Shown: positions 1 through 64,000 of the stretch, piece by piece
Layout: the number at the start of each line of letters is the position of its first letter
Position numbering within the stretch: the stretch's first letter is position 1
NCBI RefSeq assembly: GCF_017310505.1
Contig: NZ_CP065957.1
Span: forward strand, 930,001-994,000
Direction of reading: 5' to 3'
Length of the DNA: 64,000 bases
Source: Methylacidiphilum caldifontis
Lineage (GTDB): Bacteria; Verrucomicrobiota; Verrucomicrobiia; Methylacidiphilales; Methylacidiphilaceae
Notes under the pieces: generated by a model
What the model was told of the DNA's origin: nothing
What the model saw: the letters and a program-made list of their open reading frames with translations, nothing else
The model's database searches: none
Position numbers and translations under genes: made by a program

Positions 1-582
1 AATCTTCAGATCTGTGGGGAAGCGGGCAATGCTTACGATGGTTTTGAATTGATAGGGAAAGTGTTGCCCGATATCGCAATCATTAATCTTTCCATGCCGG
101 GTAAAAACGGTTTGGAACTTATTAGGGATATCCGCTGTGCCTATCCTCAGGTCCACAATCTTGTTTTTTCCATGCATGATGAAATGATTTATGCCGAAAG
201 AGCTTTAAAGGCTGGTGCAAGGGGTTATGTGATGATGACTGAAGGGGGGGAAAAACTGATAGAGGCGATTTACAAAATTGCTAGGGGAAAGATCGCTGTC
301 AGCCCGAAAGTTTCAAACCTAATTATTTCCAATATATCAACAAAAACTCAAAAAACGATCAATAATCCCACCCAGCTTTTGAGCAACCGGGAATTTGAAA
401 TTTTTCAACTTATAGGCAAAGGTTATGGCATAAGACAGATCTCAGAACAACTGCATATCAGCGTCAAAACCGTTGAATCGTATAGAAGCTCAATCAAGGA
501 AAAGCTGAAAATCAAATCTACCGAAGAACTTGTTCACTATGCGGTAAGCTGGTGTCAAGCTGAATTTCTAGGAATGAAATAA
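1..582 (+). CDS. NarL/FixJ-type response regulator, 5' partial, atypical receiver
   Basis: The reading frame is open from base 1, so the true start lies before the window; a TTG at 49 is only an internal codon. A receiver domain is followed by a LuxR/GerE helix-turn-helix (LSNREFEIFQLIGKG ... ISVKTVESYRSSIKEKL, about bases 380-530). Family members bind promoter DNA after phosphorylation by a histidine kinase. Here the position of the phospho-accepting Asp, just before LSMPGKNGLEL, is Asn (codon aat at 85-87), and the conserved Lys after GYVM is Met (235-237). The domain may therefore act without phosphorylation. The partner kinase is not in the window. The family is clear; the target genes are unknown. 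Confidence 0.85.
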   Translation, partial: NLQICGEAGNAYDGFELIGKVLPDIAIINLSMPGKNGLELIRDIRCAYPQVHNLVFSMHDEMIYAERALKAGARGYVMMTEGGEKLIEAIYKIARGKIAVSPKVSNLIISNISTKTQKTINNPTQLLSNREFEIFQLIGKGYGIRQISEQLHISVKTVESYRSSIKEKLKIKSTEELVHYAVSWCQAEFLGMK

Positions 583-605
583 TCATCACAGGTCGGCTCA
601 TTAAT

Positions 606-1331
606 ATGAAAGATTATTTTGTCAAACGAGCTCAACCCTTCTCTATTTATTTTATTTTCAGCATATTTTTTATCTACGCCTTTTTCCGTTCAGTAGCTAT
701 AGCCGACCGGCTTTCTAGCTCGTATCGATTTAAAGATCCCTACCTGTGGGCCCAGCAGTTTGATTCACCCTCCCGAGATAGATGGCAGAAACCCACAGCC
801 GTTATACAATCCCTGCATTTAAAACCTGGTCAAAAAGTGGTAGATATTGGAGCGGGAACCGGTTATTTCGCTGTCAAACTTGCCCATGCCGTCGGTCCTA
901 CGGGTGAAGTATTAGCGTTAGATAGGGAATCAACCATGGTTAGCTATTTACGGAAAAGAGCGAAAAAAGAGGGGCTAAAAAACCTAAAAGCACGACTTGT
1001 CCATGCCAACGACCCTAAGCTTAAAAGACAGAGCGCCGACCTTATTTTTCTCTGCAACAGCTATCATCATATTCACGATCCTGAATATCTTAAAAAATTG
1101 GCCCTTGCTTTGAAAAAAAACGGTCGCATCTGTGTTATCGATATTAAACCAGGATCTCCACGGCTTTTCCCCGCCACAGCACAATTTAAAAGGCATTTAA
1201 AAATTTCAGCCCAATCCGTAAAGGAAGATTTTGAAAAAGCCGGCTTTAGTCTCGATAAGGAATTTTTCTTTTTACCTTACCAATACTTCCTTGAATTCAA
1301 ACCGCTTTCCGCCTTTCCAGCCAAGTCATAG
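606..1331 (+). CDS. Class I SAM-dependent methyltransferase with N-terminal signal or anchor
   Basis: This 241-residue protein starts with a hydrophobic stretch (residues about 11-33) ending near VAIAD, which looks like a signal peptide or membrane anchor. Next comes a Rossmann methyltransferase core with motif I VVDIGAGTGYFAVKLA (about 79-94), an acidic residue after strand 2 (VLALDRE) and motif IV/post-I region DLIFLCNSYHHIHD. Such proteins transfer methyl groups from S-adenosylmethionine; the substrate cannot be inferred. Export would be odd because SAM is cytoplasmic, so an inner-face anchor is more likely. Its 3' end overlaps the stop of convergent dapB by 6 bases. Confidence 0.7.
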   Translation: MKDYFVKRAQPFSIYFIFSIFFIYAFFRSVAIADRLSSSYRFKDPYLWAQQFDSPSRDRWQKPTAVIQSLHLKPGQKVVDIGAGTGYFAVKLAHAVGPTGEVLALDRESTMVSYLRKRAKKEGLKNLKARLVHANDPKLKRQSADLIFLCNSYHHIHDPEYLKKLALALKKNGRICVIDIKPGSPRLFPATAQFKRHLKISAQSVKEDFEKAGFSLDKEFFFLPYQYFLEFKPLSAFPAKS

Positions 1332-2075
1332 AACTAAATGAGAGGCTAGGCGGTCTAAACCCAGGACATCCCGCATCGAATAGAGTGAAGGCGCTTTGCC
1401 TACTATCCACTTGGCCGCTTTGAGAGAACCCAGGGCAAAAGGAAATCGATTTTCAGCTCTATGGGTTATTTCTATTACTTCTCCAGGCCCACAATACATA
1501 ACTGTGTGTACCCCAACCACGGTTCCTGCTCTCAAGGAATGAACTTGAGGAAGTCTTTCTTTTGTCTTTTCCCCTCTCTTTTCGTCTATCCTTTGATCAA
1601 TCTGTTTTTCTGCTTCAATCAACACCTCTAAAAGCCTTTTTGCCGTCCCACTAGGAGAATCGAGTTTAGTATTATGATGGATATCGATAATATCCTTGTC
1701 ATAGCTTTTTCCCAAAACCAGCGAAGCAACACGAACCAATAATTCCATGAGATTTATTCCCAGTGAGAAATTAGCAGAAAGAACAATAGGGATCTTCTGA
1801 GCCGCTTGCTTGATTTCTTCCAACTCCTCAGCAGTATGACCGGTGGTACCGATCACAAGGGGAAGAGACCGACTCGCCGCTTTTCTTACCAGCTCTTGAC
1901 TAAAAGTATGCACTGAAAAATCGATGAGACAATCTGCTTCTTTATCCAAGAGATCTTCAAGGCTATCCTCTTTATCAGCTAATCCGACAATTTTCACCTC
2001 ATTGTCCAAGGCAGCAGCCTGAACTACCGTTTTCCCCATTTTCCCATCAGCTCCTGTTAAAAGAATTTTTATCAT
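1326..2075 (-). CDS. dapB: 4-hydroxy-tetrahydrodipicolinate reductase
   Basis: It reduces 4-hydroxy-tetrahydrodipicolinate to tetrahydrodipicolinate with NAD(P)H, the second dedicated step of lysine and diaminopimelate synthesis. The 249 residues have an N-terminal nucleotide-binding motif GADGKMGKTV, the GTTGHT segment, and the diagnostic catalytic motif HHNTKLDSPSGTAKRL at about residues 131-146. Length is normal for the family. It is the last gene of dapF-dapA-dapB, 38 bases after dapA, so probably cotranscribed. The start ATG at 2075 precedes KILLTGADGKMGK directly, as expected. Confidence 0.96.
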   Translation of the reverse strand: MIKILLTGADGKMGKTVVQAAALDNEVKIVGLADKEDSLEDLLDKEADCLIDFSVHTFSQELVRKAASRSLPLVIGTTGHTAEELEEIKQAAQKIPIVLSANFSLGINLMELLVRVASLVLGKSYDKDIIDIHHNTKLDSPSGTAKRLLEVLIEAEKQIDQRIDEKRGEKTKERLPQVHSLRAGTVVGVHTVMYCGPGEVIEITHRAENRFPFALGSLKAAKWIVGKAPSLYSMRDVLGLDRLASHLVL

Positions 2076-2113
2076 GTCTCTGTTTTTCCTCTCTGTTTGA
2101 CCGTTTCTCTGGA

Positions 2114-3019
2114 TCAGGCCAACAAGTATTCTAGGTTAGATAACTTTTCTTTTGTGCGTTTTAAGGTTGCTTCGAGTTTGGCTTGATTTTGGGGTTGAAG
2201 AGGAGCCAAGGGAAGTCTTATTTCCGACTCAATCCATCCCTCCATCGCTAACGCCGTTTTTACAGGCACTGGATTAGTCTCGATCATCAGGTCCCTGAAT
2301 AGAGGATAAAGAGCGTGATGGAGAAGACGGGCTTCAGCTGATTTTCCAGAGAGAAATAACCGGACTAAAGCTCCCACCGCTTTGGGAAATAAATTTGAGG
2401 CTACGCTGATTACCCCTACTGCCCCCACACTTAAGAAAGGTAAAGTTAAAGAGTCATCCCCACTCAAAATGGAAAACTCCTCGGGGAGAACCTGTTCTAG
2501 TTGACTCACTCTGTCCACGCTCCCTCCGGCTTCCTTTATGCCAACAATGTTACTGTTTTTTTCCACCAACCTAACAACGGTTTCCACAGAGATATCTACA
2601 CCACATCTTGAAGGAATATTGTAAAGGAGTATGGGCAAAGCAGTCGATGAAGCGATCGAGGAAAAATGCCGGAAAAGCCCTTCTTGCGAAGGCCGATTAT
2701 AATACGGGGATACAAGAAGTATACCATCCACCCCAATTTTTTCGGCTTCTTTTGTCAGATGAATCGCTTCAGCTGTACTGTTTGAGCCCGTTCCAGCAAA
2801 AACCTTTATCCTTTCCCCCGCCACTTCTTTCGACCATCTGATCACTTCAATATGCTCATCGTAACTAAGAGTAGGAGATTCTCCTGTCGTCCCCACCGGT
2901 ACAATGCCCTCAATGTGGTTTTGAATCTGGTTATCGATAAGCCTTTCAAGAGCTTTCTTATCTATGCTTCCTTTTTGAAAAGGGGTTACAATCGCTGTGT
3001 ACGTTCCTTGAATTTTCAT
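2114..3019 (-). CDS. dapA: 4-hydroxy-tetrahydrodipicolinate synthase
   Basis: It condenses pyruvate with aspartate semialdehyde, the entry step of the lysine branch. The 301-residue TIM barrel shows the family motifs VGTTGESPTL (substrate-binding Thr pair), LYNIPSRCGVDI (catalytic Tyr) and the Schiff-base lysine in IVGIKEAGG. It starts at ATG 3019 with MKIQGTYTAIVTPF, typical of DapA. It lies between dapF (13 bases upstream) and dapB and is likely in one operon with them. Nothing is truncated. Confidence 0.96.
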   Translation of the reverse strand: MKIQGTYTAIVTPFQKGSIDKKALERLIDNQIQNHIEGIVPVGTTGESPTLSYDEHIEVIRWSKEVAGERIKVFAGTGSNSTAEAIHLTKEAEKIGVDGILLVSPYYNRPSQEGLFRHFSSIASSTALPILLYNIPSRCGVDISVETVVRLVEKNSNIVGIKEAGGSVDRVSQLEQVLPEEFSILSGDDSLTLPFLSVGAVGVISVASNLFPKAVGALVRLFLSGKSAEARLLHHALYPLFRDLMIETNPVPVKTALAMEGWIESEIRLPLAPLQPQNQAKLEATLKRTKEKLSNLEYLLA

Positions 3020-3032
3020 ATTGGTTTTTGTT

Positions 3033-3854
3033 TTAAGCTATATCTATGGTCCCTACAAAAACTTTTTTTGCAGGACCTTCGAGTATTACCTCGTTAAATG
3101 CCTGATCTAATCTTGTAAAATACACCTTTAAACTATCTCCACTACGAACCAAAACCTCTATCGGGCTATCCATGCCCAAAACTAAGTGAGATATCAAAGC
3201 AGAAGCTGTAACCCCGGATCCGCAAGCCAAAGTTTCTCCTTCCACGCCCCGTTCATAAGTTCTTATCTTTATTTTTTGCTCAGCTACTTTCCAAACAAAA
3301 TTTACATTTGTCCCTTCAGGTTTAAAATCCTCATGCCACCTAATACTAGAACCCAGTGCCCGGAAAGAATCCAGGGAAAGATTTTCATAATCACCAAAAA
3401 GGACAACATGGGGAACTCCCGTATTAATTTTATGGACTTCGAAAAGTCGATCATTGAGTCTCAGAGGAATTTGTAATCTCAAGTCTTTTGGGGAAGGAAC
3501 GGTAATTTTAACCCCTTCTTCAGAAATCCAACCCGTTACCCTCCCGGCATCAGTAATAAAACTAACTTGCTTTTTTTCGATGTTCCCCACTCCTTTTTCA
3601 AAAAGGAATCGGGCAAAACACCGTGCTCCATTCCCACAAAAGCTCGCCCGACTTCCATCGGCATTGAAGTAAACCATTCGGGGCTCAGTCGCATCGCCGT
3701 TTTCTATGACCAGAAGTCCATCTGCTCCTATTCCCCTATAACGGTCGCAAAGATAACTAATTCGAGCAGTGTTTAACTGAATTGAGTTTTTACGATTGTC
3801 GAGCAGAATAAAATCATTACCCGCTCCTTGCATTTTGGTGAAAAAAATGTCCAT
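3033..3854 (-). CDS. dapF: Diaminopimelate epimerase
   Basis: It converts LL-diaminopimelate to the meso form used for peptidoglycan and lysine. The 273 residues start with MDIFFTKMQGAGNDFILLDN and carry both active-site cysteine regions: SFCGNGARC (about residues 72-80) and ETLACGSGVTAS (about 206-217). Length is normal. It is the first gene of the dapF-dapA-dapB run. The divergent hisH starts only 56 bases away, so the two transcripts share a very short AT-rich promoter region. Confidence 0.95.
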   Translation of the reverse strand: MDIFFTKMQGAGNDFILLDNRKNSIQLNTARISYLCDRYRGIGADGLLVIENGDATEPRMVYFNADGSRASFCGNGARCFARFLFEKGVGNIEKKQVSFITDAGRVTGWISEEGVKITVPSPKDLRLQIPLRLNDRLFEVHKINTGVPHVVLFGDYENLSLDSFRALGSSIRWHEDFKPEGTNVNFVWKVAEQKIKIRTYERGVEGETLACGSGVTASALISHLVLGMDSPIEVLVRSGDSLKVYFTRLDQAFNEVILEGPAKKVFVGTIDIA

Positions 3855-3910
3855 AAAAAATTGTTTTTTAGCTAATATTATACAAATTCACTAATAAAAA
3901 AGTTCTAGAA

Positions 3911-4594
3911 TTGCAAAACCGTTGTAACGAACTCGACTTATCCAATCTTCCTGTCGGCATAATCGACTACGGGATGGGTAATCTTAGGAGTGTCGAAAAT
4001 GTTCTTGTTACCTTAGGATGCCGAGTAGAAAGACTCCTTTCTGCCCCCTCCCATACCGATTTTCTTGCCATTGTTTTACCAGGGGTTGGTGCCTTTGGTG
4101 ATTGCATGAAAAGCCTTCGAAATAAAGGGTTTTTAGCCTTCCTTGAACATTGGATATCCAGGGACTTGCCTTTTTTAGGAATTTGCCTAGGATACCAGAT
4201 TCTTTTTGAACAAAGTATGGAATCAGAAGGCTGTGAAGGGCTGGGGATTTTTGAAGGAAGGGTAGTGCGATTTATCGAAGGCAAGGAAAAAATACCCCAT
4301 ATAGGCTGGAATTCGGTTCAAATCGCCAAAAAATCCAGTTACCTCGAAGATATTGTCACAGGTGATTATTTTTATTTTGTTCACAGTTACTATCCCGATG
4401 TCCTCCAGAAAGAAATCATCCTTTTGCATACAGATTACTGTGGAGTCAACTTTAGTAGCGCTATTGCCAAAGGCAATCTTTTAGCCACACAATTTCATCC
4501 TGAAAAAAGCCATAAAAAAGGGATACAACTTTTATCAAACTTCCTTAACAGGGCAAAAATGTACTGGTTGCTTGAGAAAAAGGTGGCAAAATGA
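3911..4594 (+). CDS. hisH: Imidazole glycerol phosphate synthase, glutamine amidotransferase subunit
   Basis: HisH releases ammonia from glutamine and channels it to HisF in histidine synthesis. The class I amidotransferase triad is visible: the cysteine in LGICLGYQILFE, and His and Glu in ATQFHPEKS. The oxyanion segment VLPGVGAFG is also present. No ATG or GTG exists ahead of the conserved VGIIDYGMGNL; the only usual start in the open frame is TTG at 3911, giving about 14 extra N-terminal residues. The start is therefore uncertain. It overlaps hisA by 4 bases. hisF, its partner, is not in this window. Confidence 0.93.
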   Translation: MQNRCNELDLSNLPVGIIDYGMGNLRSVENVLVTLGCRVERLLSAPSHTDFLAIVLPGVGAFGDCMKSLRNKGFLAFLEHWISRDLPFLGICLGYQILFEQSMESEGCEGLGIFEGRVVRFIEGKEKIPHIGWNSVQIAKKSSYLEDIVTGDYFYFVHSYYPDVLQKEIILLHTDYCGVNFSSAIAKGNLLATQFHPEKSHKKGIQLLSNFLNRAKMYWLLEKKVAK

Positions 4595-5307
4595 AAATCT
4601 ATGCTGCTATCGATCTTTTTAAAGGCCAGGTCGTTCGCTTAAGACAAGGCAAAATTGAAGAAATGACTGTTTATTCATCTGATCCAGTCAAAACAGCTCT
4701 TTTCTGGCAGGAACAAGGAGCAGATGGATTGCATATTGTCGATCTGCAAGGAGCATTTGAGGGAAAACCCCAACATCTAGCTCTGCTTGAAAAAATCGCC
4801 CAGGTGGTAACCCTTCCTATCCAGTTTGGAGGGGGATTGAGAACGGAAGAACAAGCTTTAAAGGCCATTGAAAAAGGTGCCCAAAGAGTGATTATTGGAA
4901 GTAGATTAGTCACAGACCCTGAATTTTTGGATAATCTTTCGAAGAAATTAGGCTCAGAGAAAATAGTGGCTGCGTTGGACACCAAAAACGGGGAAGTCCA
5001 GGTTGAAGGATGGAAAAAATCCAGTGGCTATACAGTAGAAAACTTTATAAAATGGATAAAACAGAAAGGAGTCGGATTTTTACTTTACACGAACATCCAG
5101 ACCGATGGGACATTGAACGGGCCCGACATAAAAGGCACTCAAGCTGTGGTTAAAATGAGTTCGTTGCCTGTCTTTGCTTCTGGCGGAATAGGTTGTGACA
5201 AAGACCTTGAAGAGCTTCAAAAAATAAAAGATCTTTATGGGGCTATCTTGGGAAGAAGTTTGTACGAAGGGAAAATTTCTTTGGTTGTAAAAAAGAAAAA
5301 AGATTAG
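4591..5307 (+). CDS. hisA: ProFAR isomerase (phosphoribosylformimino-AICAR-phosphate isomerase)
   Basis: It catalyses the Amadori rearrangement of ProFAR to PRFAR, the substrate of HisH/HisF. The 238-residue barrel has the N-terminal catalytic Asp in YAAIDLFKGQVVRL, the phosphate-binding segments FGGGLRTEEQA and FASGGIG, and the second catalytic Asp region VAALDTKNGEVQVEGW. Its ATG overlaps the hisH stop (ATGA), so translation is probably coupled. The C-terminus ends in a lysine-rich tail. Confidence 0.94.
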   Translation: MKIYAAIDLFKGQVVRLRQGKIEEMTVYSSDPVKTALFWQEQGADGLHIVDLQGAFEGKPQHLALLEKIAQVVTLPIQFGGGLRTEEQALKAIEKGAQRVIIGSRLVTDPEFLDNLSKKLGSEKIVAALDTKNGEVQVEGWKKSSGYTVENFIKWIKQKGVGFLLYTNIQTDGTLNGPDIKGTQAVVKMSSLPVFASGGIGCDKDLEELQKIKDLYGAILGRSLYEGKISLVVKKKKD

Positions 5308-5525
5308 GGCTTAAAATCGACTTTCTTTATTCTCTAATAAATGGCTTTGGTCTTTAAATCTTAGAAAAAAAATCCTGAATATTTTTCAGATTTCTTGCCT
5401 AATAGCTCAAAAAAAGAGATTTATTCTTGATAGCCATATTGAACCCTAGGAGCATCTAGCCTTATCAGCACAACAACCTTCAATTACAATATATTGCTTT
5501 ATAACTCCTTTCTTGAGAAAGTAGT

Positions 5526-5580
5526 TCTCGTAAAAGCGCGAAACTCACGCCATACCATTAGGTTGGCGGGGGTAGTTCAT
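5526..5580 (+). repeat. Solitary relic of a TnpB-element right end (omega RNA scaffold-like)
   Basis: The stretch AAGCGCGAAACTCACGCC and the bases after it, through GTAGTTCAT, match the region right after the stop of the decayed tnpB at 24574-24620 (read on the minus strand). I count about 4 mismatches over 47 bases. No tnpA or tnpB lies beside it, so it is a lone element end. In IS200/IS605-like elements this end encodes the scaffold of the RNA that guides TnpB, and the bases just downstream (from 5581) would be the guide position. They overlap the end of the phosphoesterase gene. Function today is unknown. Confidence 0.7.
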
Positions 5581-5591
5581 AGGGGGGCAAT

Positions 5592-6713
5592 CTATTTTTT
5601 AAAAAAAAGCTGAAGAAAAACGATTTCTGATTTTTGCCCTACTCTAACGGGTGGACCCCATGTACCGGCTCCCCTTGTCACGATGATATGACTTGCCCCT
5701 ATTTTTCTATAGCCATAACTCAAGGGAAAGAGCCGATCTACAATGTAGTTTATAGGCCAAAATTGTCCTTGATGTGTATGCCCACAAACCAAAAGATCCA
5801 CTTGTTCCCTAACCGCTTCATCAATAGCTGTCGGCCTGTGATCCATTACAAAGAGGGGTTTGCTCCTGTCGCTTTCTTTAAGAATTTCCTTGAGTGTTTT
5901 CCTTTTCCTTTTTCCCTCGATGATTTCTACAGCCCTATCATCTCTTCCAATGACGTAAAAAAAATTATCTACTTTCCTTTGTTCATCCCTGAGAACGGCA
6001 ATGCCACAATTTTCGAGAAAGGCCGACAAGCTATCTGAATCATAAAAACATTCATGATTGCCTATACAACTATACACTCCCAAAGGGGCGGCAAGATTTT
6101 TAAAAAATTGATCAATCCCTTCTTTTTCTAAAACTCTTCTGCTCCCGTCAATGAGATCTCCTGGAAGTAAAATTAAATCAGGCTTAAGAGAGAGAATTTT
6201 TTTTATAATAATCGAAAGTCTCCTTTTGCCGATAGTGCCTCCTGCATGGATATCTGAGGCTACAACCACTCGCAATGAAGACAGCGGGCATGTTTTTTCA
6301 ATGCTCAGTTCCATCTTTTTCACTTCGATATCAAGGGTGTTCAGATAACCCTTAATTAAAATCAAAGCTACAAGTCCGACCTCACCAAGGCCTATCATCC
6401 ATAGCCTACCAGCAAAAAAAGCATGAAAAGAGGGTGGAGCAACTATCCATATTCCATCCGCCAGGCATATACCAAAAAAAAAGTAGATAACAGCAGGGAG
6501 CCAAAGGCTAGAGAAAGCCATAAGCCCATTGAGCATAGGTAGATGCAGCCGTTCTTTAATGGCCGAACAGATGAAATAACCCCAAACAGCCCATGCACAA
6601 ATCACCAGATAAAAACCCTGGAAAAATAAAATATGAGGAAGAACCAAAAACCCCCTGAAAATTACATAACCACTAAGCCCATAATAAAGGGCAAAAAAAA
6701 ATCCACGTTTCAT
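5592..6713 (-). CDS. Membrane-anchored metallophosphoesterase (calcineurin-like, YkuE-type)
   Basis: The 373-residue protein has four predicted membrane segments in the first about 130 residues and a C-terminal calcineurin-like phosphoesterase domain. The metal-ligand motifs are in order: VVASDIHAGG, LLPGDLIDG, GNHECFY, VMDHRP and CGHTHQGQFWP. Relatives act on lipid or nucleotide phosphodiesters at the membrane; the substrate here is not known. It ends with a lysine-rich tail close to the relic at 5526-5580. It stands alone, convergent with hisA. Confidence 0.85.
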   Translation of the reverse strand: MKRGFFFALYYGLSGYVIFRGFLVLPHILFFQGFYLVICAWAVWGYFICSAIKERLHLPMLNGLMAFSSLWLPAVIYFFFGICLADGIWIVAPPSFHAFFAGRLWMIGLGEVGLVALILIKGYLNTLDIEVKKMELSIEKTCPLSSLRVVVASDIHAGGTIGKRRLSIIIKKILSLKPDLILLPGDLIDGSRRVLEKEGIDQFFKNLAAPLGVYSCIGNHECFYDSDSLSAFLENCGIAVLRDEQRKVDNFFYVIGRDDRAVEIIEGKRKRKTLKEILKESDRSKPLFVMDHRPTAIDEAVREQVDLLVCGHTHQGQFWPINYIVDRLFPLSYGYRKIGASHIIVTRGAGTWGPPVRVGQKSEIVFLQLFFKK

Positions 6714-7058
6714 TTTATATTCAATCCCCTGTAAAGCCCTCTAATAATGGAATGAGCTTGGCATCATTACTAATATTCCCCTTTTTTTTAGCTCGGAATC
6801 CCTGGGTAATCATGGTTGCTTGATTTTTTAATTATTCAACCTATCCCAATTTAACCGACAGCATTGATAGAGCTCAGCTTATTCAATTTCATTGTTTTTT
6901 GCCCTTCTTTATTTGATCATTATAGGGTTACATCCAAAAGAACCCCCCTTTTGAAAACGGGTTAACTGACAAGGGGATATTTTTGATTGTCTTGACGAAG
7001 AAATATAAAAAGAAGCCTATTCATAGTTGATTTTTGACTCTTTATGTAATCTCATCGA
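6714..7058. other. Intergenic region, no gene seen
   Basis: This is 345 AT-rich bases between the start of the phosphoesterase gene and the 3' end of the doxX-like gene. I see no credible ORF, tRNA, repeat array or strong terminator. The part next to 6713 presumably holds the phosphoesterase promoter. Confidence 0.5.
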
Positions 7059-7526
7059 CTAGCTATTTTTCGAGCGAGTTATAACCTTATCTAGAGAGAG
7101 AGATCCTCCACCCCCAATCAACAAGGCAAATGCACCCGCCCACAGACTCAGAGCATACTCCATGCCTCCATCATGGACAAAAAAAGCTTTCAAATGTGCA
7201 GTAAAAATGGCCACCGTCATGATGATCACTAAATTGAGGGCTGCAATGCGAGTAGCGAAACCCAACAAAAGGAGAACTGCTCCCAAAAACTCACCTCCCC
7301 CTGCTAGAGTTGCCCAGAAGATTCCAGGGACAAGGTGTAATTTTTCGGCAAAACTGCTCGCCGTACCCTCAAGCCCTTTTCCCCCAAACCAACCAAAAAG
7401 TTTTTGTGCTCCATGGGCAAAAAAGATTATACCGAGGACAATCCTTAAAGGGAAAAAAGCCAAGGTTGATGACGTTTGAAAAAGCCAACAAAACAAGTTT
7501 GAATACACTCTTTGCTTTGCTTTCAT
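7059..7526 (-). CDS. DoxX family membrane protein
   Basis: A small four-helix membrane protein of the DoxX type, with the hallmark FFAHGAQKLFGWFGGKG near the N-terminus, then GGGEFLGAVLLLLGFATRIAAL and a second pair of helices. Family members are linked to quinone-related or sulfur redox reactions, but the role here is open. ATG at 7526 fits the family start; the frame is open further up to an ATG at 7622 that lies inside the IS element, so that longer version would be an artefact of insertion. The first 26 bases of the gene are nearly duplicated 74 bases upstream (ATG at 7600). Confidence 0.85.
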   Translation of the reverse strand: MKAKQRVYSNLFCWLFQTSSTLAFFPLRIVLGIIFFAHGAQKLFGWFGGKGLEGTASSFAEKLHLVPGIFWATLAGGGEFLGAVLLLLGFATRIAALNLVIIMTVAIFTAHLKAFFVHDGGMEYALSLWAGAFALLIGGGGSLSLDKVITRSKNS

Positions 7527-7658
7527 TGTGCCAAGTAAACTACAAAGACGCTGCCATGTTTCTAAGCTGATTTGATTATACTCTTTGCTTTGTTTTTCAT
7601 CGCTTTTTTGAGACCTTGACATCCTCCCCGGCCTGAAGGTCGGAGATTCCTACGGCGC

Positions 7659-8939
7659 TCAAGGGTGGCATGGCACCTCTCCTGGGTCGCTTCGGTGGGT
7701 TCCTGCTTCCGACCGCCAGCGCGGTTCGATCCACAGGCCATCCGGGCTGACGGCTTGCGCCATCCTGCTGCAAGCGTGCAGCGTGCCCTGCCCTTCGTCC
7801 CGCAACATTTGCATCCCGCGAGAGAAGATGTTGATTGCACCGACCACATCGGCGTTGTCCTCGAAACCACATTCCACACACGCAAACCAGGCCTGCGTCT
7901 GGCGGTTGTCCGCCGAAACGTGTCCGCAGCACGGGCAGGCGCGGCTCGTATTCTCCGGCGGCACGGCGATCAGCCGGCCTCCGCTCCATGCCAGCTTGTA
8001 GTCCAGTTGGCGACCGAACTCGAACCAACCTTGATCCAGGATCGACTTGTTCAGGCCGGACATGGCCCGAACCTTTCGGCCTGGAGCCTCGATGGTGCCC
8101 GCCGCCGACCCGGACATGTTCCGTACCTGCAGGTCCTCGACGAAGACTACAGCGTGGTTTTTGCTGATCGCGGTCGAGGTCTTATGCAGGAAGTCGCGGC
8201 GGACATTGGCGATGCGTGCGTGGATGCGCCCAACTCTTGCTTTTGCCTTCCTCCAGTTGTTGCTGAATCTGACCCTGCGGCTCAATGACTGCTGCGCCTT
8301 GCCCAACGCCATCTCATGCCGTCTGAAGCTGTGGAGCGGGGCGTAGAACGTGCCATCCGAGAGCGTAGCGAAGCGGGCGATCCCCATGTCGATGCCAACC
8401 GTACCCCCTTGCGGGACGATCTGCTCGACCTCCCGCTCGGTCTGGATGCTCACGTACCACTTACCGCATGACTGGCTTACGGTGACGTTCTTGACTACAC
8501 CGAGCACATCGCGGCTGTTGCGGTAGCGCAGCCAGCCGAGCTTGGGCAGAAAGATGCGGTTGTTGTGCTGCTCCAGCTTGATCTGCTTCGGGTCGGGGTA
8601 GCGGAAGCTATCCGACATGCCTTTCTTCCTGAAGCGTGGGAAACCAGCCCGCTTGGCAAAGAAGTTGGCGTAGGCTCGCTCCAGGTCTTTGAGGGATTGT
8701 TGCAAGGGATGCACCGGAGCGTCCTTGAGCCATGCCGTTTCCGCGCTGTTGCGCCACTCGGTGAGCAGCTTGCACAACCCAGCGTAGCCAAGTTTTTTCT
8801 CGCCTCGCTCGTGGCGTTCCTTCTGCAACGCCAGCGCCCTGTTGTAGACGAACCGGCATGAGCCAGCAAAGCGGCACATTTGCCGCTCCTGCTGGCCGTT
8901 TGGCATCAATTCGTACTTGAAGGCTTGGCGAATAAGCAT
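7659..8939 (-). CDS. tnpB: TnpB RNA-guided nuclease of IS605-type element
   Basis: The 426-residue protein is full length. It begins with MLIRQAFKYELMPN, then has the RuvC-like core with all three acidic residues: Asp in GIDMGIARFATL, Glu in VFVEDLQVRNM, and Asp in DNADVVGAINI. A zinc finger (CPCCGH ... CVECGF) lies between the second and third. TnpB proteins cut DNA next to the TAM using an RNA made from the element's right end, and help maintain the element. The gene appears intact, so the element may be active. Codon use is GC-rich, unlike the host. Its 3' end runs into the right-end hairpin region. Confidence 0.92.
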   Translation of the reverse strand: MLIRQAFKYELMPNGQQERQMCRFAGSCRFVYNRALALQKERHERGEKKLGYAGLCKLLTEWRNSAETAWLKDAPVHPLQQSLKDLERAYANFFAKRAGFPRFRKKGMSDSFRYPDPKQIKLEQHNNRIFLPKLGWLRYRNSRDVLGVVKNVTVSQSCGKWYVSIQTEREVEQIVPQGGTVGIDMGIARFATLSDGTFYAPLHSFRRHEMALGKAQQSLSRRVRFSNNWRKAKARVGRIHARIANVRRDFLHKTSTAISKNHAVVFVEDLQVRNMSGSAAGTIEAPGRKVRAMSGLNKSILDQGWFEFGRQLDYKLAWSGGRLIAVPPENTSRACPCCGHVSADNRQTQAWFACVECGFEDNADVVGAINIFSRGMQMLRDEGQGTLHACSRMAQAVSPDGLWIEPRWRSEAGTHRSDPGEVPCHP

Positions 8940-8959
8940 GGAAACATTATACTGAGCCT

Positions 8960-9373
8960 ATGGCGCAAAATCAAGATATAAGACATGGACGGCACTGTGT
9001 CTTCAAGATGCACGTCCATTTGGTCTTCGTGACGAAATACCGCCGCAATGTGTTCGACGACGACGCCATCAACCGGCTGCGCACGATCTTCGCCAAGGTC
9101 TGTGCCGACTTTGAGGCGCAACTGATCGAAATGGACGGCAAGGACGATCACGTCCATCTGCTCGTGGAATATCCACCCAAGGTCGCCGTCTCCAATCTGG
9201 TGAACAGTCTCAAGGGCGTATCCAGCCGGCTGCTGCGCAAGGAGCGGCCCGACATTCAGAAGCGTTACTGGAAAGGCGTGCTGTGGTCGCCGTCGTACTT
9301 CGCTTCAAGTTGCGGCGGCGCGCCGATTTCCATCGTGCGCCAGTACATCGAGCAGCAGCAGACGCCACACTGA
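8960..9373 (+). CDS. tnpA: IS200-type Y1 (HUH) transposase
   Basis: TnpA cuts and joins single-stranded IS ends. The 137 residues show MHVHLVFVTKYRRNVF, the HUH motif in DHVHLLVEYPP, the segment LWSPSYFASSCGGAP and the catalytic tyrosine in IVRQYIEQQ. Length and motifs are complete, so the transposase looks functional. It diverges from tnpB with 20 bases between starts. The GC-rich bases match tnpB and differ from the host. Confidence 0.93.
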   Translation: MAQNQDIRHGRHCVFKMHVHLVFVTKYRRNVFDDDAINRLRTIFAKVCADFEAQLIEMDGKDDHVHLLVEYPPKVAVSNLVNSLKGVSSRLLRKERPDIQKRYWKGVLWSPSYFASSCGGAPISIVRQYIEQQQTPH

Positions 9374-9385
9374 AACCAAGGACGG

Positions 9386-12300
9386 CTACGCCCTCCGCGC
9401 TATCCTTCCCCGCCCCAAGCGGCGGGGCAAGCCCGCGCACTTGGTCAATTCCAGATGGTAATCCTGCAAGGGTTTAACGTGGAATTCCCTTGACTGGAGA
9501 GACCTTATGGCTTCAACTGTTGCTTTAGCAGCGGCTATGGTTGTCATTACCGGTATTTTACTATAGAGAGAAGTGGTCCTTATCCGAATTTCATCTTTTC
9601 TTGCTCTTGGTCCAGAAGGAGTATTGATCACAAGGGCGATTTCCCCGTTTTTGATCATGTCGAGGACGTTGGGTCTACCTTCGGACAATTTATGGAGCTT
9701 AGTACATTGGACTCCCGATTCATGGAGAGCCCTGGCTGTACCTTCGGTAGCTACGATATCAAAGCCCAGATGAACAAGAGCCCTCGCTATCTCCACACCA
9801 TCTTTTTTATCCTGGTCACGGACACTCAAAAAAACTTTTCCTTTTAGAGGTAACGGCGCATTCAAGGCAATTTGGGTTTTCGCATAGGCTATCCCAAAAT
9901 CATCATCAACACCCATGACTTCACCCGTCGACTTCATTTCTGGTCCAAGAATGATATCGACACCAGGGAATCGGTCGAAAGGAAATACCGCTTCTTTGAC
10001 ACAGTAATAAGAGGGAGCAATTTCTCTGCCCACGTATCCTAACTCTCTAAGCTTTTTACCCATGATGACTTGGGCAGCCAATTTGGCTAAGGGAATTCCT
10101 ATCGCTTTACTAATGAAGGGGACAGTCCGAGAAGCCCTGGGGTTGACTTCAAGGACATAAAGCGCATTTTTTTGAACTGCAAATTGTACATTCATCAATC
10201 CCACAACATTCAGTTCCCTTGCTAGCAAGAACACCGTCTTTCTGATTTCTTCCTTGATCTTTTCAGAAAGACTAAAAGGAGGAAGAACACAGGCGCTATC
10301 TCCAGAGTGTACCCCCGCCAATTCAACATGCTCCAGGATAGCTCCAATAAAGACATCTTGACCATCACTCACACAATCGACATCCACTTCTATAGCTTCT
10401 TCCAAGAAGTGATCAAGCAACACGGGCTTATCCGGTGCAGCCTGGATCGCCTCCTCTACAAATTGAACGAGATCATTTTCCGTATAAACAATATGCATCG
10501 CTCTTCCTCCCAAGACATAAGAGGGACGCAAAAGCAGTGGGAATCCGATTTTTTTAGCAGCTAAAATGGCTTCTTGCACATTGCTGATAATGGAACTTAG
10601 GGGTTGACGTAAGCCGAGTTTGGAGACCAACCGGGAAAAAAGTCTCCTATCTTCGGCTGTTTCTATCGATTCAACAGAAGTCCCTAAGATCCTAACCCCT
10701 GCTTTTTTCAAGGAGAAAGCGAGATTAAGAGGCGTCTGCCCACCAAATTGGGTAATAATACCATGGGCTTGCGTTTTTTCATAAACATGGAGCACATCCT
10801 CTATCGTCAAGGGCTCAAAAAAAAGAAAATCAGAACTGTCATAATCGGTGGAAACCGTTTCAGGATTAGAATTAATCATTATCGTTTTATATCCGAGCTC
10901 TCTTAAAGCCATCAGGGCATGAACACAACAATAATCAAATTCGATCCCCTGCCCAATCCGGTTTGGCCCAGCCCCTAATATGATGATCTTTTTGTCTTGC
11001 TTGTTTAACTCAAATTCGCTTATTCCCGGCTCATAAGAGGAATAATAATAAGGAGTAGAAGCTTCAAATTCAGCAGCACAAGTATCAACAAGCCTGTAGG
11101 TCGGAATACAATTTTCCTTTTTTCTTAAGGTTCTAATTTCTTCCTCGGGAAGTCCCCACAACGAGGAAAGCTGTTTATCTGAAAACCCATCTACCTTTGC
11201 TTCAAGTAAAAAAGAAGGTGCTCCCTTCTGCCTCAATATTTCTTCCTCCTGAACAAGCTCTTCAATCTGGCTCAAAAACCAGGGATCTATCCCACTTAGA
11301 GAAGCAATTGTATCTATGTCCATTCCCGAGCGCAGTGCATGCCGGATGTAAAAAATACGTTCAGCCCTTGGAGTAAGGAGAAAATAGCGAATCTGTTCCA
11401 AAGGTAAAATCTGGTCATGGCCATGAACTCCCCCCGCAAGCCCAAAAGCCCCAATTTCAAGGGATCGTAAAGCTTTCTGAAGAGACTCTTTAAACGATCT
11501 TCCAATAGCCATCACCTCTCCAACACTTTTCATTGATGAAGAAAGAGTAGGATCGGCTTCTGGAAATTTTTCAAAAGTAAACCGTGGGATTTTAACCACC
11601 ACGTAGTCTATCGCTGGCTCAAAACAAGCCAAGGTTTTCCGGGTGATATCGTTGGGAAGCTCATCCAGAGTATATCCAACAGCCAGTTTAGCTGCAATTT
11701 TAGCAATGGGAAATCCTGTTGCTTTCGAAGCTAAGGCCGAAGACCGTGAAACCCTCGGGTTCATTTCAATCACGACCATTCTTCCAGTTTTTGGATCTAC
11801 GGCAAATTGAATATTAGATCCTCCCGTCTCCACCCCAATCTGTCTTATCACCGCAAAAGCCCAATCCCGCATCTTCTGATACTCTTCATCGGTAAGAGTT
11901 TGGGCTGGAGCAACAGTAATACTATCTCCGGTATGCACACCCATTGGATCAAAATTCTCAATCGGGCATATCACCACGCAACAATCTTTGCGATCTCTCA
12001 TGACCTCCATTTCAAATTCTTTCCAACCCAATAACCCTTCCTCGATTAAAATTTCACCAATCGGTGAAACATGGAGCCCACGAGAAACGACCTGTTCAAA
12101 CTCTTCACGGTTGTAGGCGATACCTCCTCCTTGACCACCTAGGGTAAAAGCGGGCCTGATAATGAGTGGAAATTTATTAATTTGGTAAGCCACTTGTTTC
12201 GCTTCTTCCACACTCCGGGCGATTCCAGATTGGGGAACATCCAGGCCAATCCGGATCATTTCTTCCTTAAAAAGTTGCCTATCTTCAGCTTTCTTTATGG

Positions 12301-12664
12301 CGTCTATTTTGGCTCCTAACATCTCCACACCAAAAGCATCTAAGACTCCCCTTTCAGCAAGTTCTACGCCCACATTTAAAGCGGTTTGACCACCTAAAGT
12401 CGGCAGCAGGGCATCAGGCCTTTCAAGCTTGATAATCTTTTCCAGAAAATCAGCAGTTATCGGTTCGATATAAGTCTTGTCGGAAAATTCAGGGTCAGTC
12501 ATGATCGTTGCCGGGTTACTGTTGATGAGTATCACCCTGTAGCCTTCCTCTTTCAAAGCCTTGCAAGCCTGAACCCCCGAATAATCGAACTCTGCAGCTT
12601 GTCCAATAACTATAGGACCACTGCCAATGACTAAAATGGATTTTATATCTGTTCTTTTACCCAT
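9386..12664 (-). CDS. carB: Carbamoyl phosphate synthase, large subunit; C-terminus rewritten by IS
   Basis: CarB makes carbamoyl phosphate from bicarbonate, ammonia and two ATP for arginine and pyrimidine synthesis. The 1092 residues contain two ATP-grasp halves (starts [20 protein letters not shown] and [20 protein letters not shown]), the oligomerisation region between them, and a C-terminal MGS-like regulatory domain ([20 protein letters not shown]). The host sequence ends around DYHLEL; the last about 18 codons, rich in Arg and Gly, are read from the IS end, and the stop at 9386 is inside the IS. All catalytic parts are upstream, so activity is probably kept. The small subunit carA is not in the window. 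Confidence 0.93.
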
Positions 12665-12764
12665 TGTTTTTTTCCATAAAGAAGCGAAAGCAGGGCATTA
12701 GTCTAAACGAACAGGACGCGGCTGAGTATTATAGGCTAAAACAAACCACTAAATAGAAAGTTAT

Positions 12765-13874
12765 TCAATTTAAAAGTTGATAACCATTGTTCCTTCTTTT
12801 AGGTTGAAACCCACATCGACTTATAGTTTCTTCAATCTCCGTTACGGTTGTTCTATAAGTGGTTCCTGCAGCAGAAACAACGTTTTCTTCCATCATTACA
12901 CTTCCAAAGTCATTAGCCCCAAAATAGAGGGCAATCTGTCCCACTTCCACTCCTTGGGTGACCCATGAAGACTGAATGTTTTCGATATTATCAAGAAATA
13001 TCCGCGATAAAGCCTGCATTCTCAAGTACTCGGATGGCCCCTTTTTTGCAACCTTTAGCTTCGTATTGTCAGGTTGAAAGGTCCAACAGATAAAAGCGGT
13101 AAACCCAGCCGTGCTATCCTGTAGATTTCTGATTTTTTCAAGATGTTCCAACCGGTCTTCAAGCTGCTCGACATGCCCAAACATCATTGTTGCACTCGAT
13201 CTTAACCCTAACCGATGGGCAACCCTCATGACTTCCAACCATTCTTGAGAAGAACATTTGAGGGGAGCAATTCTTTTCCTTACGGAATCAACAAGGATTT
13301 CTCCTCCTCCTCCAGGAATTGATCCTAGGCCGGCTTCCTTAAACCGCTTGATTACCTCTTCGATTGACAGATCAAAGAGCTTAGAAAAGTGGAGGAACTC
13401 GGGAGGTGAAAAACCATGAATATTAATGTGGGGAAATTTTTTGTGAATGGAATGAAGGAGGTTGATATAATAATCGATACCCAGTTTAGGATGGTGACCT
13501 CCCTGCAGCAAGATCTGGACACCCCCAATGGCATCCAGTTCCCTTATTTTTTCTTCAATCTGTTCGACTGAAAGGACATAATGATCTGGATCTTTTTCTG
13601 TCCGATAAAAAGCACAAAACTTACAATAGGTTGTACAGACATTGGTATAATTAATATTTCTGTCTATAATGTAAGTCACAATTTCAGCTCCTTTTCCTCC
13701 ATAAGCAGGAGCTTTAAGAAGCTTTCTTCTCAAATCAGCTAACATGCCTAAATCGGCTAACGGCAGAAAATAAAGCTCTTTTGCTTCTTCAACAGTAAAC
13801 CTTTCAAAGCTTTCTATTTTTTTTCGGGCCACTTCCAATACATTTTTTGAGTTCGAACAACTGATTACATTCAT
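12765..13874 (-). CDS. mqnC: Cyclic dehypoxanthinyl futalosine synthase (radical SAM)
   Basis: MqnC cyclises dehypoxanthine futalosine in the futalosine route to menaquinone. The about 369-residue protein has the radical SAM cysteines in CTTYCKFCAFYR, the GGVQILLQGGHHP segment, and the family mark SIPGGGGEILVD. I chose the ATG at 13874, which overlaps the mqnA stop by 4 bases, instead of a TTG two codons earlier. It follows mqnA directly, a context that separates it from the homologous MqnE. Menaquinone is the probable substrate pool for the ACIII encoded further on. Confidence 0.92.
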   Translation of the reverse strand: MNVISCSNSKNVLEVARKKIESFERFTVEEAKELYFLPLADLGMLADLRRKLLKAPAYGGKGAEIVTYIIDRNINYTNVCTTYCKFCAFYRTEKDPDHYVLSVEQIEEKIRELDAIGGVQILLQGGHHPKLGIDYYINLLHSIHKKFPHINIHGFSPPEFLHFSKLFDLSIEEVIKRFKEAGLGSIPGGGGEILVDSVRKRIAPLKCSSQEWLEVMRVAHRLGLRSSATMMFGHVEQLEDRLEHLEKIRNLQDSTAGFTAFICWTFQPDNTKLKVAKKGPSEYLRMQALSRIFLDNIENIQSSWVTQGVEVGQIALYFGANDFGSVMMEENVVSAAGTTYRTTVTEIEETISRCGFQPKRRNNGYQLLN

Positions 13875-14605
13875 ACCCAATAAAAAGGGTTATATTGATC
13901 AACTACATTTATCTTTATCAAATTTTTTAAAAATTCTTCAATGCCCATTTTTTCTTTTTCTCCTACCTCGTAGTGAATGTAATGGGTAAGATAATGGAGT
14001 TGATGGCTATTTGCAGCAATTTTTTCTCTTGAAGAAAGTCCCCTTTCTTTTGTTTTAGTCAAGAGTGATTTTATCTCTTCCTTAATCGACATCCCAGCTG
14101 GGCCCAGCGTCCAAAGAGCAAAAACAAAGGGAAGGCCAGTCAGCTTTTTCCACAGTCCTCCCAAGTCTACAACCTCTTGTCCAGGATGTTTCTTGCGATA
14201 TTCAAGGGCCTTGTCACCAATCAGAAGAAAACCATCGGCTTGCTCAACGCTTGAGACAAATTGAACCTTCTTGCCATAGAAACTTTCTAATATTACTTGA
14301 AGAAGCAGTACTGAACTGCGACTTTGAGGATCAGCATTCACAGTTTGAACAAGCTCAAGGGGCTTTTTAAGCACAAAAATAACACTATAGACATCCCCAT
14401 TGGCAACAATACCTATCCCATCAATAAAACAGTTCCATCCCTCCACAAGCGAAGCTCCCACAGGACACAAAGCTACGTCGAGCTGCCCATTTTTTAGCAT
14501 AATTGAAAGTTCCACCGGTGAGCCGTAGATCACTTGTTTTTCAATGCCATAGATCAGGGGCTTAGCATTGAGGTAAGGGACACAACCTATTCTAGGATTA
14601 TGCAT
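13871..14605 (-). CDS. mqnA: Chorismate dehydratase (menaquinone synthesis)
   Basis: MqnA dehydrates chorismate to 3-(1-carboxyvinyl)oxybenzoate, the first step of the futalosine pathway. The periplasmic-binding-protein-like fold starts with RIGCVPYLNAKPLIYGIE, the family signature, and has the VALCPVGASLVEGW region. ATG at 14605 gives MHNPRIG and is preferred over a TTG at 14614. It is translationally coupled to mqnC (ATGA). Length is slightly short for the family but complete. Confidence 0.9.
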   Translation of the reverse strand: MHNPRIGCVPYLNAKPLIYGIEKQVIYGSPVELSIMLKNGQLDVALCPVGASLVEGWNCFIDGIGIVANGDVYSVIFVLKKPLELVQTVNADPQSRSSVLLLQVILESFYGKKVQFVSSVEQADGFLLIGDKALEYRKKHPGQEVVDLGGLWKKLTGLPFVFALWTLGPAGMSIKEEIKSLLTKTKERGLSSREKIAANSHQLHYLTHYIHYEVGEKEKMGIEEFLKNLIKINVVDQYNPFYWV

Positions 14606-14630
14606 CAGGAACAATAAAAAATAAGAAAAG

Positions 14631-16922
14631 TTAAACAGTTTGGGTTTGAATAGATATTTTCTTTCTTTTTTCGGTTATCTTATGAAACCAATACAACAGG
14701 GCGGGACTAATCAAGTGAGAAGAAAACATACCCGCAAGGACACCGATCAGGATAGCCAAGGCGAACACAGAAATGACATACCCCCCAAGAATGAGCATGG
14801 AAACAGTCGCAAGAACAACTGTTCCTCCAGTCATGATCGTTCGGGCAAGGGTTTTGTTAATCCCTTCATTAATAATCTCCTTAAAGGAAATATTCCCTTT
14901 GTATTTTAATGTTTCACGAATTCTATCTGAAATGACGATTTTCTCGTTAATTGAATAACCCAAGATGGTCAAGAAAGCGCCGATCAAGTACATATCAAAT
15001 TCTTTTCCTAAAAGAGCCATAATGCCAATAGCTAGCAATACATCATGAAGCTGGCCTAGTCCCGCTGCCAACGCAAATGACCATTCATAACGTAACGATA
15101 CATAAACAAGGATGGCTAGAAGCCCCAAGGAAAGGGATAAAGCAGCCCGGTTCTTCAGTTCGTCTCCAACCACTGGACCCACACTATCCATCCTAGAAAG
15201 ACTAAAACCCGCTTGAGGAAATTTCTCCCTAAGAATGTTTACACTTTTCTCCCCCTCCCCGTACCGGACCTGGTAAATCATCTGGTTATTCTCCCGGGTG
15301 TACTGAAGGAGGCTTGGATGAATTTTTGCTTCCTCAAGAGATTGCCTTACTTTTGCAAGGGGAACACCTTGTTTATAAGTCACGGTAATGGAATCCCCAC
15401 CAGAAAAATCAACACCCAGCAGTTCTCCGCTTCTTAGGAAAAAAGTCGCCATGCCCACCACCAAAAGAATGGCAGCGGTGGGCACGGTTATCCAGCTCAA
15501 TTTAATAAAGTCGAAATTAGGTTTATGGAGAAATTTCATCATGGCCAGCTTTCTTAACATTCCCCAAGACAAAAGCCATTCAAACAAATTCCTGCTGAAT
15601 ACCAGGGCAGCAAAAAGATTAGCCACGATTCCCAAAACTAAAGTCACAGCAAATCCCTGTAGTGGTCCACTTCCAAGTTCCATCAAAATAATGGAGGGAA
15701 TAATCAAGCTCACATTGGAGTCAAAAATAGCACTAAAGGCTTTGTTAAAACCAATAAAAATCGCGTTTTTAACATTAACTCCGCTTTCAAGTTCGTCTCG
15801 GATTCGTTCATAAATCAAGACGTTAGCATCAACGGCCATCCCTATAGTTAAAATGATTCCTGCAATGCCAGGCAAGGTAAGGGTAAAATGAAATTGTGCA
15901 AGCAATCCTAAAAGCAGCAGTAGGTTCACAAGAAGGGCAATGACAGCGACAACACCAGCAGTCCTGTAATAAAAGACCATAAAGAGGACAACGGAGCCAA
16001 AAGCGGCTAAGGCAGCATTTACTCCACTGATAATCGAGTCTTTCCCTAAGGAAGGATCAACCCCTCTTTCCTCTAGAATCTTTACGGGGGTCTCCAGCGG
16101 ATTTTCAAGAACGCTAGCAAGGTCTTCCGCTTCCTTGGGGGTCATGTTGCCTCCAGAAATGACAGCATTTTTAAAAATAGCTGTTTGAATGACAGGAGCA
16201 CTCTTGACTTCGCCATCCAAGACAATAGCCAACCTTTTGCCAATGTTGTGTGATGTAATTTCTCCAAATCTCTTAGAACCCTCTTCATTAAATTCAATCA
16301 CGACCGTTGGTCGACCCACTTCATCAAAACCCCGAAAAGCACGCCGTACGTACTTTCCCCCCATCTCCTCCCTCTTTCGAACTAGAATAAAGGCCTCTTG
16401 CTTATTACCCCTTGACTCTTCCAGGGAAAAAGGGAGGATCTCGTAACCTAAAGGTACTTTTTCCTGTCCAGATTGGATAGAAGCTAAAAGCTTATCTGTA
16501 TCGGGATGAACAAGTCGAAATTCCAGCTTAGCAACCTTGGAAAGCTGTTCTTTAGCTGCAACCTTTTCTGACTCAGATAACCCCGGGATCTGCACGCTTA
16601 TGCGTTTTTTACCTATGGGTTGAATGATCGGTTCAGAAAGACCAAATTTATCCACCCTTTTGCGAATAACCCCGATGGCTTGATCGAGTGCCCTTGCTGA
16701 AGGTTCACCTTGGAGCTCAAGTAAAAAAGCCGTCCCTCCTTTGAGATCCAAGCCTAGCTTAATTTTCTCTGCGGGGGGGACGAGAGAAAAAAAAGCATTA
16801 CAAAGGATTGAAATGCTGCAGGCTAAACCTACCCACCTTTTTGTTCTATCATCAGAGGCGGTAAAATACCAGATGAGAGTGACAAGGAAAAAAAGGGCTG
16901 TAGAAAAGGAAACAAATAACAT
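14631..16922 (-). CDS. secDF: Fused protein translocase subunit SecD-SecF
   Basis: SecD and SecF use the proton gradient to help protein export through SecYEG. Here both are in one 763-residue chain. The SecD part has the signature IKLGLDLKGGTAFLLEL (about 54-70), a large periplasmic domain and six membrane segments including GMAVDANVLIYERIRDEL. The SecF part begins about residue 470 with LGVDFSGGDSITVTYK and carries GYSINEKIVISDRIRE. Fused SecDF is common in Verrucomicrobia-Planctomycetes-type bacteria. It follows tgt and yajC in a classic tgt-yajC-secDF order. Confidence 0.95.
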   Translation of the reverse strand: MLFVSFSTALFFLVTLIWYFTASDDRTKRWVGLACSISILCNAFFSLVPPAEKIKLGLDLKGGTAFLLELQGEPSARALDQAIGVIRKRVDKFGLSEPIIQPIGKKRISVQIPGLSESEKVAAKEQLSKVAKLEFRLVHPDTDKLLASIQSGQEKVPLGYEILPFSLEESRGNKQEAFILVRKREEMGGKYVRRAFRGFDEVGRPTVVIEFNEEGSKRFGEITSHNIGKRLAIVLDGEVKSAPVIQTAIFKNAVISGGNMTPKEAEDLASVLENPLETPVKILEERGVDPSLGKDSIISGVNAALAAFGSVVLFMVFYYRTAGVVAVIALLVNLLLLLGLLAQFHFTLTLPGIAGIILTIGMAVDANVLIYERIRDELESGVNVKNAIFIGFNKAFSAIFDSNVSLIIPSIILMELGSGPLQGFAVTLVLGIVANLFAALVFSRNLFEWLLSWGMLRKLAMMKFLHKPNFDFIKLSWITVPTAAILLVVGMATFFLRSGELLGVDFSGGDSITVTYKQGVPLAKVRQSLEEAKIHPSLLQYTRENNQMIYQVRYGEGEKSVNILREKFPQAGFSLSRMDSVGPVVGDELKNRAALSLSLGLLAILVYVSLRYEWSFALAAGLGQLHDVLLAIGIMALLGKEFDMYLIGAFLTILGYSINEKIVISDRIRETLKYKGNISFKEIINEGINKTLARTIMTGGTVVLATVSMLILGGYVISVFALAILIGVLAGMFSSHLISPALLYWFHKITEKRKKISIQTQTV

Positions 16923-17012
16923 TTTATCCCTTCTTCAGGTTTGACAATTTTAAGCTCCCCTCATTATCTAAACACTGGCCCATTGCCTAGCTATTCAGCA
17001 AGTTTTTTCTCA

Positions 17013-17426
17013 TTAACTCTTCCCTTTTGCCTCCTTGGATTCTTTCGCCACATCTTTGCTCTCTTCTTTAACGGTCTTTGTGACAGTCGTTAAAGCACTT
17101 TTAAGTACTTCTATTTTGACGTTTTCAGCCACCCGAATCACCACCGTTTTTTCTTTCACGTTCGTGACTACCCCCAATATGCCCCCTGAGGTTATAACTC
17201 TGTCCCCTGTTTCTAGACTGGCTATGAGCTTTTCCTGCTCTTTTTTCTGTTTCTGTTGAGGTCGAATAAGCAGGAAATAGAAAATACCAAAAATGAGAAT
17301 CGTCGTTATAAAAAAAGTCATCGGAGGAGGGCCCTCGGGCGCCTGTGGATTTACCCCCCCACGACCTCGAGGTTGGGGAGGAGGGGGAGGAGCCATACTA
17401 AACCAAAACTCAGTAGCTGTTTTCAT
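17013..17426 (-). CDS. yajC: Preprotein translocase accessory subunit YajC
   Basis: YajC joins SecDF at the translocon. After a proline- and glycine-rich stretch (PPPPPQPRGRGG, about residues 14-26) comes one membrane helix and the family motif FYFLLIRPQQKQKKEQEKLI, followed by GDRVITSGGILGVV and a lysine-rich tail. ATG at 17426 has AAAGGTGAT upstream at good spacing and is preferred over a GTG at 17438. The proline-rich segment before the helix is unusual. It sits between tgt and secDF. Confidence 0.92.
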   Translation of the reverse strand: MKTATEFWFSMAPPPPPQPRGRGGVNPQAPEGPPPMTFFITTILIFGIFYFLLIRPQQKQKKEQEKLIASLETGDRVITSGGILGVVTNVKEKTVVIRVAENVKIEVLKSALTTVTKTVKEESKDVAKESKEAKGKS

Positions 17427-17444
17427 AAATTTTATCACCTTTAT

Positions 17445-18602
<1,158 letters not shown>

Positions 18603-18785
18603 TTAACTAAGCCAAAAGCCCCTATACTTTACTTTTTATTCTTGCTCAAAATCTCTCTCTGAGTACAAAAAAGAACTGAACCAAACATATATAGATTTAA
18701 CAACATTATGATTTTTTTAAGGTTAATCCGATAGGTCTCTTTTTTTTCGTAATTTCACAAAAGAAAAGGTAAAATATTAAATTTT

Positions 18786-19814
18786 ATGCCTGAACTTCGT
18801 AAAGATCCATTTGTCTCTAATCGGTGGATAATTTTCTCTCCTGAAAGAAAACAAAGACCCGTTGAATTTAGTTCCACGGACAAGGAAAAGGGGAAAGAAC
18901 CTTTTGATGTTTTTTCATGGGGGAAAGAAAATCTTACCCCTCATGAAGTCTTTGCCTTGAGACCAAAAGGAGGCCTAAAAGACTCCCCGGGCTGGTCGGT
19001 ACGCGTCGTGCCCAACAAATATCCAGCGTTACGTATTGAAGGTGATCTTCAGGCCGAAGGCATAGGTATATTCGACCGGATGAATGGTATTGGAGCTCAT
19101 GAAGTCATTATAGAAAATCCTAATCCGGACATAGAACTCGAAGATCAAACCGTAGAAGGCATTGCTGGGGTACTCCAAGCTTATCGAGAAAGAATCCTTG
19201 ACCTACAACAAGATATCCGCTTCCGGTATATCCTCATTTTTAAAAACAAAGGCAGGCTAGCCGGAGCGACCCTTAAACATCCTCATTCTCAACTCATCGC
19301 TTTACCTATTGTCCCCAGGGAAATTAAGGAAAAGATTGAACAAGCTCGAAGGCATTTCGGCATAAAAGAAAGAGGTCTCTTTGCGGACGTTTTACGCGAA
19401 GAACTCCGGTCAGGAGAAAGAGTAATCATGGAAAATTCTTTTTTTGCAGCCTTTTGTCCATGGGCAAGCCGATTTCCTTTTGAAAGTTGGATTATGCCCA
19501 AATTTTCTTCTTTAGATTTTTCCACCCTTGACGACAATCAAATCATGCTTTTGAGTGACATCCTTCAAAACCTGCTCCGCCGACTGAAAAAAGGATTACA
19601 GAACCCCGATTACAACATGGTTCTGCAGACTGCACCGCTTCGAAACTCTCGACAGGATTACATGACCGCTGTAGAAGTGGATTTTCGTTGGCACATTGAA
19701 ATATTGCCCCGGATTTCTTACCTCGCTGGTTTTGAACTTGGCAGCGAATTTTTTATCAACCCGGTCTTCCCCGAAGAAGCCGCCGATTTTCTTCGACAAA
19801 TTCGTAAAATATAG
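18786..19814 (+). CDS. galT: Galactose-1-phosphate uridylyltransferase family protein
   Basis: A HIT-superfamily nucleotidyl transferase of 342 residues. The start MPELRKDPFVSNRWIIFSPER and the catalytic motif KHPHSQLIALP (about residues 163-173) are typical of GalT. Classical GalT swaps UMP between UDP-glucose and galactose-1-phosphate; homologues next to glycan enzymes may use other sugar nucleotides. The next two genes are GH57 proteins, so a role in glycogen or other alpha-glucan metabolism is reasonable. It starts the operon galT-GH57-GH57-lipoprotein. Confidence 0.85.
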   Translation: MPELRKDPFVSNRWIIFSPERKQRPVEFSSTDKEKGKEPFDVFSWGKENLTPHEVFALRPKGGLKDSPGWSVRVVPNKYPALRIEGDLQAEGIGIFDRMNGIGAHEVIIENPNPDIELEDQTVEGIAGVLQAYRERILDLQQDIRFRYILIFKNKGRLAGATLKHPHSQLIALPIVPREIKEKIEQARRHFGIKERGLFADVLREELRSGERVIMENSFFAAFCPWASRFPFESWIMPKFSSLDFSTLDDNQIMLLSDILQNLLRRLKKGLQNPDYNMVLQTAPLRNSRQDYMTAVEVDFRWHIEILPRISYLAGFELGSEFFINPVFPEEAADFLRQIRKI

Positions 19815-19850
19815 TTTTTTATGCTACACAGCTAAACCATTTTTATAGGT

Positions 19851-22013
19851 ATGAACATCCTCCTACTCTGGCACATGCATCAACCCGAATATACCGATTA
19901 TTCTAACAATGTGGCTCTTATGCCCTGGGTTAGGCTCCATTCCGTCCACAGTTATTTTGACATGGTGGAAATGGTCGGAAGATTTCCTGCTCTCAAAGTG
20001 ATTTTTAATTTCAGTCCAGTGCTTTTGGAACAGATCGAAAAATTGGTCAAAAAGGAGACAAAAGATTTCATTGAAATCTTAACCCGAATACCTGCCGACT
20101 CCCTAAACCAGTTCCAAAAACAAAAAATTCTAGAAAATTTCTTCAAAGCCAACTACGATACGCTTATCAGACCTATTCCCCGCTATTATGAGCTGCTCAA
20201 AAAAAGGGGAAAAGTCGTTAATTTTGCTCGACTTGAAGAATTAACCTCTCTATTTAGCACCCAAGATTTCCTGGATATCCAGGTATTTTATAACCTGGTA
20301 TGGTGCGGTTATGCTGCTCGCAAACGATATCCTCTGATAGAAGAGTTACGTAAACAAGGAGGTAATTACACAGAGGAGCAAAAAGAAGAGCTGCTTAAAA
20401 TTCATCATGAAATTCTTGCCTTGATCATCCCTAGCTACAAAGCTGCTCTTGAAAGAGGTCAGATAGAAATAACCATCTCCCCTTATTACCACCCGATTCT
20501 GCCCCTCATTTATGACACCAATTTCGCCCGAAGATGCATGCCCTATGTTAACTTGCCTTCACAATTCAAAGCTCCCGAAGATGCCCTCAACCAACTCAAA
20601 CTGGGCCAAGAAAAAATGAAAAGTGTGTTTGGACAACCGGCTCGTGGTGTTTGGCCTTCGGAAGGCTCGGTATGCCCAGAACTCATTCCCCTTTTTAAAG
20701 AAGCTGGCTTTGATTATTTTTTTACTGATGAATCTATCCTTTTCCGTAGCCTTGAACTTGATCCTCATTGGAGAGGTAAACATGAAGAGCACTTGCTCCT
20801 TTTTCAAGGTTGGAAAGTAGAGTTGCCTGAAGCTTCCCTTTTTGCTCTTTTCAGGGAGAGGCCTCTTTCCGACTTCATCGGCTTTAAAGCCTCTCAGAAC
20901 GATCCTAACCAAGCCGCCAATTTTTTGTTGCACAACCTAGAAAATACTTGCCGGCATATCGATCCTCGCAAAGGAGCCATCCTTTTAGCCCTTGATGGGG
21001 AAAACGCCTGGGAAGCTTTTCATGATGGCGGAGAAACTTTTCTGAGTTTTTTCTATCAGGGTCTTGTTAACCATCGTAATTTAAGGCCAATTTTGGCTAA
21101 AGAATATTTTGATGAGAATCCCCCAACCAATACCGTTCATAAACTCTATACAGGTTCCTGGATTAACGCCGATTTTGACATCTGGATAGGTGACAGCGAA
21201 GAAAACAAGGCCTGGGAGTGGATGGGTAAAACCAGAGAGTTTTTAATCAATAAATCTGGGCAAATTTCTATATCTTCTGAACTGAAAGCCAAGAGCTGGA
21301 AAAGTCTTTATGCCGCTGAAGGAAGCGATTGGTTTTGGTGGTATGGTCCTGATTTTTCTACCGACTCCGATCAGATTTTTGATGAACTTTTCCGCACGCA
21401 TCTCAAAAATGTCTATGGTTTTTTAGGCTTTACCCCTCCTCCTTACCTCGACATTCCAATCAACGTTCCCTCTCCTCCCGTTCCCTATACCTGCCCAAGG
21501 CTATACATTAGTCCAAAGCTCACAGGCAGGCTGGAGAACTACTTCGATTGGGTCGGATCAGGTTTTCTTGACATCTCCGTTCAACAAACTGCCATGTACC
21601 AAACAAACCGCATTGGCAAAAAACTGTTTTTTGGTTTTGACAAACAGAATTTTTACCTTCGGCTCGATTTAGCTGCAAAACCGGATATTGTTGTCGTCGA
21701 CTTTCTCTCTCCAAAATTACACCGTATTGAATGCCAGGCCATTGAGGATAAACAGTGGGAAAAAAAATTTTTAGCCATTGACCAAACTGGCACTTTCCAA
21801 CCTGTTCAAGCAACAATCGAGGCTTTCTGGGATGATTTTTTCATCCTATCCGCCGAACTCGCTGCTTTACAATGGGAAAAAAACAATCAAGTCAGTTTTT
21901 TTGTCAGAATACTTGACCAAAACCATCTGGGGCTGGAAAGATATCCTGAAAAAGGAACAATAGATTTTATTTTTCCTTCCGAAGATTTTGAGTTACAACA
22001 ATGGTTTATTTAA
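19851..22013 (+). CDS. Glycoside hydrolase family 57 protein
   Basis: A 720-residue GH57 protein with the N-terminal signature LLWHMHQPEYTD, region GQIEITISPYYHPILPLI, the nucleophile region ARGVWPSEGSVCPEL (Glu) and the acid/base region LLALDGENAWEAF (Asp). Both catalytic residues thus seem present. The C-terminal about 230 residues form an extra domain. GH57 enzymes act on alpha-1,4 or alpha-1,6 glucans in thermophiles, as amylases, branching or transferase enzymes; the exact specificity is not readable. It overlaps the next GH57 gene by 13 bases. No signal peptide is present, so it is likely cytoplasmic and works on stored glycogen. Confidence 0.88.
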   Translation: MNILLLWHMHQPEYTDYSNNVALMPWVRLHSVHSYFDMVEMVGRFPALKVIFNFSPVLLEQIEKLVKKETKDFIEILTRIPADSLNQFQKQKILENFFKANYDTLIRPIPRYYELLKKRGKVVNFARLEELTSLFSTQDFLDIQVFYNLVWCGYAARKRYPLIEELRKQGGNYTEEQKEELLKIHHEILALIIPSYKAALERGQIEITISPYYHPILPLIYDTNFARRCMPYVNLPSQFKAPEDALNQLKLGQEKMKSVFGQPARGVWPSEGSVCPELIPLFKEAGFDYFFTDESILFRSLELDPHWRGKHEEHLLLFQGWKVELPEASLFALFRERPLSDFIGFKASQNDPNQAANFLLHNLENTCRHIDPRKGAILLALDGENAWEAFHDGGETFLSFFYQGLVNHRNLRPILAKEYFDENPPTNTVHKLYTGSWINADFDIWIGDSEENKAWEWMGKTREFLINKSGQISISSELKAKSWKSLYAAEGSDWFWWYGPDFSTDSDQIFDELFRTHLKNVYGFLGFTPPPYLDIPINVPSPPVPYTCPRLYISPKLTGRLENYFDWVGSGFLDISVQQTAMYQTNRIGKKLFFGFDKQNFYLRLDLAAKPDIVVVDFLSPKLHRIECQAIEDKQWEKKFLAIDQTGTFQPVQATIEAFWDDFFILSAELAALQWEKNNQVSFFVRILDQNHLGLERYPEKGTIDFIFPSEDFELQQWFI

Positions 22014-24043
22014 AACAGATTAATATTCTTTGGATTGTCCATTTTCATCAACCTAACGGAGTTTTCCCTGAAACCTATAAAAAATTTACTCAAAAAGCCA
22101 CTCTCCCTTTCCTGTACTCCATAAACAATCATCCAAAGGTTAAACTTTCTCTTCATTTTAGTGGCAATTACCTTGTTTACCTTCAAAACGAAAACAAAGA
22201 AGTCATTGATCTACTCCGGAAAATGGTTGAAGATGGGCAGATTGAATTGCTCGGAGGAGGCTTTTATGAACCCATTTTCTGTTTCCTTTCCCGAGAAGAC
22301 AGCTTGCTTCAACTCCAAAAACTCCATCAGTTTATTGCCGATCATCTCGGTTTTTCTCCAAAAGGTGCCTGGCTTGCTGAATCTGTCTGGGAACCTTACT
22401 TTGTTGAGCTCCTTGCTCAATCTGGATATCAGTATACAATCCTGGAAGACAGTCTTTTTGAAAATGCAGGATTATTACCAGCTGAAATAAAGCATCCTTT
22501 TCTTACCCAATTTAACCGACATTCAATTTATGTCTTTGGTTACCATTCCCTTTTTTCAAAGGAAATCCCTTTCAAGGAAATCAAGGATATCCACCCTTCG
22601 TTTGTGCAAATCAGCCATAGAGAGGGGATGCAGATTGTTTGTATCGCCCAGAGTGGAGAACTCTATGGTTTCTGGCCGGATACAAGGGAGCAGGTTTACC
22701 AAAAGCATAGGCTTGAAGACTGGTTGCATTACCTGGATGAAAATTCAAGCTGGATTCAGACTCGGTTCCCCTCCGAATTTATCGATGGCTACTGGCCTGT
22801 TATTTCCCTGCCTTCGGGAGGCAGAAAGGAGCTTCAGCCTTTTTGTTTGCCCCATAGGGCAACTTTAGAATTTGTTTCTGCACAAAATGACCTGAAATTG
22901 CGGTTTGATGCCGATAGGTTTCTCAAATTTTTTAAGGGGGGCAACTGGTTGACTTTTCTTTCTAAGTATCCTGAAGCCAATTATATCCATAAGCGGATGT
23001 TGCAGGTTAGTGAAAAGATCCGATCCCTTCCTAGGGAATTACAGGAGGATATTTATGACTCTATCCTGGCAAGCCAGGGACACACCGTTTACTGGCATGC
23101 TTACAAGGATGGACTTTTTGGAAATTATATCCGTGATAATGCTTTTTCTCATATCTTGAATGCTGAAAAGATGATCAGGGAAAGAGCACCTCAGCTCTTC
23201 AGTCCAATCGAGAATGAGGATTTTGATGCGGATAAATTCCCAGAAATTTTTCTGCGCTCTTCTCGTTGTTCTGTATGTATAAAACCACTACTTGGAGGCT
23301 CAATCACCGAATTTAATTTTCTGCCCACTTCCTATAACCTGTCCAACACACTGAGAAGACATCCCTGTTTTTTCCCTGAACCTATACCTCCAGATATGTA
23401 TGCAGAAGACTGGCATCAAAGAACGGTCTTCCTCGATCACTTTGTTCCCTTAAGTACTTCTTTGTATGATTTTGTGAGTGGATCTTTTTTGGAATACGGG
23501 GATTTCGTCAATCAGCCCTACGAGATCATCAATACCGCAGAAACAGCAAAGGGATATACCGTGCTTCTTGAAAGAAAGGGAGGTTTGTATTTTACAACTA
23601 ACAAATTCAATTTTACGATCAGCAAGGAATATACCCTTACTCCAAGCGATGAACTCCACCTCCTATACACGATAACCAATGAAGATAACATCCCTATAGA
23701 GCTTTTGTTTTGTTGTGAAATCAACTACTCGATTCTTTCAATTGATTCTCCTGACCGCTACATTTTGATTAACGGAAAGAAAATGACCCCTGGAATGGCT
23801 TTTGAAGAAGAGAAAGTCAGGGAATGGACAATTGTCGATGAAACCCGCAAAGTAAAATGGCAATGGTATTTAGCAGATGGACCTCTCCACCTATTTCACT
23901 TTCCCTTATATACTTTAAATTATGAGAGAGGTTTATTTGGTAAAGATTACCAGGGTTCGACTTTTGAAATATTAAAACCTTTCCATCTTTATCCTAGGGA
24001 AAAAATGGAGCTCAAAATATTTTCAAAATTTGCAAATTCCTAG
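22001..24043 (+). CDS. GH57 family, 4-alpha-glucanotransferase-like; acid/base Asp possibly missing
   Basis: The 680-residue protein starts with [15 protein letters not shown], has [15 protein letters not shown] and the nucleophile Glu region [12 protein letters not shown], followed by the beta-sandwich domains found in Thermococcus 4-alpha-glucanotransferase (DUF1925/DUF1926 type). In those enzymes the catalytic Asp sits in a segment like HDDGEKFG. The matching place here reads [12 protein letters not shown], with Ser or Gln where Asp is expected (by-eye alignment). It could be inactive, regulatory, or use another residue. It is translationally coupled to the preceding GH57 gene. Confidence 0.82.
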
Positions 24044-24083
24044 ATTGAATTTTTTTAAAAAGTTTCGTAGCCTTCCTCACAAG

Positions 24084-24500
24084 GTGAAAAAAGTATTGAT
24101 ATTATTCATTTCTTGTTCATTTGTTTTTTTAGCTTGTTCCAATAAATCTAAGAAAATTGAATCGGAGGGAACCAGGGGTGCTAAAGCGGGGAAATTGCCA
24201 GAAAAAGCAAACCAACCCCAATCTGGGAGTACTGCGGGTACAACAGGCGAAAGTGTAGCCGGAAGCCCTTCGACTTCAAATCCTCCTGTTTCTGGAGAAT
24301 ACAAACCATGGGGATCATCTGGAGGCTCAGCCGGGCAACAAACCACAAGCAAATATCCTAAAGGCATTTCTGTTCCGGGAAAGCCAGGTTATGTGAAGAG
24401 TCCCTACGCTCCAGATGCAGGACTGGTCGATGTCAGAGGGTTTCCCCCTGGCACGGAAGTCAGATGTCCTTATACAGGCAAGATTTTCGTCGTTCCCTAA
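24084..24500 (+). CDS. Small putative lipoprotein, Gly/Ser/Pro-rich
   Basis: No family recognised. GTG at 24084 gives a short lipoprotein signal ([17 protein letters not shown]) with a lipobox FLAC and mature Cys; a TTG start at 24030 would add an unlikely 18 residues in front. The middle is low-complexity (Gly, Ser, Thr, Pro, Lys). The C-terminus has a more conserved look: [16 protein letters not shown], a possible structured patch with one Cys. It follows the GH57 genes closely and may be cotranscribed. It is probably attached to a membrane facing the periplasm. Confidence 0.65.
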
Positions 24501-24532
24501 TCTCGACAAATCTTAGATAGCCGATTAACTGC

Positions 24533-24571
24533 CCAGGCAGGAAACCAATTAATCTTTCATTTCCTGCCTGG
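24533..24571. terminator. Hairpin downstream of the lipoprotein gene
   Basis: CCAGGCAGGAAA (24533-24544) pairs perfectly with TTTCCTGCCTGG (24560-24571) around a 15-base loop. It lies 33 bases after the lipoprotein stop and may end that transcript, but no U-run follows, so it is not a textbook terminator. One arm directly adjoins the end of the decayed TnpB element, at the place where a guide would begin. Confidence 0.45.
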
Positions 24572-24573
24572 CA

Positions 24574-25620
24574 ATGAACTACTTCCCCCAACCTGATGGT
24601 ATGGCGTGAGTTTCGCGCTTCTACGGGAGTGCCGGGTTGCCTGGAAGGCTTGCCGGTCTTACCTCCCTCCACGCCTTGGCCGGTTCCCGGCCACCAATCT
24701 GTTTCATGACCCAGCTCAAAAGCAGCTTGGCGGCATTCTCATCACCTGAACAAGATGCGCCACAAGGACAATCATGCCAGCGCTGCGACAAGGGCTTTTT
24801 CTGCAGCCTGCCGCACAGCTGTCAGCGCTGGCTGGGCTTAAGCTTGCGGCTATCCGCCTTCATCGCCCAGCCACCAGCCTCTTGCACTTTGTACCTGAGC
24901 ATCTGATGGAACATGCCGGCTGCGGCATCGAAAATGCCGCGGTTTAAGCCTCTCTTATACGCGCCGCCCAAAGCCGTCATCCCACGAATGTTCAACTGCT
25001 CCAGCCCCAAAACCGCAAAGGTGGCCACAAGCCAAGCGCTGGCCTGGTGGAGAAAATCCCGGCGCTGGTTGGTCACCTTTTCATGCAATCTGCCCAAAAG
25101 GGCGTATTCTTTCCTCAGACGGTTGGAGAGGGGAAAGCCTTTCATCTTGCCGCTGGCCTTTTTCGCCTCTTCCTCCTTGCGGCAGATGCGTTTTTGTACG
25201 GCGCCGATTCGTTCTAGAGAGCACTGCAAATGCCGGGGATTTTCGATCCGCTCCACCCCTTCCGGCGTGGCCAGGGTGGCGAACGTTTCCACACCCCAAT
25301 CCAGGCCACCGATCCGTTCCCCATGTAATCTCTTGGGCTCGCACTCCACCGTAACCGAGGCGTACCCTGTGCCGCGGCGGTGCAGAATCTCGCAGGTTTT
25401 GGGCGCGTCAACCCTCCGGGCCTTGCCTCGGATGCGATGGGGTTACAAGACCCACGGAGATGGTTGGCGCTTGCTTCCCGGTCCTGGGATAAAACACGGC
25501 AAGGTGCGCAGGGACAAAACACGCCGGACTGATCGCCCTGACGGACGATAGCGCCGCTTCACCACCACCTAAATCGCCGCCCGATTATAGGTGGAGCACT
25601 GCGGCGTAGGCTTGGGTAGA
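24574..25620 (-). mobile_element. Decayed TnpB-bearing IS element
   Basis: A GC-rich block between the lipoprotein gene and the DUF5069 gene, unlike its AT-rich neighbours. It contains a broken tnpB (minus strand) and a right end (24574-24620) that recurs alone at 5526-5580. No tnpA remnant is evident. The boundary near 25620 is a guess from the change in base composition. The tnpB sequence differs from the intact IS at 7.6-9.4 kb, so this is a second, older element type. Confidence 0.75.
24621..25440 (-). pseudogene. tnpB pseudogene
   Basis: The longest open piece (25440 to 24822) encodes RRVDAPKTCEILHRRGTGYA, then GGLDWGVETFATLATPEG with the first RuvC Asp and VLGLEQLNIRGMTALGG with the Glu. 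After KLKPSQR the frame meets TGA at 24822-24824, where the first zinc-finger Cys (TGC) is expected; it then continues in the same frame with QLCGRLQKKP, HDCPCGASC and DENAAKLLLSWV to a TAG at 24621. Upstream there is another in-frame stop near 25447 and frame changes in the N-terminal part. It cannot make a full TnpB. Confidence 0.8.
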
Positions 25621-25737
25621 CTAATGACCGCAAGCCACTCATACCTAGAGAATAAATGAGCAAATAGAGAACATAAGCTCAATATAGAAAAAACCGGTGT
25701 TCCACTTTTGTTGGCCTCTGCAAGTTTAAGATATTTT

Positions 25738-26181
25738 TTAGGGCTTACCCCCAAAACTCACATAATCGTCAAGATCGAGTAGATCAAACCAACTCAAAAT
25801 ATCCACCCGTTGAGGAGCAATTTTTTCAAGGGTTTCCATGAAAAACTTCCTGGATTCTCGATCCATAGGACCACTATTTTCCTGAAACTTTGACCAACTT
25901 TCTATCTGCCAAGCAGCTAAAGAAGAAAGGGTTAAAACTTCCTCCAAGACCTCTTGGTCAGACTGAGCTCGATGTAAAATATCCAAGAATTGTTTATCAC
26001 TAATGCCAATAAAAGAAAAAAGTCTTTGATCCATCGGGCAATTAAACTTATATTCTCCAATTTTCCCAGCAATAAAGGCTCTGCCCTTATCAATTGCCCG
26101 TGGAAGAAGGACAAATCCTCCCAGCCTTACTCGCGGGCTGCGTGGCGGATGTTGTGTAAGATCAAAAGGATCATAATCCAT
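25738..26181 (-). CDS. DUF5069 family protein
   Basis: A 147-residue soluble protein with the family opening DLTQHPPRSPRVRLGGFVLL, then PRAIDKGRAFIAGKIGEY and NCPMDQRLFSFIGI. Members occur mainly in Verrucomicrobia and Planctomycetes, and their function is unknown to me. It lies downstream of coxB on the same strand, 62 bases away, and might be read from the oxidase transcript. Nothing ties it directly to respiration. Confidence 0.8.
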   Translation of the reverse strand: MDYDPFDLTQHPPRSPRVRLGGFVLLPRAIDKGRAFIAGKIGEYKFNCPMDQRLFSFIGISDKQFLDILHRAQSDQEVLEEVLTLSSLAAWQIESWSKFQENSGPMDRESRKFFMETLEKIAPQRVDILSWFDLLDLDDYVSFGGKP

Positions 26182-26243
26182 AAATCATTGGAAAGTCCTT
26201 GATAAAGAAAACCCAAAAAAGAGCGTCTTCTAGAAAAAATTCT

Positions 26244-27044
26244 TTAGTGCCGATCCAATTGAGCAACGACCGATTTCTGTGCTGGGCTACTGTCAGCGTT
26301 CATTTCAGCCATCTGTTTAAGCCAGTTATTATACTCTTCCACTGATTCGACCACCAGATAGCCTTTCATGGCGAAATGCCCTACGCCACAAAGCTGCCCA
26401 CATGCAATCTCGAATCGACCCGTTTTAATGGGTGTAAACCATAGAGGAATGGTTAATCCAGGAATAGCATCCCTTTGTATGCGCATCTGTATAATATAGA
26501 AATTGTGCACCACATCTTTAGATCCAATTTGTACCAAAAGAGGCTTTCCAACTGGAACATGCATTTCGTTCATGGTCACGATATCATCTTTGGAAGCTGG
26601 ATCATTTTTATCTAGCCCGATGGGATTCATAGGATCAATGAGGAAATTATCACGTCTTCCAAGTTTTCCGTCTGCACCTGGGTAATGGAAAAGCCATCCA
26701 AATTGTTGAGCTATAGCTTCCACAACAATCGCTTCCGAAACTGATGGTGGATTTAAAACCCGCTTCCCCCATAAAGGTATGGAAAAGCCAAACAGTAAAA
26801 CCATTTCGACAAAGATGACACCCCACTCCAAATGTTTAGGCCAATCCGCCTTTAATCCTTCATAATTTGCCTGAGGATGCTTCTTTTTCGAAAATTTAAA
26901 GAGTGAGTACACGAAAAAAGAGGACCAAATTACAAAAAGGATGAGCATAAACCAAAGTATCAGTTCCAGAAACTGATCAACCTGGTGCCCATGTTCAGCG
27001 GCATTAGGAGAAATACCTGTAAGTTCGAGCAAAAGTGCAATCAT
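26244..27044 (-). CDS. coxB: Cytochrome c oxidase subunit II (CuA)
   Basis: Subunit II accepts electrons from cytochrome c at its binuclear CuA centre and passes them to subunit I. Two N-terminal membrane helices precede a periplasmic cupredoxin domain. The CuA ligands are visible: His in VVHNFYIIQMR, and CGQLCGVGHFAM with both Cys, His and Met. The aromatic segment FGWLFHYPGADGKLG matches the electron-entry tryptophan region. It has no fused cytochrome c domain, so a separate cytochrome must deliver electrons. It is distal in the oxidase cluster, after small membrane proteins. Confidence 0.94.
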   Translation of the reverse strand: MIALLLELTGISPNAAEHGHQVDQFLELILWFMLILFVIWSSFFVYSLFKFSKKKHPQANYEGLKADWPKHLEWGVIFVEMVLLFGFSIPLWGKRVLNPPSVSEAIVVEAIAQQFGWLFHYPGADGKLGRRDNFLIDPMNPIGLDKNDPASKDDIVTMNEMHVPVGKPLLVQIGSKDVVHNFYIIQMRIQRDAIPGLTIPLWFTPIKTGRFEIACGQLCGVGHFAMKGYLVVESVEEYNNWLKQMAEMNADSSPAQKSVVAQLDRH

Positions 27045-27065
27045 CGTTCTCTTTCCTTGTTTATC

Positions 27066-27347
27066 TTATCCACGTTCAACATTCAGCTCAGCATTCGACT
27101 CTTCAGTTTTGCAGTCTTGAAGACAACTATTTTCACTATTCAAGGCAGCTTCTTTTTTGCTCATTTTTACAAAAAAAGAAATGAAAAGCCCGAAAACTAA
27201 ACCTAATAAAGCCAGTAAAAAAAGGACAGCTGGCAACATTCCTCTAGTGGCATTAGAATTTGGTACTGAGCAAATACCACAAGAGAAGGCTTTATCAACG
27301 CTCAATGGAAGCAACGATAATAGACAACTCACTAAGCCGATTTTCAT
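27066..27347 (-). CDS. Small exported or membrane protein in oxidase cluster
   Basis: Not recognised. The 93 residues carry a signal-like N-terminus (MKIGLVSCLLSLLPLSVDKAF), a short loop with two cysteines (SCGICSVPN), one membrane helix (about 37-60) and a charged tail with two further cysteines (SCLQDCK). The Cys pair could bind metal or form a disulfide, but this is speculation. It lies between coxB and another small membrane protein in the same direction, so it likely belongs to the oxidase operon. Confidence 0.6.
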   Translation of the reverse strand: MKIGLVSCLLSLLPLSVDKAFSCGICSVPNSNATRGMLPAVLFLLALLGLVFGLFISFFVKMSKKEAALNSENSCLQDCKTEESNAELNVERG

Positions 27348-27395
27348 ATCCTTCTCCTTGTTTCTTTTTTCCCAATCCCTCTCTCCCCTTTACTT

Positions 27396-27728
27396 TTATC
27401 TCTCATTTTTCCAAAGCTTTTCTTCCTCACTCTCTTCTTCCTGCAAATAGAGGAACTCCGCATAATCAGGAAGTGGCTTTTTCGTTTTCCTGACGAGGTA
27501 ATAAATAAAACTACCCACGGCCAGCCATATGATGAGTACAAAGAAAGCCAAGAAAAATCCTACCCAATCCTCTTTCTGAATTTGCTCGGTAGATCCAGTC
27601 ATGGAAAAAATTCTTTGATCATGACTCCAAGATTGAATGAGAAAAAGAAAAAGGATGATAGCCATGACCACCAGGCCATATCTCATTTTTCTTTTAGGTT
27701 TTGGATCAAGCTCGAGCATCTTCATCAT
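27396..27728 (-). CDS. Small two-helix membrane protein in oxidase cluster
   Basis: Not recognised by family. The 110 residues have a basic N-terminus, a helix at about 17-34, a periplasmic loop, a second helix at about 51-76, and a highly acidic C-terminal tail (EEESEEEK). Topology predicts both ends in the cytoplasm. It is one base downstream of the next small membrane gene (27730-27936), so it is very probably cotranscribed. A role in oxidase assembly or as an accessory subunit is inference. Confidence 0.65.
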   Translation of the reverse strand: MMKMLELDPKPKRKMRYGLVVMAIILFLFLIQSWSHDQRIFSMTGSTEQIQKEDWVGFFLAFFVLIIWLAVGSFIYYLVRKTKKPLPDYAEFLYLQEEESEEEKLWKNER

Positions 27729-27729
27729 A

Positions 27730-27936
27730 TCAATAAATTTTCAACTTTTTCATTTTGAGCACAAACCATACTCCATAAATAACGGCTAAGATCCCCAAAA
27801 GAAAAGAACCTACCCCTAAGCCAATATAAAGAAGCTCTTGACTGCTAAAATAGCTATAGATAGCCCATGCCCCAAAAGTCAGGAAAAGTAAGATGGCCAG
27901 TGTTATAAAAACAAGGTGAAATTGTCGCAGAGACAT
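27730..27936 (-). CDS. Small two-helix membrane protein in oxidase cluster
   Basis: The ATG at 27936 (MSLRQFHLVFITLAIL) has a good ribosome site (AAAAGGAGAAAAAT) and is preferred over an upstream start at 27969 that overlaps the preceding gene. The product has 68 residues with two membrane helices and a basic end (KMKKLKIY). Similar tiny proteins often sit in oxidase operons; I do not know a precise family. Confidence 0.6.
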   Translation of the reverse strand: MSLRQFHLVFITLAILLFLTFGAWAIYSYFSSQELLYIGLGVGSFLLGILAVIYGVWFVLKMKKLKIY

Positions 27937-27949
27937 ATTTTTCTCCTTT

Positions 27950-28246
27950 TTATTTTCCAATAGAGTCAAAATAAGAAGCCACTAATAATAAAAATAAAGC
28001 CAATACAAAGAGAACCGCAAGACCTATAAGGTGATGGATTGTCTTTTTTTCCCAAAAAATGTGCATGAGAATACCTAAAGCTAAAAGAGCCTGGACGCCA
28101 GCAATTACAAGTCCTGCTGCTATGTTCCCTCCTCCCAAGTGAAGATAGGAAACAGCAACATTAACTATTGCCAGGACAACCAAAAACCCAAAAACGATAA
28201 AATAGGATTTAATCCGCTTTTTTTCCTCATGTATTTCTTCGCTCAT
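27950..28246 (-). CDS. Cytochrome c oxidase subunit IV-like (CoxD/CtaF type)
   Basis: A 98-residue, three-helix membrane protein with the pattern of prokaryotic subunit IV: basic N-terminus, KSYFIVFGFLVVLAIVNVAV, a middle helix with ALLALGILMHIFWEKK, and a last helix LAVLFVLALFLLLVASYF. The HIFWEKK after helix 2 is close to family members (MH..E). It follows coxC by about 50 bases. The subunit helps stabilise the oxidase but has no cofactor. Confidence 0.8.
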   Translation of the reverse strand: MSEEIHEEKKRIKSYFIVFGFLVVLAIVNVAVSYLHLGGGNIAAGLVIAGVQALLALGILMHIFWEKKTIHHLIGLAVLFVLALFLLLVASYFDSIGK

Positions 28247-28295
28247 TGACTATAGTCTCCTCTATTCCTAATAACTATTTAATCTTTCTTTATCC

Positions 28296-29087
28296 CTAAA
28301 AGAGGTAAAGAGTAGGAAAAAGAAAGATCCACACCAGATCAACAAAATGCCAAAAAAGGCCTGCAACTTCCACTCTGTTTGCTAAATGTTCGGGATTTCT
28401 TTTATAAAGGGAAGCACCTGGACCCCAAAAATAACCTAAAACCAATAGTCCTCCAAGAATGTGGAGAGCATGAATTCCGGTCATCGTGAAATAGGTAGCC
28501 AAATAGGTATTGTATTTTGGTACAAAATTCGACCACCAACGGATTTCATTCTTGGGAATCTCAAGAACTTTTTCTTCAGCCTCGGGTTTAGAAAAAATGG
28601 ACTTAAGTTGATAAACAAAATCCCCCGCATTCTCTGGATCTGGTTTGATTTTTAAAACGTCCGAGCGCATTGCTTCTTCTTCGCTCATAGCTAGATGCCC
28701 CGTGATTTCCTGGCCATTTTTAAGAATTACCCCATAGTGGTGAAATTTATCCTTGTATTCTACAGACTTAACGCTAAGAAACAAAACACCACAAAAAAGA
28801 GTGATTCCCAGCCACTGCCTATATTTAGCAAAATCTCGCATTTTCAGCGAGCTCCAGGCCAACACCATAGTAATGCTAGAACTTATGAGTACCATGGTAT
28901 TAAAAAGCCCCATCGGTACATTCAATATATGATGTGGCCAATGCGATGCTCCAAGTCTTAAGAAAATATAGGCTGAAAAAAGTCCACCAAAAAGCATGAC
29001 CTCGGAAGCCAAAAACAACCATATTCCTACTTTTGCATTATAAAGACCGGTATCAGGCCTTGCTGTAACTGTATAAGGAATCTCCAT
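28296..29087 (-). CDS. coxC: Cytochrome c oxidase subunit III with an internal insertion
   Basis: Subunit III supports oxygen entry and stability of the oxidase. The N-terminal half has KVGIWLFLASEVMLFGGLFSAY, and the C-terminal half FTMTGIHALHILGGLLVLGY and FWHFVDLVWIFLFPTLYL, all family hallmarks. Between the fourth and fifth helices an extra, mostly hydrophilic stretch of about 60-70 residues is present (about 120-185), including GVILKNGQEITGHL and many Glu and Lys. Typical CoxC proteins have only a short loop there. It lies between coxA and the subunit IV gene. Confidence 0.93.
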   Translation of the reverse strand: MEIPYTVTARPDTGLYNAKVGIWLFLASEVMLFGGLFSAYIFLRLGASHWPHHILNVPMGLFNTMVLISSSITMVLAWSSLKMRDFAKYRQWLGITLFCGVLFLSVKSVEYKDKFHHYGVILKNGQEITGHLAMSEEEAMRSDVLKIKPDPENAGDFVYQLKSIFSKPEAEEKVLEIPKNEIRWWSNFVPKYNTYLATYFTMTGIHALHILGGLLVLGYFWGPGASLYKRNPEHLANRVEVAGLFWHFVDLVWIFLFPTLYLF

Positions 29088-29129
29088 TACTGAACCCTCT
29101 TGTTTTTCTTCTATATATCGTTTTTGTTT

Positions 29130-30977
29130 TTATGAAGGAATCTGGGATAAATTTCCTTCTTTTCTTAATCTTTCTTCCGGTTCCCATTGCGGTAAATAAT
29201 CCTGTTTATATCCCGGGACACTATATTCATAAGGATCCCGGTAAACCGCTACGGGATGGAGAAAATTGCCATGTCCAGGAGGTGTAGGCGTTGCCCATTC
29301 AAGGGTAGTCGCTTGCCAAGGATTATCGTCGGTTACCTTTTTCCCAGCCCATAAGCTCCAGAAGAAATTGATGATAAAGGGGATCTGGGCAATGGCTAAT
29401 GCCCAAGCAGAGACACTCATGACCTGGTTTAACCAAAGCACATTCTGCGCCATCTGCCAACCCGCTCCACCATCATACCATCTTCGATGAACACCGGCAA
29501 AACCTTGAACAAGCATGGGAAAGAATATGCCATTAAAGAAAATGACCGTTGGCCAAAAATGCAGTTTGCCTAAAAACTCATTCATGTACCGACCTGTAGC
29601 TTTAGGAAACCAGTAATAAATGCCTGCAAAAAGGGCAAGCAGAGAGGCAGGAGCCATCATGTAATGGAAATGGCCGATAACATAATAGGTATCATGGAGC
29701 ACGACGTCTGAAGCCGTCCATCCCAGAGGCAATCCTGTCAGTCCTCCTATGCCGAACATCGGAAGCCATGCCAAGGCAAAAAGCATTGGGACATTAAATC
29801 GTATCGATGCTCCCCACAGGGAAAGCAGTAATACCGTTCCCAATAAAACGGAAGGAATAGAAATAATCGTCGTAAAAATTTGGAAGAAGGAAGTAACTGC
29901 TTGGCCCATCCCTGTCATATACATATGGTGGGCCCAGACGATCATCGATAGAAAACCAATAGCCAAAAGCGAATAAACAAAAACCTTATAACTCCAAAGA
30001 GGTTTGCGGGTGTTGTTAGCAAAAATCTCTCCAACAATACCCATGGTGGGTAGAATCTGGACATAGACTTCAGGATGCCCCAGGAACCAGAAAAGATGCT
30101 GCCAAAGAATGGAAGACCCTCCTCCACTTATATCCGCATGTTTGCCGTTTACAATCAACCCCTCAGGAGAAAAGAAACTCGTTCCAAAAAGCCGATCCAT
30201 AAGCTGCATGATTGCAGCCGATTCAAGGGGAGGAAAAGCCAAAAGCAACAAAAAAGCCGTAACCAGTTCACTCCAGACAAAAACAGGCAATCTCATCCAG
30301 CTTAATCCCTTGGTTCTGAGCTGAATGATGGTAGTAATAATATTCACTGATCCCAGCAAACTTCCCGTAATATTGAAAGCCATGCCTATAAGCCATAGCG
30401 TCTGTCCATTAAAAAGGGGATGAAAACCAGGTCCCATATCTGCAAAATCAGCCAATGGTGTATAAGAAGTCCAACCTGACTTTGCCGCTCCCCCAGGAAC
30501 AAAAAAGCTCACCATCATGATAACTACCCCAACAAAAAACAGCCAAAAACTAGCCATATTCAGTCGAGGGAAAGCCATGTCAGGTGCACCAATTTGCAGG
30601 GGAACAACAAAATTACCAAACCCAGCAAAAAGAGCTGGAACCAGGGCCATGAAAATCATCATCGTTCCATGCATTGCTCCAAAAGAATTATAAAGCTGTG
30701 GGGTCATAACCCCCCCCGGAGCCATTGATGAACCAAGAAGTTTTTCAAGAATAGGTCCAAAAACAGGAATAGGCTTTCCAGGGAAAGAAAGCTGCCAGCG
30801 CATCAATACCATCAAGAAAAAAGCAAAAAGAGCCACAAAAAGTGAAGTGACCATGTATTGATAGCCGATCATCTTATGATCGGTGGAAAAAACGTACTTT
30901 CTTATCCAAGGAATTTCTTCGTGTTTCTCATGAAGGCCATGTGCAGCATGTGAAGTCATCGACATTTCAGAGTCCAT
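29130..30977 (-). CDS. coxA: Cytochrome c oxidase subunit I (aa3 type)
   Basis: Subunit I holds low-spin heme a and the heme a3-CuB site where O2 is reduced and protons are pumped. The 615-residue protein has 12 or more helices. Motifs: low-spin His in FGAMHGTMMIFM, CuB His and proton-channel Glu in GHPEVYVQILP, CuB pair in WAHHMYMTGM, and heme ligands in DTYYVIGHFHYMM. The GHPEVY motif with Glu fits the A1 subfamily. The N-terminus before the first helix is His-rich (about residues 1-25), which is mildly unusual. It leads coxA-coxC-subunit IV-small genes-coxB. Confidence 0.97.
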   Translation of the reverse strand: MDSEMSMTSHAAHGLHEKHEEIPWIRKYVFSTDHKMIGYQYMVTSLFVALFAFFLMVLMRWQLSFPGKPIPVFGPILEKLLGSSMAPGGVMTPQLYNSFGAMHGTMMIFMALVPALFAGFGNFVVPLQIGAPDMAFPRLNMASFWLFFVGVVIMMVSFFVPGGAAKSGWTSYTPLADFADMGPGFHPLFNGQTLWLIGMAFNITGSLLGSVNIITTIIQLRTKGLSWMRLPVFVWSELVTAFLLLLAFPPLESAAIMQLMDRLFGTSFFSPEGLIVNGKHADISGGGSSILWQHLFWFLGHPEVYVQILPTMGIVGEIFANNTRKPLWSYKVFVYSLLAIGFLSMIVWAHHMYMTGMGQAVTSFFQIFTTIISIPSVLLGTVLLLSLWGASIRFNVPMLFALAWLPMFGIGGLTGLPLGWTASDVVLHDTYYVIGHFHYMMAPASLLALFAGIYYWFPKATGRYMNEFLGKLHFWPTVIFFNGIFFPMLVQGFAGVHRRWYDGGAGWQMAQNVLWLNQVMSVSAWALAIAQIPFIINFFWSLWAGKKVTDDNPWQATTLEWATPTPPGHGNFLHPVAVYRDPYEYSVPGYKQDYLPQWEPEERLRKEGNLSQIPS

Positions 30978-31111
30978 AGTTTTCTCCCGCTATGTTGTTA
31001 TAACATGTAATTTATTTTTTCTCTTTTTCAAATCAATTTATAAATTTTACTCTTTTTATCTTATTAATAAAATTGATTAGGCAAAAAAGTTCAATGTCAA
31101 TTTACATACTT

Positions 31112-31711
31112 TTATTCTCCAAGGTGGGAAAGCTCATCCACAGTCCATGAGCCTTCTTTTTTGCCGTACTTTTCTCTAAGCTCTTTGATCTCAGCTTCAT
31201 CCACCTTACCGGCATGATTACCCCAAGAGTTTCGAATATAAGTCATGATCGCAGCCAGCTTTTGATCGGTTAAGGCCGTTTTCCACCCAGGCATCACACC
31301 ATTGTAGCTTGATCCATTAATTTTCAACTCTCCAGAAAGTCCATTTAATAAAATGGCCCCCAACCTCGCCTTATTCCCTACGACATACTCAGAGTTTGCA
31401 AGGGGAGGATATTGTCCAGTCATGCCCAAGCCATTCTGCTGGTGACAGGCCGAACACATCGCCTGATATTGGTCCTTACCTAAGGCCATCGTATCCATTT
31501 TAGCTTCGACAACACTTTTTTTAACCTCTTCCTTGGATTTCGGCTTAGGAATATATCCCCAAAAGAGGCTTCGAGAGTCGAAGATGTTATTCTTCCATCC
31601 GCCTGTTTCGAATAGCAAAATATATAGAGCCAAGAGCACAACCAAAAAAGAGAAAAGCAAAAACCACCTGGGGATTTTATCTTTTGTCCTTTCTTCTAAA
31701 TCCTTCTCCAT
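31112..31711 (-). CDS. Membrane-anchored monoheme cytochrome c
   Basis: One N-terminal membrane helix (about residues 16-33) is followed by a periplasmic cytochrome c domain with heme motif CSACHQQNG and likely axial Met in YNGVMPGWKTALTD. It resembles a one-heme CcoP-like protein or a class I cytochrome c electron carrier. It follows the CcoO-like gene by 41 bases and precedes coxA, so it may carry electrons from ACIII or the CcoN/O-like module to the CuA site of CoxB. Confidence 0.85.
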   Translation of the reverse strand: MEKDLEERTKDKIPRWFLLFSFLVVLLALYILLFETGGWKNNIFDSRSLFWGYIPKPKSKEEVKKSVVEAKMDTMALGKDQYQAMCSACHQQNGLGMTGQYPPLANSEYVVGNKARLGAILLNGLSGELKINGSSYNGVMPGWKTALTDQKLAAIMTYIRNSWGNHAGKVDEAEIKELREKYGKKEGSWTVDELSHLGE

Positions 31712-31752
31712 ATTGCCTTTTACTATGTTATTAGGAGTTTGTTGCCTTTCTT

Positions 31753-32373
31753 TCAGGGTTTTTTTGGTTGAGTCTCAACCGGATAGGATCTATCCAAAGA
31801 GATCAGATAGGCAACTAAAGCCATTGCTTCGGGTGAGGGCAAAATTTGTATATCAGGAGGTACGCCTCGGGTCAATTCCTGGGGTAATGCTATTGGATTC
31901 CTTTTACCTTCGGCTCTTACTTTCCGAAAAAGATATCGATAGGGAGGCATGATCGTTCCAGGAAATACTTTTGCTGGATCATAAAGAAGGAGATAAAACC
32001 AATGGGGATCTTTTCTTCTTGTCCCTATATTAGAGAGGTCAGAGCCCATTCTCACTATGCCCAGAAAAGGGTTGGGTTCATGATAATAATCTAAGGGTAA
32101 AGTTCGACGGTTACCCCATCCCCTTGCGATGTCTGAACCCATATTGGCAGGTCTAACCACTTGGGTATGGCAACCTGCACAGCCATTAGCTCCATAGACT
32201 CTTTGTCCAGTTTTGATAAGCCCAAAGTCAGCAGGTGGGCTTTCATCAGCTGTTGGGGGCATATCCAGGACCCTAGCTGGAATAATGACATAAAGCCACC
32301 ATCCAAATATAAAGCAGCTTAAAATCCCTAATATCCAAAGAAATTGTTTAAACATCATCTTCAACTCAATCAT
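31753..32373 (-). CDS. CcoO/FixO-like membrane monoheme cytochrome c
   Basis: This protein resembles subunit II of cbb3 oxidases. After one N-terminal helix come VYGANGCAGCHTQVVRP with the heme motif, GSDIARGWGNRRT, and the family pattern LYDPAKVFPGTIMPPYRYLF with an axial Met. CcoO passes electrons to CcoN in normal cbb3 oxidases. Here its partner gene just upstream encodes a CcoN-like protein lacking most cofactor ligands, so it may act instead as an electron wire to another oxidase. An alternative start is the ATG at 32358. Confidence 0.88.
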   Translation of the reverse strand: MIELKMMFKQFLWILGILSCFIFGWWLYVIIPARVLDMPPTADESPPADFGLIKTGQRVYGANGCAGCHTQVVRPANMGSDIARGWGNRRTLPLDYYHEPNPFLGIVRMGSDLSNIGTRRKDPHWFYLLLYDPAKVFPGTIMPPYRYLFRKVRAEGKRNPIALPQELTRGVPPDIQILPSPEAMALVAYLISLDRSYPVETQPKKP

Positions 32374-33834
32374 TCATCGGTTATCTAGGCTCTGAGACAA
32401 ATTATTGATTTCTCCTTTTCGCTCTTCAACTTCCATTGGTAAAATCGTCATCAGCAACAACAGAAAACAGTAGGTCAACTGGGAGAAAAGGATGAGTGTA
32501 GCAGACATCCCCGCTCCTCTAAGATAAGGCAATACCGATTCAATAACCTCCGTAATGGGTAATTGCACATCTTGGAGTTCAAAACTCTGAACAATCCCTC
32601 CCAGGCATAGGAATATAAAAAGAAAAGTCATCCCATATATATTTGCCCAAAAAGTGATTTTCAAAAGGATTTCCGAGACCCAAGGTTTTTTATAAAAACA
32701 ACAAAAAAGATCATGAGCAGTTGCTAGTAATCCAAAAGAATAAAATCCATAGATAAAAAGCACAAGAAAAGCTATTTCTACAAAGCTAAAATGGGTAAAG
32801 CGACTCACCAAGGGAAATGAAAGAACTCCATCACCACAAAGCGCTATTAAAAAGCAATAGAGGGCGATCAGATAATATCTCGACACGATAGAAACCGGGC
32901 TAGCCTTAAAAGTTTCTTTAAACCGCTGCCACAAATCAATACCAATGGCTAGCGCTCCAAGGATTGCCAAAAATCTCGAAGCGATTCCTAGTCCTACAAT
33001 CCAAAGAGGAAAAGGACCACCAACTAGATGTGATGCACTCGAAAAATTTGAAAAGAAAAAAAACGTTATAAGCCCTCCCCATGAAAGAATTGAGGGTTTT
33101 TGTAGACCCCGCATCCTTTCAATGTAGTCATAGAGCATCGCCAGTCCTATCGGAGCTAGCCAGAGGTGCAGAAAGCCTTCATTAAACCACCATTCCATGC
33201 TCGCAAAAGCAACCCCGCGAATTACTTCCCAATGGAAAAAGACAAACAAGCTCCCTATGGCCCAGGGAAACCAGAGCAAAGATAAAAGGAGGTAGCTGGT
33301 TGAAATTTTTTTTGAAAACAACCCTAAACTTAACAGCTCCCTGACCAAACCATAAACCATCAAGATGTAATTCAAAAGAAGCAGAAACAAAACAAAATCT
33401 GGCCAACCCGCCCATGATAGGGAAGGAATCTCCCCAATGAGGACAGCCATCATCCCAATAAAAAGGGATATGTTCCAGAAAATTGCAGAAGAAAGAAAAT
33501 AGCCGCTTTCCTTGAAAACTCCGCTTCGATTGCTACCCACAAGATAAAGGGCAAAAGCCAACCCTCCGTTCATCCCCCAGCCATAGGAAAATACGAGAAA
33601 TGAAGCCAACTCGATGCGTCCAAAAGTCAACCATCCCCACGACCCAAGAAGGTTAGGAATCATAATTTTCCCAGCTCCAAGCAGAGCAAAACCTAGAGAG
33701 ACCAAAAGCCAGAAAAAAGCGGCCATGAGCAGGAAGATGACAGGTCTCATGAAAGAGCCATCCAGGGATATTTCTCCTTTACCGGCGGTCTGCAAGCCTG
33801 TTGGTTTTAAAGAATTGATTGTCTGTTTACTCAT
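32374..33834 (-). CDS. Degenerate CcoN-like heme-copper oxidase subunit I paralogue
   Basis: The 486-residue protein has 12 or so membrane helices, and short blocks align by eye with CcoN. In helix II the block GR..(6)..YGWGMNG has Ser78 where CcoN has the low-spin heme His. In WWFNEG, Glu219 replaces a CuB His. In SASHLVGG only His269 of the CuB pair is kept. In RFTHFSF, His348 matches the high-spin heme ligand, but the other low-spin ligand is Ser350. It cannot be a normal oxidase. It directly abuts the CcoO-like gene (TGA/ATG adjacent), implying a complex with it. Confidence 0.72.
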   Translation of the reverse strand: MSKQTINSLKPTGLQTAGKGEISLDGSFMRPVIFLLMAAFFWLLVSLGFALLGAGKIMIPNLLGSWGWLTFGRIELASFLVFSYGWGMNGGLAFALYLVGSNRSGVFKESGYFLSSAIFWNISLFIGMMAVLIGEIPSLSWAGWPDFVLFLLLLNYILMVYGLVRELLSLGLFSKKISTSYLLLSLLWFPWAIGSLFVFFHWEVIRGVAFASMEWWFNEGFLHLWLAPIGLAMLYDYIERMRGLQKPSILSWGGLITFFFFSNFSSASHLVGGPFPLWIVGLGIASRFLAILGALAIGIDLWQRFKETFKASPVSIVSRYYLIALYCFLIALCGDGVLSFPLVSRFTHFSFVEIAFLVLFIYGFYSFGLLATAHDLFCCFYKKPWVSEILLKITFWANIYGMTFLFIFLCLGGIVQSFELQDVQLPITEVIESVLPYLRGAGMSATLILFSQLTYCFLLLLMTILPMEVEERKGEINNLSQSLDNR

Positions 33835-33846
33835 CGCACTGGCTTT

Positions 33847-34212
33847 CTATTTTGATTCAGAGGGCCGTTGTATGCCGGGCAAATAAACCCCAGAGGCTTT
33901 GGATGTTTTCGACTTGTATTCCTTAACAATATCTTCCATAGCTTCATCTATGGGGATGTGAACAATTTTCTTTTCCTTATCAATCCACCCATATGAAGAA
34001 AGTTTTTTCTTTTCTTCGATCTGCTCTCCCAAACGCATTTGCCTTATATTTTCTGCTACCTTCTCATCTTCTGCTTTTCTTTTATAAAGGATTGACCAAG
34101 CATAAAACCCGGAAAGCAAAAACCCGCATAAAAATATAAGGAGAATGGCTCCATCCCTAAAGAAAGAGAAAGGGGCTAAAACTGTTTTTTGATGCTCTTC
34201 GCTCAAGTTCAT
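33847..34212 (-). CDS. Small single-helix protein of respiratory cluster
   Basis: The 121 residues have one helix (about 23-43) and a charged C-terminal domain with the conserved-looking segment YGWIDKEKKIVHIPIDEAME. I recall similar segments in small proteins next to ACIII and oxidase genes in other phyla, but I cannot name the family. It leads the CcoN-like/CcoO-like genes with a 12-base gap. It may be an assembly or scaffold factor. Its own upstream 265 bases separate it from the nos operon. Confidence 0.6.
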   Translation of the reverse strand: MNLSEEHQKTVLAPFSFFRDGAILLIFLCGFLLSGFYAWSILYKRKAEDEKVAENIRQMRLGEQIEEKKKLSSYGWIDKEKKIVHIPIDEAMEDIVKEYKSKTSKASGVYLPGIQRPSESK

Positions 34213-34477
34213 TTTTAATAATCAGTTAATTAATTATTAACTCCTATGCGTAGAGTGAGAAATTCAAATCATTGGGAATCTTATATAAAAAACCTCGTCT
34301 CAGGATAAAGATTTCATAAATTGGTCAAAATTTCCTACAAGGAGATGCTAACATGATAATTAAACTTTACCACAAACTTCTCAACCAAATCCATGCCTAA
34401 CTTTTCTATTTAGCCAACTACTATTTAGCAAAAAAATAAAGCTCACTATCTATGGGAAAATTTTTCCAAAAGAGAAC
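34213..34477 (-). promoter_or_regulatory. AT-rich spacer, likely promoter region of the oxidase module
   Basis: This gap separates the last nos-operon gene from the small protein that starts the CcoN-like/oxidase run. It is AT-rich and holds a TTAATTAATTATTAA stretch at about 34225-34240 and a small palindrome GGAAAAATTTTCC near 34455. I see no ORF or tRNA. A promoter for the downstream genes is expected here, but no hexamer pair stands out. Confidence 0.4.
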
Positions 34478-34840
34478 CTACGAAGATCCTGGTGGCTTTG
34501 TAGTTCTGAGGTTGAGAATCCACTCAACCATCCTTTCTGCCTCCTCCTTTTCTACCCTTTGAGGTGGCATACATTCCCATTTTGTCTTCCACTTTCCACA
34601 AGAACCTTCCAATACACTCTTTACAAGCACTTCTTTTTTTTCGTATCTCTGAGCTATATCGTAAAAGGAAGGTCCGACGAGAAATCTTTTCGTATCATGA
34701 CAATCAGTGCATCCCCTAAGCCTGAAAAGCTCTTTTGCACTAATCTCCAATCTTGGCTTTTCCTCTACACTTGTTTTTTCGCATGATGGGACATACAAAA
34801 GAGCAAATAATAGTAAAAATGATAAAAATAGTAAATACAT
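34478..34840 (-). CDS. Small lipoprotein-like cytochrome c, end of nos operon
   Basis: The 120-residue protein has a signal segment ending LYVPSC that looks like a lipobox, one heme site CTDCH, and a candidate axial Met in WECMPPQ. It begins one base after the nosY stop, so it is cotranscribed with the nos genes. Small cytochromes c at the ends of clade II nos clusters are thought to donate electrons to NosZ. A second cytochrome begins the same operon. Confidence 0.8.
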   Translation of the reverse strand: MYLLFLSFLLLFALLYVPSCEKTSVEEKPRLEISAKELFRLRGCTDCHDTKRFLVGPSFYDIAQRYEKKEVLVKSVLEGSCGKWKTKWECMPPQRVEKEEAERMVEWILNLRTTKPPGSS

Positions 34841-34841
34841 A

Positions 34842-35612
34842 TTAGAAATTTTTCCTTTTAAAGATTTTAAGATTCAAAAAAGAAATGATGAATGTGTAAA
34901 AAAGAGATAAAATAAAGGGTAAAAACCAGAATTCTTTGATATAGGAACTTTTTATCCACCTTCCCAAAAAGCCCATGAGCTCGTAAAGCCCCACCTCCAT
35001 AAGAAGAGTGAGTCTCAAAAAGTCTACCGGATTTATAAGGGTAAGGCTTATCAGCAGCATTTCCGCTGGATATTCAGAGAGAGCTATTACAAGATAAAGA
35101 AGGAGTGCATCGTAAAATATACAGAAGAAGAGCCACAGAAAAAGGGAAAAACCAAGTCCCTTTATACTATCTTCTATAAATAGGAAAGAGAAAATACCAA
35201 GGCTTACAAATAGGGGGACAAGAGAAAGATTGAGAAGCACGCACTTTAAAAAGCTTTGACTGAATCCTGCTAAGTAGTAGAAAGGAAGGAGGGAACCTAA
35301 AAGGTAACTAAAGCATAAGGAGAGGCTAATGCTTATACTAATTGAGAACAGAAGGATAGATCTTTTGACGGGTTGAGAAAGGAGAAATTCAAGGAAGTTT
35401 TTATTGCCGTAAAGAAATGTGGTAGTAAGAAGCAAAGAAAATAAGGACAAGGAGAGGGAAGAGAGATTACCATAGCTAACCACTGCCTTTTCTACACTTC
35501 TTCCAAACTCTAGTAAAATGTAAGTTACCAAAGCGTAGAAAATAAAGGTTGCAAAGGTCCATCGACTCTTTAAAAGATCATAAAATACATATTTTATGAG
35601 CTTAACAAGCAA
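34842..35612 (-). CDS. nosY: NosY, ABC transporter permease for NosZ maturation
   Basis: A six-helix membrane protein of 256 residues, the membrane partner of the NosF ATPase. NosDFY delivers sulfur or handles copper for CuZ assembly in NosZ. The N-terminus MLVKLIKYVFYDLLKSRW fits the family. The start is TTG at 35612, overlapping nosF by 19 bases. Sequence is hydrophobic and less conserved, so the name rests partly on position after nosD and nosF. Confidence 0.85.
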   Translation of the reverse strand: MLVKLIKYVFYDLLKSRWTFATFIFYALVTYILLEFGRSVEKAVVSYGNLSSLSLSLFSLLLTTTFLYGNKNFLEFLLSQPVKRSILLFSISISISLSLCFSYLLGSLLPFYYLAGFSQSFLKCVLLNLSLVPLFVSLGIFSFLFIEDSIKGLGFSLFLWLFFCIFYDALLLYLVIALSEYPAEMLLISLTLINPVDFLRLTLLMEVGLYELMGFLGRWIKSSYIKEFWFLPFILSLFYTFIISFLNLKIFKRKNF

Positions 35613-36295
35613 ATCACAGCCTCCTCAAGCCTTACCTTACCAGTTTTTTTCTTAAGATCCACAAGGCTCCCTTCAAAGATAACTTTGCCATCGGTTAGAA
35701 AAACCACCTCATCTGCTATCTCTTCCACTTCGTTCATTATGTGAGATATGTAAATCACTGTTTTATCCCTTTTTTTCTCTTCAAGGATAAAGCCCTTAAG
35801 TCTATATGCGGAGATGGGATCAATCCCCACCAATGGCTCATCCAATATAAGCAAAGGTGTATCAAATGCCAAAGCTACGAGAGCACCTACCTTTTGCCTT
35901 GTACCCCCTGAAAGGCTTGAAAACTTCTTTTCCAATTCTTTGCCAAGGTTTAAAAGGTCAAGAAGTTCCTTAAGTCTTATAGCCTTCTGATCCCTTATGT
36001 CCTCTATCATGGAGATTATTTCTCTCACTTTAAGGTTTTCAGGAAACTCAGGAATCTGTGGCATGTATCCTATTATTTTTTTATATCTAGCATCTCTATA
36101 TATATCTCTGTTATTTATAACTACCTTTCCCTTATCAGGAATGACAAGGCCAAGGAGGATTTTAATCAGAGTGGTTTTCCCTGAACCGTTAGGTCCGAGG
36201 ATGGCTATGGTTTTTTTTTCTTTAAGCTCAAAGTTGAGATCTTCAAAGAGCTTCCTTCTCCCAAAAGACTTATAAATTCTCTCAAACCTTATCAC
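35594..36295 (-). CDS. nosF: NosF, ABC transporter ATPase for NosZ maturation
   Basis: The 233 residues hold a full ABC ATPase: Walker A GPNGSGKTT, Q-loop in MPQIPEFPENL, signature LSGGTRQK, Walker B LLILDEP and the H-loop ISH. The LSGGTRQK and downstream DEPLVGIDPIS are typical of NosF. GTG start at 36295 overlaps the nosD stop by 4 bases. All Arg codons I read in two segments are AGA or AGG, and most Ile codons ATA, unlike neighbouring respiratory genes. Confidence 0.93.
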   Translation of the reverse strand: MIRFERIYKSFGRRKLFEDLNFELKEKKTIAILGPNGSGKTTLIKILLGLVIPDKGKVVINNRDIYRDARYKKIIGYMPQIPEFPENLKVREIISMIEDIRDQKAIRLKELLDLLNLGKELEKKFSSLSGGTRQKVGALVALAFDTPLLILDEPLVGIDPISAYRLKGFILEEKKRDKTVIYISHIMNEVEEIADEVVFLTDGKVIFEGSLVDLKKKTGKVRLEEAVICLLSS

Positions 36296-37482
36296 GGTCT
36301 CCTCATCAGGGGTTTTTTATCTAAAAGAGCTTGAGGATTAAGTAAAGGGATATACTTCTCCATAGAATCCATTATTCGGGCAAAGAAGCTCTCGTAAAGA
36401 AGTAGAGAGAGGGGATATCGCTCGAAGAGAACTGCCATAAAGGATACTGGTCTATAGGGCAAGTCTCCATAACCGTCCCTATCAAGATCATAACCTTCAT
36501 ACTTATCGTAGTAATTCCCCTCAAAGGTATTTGTAAAATAAGATAGAGTGTTGGTTGAAACATCAAATGCATTGCCTACTAAGGAGTTTTTAGTAAAAAA
36601 GTTATCCTCACTGTTAGCATATATCCTCACTGCCCAACCGTTGTTCTCAAAAAGATTTTCTTCAAATCTAGTCCTGTTGCATCCATCTAGGTAGACACCG
36701 TGAGTATTATTAACAAACCTATTTTTGTAAAGGAAGTTGTCGGATATATCTTTCATTAGGAGTCCGTAATTTGCCTCTCCTTCGTTCTTTTCGAAGGTGT
36801 TTTCCTCCATGTTTATATTTTTTGAATACATGACCGCTACACCTGCCCCGTTTTTGTAAAAGTAATTTCTCCTATAAGTATTATTGTTGGAAAACATAAA
36901 ATGTAATCCGTATCTTAGGTTGTATTCGCTTCTATTGCCCTCTATGAGGCTGTCCTTTACGAACTCTAGATATATGCCATCCCTTTGCCCTTTAATATAG
37001 TTATCTTTTATTTTAAGTCTTTCGGAATTCCAGGCATGAATACCATTACCAGAGGAACCTTCAGATTTTGCAAAACCCACCACCGTATTGCTTTCAATCT
37101 GACAATTGCTTACCTTTTCAAGATGCAAGGCAAAGAAGTTATTGAAAAATTTGTTATTTTTTATAACGCAGTTTTTTGAGTTTATCACTTTAAGCCCCGC
37201 TATATCTTCGCTGTAAGACATACCCGAGTTCTTTATCACAAAACCCTCAATTTCTACATCATCTGCCTTTACTGTTATCACCTGCTCTCTTCCTTCTCCA
37301 TCTATAATTGGCTGTCCCTTCCCTAAAAGCTTCACACTTTTGGTGATCACAATACCACCATTGTATGCTCCATAGTTTACCACAACTGTGTCTCCAACCC
37401 TTGCTTTTTCTATGGCACTCTTTATGTCCTTGAACTCACAGTTTGAGCATACAATTAGAACAGACATGACGAGACTTAGCAT
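36292..37482 (-). CDS. nosD: NosD, periplasmic copper/sulfur-related maturation factor
   Basis: A 396-residue right-handed beta-helix protein with repeated short parallel-beta turns (N-rich steps such as VINSKNCVIKNNKFFNN). A short hydrophobic start (LSLVMSVLIVC) serves as signal. NosD works with NosF and NosY in building the tetranuclear CuZ site. ATG at 37482 begins one base after the nosL stop. Length matches the family. Confidence 0.93.
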   Translation of the reverse strand: MLSLVMSVLIVCSNCEFKDIKSAIEKARVGDTVVVNYGAYNGGIVITKSVKLLGKGQPIIDGEGREQVITVKADDVEIEGFVIKNSGMSYSEDIAGLKVINSKNCVIKNNKFFNNFFALHLEKVSNCQIESNTVVGFAKSEGSSGNGIHAWNSERLKIKDNYIKGQRDGIYLEFVKDSLIEGNRSEYNLRYGLHFMFSNNNTYRRNYFYKNGAGVAVMYSKNINMEENTFEKNEGEANYGLLMKDISDNFLYKNRFVNNTHGVYLDGCNRTRFEENLFENNGWAVRIYANSEDNFFTKNSLVGNAFDVSTNTLSYFTNTFEGNYYDKYEGYDLDRDGYGDLPYRPVSFMAVLFERYPLSLLLYESFFARIMDSMEKYIPLLNPQALLDKKPLMRRP

Positions 37483-37483
37483 A

Positions 37484-37936
37484 TCAGTTGGAAGACTTGT
37501 ATTCTACTTTTATAAGATCCCTTAGGGCCTGCCAATCAAGTATTTTTCCCTCTTTACCCAGAAGAATCTTTATAGCATCCTCTTTGCTTTTGTAGGCTGA
37601 CAGATTCATGCCCATGGGACTTCTTATCTGAGGACTTCTCACATAAGAAGCAAGCTCGGCCGGAATGAATTCATCAGTATTTAAAAAGTTTATCACATAA
37701 GCTCTTTTTATGTCTTCCTCATTATGGTTGTAATATCCTACCATGCATTCTACAGAATCAAACTTATAAACCTTACCCTTCTTCGTTATTACTTCAGTAG
37801 CAAATCTCTTATCAGCTATAACCATTTTACAATATTCACATATATCCTCACCAGGCCTTATGAGTTCTGGTTTTTCCGATGTGCAGGAAAAAAAGAGGAG
37901 GAGGAAACTCCAAAGCACTCGGATTAAAGGTTTCAT
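37484..37936 (-). CDS. nosL: NosL, copper chaperone lipoprotein
   Basis: NosL is an outer- or inner-membrane lipoprotein that carries Cu(I) to NosZ. The 150 residues have a lipobox in LLFFSC, the family motif DICEYCKMVIADKRFA and a second region DSVECMVGYY. Met-rich SPMGMNLSAY follows. Its ATG overlaps the upstream gene's stop (ATGA). Sampled codons are AGA/AGG and ATA as in the other nos genes. Confidence 0.94.
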   Translation of the reverse strand: MKPLIRVLWSFLLLFFSCTSEKPELIRPGEDICEYCKMVIADKRFATEVITKKGKVYKFDSVECMVGYYNHNEEDIKRAYVINFLNTDEFIPAELASYVRSPQIRSPMGMNLSAYKSKEDAIKILLGKEGKILDWQALRDLIKVEYKSSN

Positions 37937-38535
37937 GCAAGCTTCATCATCATCTTTGTGGGCTTTGAGTGTATAAGGCCTAAGATAATCGCAACAACGC
38001 CAAGCAATAGAGAAACTATAGCTATATAGCCACCAATATCAGGGAAGGAGCTTGCAGTCATGTTCAACAGATGTTTGGTCCCTATTAGTGGGGGTTGATA
38101 GGCAAGCCCTGGTACCTTTATAGGTGCGTTAGGATCAAGGTTGTGTCCATAGTCATACTCCCATCTGTAAAAGTCTGCAATGCCTATAAGGGCAATAGCT
38201 ATAAATGTTCCGACCCAAGCGAAAAGAAGTACCCTTTTACCAAGAAGTGCCGAGATAAGCCCAAAAGCTATAAGAAAACCAATTATGAAGGGAAGTATTT
38301 TTAATTCAGGTACAGCATTAGGGTCTATGTGTTTCATCCCAATGTAGTGATTCAAAAGATTTATGTTGAAAAGGTCAAACTCTGTACCTCCGGTTATTGT
38401 ATTTAGCCATATAAACATCCTAATTCCTTCAGGATACTGAGGGGCTAGAAGCTGGATTTTCCAAAAGGGGAAAAAGTAAGAAAGGATAAGCAATAGAGAG
38501 GCAAGGGTTATAATTGCCCTTGATATTATATTCAT
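37933..38535 (-). CDS. Membrane protein of clade II nos clusters
   Basis: A 200-residue protein with about four to five membrane segments. It starts with a helix, then has a periplasmic part containing FPFWKIQLLAPQYPEGIRMF and LLNHYIGMKHIDPNAVPE with His and Met residues. I recall homologues between nosZ and nosL in nos clusters of Bacteroidetes and Aquificota; their role is unknown, perhaps metal handling or electron transfer to NosZ. It begins 14 bases after nosZ and overlaps nosL by 4. Confidence 0.78.
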   Translation of the reverse strand: MNIISRAIITLASLLLILSYFFPFWKIQLLAPQYPEGIRMFIWLNTITGGTEFDLFNINLLNHYIGMKHIDPNAVPELKILPFIIGFLIAFGLISALLGKRVLLFAWVGTFIAIALIGIADFYRWEYDYGHNLDPNAPIKVPGLAYQPPLIGTKHLLNMTASSFPDIGGYIAIVSLLLGVVAIILGLIHSKPTKMMMKLA

Positions 38536-38549
38536 TTCTCATCGCCTCT

Positions 38550-40532
38550 TTACTTTTGTGTTATAGGGGTACCTGTGTAATATTTTAAGGGAACATTAGA
38601 GCCTTCAGGTGATACCCTTACATAACCCTGCATTTCTTGGTGTAGTGCAGAACAAAAGTCGGTGCAATAAAATGCATGAATGCCAGGAGCTTTAGGCCTC
38701 CACACAAGAGTCTTAGTCTCTCCCGGCATAACCAGTATTTGTGCATTATCTGAACCCCTGATAGCAAAGCCGTGAGGTATATCCCAGTCCTGTTCAAGGT
38801 TGGTCAGGTGAAAGTAAACTGTGTCTCCTACCATTATACCCTCAATGTTGTCGGGAAAAAAGTGGGATCGGATCATGGTCATACATACATGAACCTCGTT
38901 ACCCTTTCTCTCAACCTTTGCATCTTTTTCCGCCTTCACTGCATAGGGATGCTCGTTCTCAGCAAGAGGATATATTTTTATAACGTTTTTCATCAGTAGA
39001 TCTGCTGGTATAGCTTGAGCATAGTGGGGCTCTCCTATAGTTGGGAAATCTAGGAGAAGCTGCATCTTATCGCCTGTTATATCATAAAGTTGCGCTGACT
39101 GGAAAAGCTCAGGACCTGTGGGAAGGTATCTATCCTTTGTAATCTTGTTCATAGCAAGGAGATACTTACCCCAAGGTTTTGTCGAATCACCTCCGGGTAT
39201 CATCAGGTGTCCTATCGAATAGTAAGTGGGTATCCTATCAACCACTTTACCACTTTTGTAGTCGTATTTGACCACTTCTGAAGAGACAAAGCAAGAGGTA
39301 TAAGCAAAACCTTTTCCATCAAATTCCGTGTGAAGGGGGCCAAGTCCAGGCTTTTGAATTTCACAATGGAGTACAGCATCGTACTTCAGAACAGGTATAC
39401 CATCCACCTCCTTCTCAAAAGCTTTCTGTTCTATAGCTTTTAGCATCTTAGAGAAGGAATGTATAGGTATAACAGTGGCAAGCTTCCCATTTCCAACAAT
39501 GTATTCGCCATCGGGAGACACATCAACACCGTGAGGAGACTTGGGAGTAGGGAGGTAATACACAACACCGGGACATTCCTTGGGATTAATTACCTTCACT
39601 GATTTTTTAACTTCGGAGAAGGCCATGTGTTTTTTCTCATCCCAGTAGTTGTGATAGTAAACCGTGGGCATTTCCTGATACTTGCCTTGTGCAATATACT
39701 CTTCTGCCTTTTTCCAGTTGACAGCTGCTATATAATCCTTGTCATTCCTTGAGGCATTTATTTCAAGAAGGGTGTAAGCTTGCTCCGTGTTATAACAGGT
39801 AAAGAAAGCCCAACCATAAGATGGTCCTTTTCCACAATGCGCCAAGTCATAGTCAAATCCTGGCATAAGTATTTGGAAAGCCACATCCATCTTACCCGGC
39901 TCGTCAGCTTTTATAAAGGATAATGTTCCTTTAAAATTCTCAGCGTAGGAGCTTATGGGTACATCCTTCTGAGGGATAGGAATAGAAAAGCGTGTTGCAG
40001 CAGTAATATATTTTGAATCAGGCGTTATAAAGGGAGACGCATGGTTTCCTGCAGTGTTAGGAATCTCTAGGATTTCCTTTGTCACAAAGGAGAAGAGATC
40101 AATCCTAGCTATCCTCGGCGTGTTGTTGGCGTTTATAAAAAGCCATCTGCCATTAGGAACTCCGTCAGTCTGAGAAAGCTCAGTATGATGACTGTCATCC
40201 CACGGAATAAAGCCGTGTGAGGTCATAAGCATAGGTTTTGTCTCAGGTGTGTAGCCATATCCCGACTCTGGATCCTGAGCGAAAACCTTTATTACATTTA
40301 TGAGCCTTCCAGAAGGAAGTCCATAAACGGAAACTTGCCCACTGAAGCCACCTGACAAAAAGGCGTAAAACTCATCGTATTTACCCGGAGGAACGTAGAC
40401 CTTAGAGGCTACATCGGTAGTCCCCACCTCCGTCCTCATAGTTTCCTTCTTTTGCTGGCATCCCACCAATAAAACACCCACCAGGAGGCCCAAAAGCCCT
40501 CCAATCAACAGCTTCTTTTTCTTTCCTAACAT
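38550..40532 (-). CDS. nosZ: Nitrous oxide reductase, clade II type, lipoprotein
   Basis: NosZ reduces N2O to N2 in the periplasm with CuA and CuZ centres. The 660-residue protein begins with a Sec lipoprotein signal (lipobox LLVGC, Cys25), not a twin-arginine signal, which fits clade II. CuZ histidines H115, H116 and H164 keep the spacing of Paracoccus NosZ (1 and 48), and SPHGVD, GPLHTEF and GEPHYAQ supply more. The C-terminal CuA site CTDFCSALHQEM (C623, C627, H631, M634) is complete. Start ATG at 40532 has a strong AAAGGAGGT ribosome site. It follows a cytochrome c gene by 30 bases. Confidence 0.96.
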   Translation of the reverse strand: MLGKKKKLLIGGLLGLLVGVLLVGCQQKKETMRTEVGTTDVASKVYVPPGKYDEFYAFLSGGFSGQVSVYGLPSGRLINVIKVFAQDPESGYGYTPETKPMLMTSHGFIPWDDSHHTELSQTDGVPNGRWLFINANNTPRIARIDLFSFVTKEILEIPNTAGNHASPFITPDSKYITAATRFSIPIPQKDVPISSYAENFKGTLSFIKADEPGKMDVAFQILMPGFDYDLAHCGKGPSYGWAFFTCYNTEQAYTLLEINASRNDKDYIAAVNWKKAEEYIAQGKYQEMPTVYYHNYWDEKKHMAFSEVKKSVKVINPKECPGVVYYLPTPKSPHGVDVSPDGEYIVGNGKLATVIPIHSFSKMLKAIEQKAFEKEVDGIPVLKYDAVLHCEIQKPGLGPLHTEFDGKGFAYTSCFVSSEVVKYDYKSGKVVDRIPTYYSIGHLMIPGGDSTKPWGKYLLAMNKITKDRYLPTGPELFQSAQLYDITGDKMQLLLDFPTIGEPHYAQAIPADLLMKNVIKIYPLAENEHPYAVKAEKDAKVERKGNEVHVCMTMIRSHFFPDNIEGIMVGDTVYFHLTNLEQDWDIPHGFAIRGSDNAQILVMPGETKTLVWRPKAPGIHAFYCTDFCSALHQEMQGYVRVSPEGSNVPLKYYTGTPITQK

Positions 40533-40562
40533 GATGCCACCTCCTTTAAATTAAAATCCCAA

Positions 40563-41018
40563 TTACTTTTCATCAACGCTCCTTAGATATTCAAGTATTG
40601 CTCTTGCATCACCCTGAGAGACATTCTGAAAGGCCATCTGAGTAAGATACTCGGAAAGTAGTTGGCTTGCTATAGGATCCTTTTGTTCCATCTCGGCGGG
40701 ATTTAGTATCATGTTCATGATCCATTCGGGCTTCCTTCTCTTTGTAACACCTTTGAGAGGAGGTCCCACATACCTCTCCTCAAGCTTGTGACATGAAGCA
40801 CATTTAGTATCAAAAATTTCTTTGCCTTTTTTGACAAGGCTTTGGTCTATGGAGCCTAGCTTAACCTCTTTGATAGGACCAATACCCTTATCACTTACTG
40901 CCTTCTCATTTGGCGGATCAGGCAAGGGAGAAGCGGGTGAAGGAATATCCGCAGACTTTGCTCGATACGAAAAGATCAAAAGACCTGAAAGAGAAAAGAG
41001 CAGAACCGTTTTCACCAC
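40563..41018 (-). CDS. Cytochrome c, first gene of the nos operon
   Basis: A small exported cytochrome with signal helix, a Pro-rich linker and one heme site CASCHKLEERYVGPPLKG, followed by an axial Met candidate in MILNPAEM. It likely donates electrons to NosZ, taking them from ACIII encoded just upstream. GTG at 41018 with AAGGAA before it is preferred over TTG at 41045, because a promoter with -10 at 41047-41052 would leave too little leader for the longer form. Confidence 0.82.
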   Translation of the reverse strand: MVKTVLLFSLSGLLIFSYRAKSADIPSPASPLPDPPNEKAVSDKGIGPIKEVKLGSIDQSLVKKGKEIFDTKCASCHKLEERYVGPPLKGVTKRRKPEWIMNMILNPAEMEQKDPIASQLLSEYLTQMAFQNVSQGDARAILEYLRSVDEK

Positions 41019-41046
41019 ATATTTCCTTGTAATATCATTTAACAAA

Positions 41047-41074
41047 ATATTTAGTCGTAAAGATTTATTGTCAA
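41047..41074 (-). promoter_or_regulatory. Candidate sigma-70-like promoter of the nos operon
   Basis: On the minus strand TTGACA (41074-41069) is followed after 16 bases by AAATAT (41052-41047). A perfect TATAAT also lies at 41079-41074. The start GTG of the first nos gene is 29 bases downstream of the -10 candidate. It shows no evident FNR-type dyad. By-eye only. Confidence 0.4.
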
Positions 41075-41139
41075 TTATAGGTATTCCCTGTTTTTAATAT
41101 AGGACTTTATTGTTTTTAATAGACGATTAATTAATTAAA

Positions 41140-42342
41140 TTAATTATATACTTCTATTGATTCTTGAAGCCTAGGATCATGGATCGGATACAGGTAGGCT
41201 TCGGTAGCTTTTTTGAGATAACCTGCTAAAAAAACAAGGCCCATGCCGATCAAAATAATCATTTCTATCCAGCCCACGGCAAAATTTCGACTCAATTCCA
41301 TCGGCATAACAATCCAATACAACTCCACAGCTTGCATAAAGAGCACCCACAAGGCAACAAATCCCAAAAAATTTTTGTTTTTTTTAGTCGATTGGGGAAG
41401 CAAAAACAGAAATGGCAGAGCAAATCTCCCTCCAACCAACAAAAGAGAAACATAATACCAACCGTCATAATTTCTTCTTATGAAAAAATAAGTTTCCTCG
41501 GGGATATTCCCATACCAGATTAACATATATTGGCTAAAAGCCAGGTAAGCCCATAAGGCAGTAAAAGCAAAAAGCAATTTGCCCAGTAAATGGTAATGTT
41601 CTTCGTTCAGCTGTTGGAGATAACCCCGTTGACGCAGCATAATTAGGATTAGGATCCAGAAACTTAAGCTTGCTCCCGCTGACCCAGCAAAAAGGTAAAA
41701 AGCCCATACGGTTGAACTCCACCGATAATCCAAAGACATCACCCAATCGATAGCAAAAAAGGTAAAAAGAAAACCAAAGATGACAGCAATCGGATAAGCG
41801 AGTCGTTTTAATCTTAAGGAATGATAAGGATTAGCATCCTCGTCCTGGACGCAGGACAACTTGCGAAAAAACCAACTTACAAAACCAAAAAAACAAAAAT
41901 AAATAAAAGCCCTCAGACAAAAAAAAGGAACATTGAGATAAAGGGATTTTTCCAGATAATCTTTAAGTTTTTGAATTTCAGGCCTTGTCCATTCATACAG
42001 AAGATGGGAGGAAAAAATATCGAAAAAGATGGGCAAAGAAAAAAGGCTGACTAAAGGGAAAAGGGAAGCTACATTTTCTACTTGTCTACGGAGCAAGGTA
42101 TCCCAACCCGCATTGGTTACATAATGAAGAAGGACCCAAAAGAAAGAACCTGCACACAAGCCGAAATAAAATAAAAAAGAAAAGAGCCATGCATGGTAAA
42201 ACTCAGATCTGTTGACACCGAACCCCATAAAAGAAATCAAAAGAAGAACAATTCCCGAAATTCCCATAGTCCAAATCGGGCTTTTAAGCTTTTCTTGAGG
42301 AAGAAGAAGCCGATCGTGAGGATGAAGACTAGAGTCGTTCAC
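41140..42342 (-). CDS. actF: Alternative complex III subunit F
   Basis: ActF is a membrane subunit of ACIII, the quinol:cytochrome c oxidoreductase that replaces cytochrome bc1. The 400-residue protein has about ten helices of NrfD-like type, with HAWLFSFLFYFGLCAGSFFW and DWVMSLDYRWSSTVWAFY, typical of ActF. GTG start at 42342 overlaps the actE stop (GTGA). It is the last gene of actABCDEF; the nos operon follows after about 120 bases. Confidence 0.9.
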   Translation of the reverse strand: MNDSSLHPHDRLLLPQEKLKSPIWTMGISGIVLLLISFMGFGVNRSEFYHAWLFSFLFYFGLCAGSFFWVLLHYVTNAGWDTLLRRQVENVASLFPLVSLFSLPIFFDIFSSHLLYEWTRPEIQKLKDYLEKSLYLNVPFFCLRAFIYFCFFGFVSWFFRKLSCVQDEDANPYHSLRLKRLAYPIAVIFGFLFTFFAIDWVMSLDYRWSSTVWAFYLFAGSAGASLSFWILILIMLRQRGYLQQLNEEHYHLLGKLLFAFTALWAYLAFSQYMLIWYGNIPEETYFFIRRNYDGWYYVSLLLVGGRFALPFLFLLPQSTKKNKNFLGFVALWVLFMQAVELYWIVMPMELSRNFAVGWIEMIILIGMGLVFLAGYLKKATEAYLYPIHDPRLQESIEVYN

Positions 42343-42956
42343 GGATTAGCCTCCTTAAATAGTCTTTTTTTCTCATCTGGTAATGCATCAAACAGAACAT
42401 TCTGGCTCCTTTGTAAAGCTCGGATATAAGCAACGATTGCCCATCTTTCTTCAAGGGATAAACTCGAACCATATCCCAACATCATCCCTTGACCATAAGA
42501 AATGATATAAAAGAGTTGGCCATCAGGGATCTGTCGAATATAATCTTGATGATAGTTGGGGACACCTAAAAGATTGAAATGGGTAGCGATCCCATTGCCA
42601 TATCCCGCTAAGCCGTGGCAAGCTGAACAATAAATCTCAAACTTTTCCTTTCCCTTTTTAAGTGTGTTAACACTCACCTCTATTGGGATACCCTCCCCCC
42701 ATTGATCCCCAATAATACCTGTGGAAAAATAAGGATTTTCTACAGGCTCTTCCCAACAAACTGTTCCCGCAACGGGCATCCTTGAAGCTCGACCATCGGG
42801 GAAAAATATACTAGAAGCCTGTTCCTTGACTTTCAATTGCCTGACCATATCGGGAAAAATTTCTAGGGGAGGTTTGCGACTTTTTGATCCCCTTAAACCC
42901 GCTGTAGCCACAACAGTAATAACCAAAAGAAAGCAAATAAAAAAGAAATATCGCAT
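42339..42956 (-). CDS. actE: Alternative complex III subunit E, monoheme cytochrome c
   Basis: The 205-residue protein has an N-terminal helix or signal, the ActE-type segment FPDGRASRMPVAGTV, and one heme site CSACHGLAGYGNG with distal Met in YGQGMMLGYGSSL. In ACIII, ActE accepts electrons from ActA/ActB and gives them to soluble carriers or directly to an oxidase. It follows actD by 14 bases and overlaps actF by 4. Confidence 0.9.
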   Translation of the reverse strand: MRYFFFICFLLVITVVATAGLRGSKSRKPPLEIFPDMVRQLKVKEQASSIFFPDGRASRMPVAGTVCWEEPVENPYFSTGIIGDQWGEGIPIEVSVNTLKKGKEKFEIYCSACHGLAGYGNGIATHFNLLGVPNYHQDYIRQIPDGQLFYIISYGQGMMLGYGSSLSLEERWAIVAYIRALQRSQNVLFDALPDEKKRLFKEANP

Positions 42957-42970
42957 CGTGTTTTAATCCT

Positions 42971-43570
42971 TTATCTGCGAATAAACACAACCTCTTCAGC
43001 TCCAAATTCTTCTAACAGCAACTTCGTTTCCTCTTCCGAAAAAAGAGGATCTGCGTTTTCCACAACCAGGAAAAAACGATCATCCAATCCTTTACGTGCC
43101 AGCTTTTCCCAGTTCCAAACAGGCTTGTAAACTGAAGGCATGCGGGACAATAGAAAAACACCAATGACTGTACTAAAAGAGGCAAAAAGAATAGTCATCT
43201 CTATGAGAACAGGAACAAACGCTTGAAAACCTAAATACGGTTTGCCCTGGACAACGAGGGGATAAAAAAGTCCCTGGAGATGGCTACTCAATACCTCTTT
43301 AAAAAATGCTGGTCGAGGAGCCGATATAGCAGTCACCATGACCAAGGCGATTCCCAATCCAATCAAGCCTCCAACGAGGCTAAAGAAAGAAACCTTTGAT
43401 TTAGCCAGATTCCTAGTTTTATCCATACCATGGATAGGAAAAGGAGAGTAGACTTCCCATTGCGTATAACCCCTTTTTTTCAGTTCTGTTGCTGCAGTCT
43501 TCAATTTTTGAACAGAATTAAATTCCGCCCCAACTCCATAAATCTCCTCATCAATACGTTCAACCTTCAT
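42971..43570 (-). CDS. actD: Alternative complex III subunit D (DUF3341)
   Basis: ActD has a cytoplasmic N-terminal domain (EFNSVQKLKTAATELKKRGY, EVYSPFPIHGMDK) and two membrane helices (FFSLVGGLIGLGIALVMVTA and IEMTILFASFSTVIGVFLL). The ATG at 43570 (MKVERIDEEIYG) is preferred to an upstream start at 43615, which would overlap actC by over 50 bases. Family role is structural; it has no cofactor. Confidence 0.9.
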   Translation of the reverse strand: MKVERIDEEIYGVGAEFNSVQKLKTAATELKKRGYTQWEVYSPFPIHGMDKTRNLAKSKVSFFSLVGGLIGLGIALVMVTAISAPRPAFFKEVLSSHLQGLFYPLVVQGKPYLGFQAFVPVLIEMTILFASFSTVIGVFLLSRMPSVYKPVWNWEKLARKGLDDRFFLVVENADPLFSEEETKLLLEEFGAEEVVFIRR

Positions 43571-45002
43571 AAGTCTTTCCTTCGTTGGAAGAATTATTCC
43601 GCCGCTCCCTTTCATAGACCAACGTCTTTACTTCAGAAATGGCTATTACGGGGAAAAACCGCGTAAAAAGAAGAAACAACATAAAGAAAAATCCAACCGT
43701 GCCCACGAAAAGTCCAATATCCACCCACGTCGGGTAATACATTCTCCAAGAACCGGGGAGAAAATCCCTCGAAAGAGCCGTAACAACAATAACAAACCGC
43801 TCAGCCCACATTCCCACGTTGATCATAATCGAAAGGATAAAGACTATCCAGGGATTCAAGCGTATCCTCTTAAACCAAAAAAGTTGTGGCAATAAAACAT
43901 TAAAACCAAACATTAAAAAATAGGCGATACGGTAAGGGCCAAAAATTCGGTTCCAAAAGACATATCTTTCGTAGTTATTTGCGCTATACCAAGATGTGAA
44001 AAGCTCAATAAGGTAGGAATATCCAACCATTGTGCCTGTAGCCAGCATAATCCTGGCCATATTGTCTATGTGCTTGGGAGTGATAAGATCTTTTAGCTGT
44101 GGATACAACGCTCTAAGAGGAATTAATAAAGTTGCAATCATAGCAAAACCACTAAAGATTGCTCCCGTGATAAAATCGGGTGGGAAAATCGTTTCATGCC
44201 AGCCAGGCAGGATTGTTGTTGCAAAATCCGTAGAAACTACTGATGCCACGGAAACGACAAGGACAGTTGCAATGCCCCCTAGACATAAATAGCCCAACTC
44301 ATAGTTATGCCATTCGGCAGCCGAACCACTCCATCCCCAGCATAGCACATGATATAGCCTCTTTTTCCAACGCTTTTGAGCCCTATCTCTTAATACGGCG
44401 ATATCTGGAATAAGTCCAAAATACCAGAACAAGCAAGAAACCGTAAAATAAGTCCCTACAGCGAATTCATCCCAGAGTAATGCTGCCCTGAAGTTTTGCC
44501 ATATCGCATAGGATTCCGGTACAGGAACAAGATACCAGAACATCCACTGCCGGCCTATGTGAAAGAGGGGAAAGACAGCAGCACAAAGGACAGAAAATAT
44601 GGTCATCGCCTCTGCTGCCCTATTGACCGAATTTCTCCATTTCTGTCGGGTTAGCAGCAAGATTGCCGAGATCAGAGTTCCCGCATGGCCTATCTCAATC
44701 CAAAAAACGAAATTAAGGATCGCCAACCCCCAAAACACTGGGCTATTGAGACCCCATACACCAAGACCTGTACTAATAAAATAAACAATCGTGATGGGTA
44801 AAAACAAAGAAAGGATAAAAGCGATGATAAAGGCTATCCACCACGGCAGTTTGGCGGGCTTCTCTACGATTGAACAGACAGCATCAGTTATCCATCCGTA
44901 GTTTCTATCGTTTAAAACCAAAAGAGGCCTTTCAAGCTCCTGGATTATGAGTTCTTTCTGTTTTTGAGACAACTGACTGGGTAAAGTCGATTTGCTTATC
45001 AT
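43560..45002 (-). CDS. actC: Alternative complex III subunit C (NrfD-like quinol site)
   Basis: The 480-residue membrane protein has ten helices of NrfD/PsrC type and is thought to bind quinol. Motifs include INFVFWIEIGHAGTLISAIL-like helix content, WRNSVNRAAEAMTIF, and HIGRQWMFWYLVPVP, characteristic of ActC. It overlaps actB by 4 bases and actD by 11, so translation is coupled. The menaquinone made through MqnA/MqnC is its probable electron donor. Confidence 0.93.
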   Translation of the reverse strand: MISKSTLPSQLSQKQKELIIQELERPLLVLNDRNYGWITDAVCSIVEKPAKLPWWIAFIIAFILSLFLPITIVYFISTGLGVWGLNSPVFWGLAILNFVFWIEIGHAGTLISAILLLTRQKWRNSVNRAAEAMTIFSVLCAAVFPLFHIGRQWMFWYLVPVPESYAIWQNFRAALLWDEFAVGTYFTVSCLFWYFGLIPDIAVLRDRAQKRWKKRLYHVLCWGWSGSAAEWHNYELGYLCLGGIATVLVVSVASVVSTDFATTILPGWHETIFPPDFITGAIFSGFAMIATLLIPLRALYPQLKDLITPKHIDNMARIMLATGTMVGYSYLIELFTSWYSANNYERYVFWNRIFGPYRIAYFLMFGFNVLLPQLFWFKRIRLNPWIVFILSIMINVGMWAERFVIVVTALSRDFLPGSWRMYYPTWVDIGLFVGTVGFFFMLFLLFTRFFPVIAISEVKTLVYERERRNNSSNEGKTYEG

Positions 45003-48000
45003 AGCTTTTCTTTTTCGTAAACTTCAGGCTTAATCGAAGGATTGGGATTATTGATCCTTGCTAAGTAAGTAATCCTTGGCCGGGTGTTCAACTCCTCCAA
45101 AACGCGATAGGCTCTCTCACTTTTTTTCCATTGAGAAACCGCACTCTGGGGATCAGCCAGATTACCAAATACAATGGCCTCGGCAGGACAAGCGGCTTGA
45201 CAGGCAGTTTTTACTTTATCAGTAGGGATCGTTTGAGGTGGGGATCCTTTGGCTTTCGCCAGGACCGCTATCTTCGCCTCTTCGATGCGTTGCACACAAA
45301 AAGTGCACTTCTCCATGACCCCCCTCATTCTCACTGTTACGTTGGGATTTCTTTGAAGTTGTATTGTCAGGGGAGAACCGAGGTCTCCAAAAGGACCAAG
45401 ATACAAATTGCCGATTTGGAAAGGACCAATTCTTTTTTTCTTGAGCACGTCTCGCTTGTTATAATCAAAGAAATTGAACCTTCTGACCTTGTAAGGGCAG
45501 TTTGCTGCACAGGCCCTGGTTCCAATACAACGATTATAAACCATGACATTAAGACCATCCTTACTGTGAACCGTTGCATATACAGGACAAACCGCTTCAC
45601 ATGGTGCATTCTCACACTGCTGGCAGAGCATGGGTTCGAAATAGACTTGAGGACTTTCCTCGGGCCCCTGGAAATAATTGTCGATCCGAATCCATTGCAT
45701 AATCCGGCCCCGCATAACCTGCCCTTTACCGACAATCGGTATGTTGTTTTCGCTTTGACAGGCTACAACACAGCTGTTACAGCCCACGCAACTCCCCAAA
45801 TCTATGACCATGCCCCATTGATATGGCCCTCCCCATACTCCACCGGTATAAGCAGGTCCTTTTTCTTTTTTACCCGAATAAGGATTTTGATAGATAGAAA
45901 CCTCGGGCACTGCTTCGGTTTCCTTCTCCGCAACAAAATCTGGATGCCTCCGAAAATATTCAACTGAAGCTGCCTTGACTATATCCCTCCCATGTAACTG
46001 CTGATGCTCCTGTGACTTGGCCAAGAGATAAAAGCGACTTGTTTTTTGAATCGTTATATCGCTGATCCACCAAAAATTGCGGTTCTGTGTCAATGGATAA
46101 GCGTTAAAACCAGCCTCTCCAGCAACTCTCAGTGCTTTTTTGCGACCATATCCAAGCGCAATGGAAAAGGAATAATCAGCATGCCCGCCGATTACATATA
46201 CAGCTGCCTCAATCCACTTTCCTCCATAACCTATACGAACTATTTCTGCTTTTTTTGAATCGGCATTGCGGCCATTTATTCCATACTGTTTAGCTGTGTT
46301 AGGACTCATCAAAAGAGCGTTATCCCAGCAAAGCTTCGTGATCGCATCGGGAAGTTCCTGCAACCAACCGTTATTAGCTAAACTGCCCTCGTCCACTTTA
46401 GGACAAGGATAGAAAACAAGTTCCAAAGCAGCTGTATTCACTACCCCATTCTTAGGACTCTTACCAAGGTTTTCCAGCATGGACCATTTTGGAGAAGCTA
46501 ACACCGCAAGGGGAGCTGATTCTTGATAAAACCCATCATGCAAGAGTTTTCTCCATCTGAAATCCCTTTCGGATACCGCAGTGGGAAAGAGTTTAAAGAA
46601 AGTCTCCTGAACAAGCTGCAATCCAATGGGTATCGGAATAAAAGGAGGAGCACCGGCAACCGGAGGCTGAGCAATCATAGAGGGTGGAGTGGGTTCCGGC
46701 TCTTCAAGAGCCTCCCAATTCCCATTCATAAAAGCCAAAAGTTCCAATAAACCAACAGAACCAAAAAGAGGCTCTATCAAGGGCTGCTGGCTAACGTATA
46801 TCCCCGTAGAAGTTCTTGAGTCTCCCCATGACTCTAAATAGTGACTCAAGGGTATATGCCAATCTGCTGCAGAAGCGGTTTCGTCATACAATATTCCAAA
46901 ATGGATAACCGAAGAAAGGCTTTTCTGAAGCTTTTCCCACTCCATATCTGCTGGAGCATTATACACAGGATTGGCTCCAATAATCAGGAGCTCCTTTATC
47001 TGCTCTTTTTTAATCCTCTCGCAAAGCTCTTCGAAGCTCGTTCCTTCGGATTCAATCCCAGGAATAAAATGCATCGCTTTTTTTTGACCAAACGCTTCGT
47101 TGAGAGCAAAGACAATAATTTGTTGCTCGACGGGAGCCATTCTATTGATGATTACAAGGGGGGCTTGGGCTGCATTCAAATCCCGAGCAAGCTCTTTTAT
47201 CCATCGTAGTTGCTCCTCACTCCATCCAGTAGGTAAACTAAAAGAGGAAAGAAGAGGTTTAAGGCTATCGTAGCCCCCTTGCTGGACTAAAAAGTAACAT
47301 AAAGAAAGCAAAAAGGAACCCACATCAGAAGCTTTTAAAGCAAGTCGATGATCAGCCATCGACCCCGTAACCGTCATCCGGTTCTCAACGACATAGAGGC
47401 GGTTCATCAACCCATTCTTGTCCTTGAGTTTCCTAGACTGGGTAAAACCACGAATAGCTTCCACCCCTTCCTCAGCCGAACAGAAGTCACAACCCAAAGA
47501 AAGGATCAAGTCAGCCCTTTGCCAATGAAAAACAGGAAATAAAGAACTGCCATAAAAAAGCTTTATCGCCTGATTTCTGTTGGCATTGCCTACTGGATCA
47601 TAAAATGCAAATGTTGATTGGGGACATTTTTCAAGAAAGTTGGCTTTGAGCCGATCGAAAGTAGGTGAAATAATCGGCGAAGAAAGTATAGCCAGACCCG
47701 CACCCTTCCGATCAATGTACTGCTGAATGCTTTGTTTGAAATAAGAAATAAATTCTTTTTTGGAGACCGTTTCAGTTCTACGCATAATGCGTCCATCTCG
47801 GTCAGGGTCATAGAGATCAAGAATCGAAGCTTGGGTTTGGGTACTCACACCATATTCTGAAAAATGGGGATTGGGATGTATATGCGTAGGCCTGCCCTCA
47901 TGCGATTCAACCAGCAGGGGCTCAGCACCGCTACGGGTTTGTCTGCAAGTAGCGTAAAATGTAGCCTTCCCTGGAATAATCCACTCTGGACTATTCGTAT

Positions 48001-48130
48001 AAGGAACAAGAAAGGCTTCGGGTCTACGGCATCCCCCCGCTGCAACTGTTCCTGTAGCCATTACAGCTGCAGATAGAGTCTTCAAGAAACTTCTCCGATT
48101 CATCTTCGGCTTTTCTTGCATTTCATCCAT
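44999..48130 (-). CDS. actB: Alternative complex III subunit B, iron-sulfur and molybdopterin-like
   Basis: A 1043-residue exported subunit. It begins with a twin-arginine signal (NRRSFLKTLSAAVMATG). The N-terminal about 700 residues resemble molybdopterin oxidoreductases, a domain that has lost its cofactor in ACIII. The C-terminal part has iron-sulfur motifs: CVGCNSCVVACQ, CQQCENAPCEAVCP, CIGTRACAANCPYKVRR and CTFCVQRIEEAK with CQAACP. It carries electrons within the complex. The order actA-actB-actC is standard. Confidence 0.95.
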   Translation of the reverse strand: MDEMQEKPKMNRRSFLKTLSAAVMATGTVAAGGCRRPEAFLVPYTNSPEWIIPGKATFYATCRQTRSGAEPLLVESHEGRPTHIHPNPHFSEYGVSTQTQASILDLYDPDRDGRIMRRTETVSKKEFISYFKQSIQQYIDRKGAGLAILSSPIISPTFDRLKANFLEKCPQSTFAFYDPVGNANRNQAIKLFYGSSLFPVFHWQRADLILSLGCDFCSAEEGVEAIRGFTQSRKLKDKNGLMNRLYVVENRMTVTGSMADHRLALKASDVGSFLLSLCYFLVQQGGYDSLKPLLSSFSLPTGWSEEQLRWIKELARDLNAAQAPLVIINRMAPVEQQIIVFALNEAFGQKKAMHFIPGIESEGTSFEELCERIKKEQIKELLIIGANPVYNAPADMEWEKLQKSLSSVIHFGILYDETASAADWHIPLSHYLESWGDSRTSTGIYVSQQPLIEPLFGSVGLLELLAFMNGNWEALEEPEPTPPSMIAQPPVAGAPPFIPIPIGLQLVQETFFKLFPTAVSERDFRWRKLLHDGFYQESAPLAVLASPKWSMLENLGKSPKNGVVNTAALELVFYPCPKVDEGSLANNGWLQELPDAITKLCWDNALLMSPNTAKQYGINGRNADSKKAEIVRIGYGGKWIEAAVYVIGGHADYSFSIALGYGRKKALRVAGEAGFNAYPLTQNRNFWWISDITIQKTSRFYLLAKSQEHQQLHGRDIVKAASVEYFRRHPDFVAEKETEAVPEVSIYQNPYSGKKEKGPAYTGGVWGGPYQWGMVIDLGSCVGCNSCVVACQSENNIPIVGKGQVMRGRIMQWIRIDNYFQGPEESPQVYFEPMLCQQCENAPCEAVCPVYATVHSKDGLNVMVYNRCIGTRACAANCPYKVRRFNFFDYNKRDVLKKKRIGPFQIGNLYLGPFGDLGSPLTIQLQRNPNVTVRMRGVMEKCTFCVQRIEEAKIAVLAKAKGSPPQTIPTDKVKTACQAACPAEAIVFGNLADPQSAVSQWKKSERAYRVLEELNTRPRITYLARINNPNPSIKPEVYEKEKL

Positions 48131-48187
48131 GATTAGCTCCCCTAAGGTGCATGACTCAATAAGGTCATTATTTTAAATTACATGTCA

Positions 48188-48844
48188 TTACCTATGACAG
48201 GCATCGCAGTTTTCTGGAGGATGGATTCCCATTTCCTCTACCAGTTTTTTACCCATTGTAATCTGCTCTTTTCCTTCATGTTCAGGTTTCCAATCCATAT
48301 CGAACACTTTATCCTGGGGACGAATAAAATATTCTGGATTTCTATGACAATCCAGGCACCAACTCATACTCAATGGCTTGTCATGATAGACTTCCTTCAT
48401 ACGGTTAACCTGACCGTGGCAACTTACACAGCTTATTCCCCGATTAACATGAGCGGAATGATCAAAATAAACATAATCGGGAAGTTGGTGAATCCGCACC
48501 CATTGGATAGGCTTTCCTGTCTCCCAACTCTCTCGTAATGGAGCAAGTTTAGGACTATCCATCTTGACCTGCCTATGACAGTTCATACATGTCTGAGTTG
48601 TAGGCAAGTTTGAAAAACCGCTCTTTTCAACATAACTGTGGCAAAACCGGCAATCTAGGCCGAGTTGGGCCGTATGCAAGGAATGATCGAAAGGAATAGG
48701 TTGAGTAGGCATGTATCCAACCCGTGAATATTTAGGGGTAAAATAATAACTGATCCCTATAACTAAAAGTAAACCTAAAACGGCTATCCCCAATACTATC
48801 TTAGGCGGTAAATCATTGGACGAACGGCTGAAAAGATTACCCAT
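48188..48844 (-). CDS. actA: Alternative complex III subunit A, pentaheme cytochrome c
   Basis: One N-terminal helix (about residues 15-34) anchors a periplasmic domain with five heme motifs: CRFCH, CMNCH, CVSCH, CLDCH and CDACH. This matches ActA of ACIII. Many extra His residues serve as distal ligands. It is the first gene of the operon, 57 bases before actB. The upstream 139 bases to the tRNA must contain the promoter. Confidence 0.95.
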   Translation of the reverse strand: MGNLFSRSSNDLPPKIVLGIAVLGLLLVIGISYYFTPKYSRVGYMPTQPIPFDHSLHTAQLGLDCRFCHSYVEKSGFSNLPTTQTCMNCHRQVKMDSPKLAPLRESWETGKPIQWVRIHQLPDYVYFDHSAHVNRGISCVSCHGQVNRMKEVYHDKPLSMSWCLDCHRNPEYFIRPQDKVFDMDWKPEHEGKEQITMGKKLVEEMGIHPPENCDACHR

Positions 48845-48946
48845 TGATAAAATAAATCGATCAAATTCTATAAGCTTTTATAATACTTTAGTTTTATAGG
48901 GTTTTTTTTAAAGAAAAAGAAAAAAAGAATTTTAGTTTCGTTTTTA

Positions 48947-48972
48947 ATTGCTTATCAGTCTCTGATAGCAAT
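48947..48972 (-). terminator. Hairpin after tRNA-Met
   Basis: On the minus strand ATTGCTATCAG pairs with CTGATAAGCAAT, one bulge, loop of about three bases. It begins 12 bases after the tRNA end and is followed by an A/T-rich tract with a long U-run further on. It may end the tRNA transcript ahead of actA. Confidence 0.4.
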
Positions 48973-48983
48973 AACTAAAGAAA

Positions 48984-49055
<72 letters not shown>

Positions 49056-49236
49056 ATCAAAATTATTAATTCTTTTAAATTTCTTTTGCGGATATTTTTT
49101 ACGTCATGATGAAGAAAAATCTATTCTTTTTCAACTTCTATTTAAAAATGCTATTCTCAACCCAACAATGGAATAAAATCCGGATAAAGAAAAAAACTTT
49201 CCTTAGCTTGCCAATGTTGCCATATATAATTTTTTG

Positions 49237-49310
49237 CGGGCTGTAGCGCAGTCTGGTAGCGCGCTTGGTTCGGGACCAAGAGGTCCAGGGTTCAAATCCC
49301 TGCAGCCCGA
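49237..49310 (+). tRNA. tRNA-Pro (CGG)
   Basis: A 74-base cloverleaf: acceptor CGGGCTG/CAGCCCG, D arm GCGC/GCGC, anticodon stem CTTGG/CCAAG with loop TTCGGGA, T arm CAGGG/CCCTG with TTCAAAT. The anticodon is CGG. CCA is not encoded; discriminator base A at 49310. Confidence 0.95.
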
Positions 49311-49327
49311 ACCCTTTTATAAATGAG

Positions 49328-49972
49328 ATGAATACCTTACAATGGGAATTTTTCCCTGCCCTTTCTATCCGGCCGCTCAAGCATGGTCTTTCTCTACGTT
49401 ATCCAAGAGACGCTGACCAAATACAAAACAAGGAGAACCTCCTCCTTAAGAAGTCTCTAAAAGGTATTGGACTGGATAAACCTATCCCTATTGCGAGTGC
49501 TGGCCAACCCCATGGAGATAACATTGCGATTATAAAAGGCCGTGATGAGCTCTATTTTCCAGAAGCTGACGGTCTTCTAACTTGCCTACCTCATATCCTT
49601 TTGGCTATACGGGTAGCCGATTGTGCCGCTTTATACTTCTATGATCCTCATACGCCTGCAATTGGACTTATCCACTCCGGTAAAAAAGGAACCAATCTTC
49701 AGATTCCAACAAAAGCGGTTAGAGCAATGAATCAGGCTTTCGGCTCGAAGCCTGCCGATCTTATCGTCCAGATAAGCCCATGCATCCGCTTCCCTCATTA
49801 CGAGATCGATTTTGTTTCCGATATCATTGATCAGCTTAAATCTTGTGGAGTGGAAAAGATCTTTGATTCGGGAATATGCACGGTATGCAACCTGGAACGT
49901 TACTTTTCCTATCGCGCTGAAAAGGGAAACACAGGAAGAATGTGGGCTGTCTTAGCCCTTTTCCCTCAATAA
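49328..49972 (+). CDS. pgeF: Laccase-domain (YfiH/PgeF, DUF152) family protein
   Basis: Members are zinc or copper enzymes acting on purine nucleosides and on misplaced amino acids in peptidoglycan precursors. The likely metal ligands His (QPHGDNIAI), Cys (VADCAALYFYD) and His (GLIHSGKKG) are all present, and the end CTVCNLERYFSYRAEKGNTG is typical. The usual HAGWRG is replaced by HSGKKG. ATG at 49328 is chosen because earlier in-frame codons lie in tRNA-Pro. It ends 3 bases from a convergent gene. Confidence 0.83.
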   Translation: MNTLQWEFFPALSIRPLKHGLSLRYPRDADQIQNKENLLLKKSLKGIGLDKPIPIASAGQPHGDNIAIIKGRDELYFPEADGLLTCLPHILLAIRVADCAALYFYDPHTPAIGLIHSGKKGTNLQIPTKAVRAMNQAFGSKPADLIVQISPCIRFPHYEIDFVSDIIDQLKSCGVEKIFDSGICTVCNLERYFSYRAEKGNTGRMWAVLALFPQ

Positions 49973-49975
49973 ACT

Positions 49976-50350
49976 TCAATCCAGAAGACCCGCTCTTTTC
50001 ATTTCCGACTCGATTTTTTTAGACTCTTCCTGCCTTTCTTTCAGTTTTTTACTCTTCCAGGCTTCATAGGATTTCCCATCAGCCGCATCTTTTCCACTGA
50101 AATGTAAAGCGATTATCTGGTCAACAGGAATACACCTAGGGGTAGCCTCCCCGGCAACAAACATTTCAACAAAATACGGAGTTCTATCCAGTTGCCTATT
50201 AAAAAGGTAACCTTCTAGCTTTTCCCCGCTTGCAAGTTCAAGGGTAACATCTCCGCGATAATCAAAGGCAGCCTCTAGTAGTTCTCTTTTTTGAACATCA
50301 TCTCCAAACACAAAGCTTTCTCCAGTCAAACTCTTTTTTGCTTCTCCCAT
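49976..50350 (-). CDS. Conserved hypothetical protein beside hpnH
   Basis: Not recognised by name. A 124-residue soluble protein with a central beta-rich domain (DYRGDVTLELASGEKLEGYL, EMFVAGEATPRCIPVDQIIA) followed by a charged coiled-coil-like tail (KSKKLKERQEESKKIESEMK). It lies 39 bases downstream of hpnH on the same strand and is probably cotranscribed, hinting at a tie to hopanoids, though this is only context. Confidence 0.65.
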   Translation of the reverse strand: MGEAKKSLTGESFVFGDDVQKRELLEAAFDYRGDVTLELASGEKLEGYLFNRQLDRTPYFVEMFVAGEATPRCIPVDQIIALHFSGKDAADGKSYEAWKSKKLKERQEESKKIESEMKRAGLLD

Positions 50351-50389
50351 AGCTTAATCCAATGAAAGAAGAGCGATCGGCACTCCTTT

Positions 50390-51394
50390 TTAAGATAAAG
50401 CTGCTTTAACCGTTTTAACAAACCCTTTCCAAGATCCAAAGGTATCGTTTACAGCTGTAGCTTCATAACCGGAATGAACCATACAGTTAGCACATTTTGG
50501 ATTTCCACTTCTAAATCCATATTTCTCCCAAGGCGTCGTCTCTATGAGCTCCTTAAAACTTTTTGCATAACCATCCTGAAGAAGATAACAGGGTTTCTGC
50601 CAACCAAATACATTATAAGTAGGATTACCCCAAGGCGTGCAGTCATATTCGACATTTCCCTGCAGAAATTCCAGAAATAGAGGAGAAAGGTTAAATTTCC
50701 AGCTTTTTTTCTTTTCTCTTAAAATCTGCTGGAAAAGTTCTCTTGTTTTATTCCTCTGAAGGAAATGCTCCTGGTCTGGAGCCTTCTGATAGCTATACCC
50801 AGGAGAAACCATTATTCCTTCAATACCTAAGCTCATGACTTCGTCAAAGAAAGTTCTTACCCTTTGCGGATTGGCCCCATCGAATAGAGTAGAGTTGATC
50901 GTAACCCGAAACCCCCTTTTCACCGCCTCTTTTATGCCTTCAACAGCTGTTTCATAAACGCCTTCCCGGCAAACTGATTCATCGTGTTCTTCTTTCAGTC
51001 CATCCAGATGTATGCTAAAGGTCAAGTACTTGCTTGGCTTGAAAAGATCTATCCTCTTGCGTAAGAGAATCGCATTGGTACAAAGATAAATGTATTTTTT
51101 TCTTTCAATGAGTCCAGCAACGATCCGATCTATTTCCTTATGCACAAGGGGTTCTCCCCCTGCTATACTCACAATCGGAGCTCCACATTCATCAGCAGCA
51201 GCCCAACACTGTTCGGGAGTAAGCCTCCGATTGAGGATGTGGTCAGGATACTGGATTTTTCCACAACCTGCACAAGCAAGATTACACCGAAACAGGGGTT
51301 CAAGCATCAAGACAAGAGGATATCTTTTTTCCCCTTTAATTTTTTTGCTCAATACATAACTGGCCACAGTCCAGATTTGAGATAAAGGCACCAT
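50390..51394 (-). CDS. hpnH: Adenosyl-hopene transferase HpnH (radical SAM)
   Basis: HpnH joins 5'-deoxyadenosyl to diploptene, the first step of bacteriohopanepolyol side chains. The protein begins with [17 protein letters not shown] and has [20 protein letters not shown] with the CxxxCxxC cluster motif, then [10 protein letters not shown] and [15 protein letters not shown]. The ATG at 51394 fits the family start; the longer open frame to 51424 is unlikely. Hopanoids can help membranes in acid or heat. Confidence 0.93.
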
Positions 51395-51515
51395 AATGAA
51401 CAGGGAGAATAAAAAAGTGTACAAAAAAAGTCAATACCTAAGTGTTTTTTCTATAAAAAAATTAAGAAAACTCCCTAGTTTAACCTTAGACAACGTCTGA
51501 TAAAAAGAAAATCAA

Positions 51516-51800
51516 CTATGAAGAGCTCTGTTTAGTTGATTGCTCTTTATCGGTTATACTGGGTATTGTCCCCTCTGGAGGAGAAAATTTCGGGATACTT
51601 TGAACGCTATCTTCCGTTTGGATCTTACTTGACTCTCTTATTTCTTTTTCAAATTCTTCTTTAGCTTTATGAAATTCTCCCAGTGCTTTACCCAATCCCC
51701 GCGCTAATTCAGGCAATTTCTTCGCTCCAAAAAGAAGAAAAACCACAACAAATATCCAAAACCATTCCGAACCTGAAGGTAATCCAAATGCAAAGGTCAT
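51516..51800 (-). CDS. tatA: Twin-arginine translocase TatA/B-type subunit
   Basis: One N-terminal helix (EWFWIFVVVFLLFGAKKLPE) is followed by an amphipathic helix LARGLGKALGEFHKAKEEFE and a variable tail, the TatA pattern with FGAKKLPEL. The Tat system would export ActB with its RR signal. It is 57 bases downstream of ispG on the same strand but may have its own promoter. Confidence 0.92.
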   Translation of the reverse strand: MTFAFGLPSGSEWFWIFVVVFLLFGAKKLPELARGLGKALGEFHKAKEEFEKEIRESSKIQTEDSVQSIPKFSPPEGTIPSITDKEQSTKQSSS

Positions 51801-51857
51801 GAAATAATCTTATCGAAAAAAAAATTTTTATCAATCAAACAAATTTTTTTGAGATGC

Positions 51858-53609
51858 TTAAACCGGACCATCCACCCATTTGCCTTCTTTTTTTATGAGA
51901 TCGATCAAAGCATCTACAGCTTCCCCCTCCGGAATATTAAATCGTACGGGTTTTTTCCCGACGTAAAGATTAACTTTCCCAGGAGCTCCCCCCACATAAC
52001 CAAAATCCGCATCGGCCATTTCTCCTGGGCCGTTAACAATGCAACCCATGACTGCAATCTTAATACCTTTAAGATGACCCGTAGCCTTCCTTATCCGTGA
52101 TGTTGTCGATTGGAGATCAAAAAGTGTTCTTCCACAGGAAGGACAAGCCACGTACTCAGTCTTCACGATCCGATTGCCCGCAGCTTGTAAAATGGAGTAA
52201 GAGAGGACCAAGGCATAGGAAGGATCGGGATCTCGTCTTAGTAATATGGCATCCCCAATGCCATCACATAAAAGAGAGCCAATATGGAGACTGGAAGCGA
52301 TCAAGTTTTTTTCTCTATCCCCTAAGCTCTGGTCTTTCAAAGGAGAAAAGGTATCTTTTAAAAGAATAGGATGCGAGGAAGGAAGTAGGGTTGCTAGAGC
52401 TCTAAAAGCATAAAGAGGAGGATAAGGACAACCGTCTTTGATTGTCACAAGCCGAGCAGGACTGTCTTTAAGTGCACGGATAGAGTCGATATCCTCTAAA
52501 TCCAGTTCAACAACCCCGGCTGGATCATAGCCAAATTCAGCGATGTAATCCTTTCCAGGAGGGGATTCTCTTAAAAACTTATAGCTTGAAACAGGCACAG
52601 CCACCCGAACCGGCTCATTCCCACCAATCCCTATACCCAAATCGACCTTCATTGATGGGCGTCTGTTGTATTCCATAGGCAGAGAGTAAGCCATGCTGAA
52701 TTTTGGAGAAGGGGCTTGGGCTAATTCGTCGATGACTGCAATCAGCTTTTTAGCTACTGGAATTTCATATATGCTCTTTTCTGTGAGAGAAACACGAATG
52801 GTATCTCCAATACCGTCTGCAAGCAGGCTCCCTATACCAATTGCACTCTTTATTCGACCATCCTCTCCATCCCCTGCCTCTGTAACTCCGACATGCACTG
52901 GATAATTCCAATCCTCACCAAGACCCTCTAGACATTGGATGAGCTTCCTGTAAGCGCAAATCATAATCCGGGGATTAGAAGCTTTCATCGAAAACACAAA
53001 ATCATGAAAACCATATTTTCTGCAGACCGCTGCATATTCCAAGGCGCTCTCCACCATGCCCTGAGGAGTATCTCCATATCGGTTCATGATCCTATCAGAA
53101 AGAGATCCATGATTTGTGCCAATGCGCAGTGCGATCTTCCTTTTTTTGCACAGCTCAAGAAGAGGTAAAAAGGCTTCTTCGATCCGTTGCAGCTCCCGGT
53201 TATATTCCTCATCAGTATAGGACCTAATTATAAACTTTTTTCGATCCACAAAATTGCCTGGATTAATCCGCACTTTTTCAACCCACTTCGCTGCTTCCAT
53301 CGCCGCTTCAGGTTTAAAATGGATATCAGCGACCAAGGGTACATCACAACCGAGCTGATTCAAGCCCTTGCGAATGAATTCGAGGTTCGAAGCATCCTTT
53401 ACCGTAGGAGCCGTTATTCTTACTATTTGACAGCCACTTTCAACCAGTTCAAGGGTTTCTTTTAGGCAAGCATCGGTATCCATTGTATCTGAAGTGAGCA
53501 TCGACTGAACAACAATGGGATTTGATCCACCCAACCTCGCTTTACCCACCGCTACTTCTCGCGTAGATCTTTGCTCATACCTAAAAAAATTTTTTCTGTA
53601 TGAGAACAT
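51858..53609 (-). CDS. ispG: 4-hydroxy-3-methylbut-2-enyl diphosphate synthase, long form
   Basis: IspG makes HMBPP in the non-mevalonate isoprenoid pathway. The 583 residues are longer than the about 370 of E. coli because of a central inserted domain (about 260-470), as in plants, Chlamydia and relatives. The TIM-barrel start GGSNPIVVQSMLTSDT and the iron-sulfur cysteines in ACPSCGRTLFDLQ and GCIVNGPGEMADADFGYVGG are clear. ATG at 53609 follows GGAGG. Neighbours rseP and dxr give an isoprenoid-biased group. Confidence 0.95.
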   Translation of the reverse strand: MFSYRKNFFRYEQRSTREVAVGKARLGGSNPIVVQSMLTSDTMDTDACLKETLELVESGCQIVRITAPTVKDASNLEFIRKGLNQLGCDVPLVADIHFKPEAAMEAAKWVEKVRINPGNFVDRKKFIIRSYTDEEYNRELQRIEEAFLPLLELCKKRKIALRIGTNHGSLSDRIMNRYGDTPQGMVESALEYAAVCRKYGFHDFVFSMKASNPRIMICAYRKLIQCLEGLGEDWNYPVHVGVTEAGDGEDGRIKSAIGIGSLLADGIGDTIRVSLTEKSIYEIPVAKKLIAVIDELAQAPSPKFSMAYSLPMEYNRRPSMKVDLGIGIGGNEPVRVAVPVSSYKFLRESPPGKDYIAEFGYDPAGVVELDLEDIDSIRALKDSPARLVTIKDGCPYPPLYAFRALATLLPSSHPILLKDTFSPLKDQSLGDREKNLIASSLHIGSLLCDGIGDAILLRRDPDPSYALVLSYSILQAAGNRIVKTEYVACPSCGRTLFDLQSTTSRIRKATGHLKGIKIAVMGCIVNGPGEMADADFGYVGGAPGKVNLYVGKKPVRFNIPEGEAVDALIDLIKKEGKWVDGPV

Positions 53610-53621
53610 GGTTGGCCTCCT

Positions 53622-55067
53622 TTATTTTCCATTTTCTAGCTGAGACTTTGAAACGGCTTCTTGGTTTTTAGAATGAAACTTCAATTCTTGAACATTTCCC
53701 TTGGATCTCCAAGGAATTTCTTGAACATCGAAGAAAGTCACATAAAGCATATAGCCAATAAGAAGGGTAGCAAAAAGGGTTTGAAGAGCTTCCAATAACT
53801 TTATATTCAAGGGCCTGCCTCTTATCCATTCCACGAGCCCCAGAAGTATATGCCCACCATCCAGAACGGGAATCGGAAACAAGTTAATCAGCGCAGCGTT
53901 AACATTAAATAGCACACTAAACCAAAGAGCAAGCCTCCACCCATGGGAACTTTCAAAGAGCATGTAATAAAACCTCATTATTCCAATCGGTCCACTTAAA
54001 TGTTGGGGTTTGATGTCAGATTTAGGCGAGAGAACAGCTTGCAAAACATTAAACATTGCCGAAATACTCGCTTTGAGTTGTTCAAACGGTCCGGGATGAG
54101 AAAGGGTCATCTGGCCATTTAAATCCCAGAGTATACCGATTCGGGGAATCTTTTCACCCTCAGGAAAAGTGGGTTTTATATTTACTGTAAAAGTCTTCTT
54201 CCCTCTTCTAATCAAAAGGGTCATTTCCTTCTGAAGATGGGTCGAAATGTAGTCATTCAAAAGAAAGGGAGAATAAAGTTTTTGCCCATCAACCTCAAGA
54301 ATTTGATCGTTAGGTTGAATAGATGCAGCATCGGCAGGGCTACCAGGGAAAACTTTAGCCACCGTAGGGGTCTGAGCGGGCATAATAAAAATCTGTCTTA
54401 AACTTTTTCTCTGAAACGCAGACCTCTCTTCTTTTATGGGAATTACGTTAAAATTCAATATTTTTCCCTCTCTCTCCACCTCAACAGCAATCGTTGATCC
54501 TTCACTACGAACGATGTTCCAAGTCACCGAATCATTGTCCATACCTTGAAAGCGGCTTACGGGATGACCATCAATTTTTAGGATTTTATCGCCCGCTTTT
54601 AAGCCCGCATGATCAGCAGGAGAATCCTTAACGACATAACCAATGACCGTCGTCATTTCGCTTTCACTCACGGGCCTACCCACAACATAAACAATCAGGG
54701 CAAATACGAGAGCCAAAAGAAGACTAAAAACGGGACCAGCAAGAGCAACAATAATCTTGTCCTTTGGAGAAACGGGAGGTAATTTGGGCTTAGAAGAGTT
54801 ATTCTCTCCTTCTTTATCCTCGTTGGGTATCATCTGGGGCAGGGCAACAAATCCGCCTGCGGGTATCCATCCAAGGCTATAAGTCACTCCACCTATTTCC
54901 TTTTTCCACAGTGGATGCCCAAACCAAACTCCAAACCTCTCCACCACTAACCCTCTCCATTTTGCAGCTAAAAAATGGCCCAACTCATGAACAACAATCA
55001 TGACGTTGAAAAGGAAAACCACCTCCAATAAAATGACCAGAAAATGAAGAAGCGATTGAAAAGACAT
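53622..55067 (-). CDS. rseP: RIP metalloprotease RseP (site-2 protease)
   Basis: The intramembrane zinc protease has the HExxH motif in VVHELGHFLAAKW, two PDZ domains (DSPADHAGLKAGDKILKIDG and GSPADAASIQPNDQILEVDG) and the C-terminal NLFPIPVLDGGHI with the third ligand. It cleaves anti-sigma factors and membrane signal remnants. ATG at 55067 is preferred over an upstream TTG at 55082. It lies between dxr and ispG, an order also found elsewhere. Confidence 0.95.
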   Translation of the reverse strand: MSFQSLLHFLVILLEVVFLFNVMIVVHELGHFLAAKWRGLVVERFGVWFGHPLWKKEIGGVTYSLGWIPAGGFVALPQMIPNEDKEGENNSSKPKLPPVSPKDKIIVALAGPVFSLLLALVFALIVYVVGRPVSESEMTTVIGYVVKDSPADHAGLKAGDKILKIDGHPVSRFQGMDNDSVTWNIVRSEGSTIAVEVEREGKILNFNVIPIKEERSAFQRKSLRQIFIMPAQTPTVAKVFPGSPADAASIQPNDQILEVDGQKLYSPFLLNDYISTHLQKEMTLLIRRGKKTFTVNIKPTFPEGEKIPRIGILWDLNGQMTLSHPGPFEQLKASISAMFNVLQAVLSPKSDIKPQHLSGPIGIMRFYYMLFESSHGWRLALWFSVLFNVNAALINLFPIPVLDGGHILLGLVEWIRGRPLNIKLLEALQTLFATLLIGYMLYVTFFDVQEIPWRSKGNVQELKFHSKNQEAVSKSQLENGK

Positions 55068-55098
55068 GGAAATTATAAACAATTTATTCTACAAAGCA

Positions 55099-56259
55099 CT
55101 AAAGTCGAACTCTTTTTTTTATCCACTCTCGCGCAGCTGCCCTAGACATCTTATCTGCATAGATGATCTCATCGAGTTGCGGATCTTTAATCTGTTTGTG
55201 GGTATCCAGAACATGGCGGACACAGTCCCAAATTTCAGAAAAAGAAATTTTGCCATCAAGAAAAGATTCAACAGCAACCTCGTTGGCTGCATTTAATGCG
55301 CAAGGATACGTTCCAGCTGCTTCCCCAGCAAATCTTGAAAGATTAAGAGCGGGGAAACATTTATGATCAGGTGATTCGAAGGTTAAAGAGCCAATTTCAT
55401 AAAGGTTTAGAGGCCTAACAGGGCTAGGCAATCTTTCAGGAAAAGTAAAAGAAAACTGGATCGGCAGGCACATATCGGAATGGCTAAGTTGAGCAAGTTG
55501 AGAGCCATCACAAAATTCAACAAGAGAATGAATAATGCTTTGGGGGTGAATAACGACTTCGATTTGAGAATAAGGAATAGAGAAAAGATGATGGGCTTCA
55601 ATCATTTCTAGCCCCTTGTTAAAGAGAGAGGCCGAATCAATAGTAATTTTTTTGCCCATTTTCCAGGTCGGATGATTCAAGGCCTCCTCAACCGTTACTT
55701 TCTTTAGCTTTTCGATACTATAACCTCTGAACGGTCCACCGGAAGCAGTAAGGATGATTCGTCTTATTGAACGCCTATCCTCAGCCCGAATGCATTGGAA
55801 AACAGCGCTATGTTCACTGTCCACGGGAATGATCTGGACATTCTTTTCCCTTATCCTCTTCATCACCACGCTACCAGCCATTACCAGGATTTCCTTGCTC
55901 GCCAAGGCAACATGGATCCCCTTTTCTATGGCTTTTAAAGTAGGTTCTAGTCCAGCCGTACCCACAATGGCCACAAGGATAATGTCCGCATCAAGCTCTT
56001 CAACTAGAGCGTTCAGGCTTTCTGGACCCCAAAACCCCTTGGAATGTGAAAATTCGTTGAACCATTCAGGCTGAAAGGACGCATTCCATAGAGCAAAAGC
56101 ACGAGGATTAAATTCAAGGCACTGTTGCCTAAGCAGTTCTGACTGAGATCCTGCAGCCAAACCCACAATTTCAACCCGATCAGAAAGCTTCCTTGCCACC
56201 TCCAGAGCATTACGACCGATGGATCCAGTTGAACCAAGAATAATGACTTTTTTCCTCAT
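55099..56259 (-). CDS. dxr: 1-deoxy-D-xylulose 5-phosphate reductoisomerase
   Basis: Dxr makes MEP, the committed step of the non-mevalonate isoprenoid pathway. The NADPH-binding start KVIILGSTGSIGRNALEVAR, LASKEILVMAGSVVM, the metal-binding PVDSEHSAVFQC and the substrate loop NHPTWKMGKKITIDSASLFN are all present. ATG at 56259 (MRKKVIILG) is preferred over TTG at 56265. Length is normal at about 386 residues. Confidence 0.95.
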   Translation of the reverse strand: MRKKVIILGSTGSIGRNALEVARKLSDRVEIVGLAAGSQSELLRQQCLEFNPRAFALWNASFQPEWFNEFSHSKGFWGPESLNALVEELDADIILVAIVGTAGLEPTLKAIEKGIHVALASKEILVMAGSVVMKRIREKNVQIIPVDSEHSAVFQCIRAEDRRSIRRIILTASGGPFRGYSIEKLKKVTVEEALNHPTWKMGKKITIDSASLFNKGLEMIEAHHLFSIPYSQIEVVIHPQSIIHSLVEFCDGSQLAQLSHSDMCLPIQFSFTFPERLPSPVRPLNLYEIGSLTFESPDHKCFPALNLSRFAGEAAGTYPCALNAANEVAVESFLDGKISFSEIWDCVRHVLDTHKQIKDPQLDEIIYADKMSRAAAREWIKKRVRL

Positions 56260-56301
56260 GAACAAGTCAAGGAAAGGAAAATAGAGATTTTCGAAAGCCT
56301 C

Positions 56302-56664
56302 CTAATTTGTCGAATTTATATTCCTAGCTAACTCAAAAAGCCGATCAAATTCCTCTCTAGACCGAACCGCAAGTTCTGCTAGCATTTTCCTGTTCATTAG
56401 AACACCTGATTTCTTCAAGGCTTCCATAAACCGACTATAGGTCATCCCTCGATTTCTGCAGGCCACATTAATTCTCTGGATCCATAGAGCACGAAACTCC
56501 CTTTTTTTATTTTTCCTGTCCCTGTAGGACCAGTATCTGGCTTTATATAGGGCATCTTTAGCATACCTAAAGAGTTTGCTTCTTCTTCCTCGGAAACCTC
56601 GTGCACATCGTAGAAGCCTCTTGCGTCGTTTTCGTGACTGAGCTGAATTGGTTGCTCTTGCCAT
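56302..56664 (-). CDS. rplT: 50S ribosomal protein L20
   Basis: A basic 120-residue protein with the family body RKRRKRLLRCARGFRGRRSK, YWSYRDRKNKKREFRALWIQ and INVACRNRGMTYSRFMEALK. L20 binds 23S rRNA in early assembly. It follows rpmI in the common infC-rpmI-rplT operon; L20 represses this operon in other bacteria by binding its mRNA, but I cannot point to the site here. Confidence 0.97.
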   Translation of the reverse strand: MARATNSAQSRKRRKRLLRCARGFRGRRSKLFRYAKDALYKARYWSYRDRKNKKREFRALWIQRINVACRNRGMTYSRFMEALKKSGVLMNRKMLAELAVRSREEFDRLFELARNINSTN

Positions 56665-56714
56665 ATCTACTTTCTCCTTAGCTCGTTAGCGTATCATTTA
56701 AAAAACTAGTGGTC

Positions 56715-56924
56715 TTAAGAAAAGGGCAGACTTTCAACAATTCTCTTTCTGTCCGAGTTGTCTACAACTTTTGGAGAACCTATTCTTCTCATCCTTTTCC
56801 TGTTTTTCGAAGAAGCCAAATGACGCCTCCCCGATCCAAAATAGAGGACCTTTCCTTTAGCTGATACTTTAAATCTTTTTGCCGCCGCTTTCTTTGTTTT
56901 TCTTCTAGCTATAGGTTTAGGCAT
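56715..56924 (-). CDS. rpmI: 50S ribosomal protein L35
   Basis: A 69-residue basic protein. The family shows in KTKKAAAKRFKVSAKGKVLY-like text, HLASSKNRKRMRRIG and a short C-terminal tail. It sits between infC and rplT, as in most bacteria. Confidence 0.95.
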   Translation of the reverse strand: MPKPIARRKTKKAAAKRFKVSAKGKVLYFGSGRRHLASSKNRKRMRRIGSPKVVDNSDRKRIVESLPFS

Positions 56925-56951
56925 CTTTATTTCTCCAGTCTTTTGAAATTT

Positions 56952-57572
56952 TTACTTCTCCTTCTGTTTTTCCTTCTCTTCTTGCTTTTGCTTTGTTGCC
57001 TCCAGTTCAGGAAGGTTATACTTTAGCATCCTTTTGTTTGCAGGTAAAGGAATAAAAGTAAGGGAAATGTTTCTACCTGCAAGTTTGGGCTCCTGTTCCG
57101 TTTGGCCTATATGAGCCAACTCCTTAATCAACCGATTCATCAGGTTCAAAGCTAAATCTTGATGGGTGATCTCTCTTCCTCTTAAAAAAAGATTGAACTT
57201 CACTTTCATGCCCTTGGCCATGAAAGCTTCTGCTTGTTTAAGCTTTATAAGAAAATCATGTTCGTTAATATTCACATGAAGCTGGATTTCTTTAAGCTTG
57301 ACCGCCCCTTTTTTCGAATCTTTTTCCTTTTTGGACAACGAATATTTATATTTTCCATAATCCAGGATCTTACAAACGGGGGGATGCGCATTGGGAGAAA
57401 CCTCCACGAGATCTAGTCCTTGTTGTTGAGCTCTTAGTTGAGCTTCTTGAATGGGAAGCACACCTAATGATTTACCTGTTGAATCAATGACAAGGACCTC
57501 TTTTGCTCGAATAGCATTATTAATCCGAACAAAGGTTTTCTTATTATGTTGGAAGCGGGATGATGGATGCAC
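56952..57572 (-). CDS. infC: Translation initiation factor IF-3
   Basis: IF-3 monitors start-codon selection and keeps ribosomal subunits apart. The 206 residues include the N-terminal segment RINNAIRAKEVLVIDS, the helix LRAQQQGLDLVEVSPNAHPP, VCKILDYGKYKY, and a C-terminal domain with KVKFNLFLRGREITH. The start appears to be GTG at 57572, which is 14 bases after the thrS stop. A basic tail rich in Lys, Glu and Gln (about 190-206) is longer than in E. coli. Confidence 0.95.
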   Translation of the reverse strand: MHPSSRFQHNKKTFVRINNAIRAKEVLVIDSTGKSLGVLPIQEAQLRAQQQGLDLVEVSPNAHPPVCKILDYGKYKYSLSKKEKDSKKGAVKLKEIQLHVNINEHDFLIKLKQAEAFMAKGMKVKFNLFLRGREITHQDLALNLMNRLIKELAHIGQTEQEPKLAGRNISLTFIPLPANKRMLKYNLPELEATKQKQEEKEKQKEK

Positions 57573-57586
57573 AGTGGAATCGCAAC

Positions 57587-59425
57587 TTAGAGTCTACGCT
57601 CTTTATATTCAGCCGTAATAAGAGAAATAAAATGATCTAATTGCATTTCTCCAATATTACCTTTTTTTGCAGATCTAACCGAAACTCTAGACATTTGTTC
57701 TTCTTTTTTACCAACGATTAGCATATAAGGCACTTTTTCAAGTTGTGCAACTCTAATTTTTGCTCCAAGTGTTTCATTTTTTCTATCTAGATTAACTCTA
57801 AAATGATTTTGTTGCAAAATCTCTTTTATTTTTTCCCCATAATTCACAAAGGCATCGGAAACAGGGATGATTCGAACCTGTTCAGGGGCAAGCCACAAAG
57901 GAAAATGTCCCTCAAAATGCTCAATCAAAATCGCAAGAAATCGTTCAAGAGATCCAAACGGAGCCCGGTGGATGATTACCGGTAGATGAGGGTGTCCATC
58001 TTCTCCAACATAAGAAAGAGAAAACCGTGACGGTAAGTTATAGTCCAATTGGACCGTTCCCAGTTGCCATGACCTGCCAATAGCATCTTTTACAAGGAAA
58101 TCCACCTTGGGACCATAAAAAGCGGCTTCTCCGGGTTCCTCCACAAAATCAAAGCCGCTCTGGGCAGCCGCTTTACGCAAATCCTCTTCAGCCTTTTTCC
58201 AGCTTTCAGGATTGCCCACATACTTCTCCTTATCTTCCCCTCTTAATCCCAACCTTACTTTCGTATCCAAAAGGCCCATTTTTTGAACAACGACTTTCAC
58301 TAGCTCCAAGCAACTCAAAAGCTCACCCTCTACCTGACTTTCCATACAGAAAATATGGGCATCATCCTGGGTAAAGCCGCGCACACGGGTAAGACCCGAA
58401 AGCTCCCCCGATTTTTCAAACCTGTATACAGTCCCAAACTCGGCTATTCGAATAGGCAAATCCCTATAAGATCTCGGCTTAGAGTCAAAAATCCGGATAT
58501 GCATCGGGCAGTTCATCGGTTTTAAAAGATAACCCTCAACCTCCCCTTTTTCTAAACGATTAGCCAGTTCCGCACAGCTCATGTTTTTGCTTTCAAAAGT
58601 CTTAAGCTCTTCAGGATCAAGTATCGGAGGAAACTGTGAGTCACGATAATAAGGATAATGTCCAGAGGTTCTAAAAAGATCAAGCTGACCTATATGAGGG
58701 GTATAGACTAACTGATAACCTCTTTTTAATAACTCATCGGTTAAAAAATTCTGAAGTTCCCTCCTGATCACAGCTCCTTTAGGAAGCCAAAGGGGCAGTC
58801 CTGCCCCAATCTTTTCGTCTATGAGGAAGAGTTCAAGTTCTTTTCCTATTTTACGATGATCCCTCTTTTTAGCTTGATCCAACTGGTTAAGATAATCTTC
58901 GAGTTCTTCCTTGGTATAAAAGGCCGTGCCATAGATCCTTTGCAATTGGGGATTTTTTTCATCTCCCTTGTAATAAGCACTGGCAACATGCGTAAGCTTA
59001 AATCCCTTGATCATTCCCGTGTCTTCGACATGAGGTCCTGCACAAAGATCAATAAACGGCCCATTCTGATAAAGGGTAATGGGCTCGTTGTCGGGAATCG
59101 ACTCAAGAATATCGAGTTTATAGCGGCTTGGTACTTTTCTTTCCGAAAGTGCTCCCAATCTTCCTTTAAACCCTAGCTTCCTTGCTTCTTCTCTAGAGAT
59201 CTCAATCCTTTTAAAAGGTTGTCTTTCGGCAATAATCCTCTGCATCCTTTCTTCGATGGCCGGAAAATCCTGCGGGCTAATCCGATGATCCAGTTCTACA
59301 TCATAATAAAAGCCTCCTTCTACAGGAGGTCCCGCTGCTAACTGTGCATCAGGCCACAATTCCAAAAGAGCCGTAGCCAACACATGAGCCGCAGAATGGC
59401 GCAACTTTTCAAGTTCGTTCATCAT
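57587..59425 (-). CDS. thrS: Threonyl-tRNA synthetase without TGS domain
   Basis: It charges tRNA-Thr. The 612 residues begin directly with the editing domain (ELEKLRHSAAHVLATALLEL, with the HxxxH pair, and DLCAGPHV); the usual N-terminal TGS domain of about 60 residues is absent. The class II core has the zinc Cys and His in KPMNCPMHIRIFDSKPRSYR, ARVRGFTQDDAHIF-type motif 2 region and a C-terminal anticodon domain. An insertion of about 30 residues precedes the zinc Cys. It leads thrS-infC-rpmI-rplT. Confidence 0.95.
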   Translation of the reverse strand: MMNELEKLRHSAAHVLATALLELWPDAQLAAGPPVEGGFYYDVELDHRISPQDFPAIEERMQRIIAERQPFKRIEISREEARKLGFKGRLGALSERKVPSRYKLDILESIPDNEPITLYQNGPFIDLCAGPHVEDTGMIKGFKLTHVASAYYKGDEKNPQLQRIYGTAFYTKEELEDYLNQLDQAKKRDHRKIGKELELFLIDEKIGAGLPLWLPKGAVIRRELQNFLTDELLKRGYQLVYTPHIGQLDLFRTSGHYPYYRDSQFPPILDPEELKTFESKNMSCAELANRLEKGEVEGYLLKPMNCPMHIRIFDSKPRSYRDLPIRIAEFGTVYRFEKSGELSGLTRVRGFTQDDAHIFCMESQVEGELLSCLELVKVVVQKMGLLDTKVRLGLRGEDKEKYVGNPESWKKAEEDLRKAAAQSGFDFVEEPGEAAFYGPKVDFLVKDAIGRSWQLGTVQLDYNLPSRFSLSYVGEDGHPHLPVIIHRAPFGSLERFLAILIEHFEGHFPLWLAPEQVRIIPVSDAFVNYGEKIKEILQQNHFRVNLDRKNETLGAKIRVAQLEKVPYMLIVGKKEEQMSRVSVRSAKKGNIGEMQLDHFISLITAEYKERRL

Positions 59426-59541
59426 ACCAAACCCTTAAGAGGTAGTTTTATTTTAATCCAATGTTTAAAAATAGCTTTCTCCTCGCCCACCCTCAATGAA
59501 GCTATCGAAACAAAAATCTAAACCCATCTTTCATTTCTCAT

Positions 59542-60381
59542 TTAACTCTTACAAGCAAGGGATCGCTTTGAACCGCTTAAAATTTTTCTTTTTTTCAAGT
59601 ACAATAAAACAAAAGATAAAGCCAATGTAAACAGGGAAAGAATTTGGCCTTGGGTAACAAAGCCAAAGTAATAACCGATATGTAGATCGGGCTCTCGAAA
59701 ACATTCTCCAAGGATTCTCAGCAAGCTATAACTAAAAAGAAAACCTATCGAAACGGATCCAGCCGATTTTTTACGGAAACGCAAATAAGTCAAAATTCCA
59801 AAGAGTACCACTCCTTCGAGCAGTGCTTCATAAAGCTGAGAGGGATGTCTCGGCACAGCCTGTCCATTAATCATAGGGGCATCCGGAAAGATCACCCCCC
59901 ATGGAAGCGTGGTGGGCCTGCCCCAAAGTTCACCATTAACAAAGTTGGCCAACCTTCCAAAAAATATACCCACAGGGGCCAACCAAACAGCTGCATCAGC
60001 GATATGGAAAAAAGGGACTTTCCACTTCCGGGAAGCCCAAAATAGAACAATTAAAACGCCCAAAATACCCCCATGGCTGGACATCCCCCCCTTCCATATT
60101 TGGAAAACAAACCAAGGTTCTCTCACGGTATGAAAGAAGTCATAAAGAAGACAATAACCAAGCCGACCCCCGATCATAACTCCACCCAGGGCTATCCAGA
60201 AGACAAGATCATCGATCTGGCGAGTGGAAAGCTCAAGCAATCCATGTTTTCTTTGCCACCTCATCCCTAACCACAGGAAGAAAAACCCAAGGGCATAAGA
60301 TAGTCCATAATACCGAATGCCAAAACCATTAGAAAACTGGATGAGAAAAGGACTGAGGTGATGAACAAAATAGGCGATCAT
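59542..60381 (-). CDS. lgt: Phosphatidylglycerol-prolipoprotein diacylglyceryl transferase
   Basis: Lgt adds diacylglycerol to the lipobox Cys of prolipoproteins. Its seven-helix body has GFGIRYYGLSYALGFF, GGRLGYCLLYDF, GMSSHGGILG, the signature GRLANFVNGELWGRPT and HPSQLYEALLEG. ATG at 60381 is preferred over TTG at 60414. It would process the NosZ, NosL and other lipoproteins of this region. Confidence 0.95.
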   Translation of the reverse strand: MIAYFVHHLSPFLIQFSNGFGIRYYGLSYALGFFFLWLGMRWQRKHGLLELSTRQIDDLVFWIALGGVMIGGRLGYCLLYDFFHTVREPWFVFQIWKGGMSSHGGILGVLIVLFWASRKWKVPFFHIADAAVWLAPVGIFFGRLANFVNGELWGRPTTLPWGVIFPDAPMINGQAVPRHPSQLYEALLEGVVLFGILTYLRFRKKSAGSVSIGFLFSYSLLRILGECFREPDLHIGYYFGFVTQGQILSLFTLALSFVLLYLKKRKILSGSKRSLACKS

Positions 60382-60577
60382 CAGAAATTCAAGGAAAAAT
60401 AAGATAATGGACAAAAAAACATTTTAGAAAGGCTTTGACTTCCAACTTCCTTCTTACTAAAATCCTTCATAATTAGCAATTAAAAAAGCTTACTTGCAAT
60501 CATACTCAAGCCAGCGAAGAGTAGGAGTCTAGACGGTGGAAAATGATTAATAAAAAGAAAAACAAGGAGGTTATCCC

Positions 60578-60766
60578 ATGAAAACACTTATCAAACTTTC
60601 TGTTGTCATGATGTCTTTAGGTCTTGCTTTCGGTCCACTTTGCAGCTTTGCGAAACCCAAAGCTCAACAAGTTCAAGACGAAACTAAACCTGAAAAAAAA
60701 TCAAAGAAACATCATAAAAAAGAGAAAAAAGAAGAGAAGAAAGATCAAAGTTCTTCCAAATCCTAA
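60578..60766 (+). CDS. Small exported lysine-rich protein
   Basis: A 62-residue protein with a clear signal peptide (KTLIKLSVVMMSLGLAFGPL, cleavage likely after SFA) and a mature part of only about 36 residues, nearly all Lys, Glu, Gln and Ser. A strong ribosome site AAGGAGG (60564-60570) precedes the ATG. No family is recognised. Such tails bind acids or cell-wall polymers in some proteins, but the role is unknown. Confidence 0.7.
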   Translation: MKTLIKLSVVMMSLGLAFGPLCSFAKPKAQQVQDETKPEKKSKKHHKKEKKEEKKDQSSSKS

Positions 60767-60903
60767 TCACCCATTGGCTTTTTTCCCATTGGCCGGATGA
60801 TAGGTACCGCTTAAACTACCTTTCCTCTTCGCTGGTTTAAGTAAGTAAAGAGTCCCAAGTTGCCCGGTTTTTGTCTCTTCAGCATAAAAAAGAGATCTAT
60901 CTC

Positions 60904-62481
60904 TTAGCTTTTTAACAGCCAATATTCGATACTATCGAAAAGGGCTAACCAAGATGCCTCTACAATATCATGCGAAACTCCGACCGTAGACCAGCTCTTT
61001 TTCCCATCAGTTGACTCAACCCATACACGAATAGATGACGCAGTGCCCTCTTTAGAGTCCACAATCCTGACTTTATAGTCTTCCAAGCGGACCTGGCTAA
61101 TTTCAGGATAAAACTTTGCAAGCGCCTCGCGCAATGCCCTATCTAAAGCATGGACAGGCCCATCACCTTCAGCAACGGTGTATATCCTTTCTCCTCGAAT
61201 AGACAGCTTAACTGTTGCTTCGCAAACTTTGTAATTTTTCGAAGGAAGCTGGCGGATCGACACGTGGTATTCCATCAAATTGAAAAAGGGAGGATAAGGA
61301 GAAAGTGTTTTCTTCAGCAATAGAGCGAAAGAGGCTTCTGCCGATTCAAATTCATACCCTTTAGCTTCCAACTCTTTGATTTTATTGAGAACCCGCTGGA
61401 TGTTAGGGTTGTTTTCTTCCAAAATGATGCCCAAATCCTTGGCCTTGAGAATGATATTGGATTTGCCAGAAAGCTCTCCCACTAAAACCCTTCGGTTATT
61501 ACCTACGGCCGAAGGATCAATATGCTCGTAACTTCTCAGCACTTTCTGCAAGGCATTAACATGCGTTCCACCCTTATGGGCAAAAGCGGACTTGCCTACG
61601 AATGGAGCCCTAGGATTGGGTTTAATGTTGGCAATTTCATCTACAAAGAGAGACAACTCCCTCAGTTCTTTGAGTTTTCCAGGTGGAAGGACTTTCTGAC
61701 CCATCTTGAGTTCAAGATTGGCTATCACTGAAATTAGATTACAATTTCCAGTTCTTTCACCATAACCGTTAATTGTTCCTTGAACTTGCTGAACTCCCGC
61801 CTTTACAGCGACAAGAGCATTGGCAACAGCCAGCTCACAATCATTGTGTGTATGAATTCCCAAAGGAGTCTTGCAATGCGCTAAGACATCTGTCGTAATC
61901 GTCCCGATTTCCCAAGGTAACGACCCGCCATTGGTATCACAAAGAACAATGTAATCGGCTCCCGCTTCCTCAGCTTCTTTGATACACTCCAGCGCATAGG
62001 CTTTGTCCGCTTTATAACCGTCAAAAAAATGCTCGGCATCGAATATAACTTCACGGCCATGAGATTTTAAAAACTTTATAGAGTCCCTAATCATAGCCAG
62101 GTTTTCCTCAGGAGTAGTCTTCAATACCTCAAGAACATGGAAAAGCCAGCTTTTGCCAAACAAGGTGATGACGGGGCTTTGCGCCTCTAGCAGTAGCTTT
62201 ATCTGCGGGTCTTCCTCCACATGCAGCTGAGCCCTACGGGTACTACCAAAAGCGGCGATCTTTGCCTGTTTTAGCTCTAAATCTTTTAAGTGGGTAAAAA
62301 AAGAAAAATCTTTAGGATTGCTCCCTGGCCATCCTCCTTCAATATAATTTATTCCAAATTCATCTAATCTCTTGGCAACACGGAGCTTATCAGATAATGA
62401 AAAATGGATGGCTTCCCCCTGAGACCCATCCCTTAAAGTCGTATCATAAAGAACCAATCGGCTCGGATTTACTGTATTCAT
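60904..62481 (-). CDS. cimA: (R)-citramalate synthase
   Basis: CimA condenses pyruvate and acetyl-CoA to citramalate, a threonine-independent route to isoleucine. The 525-residue protein has the HMGL-like barrel start LYDTTLRDGSQGEAIHFSL, IEGGWPGSNPKDFSFF, VLCDTNGGSLPWE, GIHTHNDCELAVANAL with the metal histidines, and a C-terminal LeuA-type regulatory domain. Length and the SFFTHL/GGWPGSNPKD segment favour CimA over LeuA. Confidence 0.93.
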   Translation of the reverse strand: MNTVNPSRLVLYDTTLRDGSQGEAIHFSLSDKLRVAKRLDEFGINYIEGGWPGSNPKDFSFFTHLKDLELKQAKIAAFGSTRRAQLHVEEDPQIKLLLEAQSPVITLFGKSWLFHVLEVLKTTPEENLAMIRDSIKFLKSHGREVIFDAEHFFDGYKADKAYALECIKEAEEAGADYIVLCDTNGGSLPWEIGTITTDVLAHCKTPLGIHTHNDCELAVANALVAVKAGVQQVQGTINGYGERTGNCNLISVIANLELKMGQKVLPPGKLKELRELSLFVDEIANIKPNPRAPFVGKSAFAHKGGTHVNALQKVLRSYEHIDPSAVGNNRRVLVGELSGKSNIILKAKDLGIILEENNPNIQRVLNKIKELEAKGYEFESAEASFALLLKKTLSPYPPFFNLMEYHVSIRQLPSKNYKVCEATVKLSIRGERIYTVAEGDGPVHALDRALREALAKFYPEISQVRLEDYKVRIVDSKEGTASSIRVWVESTDGKKSWSTVGVSHDIVEASWLALFDSIEYWLLKS

Positions 62482-62571
62482 CGCTGAAAGAATAACCTTC
62501 TCATAAAATAGGGAGAAATCAAATAGGATTTAATCTAGACAAGATAAATAAAAAAAAGATAAATTAATAGG

Positions 62572-62919
62572 ATGCAAATTCAGATTTCATCACCAACCGT
62601 AAAGTTGACCGATGCTCTTTACAACCATATTGAATCGAAATTTGAAAAATTGACCCGAATTAACGACCGGATCCTTTCAGCCCAGTTGAACATTCATCAC
62701 GAACCGGCAAAAGCTGATATTAGCCATCAAGCTTTTTCCATAAAAGCCAGATTATACATTCCAGGGAAAGACATTGTTGCTGAAGATCGTGGCCATGACC
62801 TCTATCAAGCCGTTGATCTCATCGTTGACCGCTTAGCTAGACAACTCAGGAAAAGAAAGACAGATCTCACCGATAAATCAAGGGACACTTCAAGAGAGTT
62901 TAAAGAAAAAGAAAAATAA
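62572..62919 (+). CDS. hpf: Ribosome hibernation promoting factor, short form (HPF/RaiA)
   Basis: The 115-residue protein has the family start MQIQISSPTVKLTDALYNHI, KFEKLTRINDRI, DIVAEDRGHDLYQAVDLIVD and a basic, charged tail. It binds the ribosome decoding region in slow growth and blocks translation. The absence of a C-terminal dimerisation domain marks the short form. It diverges from cimA across about 90 bases. Confidence 0.93.
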   Translation: MQIQISSPTVKLTDALYNHIESKFEKLTRINDRILSAQLNIHHEPAKADISHQAFSIKARLYIPGKDIVAEDRGHDLYQAVDLIVDRLARQLRKRKTDLTDKSRDTSREFKEKEK

Positions 62920-63067
62920 CCCTATTGTTTCACTGAATATAAAAGAAAGAAAGAAGGAAGAGGGAGTTGTTTTCTTAAGGCCTGTGGGGCTAAGGATATA
63001 ACTCAATTTTTAGTTAAAACGACTGGCAGCAAAAGAGGGATAAAAGAAGTATAAAACAACTGATTTT

Positions 63068-64000
63068 TTAACTTTTTAAAAGGGTCCATTGTTCTCTGGC
63101 TGCATCAATCAAGGGCTTTAATGTTTTTGAGCTGAAATCAAAAGGCAAACCTGCTGCCTGGAAAAGCTCCCTGAGCGGTTTTGATCCACCCAAAGACAAC
63201 GCATAAAGGTAACGTTCAAGGGCTGTCTTCAGGTCTTTTTTGGCTTCGATCCAGAAGGCTAATGCCCCCATTTGAGCAATGCCATATTCGATATAATAAA
63301 AAGGAATCTCAAAAATATGAAGCTGTCTGTGCCATAAATAGCGTCGGACTTCTTCATATCCCTCCCAATCCACTATTCCCCCAAAGCGGGCCATCAACCT
63401 CTCCCAAATCCGAGCACGATTCTCCCTGCTTTGATCAGGACTTGTGTAGAGTTCCTGCTGAAAGCCATCGACCGTCGCCATCCAGGGGAAAAACAGAAGG
63501 ATACCTTCGAAAAGCTTTCTATTAGCCCTTTTAAGTTCTTTTTCCGAATAAAATTCGTCTAAATATGAGGAGGCGAACAGTTCCATGGACATCGAGGCAA
63601 CCTCACAAAACTCAAGAGGAGCTGACCGGTAATCGTAAAGAAACTGTTCTCTTGCTGCCAAGGAATGAAAAGCATGTCCAGATTCATGGAGCAAGGTTTC
63701 TAGATCTCGATGTGTTCCTACGGCATTCATAAAAATAAATGGAAGACGTGCCAAGGACAGTGTACTTTGATATCCTCCTGGAGCTTTCCCTTTTCTGTTT
63801 TCCAAATCAACAAGTTTTTTCTCTCCTAAAACCTTATAAAAACTCCACAGTTTCGGATCCAGCTTCTTGAATATATTGCCGACTCTATCAAAAAGCTCTT
63901 CTGCTGTTTGAAAAGGCCTCAAAGGTTGACCCCCTTCAGGATCTACGGCAAGGTCCCACGGCTTTAATTGAACCAAACCCAGTTGCTCTTTCCTCCAATT
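63068..64000 (-). CDS. M3 family oligoendopeptidase, 5' partial at window edge
   Basis: A zinc metallopeptidase cut off by the window end; the frame stays open through base 64000 (NWRKEQLG precedes LVQLKPWDLAVDP). The active-site motif LLHESGHAFHSLA is present, and RSAPLEFCEVASMSMELFA with the third ligand Glu region. M3 enzymes cleave short peptides in the cytoplasm. It ends with the C-terminal helical region LIDAAREQWTLLKS. Confidence 0.9.
   Translation of the reverse strand, partial: NWRKEQLGLVQLKPWDLAVDPEGGQPLRPFQTAEELFDRVGNIFKKLDPKLWSFYKVLGEKKLVDLENRKGKAPGGYQSTLSLARLPFIFMNAVGTHRDLETLLHESGHAFHSLAAREQFLYDYRSAPLEFCEVASMSMELFASSYLDEFYSEKELKRANRKLFEGILLFFPWMATVDGFQQELYTSPDQSRENRARIWERLMARFGGIVDWEGYEEVRRYLWHRQLHIFEIPFYYIEYGIAQMGALAFWIEAKKDLKTALERYLYALSLGGSKPLRELFQAAGLPFDFSSKTLKPLIDAAREQWTLLKS

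Follow-up and report, generated by a model that had tools for sequence, protein, structure and literature searches.

The locus and its genes

The window, by which we mean the whole 64,000-nucleotide stretch of DNA analysed, carries at 32374-33834 a single uninterrupted ORF of 486 codons on the minus strand, in keeping with a first-pass annotation that had called the gene open and full length (486 residues). The same annotation placed the gene, identified as a CcoN-like oxidase subunit, in an operon with a CcoO-like cytochrome, and the CcoO-like gene (31753-32373) does abut it. The neighbourhood reads, in the order of transcription, actA-actB-actC-actD-actE-actF, a nos cluster, h, the CcoN-like gene, the CcoO-like gene, a cytochrome c gene, coxA-coxC-coxD, two small genes and coxB. 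Its features are as follows.

41140-48844, minus strand: alternative complex III (ACIII), actA-F; ActE/F/C lie upstream in nearly all relatives
48188-48844, minus strand: ActA, with five CXXCH motifs
44999-48130, minus strand: ActB
43560-45002, minus strand: ActC
42971-43615, minus strand: ActD
42339-42956, minus strand: ActE
41140-42342, minus strand: ActF
34478-41045, minus strand: nos cluster (cytochrome c, NosY, NosF, NosD, NosL, NosB, clade-II NosZ, cytochrome c)
38550-40532, minus strand: NosZ, clade II (TIGR04246, 957 bits)
33847-34212, minus strand: small membrane protein h, found 5' of CcoN in most loci (by synteny)
32374-33834, minus strand: CcoN-like pseudo-oxidase, 486 aa (by ORF and translation, profile homology to CcoN, and ligand positions)
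31753-32373, minus strand: CcoO-like membrane-anchored monoheme cytochrome c (CAGCH, with MPPYRY downstream; Pfam FixO, E 7e-16; CXXCH kept in all 64 degenerate loci)
31112-31711, minus strand: third gene of the N-O-P module, a monoheme cytochrome c with a membrane anchor (CSACH; by Pfam Cytochrom_C and synteny)
26244-30977, minus strand: aa3 oxidase genes coxA, coxC, coxD, small proteins and coxB
29130-30977, minus strand: coxA, with every ligand motif present

The clade-II (Sec-type) nos cluster is placed inside the ACIII-ccoNOP-cox operon, precisely between actF and h. The same arrangement of nos genes within the ACIII cluster has been reported for M. caldifontis IT6 (PMC11102522). It is absent from the other Methylacidiphilum genomes compared, in which actF and h adjoin without the insert; the encoded proteins are 70-72% identical between the window genome and congeneric genomes. 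At 24822-25349 the window also holds a C-terminal TnpB fragment of the IS607/IS605 type, apparently a remnant.

Homology to CcoN and the ligand positions

Taken alone, the window protein gives nothing or chance matches in Pfam, NCBIfam and the PDB, and so the CcoN assignment made at first pass was not an obvious one. A profile built from Methylacidiphilaceae sequences only aligns with canonical CcoN in HHalign with a probability of 98% (E 1.5e-13, 379 columns), and the control membrane families ActC, ActF, CoxA and CoxC reach 1% or less in the same comparison. CcoN blocks had initially been aligned over four helices; by profile, the homology spans nearly the whole length. When the profile is built from 44 relatives, it reaches solved CcoN (cbb3) chains in the PDB at E 1e-63 to 1e-69, and COX1 and ccoN models match 43 of these 44, the sole exception being the window protein itself. 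No homology was detected to the NrfD-like/ActC-ActF family (hhalign probability 0.2-0.8%). Membership of the nitric oxide reductases (NorB) does not fit, the heme ligands being absent from the CcoN-like protein, and the NorB-like protein of the window genome is a separate gene (L096). An AlphaFold2 model of the window protein from a two-sequence input had a pLDDT of 41 and no usable fold. On the evidence of these profiles, the window gene is a real homologue, though a divergent one, of the cbb3 (C-family) oxidase subunit I, CcoN.

The register of the ligands was taken from two independent alignments, MAFFT and HHalign, which agree. In the window protein the six metal-ligand positions are occupied by S78, E219, S268, H269, F356 and V358, and the position of the catalytic tyrosine by S262. 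They lie, by alignment, at the following coordinates.

33601-33603, minus strand: S78, helix-II low-spin heme b His position
33178-33180, minus strand: E219, first CuB His position
33028-33051, minus strand: S262 (catalytic Tyr position), S268 and H269 (CuB His pair)
32761-32769, minus strand: F356 (heme b3 proximal His position) and V358 (helix-X heme b His position)

In P. stutzeri CcoN numbering, we take these residues to correspond to H60 (S78), H207 (E219), Y251 (S262), H257/H258 (S268/H269), H345 (F356) and H347 (V358). Only H269 is left of the six metal ligands: the heme b His pair (S78, V358), the heme b3 His (F356) and the tyrosine (S262) are all replaced, and one of the three CuB His is present (E219, S268, H269). 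The CuB positions named in the first-pass annotation (Glu219, Ser268 and His269) are confirmed by the alignment, as is Ser78 for the low-spin heme. Its second low-spin position, Ser350, has to be moved to V358. H348 and S350 are eight residues out of register, and H269 alone remains, not both His348 and His269 as had been stated. Along helix X, THFSFVEIAFLVLFIYGF pairs with SHYTDWTIAHVHTGALGW, which puts H348 on a conserved non-ligand His (presumably H337 in P. stutzeri numbering). The claim that most heme and copper ligands are lost is true, and the loss is more complete than claimed.

There are five His in the whole protein (201, 223, 269, 348 and 374) and six are needed, so that no alignment can yield a full set of His ligands; no set of ligands that are shifted but present was found. 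The ligand string is identical across all five Methylacidiphilum genomes examined. The loss is thus fixed among these orthologues, and a sequencing error is excluded. The ligand loss strongly supports the earlier suggestion that the protein is unable to reduce O2 in the usual way, and at the sequence level the window protein is predicted no longer to reduce O2.

Intact and degenerate copies across the class

A survey of the class with the family profile, covering 385 sampled genomes at a cut-off of E 1e-15, gave matches in 312 of them, some being ordinary CcoN paralogues. Ligands and tyrosine were scored at 120 loci taken with their flanks, one of which (L170) is a fragment. All six His and the Tyr (HHYHHHH) are kept at 55 loci, and 65, the fragment included, are degenerate. 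Two states prevail, a near-intact intermediate (HRYHHHH) being seen in just one of the 65. At L185 the first CuB His is changed to Arg and the rest are kept, which could mark an early stage in the loss or be a mistake in the assembly. The operon order of the family is fixed (actBCDEF-h-CcoN-CcoO-cyt c, sometimes then cox). The window copy belongs to this ACIII-linked family by its profile match and by its gene order, actF-(h)-CcoN-CcoO-cyt c; unlike the family order, however, it has the nos cluster separating actF from h.

The intact copies have 128 conserved columns, 41 of which are lost in the degenerate copies (the most divergent of these being aligned less surely than the Methylacidiphilaceae copies, to which the window belongs), including seven of the seven active-site columns (p 2e-4). 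The remaining conserved columns keep a median identity of 72% in the degenerate copies. Preferentially lost columns also include the positions of CcoN R57, E122 and Y317 (F328 in the window protein). We assign them to the heme-propionate/Ca site and to the proton channel, that of the C family in the case of Y317.

The low-spin heme b His pair survives in some dead clades (HNSQRYH), hence not every member is metal-free. The clade formed by L037, L194-L196, L198, L200 and L232 has lost the binuclear centre (HN.QRY), but most of its members retain the two low-spin heme b His; this is possibly a heme-b-only relay. A separate intact clade with six His and the Tyr (L047-L050, L061-L063) comes from another class of the phylum and has a CcoO-like neighbour, with no recognised ACIII cluster nearby.

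The number of losses depends on the tree. An ActC+ActF (ACIII) tree, built without CcoN sequences, needs 17 state changes, well-supported branches forcing 14 of these, and 19 losses when no regain is allowed. On the CcoO+cyt c tree there are 10 changes, at least 7 of them forced. A simple-model CcoN tree needs 3 and unites almost every dead copy in a single clade, but it carries warnings that long branches meet. We set this single dead clade aside as probable long-branch attraction, because a mixture-model CcoN tree (40 rows) breaks the dead group up and nests dead copies within intact clades (dead L065/L214/L055 fall inside the intact L186/L190/L185 clade), because the nearest intact relatives by identity concur with the ACIII tree for several dead clades, and because three ACIII-like constrained trees are not rejected under the mixture model and fit slightly better than the free trees. 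From the ACIII, CcoO+cyt c and mixture-model CcoN trees it follows that ligand loss was recurrent, with an exact number that is uncertain and tree-dependent (3 with the simple CcoN model, 14-19 with ACIII).

Retention of the subunit and its possible role

CcoN, CcoO and the cytochrome c (N, O and P) behave as one module, whose parts are kept together, absent together, or made as one polypeptide. Leaving out L170, all 64 degenerate loci have Act genes upstream and CcoO and cytochrome c downstream, and CXXCH is present in every CcoO and cytochrome c found at these loci. In genome G008 (L241), from another genus in the window's family, CcoN, CcoO and cytochrome c are all missing, and h is followed directly by cox. 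In genus g6, which from its family placement would be Akkermansia-like, the gene after actF encodes one protein of ~770 residues that joins a ligand-free CcoN-like domain to CcoO and cytochrome c (L245, L246; G021, G024 and others). This fused protein is found in eight other genomes at 70-73% identity, plus one divergent copy. Its first domain matches the family profile with a probability of 92% (E 5e-7, ~290 columns; controls negative) and gives no direct profile match to canonical CcoN. Four genomes carrying it have no COX1-domain protein, and the job of the module there must therefore differ from feeding a heme-copper oxidase.

Downstream cox genes accompany 36 of 62 dead loci versus 10 of 51 intact ones. 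These raw counts favour the idea that aa3 arrived and so cbb3 died, but independent pairs on the tree give it no support (2.9 pairs the same way, 0.6 the other way and 9.5 without difference; median p 0.5). That the arrival of aa3 caused the death of cbb3 is possible. About 40% of the dead copies lack downstream cox genes.

The joint absence of N, O and P, their natural fusion and the COX1-free genomes suggest that the dead subunit most likely anchors or positions the outlet cytochromes of ACIII. The window protein, subunit I of an ACIII-linked C-family oxidase, has lost the catalytic Tyr and the heme b, heme b3 and CuB positions. In the model that we propose, it retains its fold and goes on pairing with the CcoO-like protein and cytochrome c. 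The pseudo-oxidase would hold both cytochromes in the membrane next to ACIII, and menaquinol electrons would exit ACIII through CcoO/cyt c to whichever acceptor the organism has available. In the window organism this would be the aa3 oxidase and plausibly NosZ as well, and in the Akkermansia-like genomes an acceptor that is not a heme-copper oxidase. Retention as a membrane platform that anchors the CcoO-like protein and cytochrome c beside ACIII is, in our judgment, probable; a physical complex, this electron route and scaffolding as the selected function are what we infer. The chances seem evenly balanced for a wider statement, that the ACIII of Verrucomicrobiae repeatedly made its attached C-family oxidase a metal-free hub to interchangeable acceptors (aa3, N2O reductase, or no heme-copper oxidase), a heme-copper oxidase fold working without metals. 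A structural dock for the CcoO-like and other cytochromes had been put forward at first pass, and it is the best-supported idea, N-O-P being one module and fused in the Akkermansia-like genus. Its placement between ACIII and the aa3 oxidase, however, is not general, given the dead copies without cox, the non-significant link and the clade without a heme-copper oxidase.

The alternatives differ in whether the gene is dying, still catalytic, or doing other work. A pseudogene in decay and not yet lost would account for the fast amino-acid divergence once the ligands are gone, when CcoN diverges faster than its neighbours (between the congeners L065 and L186, 48% identity for CcoN versus 94% for ActC). 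Against it, dead CcoN in close pairs has a dN/dS of 0.09-0.33, usually comparable in magnitude to that of ActC, ActF and CcoO in the pair, and in the window genus 0.13-0.16, somewhat higher than the 0.04-0.11 of its neighbours. These values contradict decay. Degenerate copies are moreover full length, with reading frames that stay long and free of stops in many genera, and one clade has CcoN fused to CcoO, so that we hold decay to be highly improbable. The faster divergence is as expected for a protein released from catalysis yet still bound to its fold, and purifying selection on dead CcoN fits any non-catalytic role and does not single out docking. It is hardly credible that the alignment is wrong and that a working cbb3 oxidase has its ligands shifted but present: the literature annotates the gene as a cbb3 oxidase (PMC8498564, PMC6688271, PMC11102522), but five His cannot fill six ligand positions and two independent alignments share the register.

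Other residues might instead let the protein bind a metal or one heme, and it could then relay electrons or offer a small-molecule (NO/O2) site. The window family does conserve H201, H348, H269 at the former CuB site and an acidic residue (E/D) at 219, and the clade elsewhere with both low-spin heme b His (HNSQRYH) points the same way. However, the window copy has kept no heme b or b3 His and one CuB His out of three, and H269 gives way to R, K or D in other dead clades, so that a conserved new site would not be family-wide; we consider this reading unlikely. Without a docking role, the protein could be a sensor, an ion or proton channel, or a factor that assembles the complex, and the kept membrane fold would be in line with this. 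We doubt it in turn, as the CcoN Tyr317 position is among the columns preferentially lost, no sensor domain has been added, and the fusion to two cytochromes found in nature suggests that the partnership is structural. The transport or sensor protein offered at first pass as the other option likewise finds no support in the analysis and seems unlikely. The anchoring of cytochromes beside ACIII is the reading that we prefer.

The ACIII-adjacent gene of verrucomicrobial methanotrophs has been described as a cbb3 (C-type) oxidase (PMC8498564, PMC6688271, PMC11102522, PMC10205796). This cbb3 is listed as one of three oxidases in Methylacidiphilum (PMC8498564, PMC10205796), a cbb3-type oxidase has been used to help explain the high O2 affinity of the genus (PMC6688271), and a C-type oxidase next to ACIII is reported only from verrucomicrobial methanotrophs and Opitutaceae (PMC8498564). 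The other COX1 proteins of the window genome are two of the A family, two of the B family and one NorB, and a CcoN model finds just the two A-family genes. Since there is no other CcoN in this genome, the published "cbb3" can only be the degenerate gene. Its ligand loss would remove the "cbb3-type high-affinity oxidase" from the Methylacidiphilum respiratory chain, and annotation of a "cbb3 oxidase" by gene presence is unsafe across the class. Our search of the open-access literature found no report of a heme-copper oxidase subunit I lacking its metals or ligands. Because loss has recurred and the neighbouring partners are kept, a natural active-to-dead series is available for testing the non-catalytic role of subunit I.

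Compared with CcoN of the cbb3-type (C-family) oxidases, the window protein shares full-length homology, and a CcoO homologue and a c-type cytochrome adjoin it, but five of the six metal ligands and the catalytic Tyr are gone. Relative to the canonical cbb3 operon, the CcoO-like gene is present, whereas the third gene encodes a monoheme cytochrome and the operon has no diheme CcoP. CydB of cytochrome bd is a heme-free partner subunit, a membrane homologue of the catalytic subunit without the catalytic hemes; its fold is unrelated, and here it is the catalytic subunit itself that has been disarmed, repeatedly. As in the ACIII-aa3 supercomplex of Flavobacterium johnsoniae, the ACIII genes of the window adjoin an aa3 oxidase. 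That supercomplex passes electrons without a soluble carrier, according to the passage of PMC8498564 that cites Sun et al. 2018; no CcoN or CcoO part is mentioned in that passage, whereas the window adds a dead C-family subunit and two cytochromes. Finally, the ACIII-linked C-type oxidases of Opitutaceae and other Verrucomicrobiae have the same actBCDEF-h-CcoN-CcoO-cyt c operon and family profile, but their copies keep HHYHHHH and are predicted to be active, the window copy being one of many dead branches.
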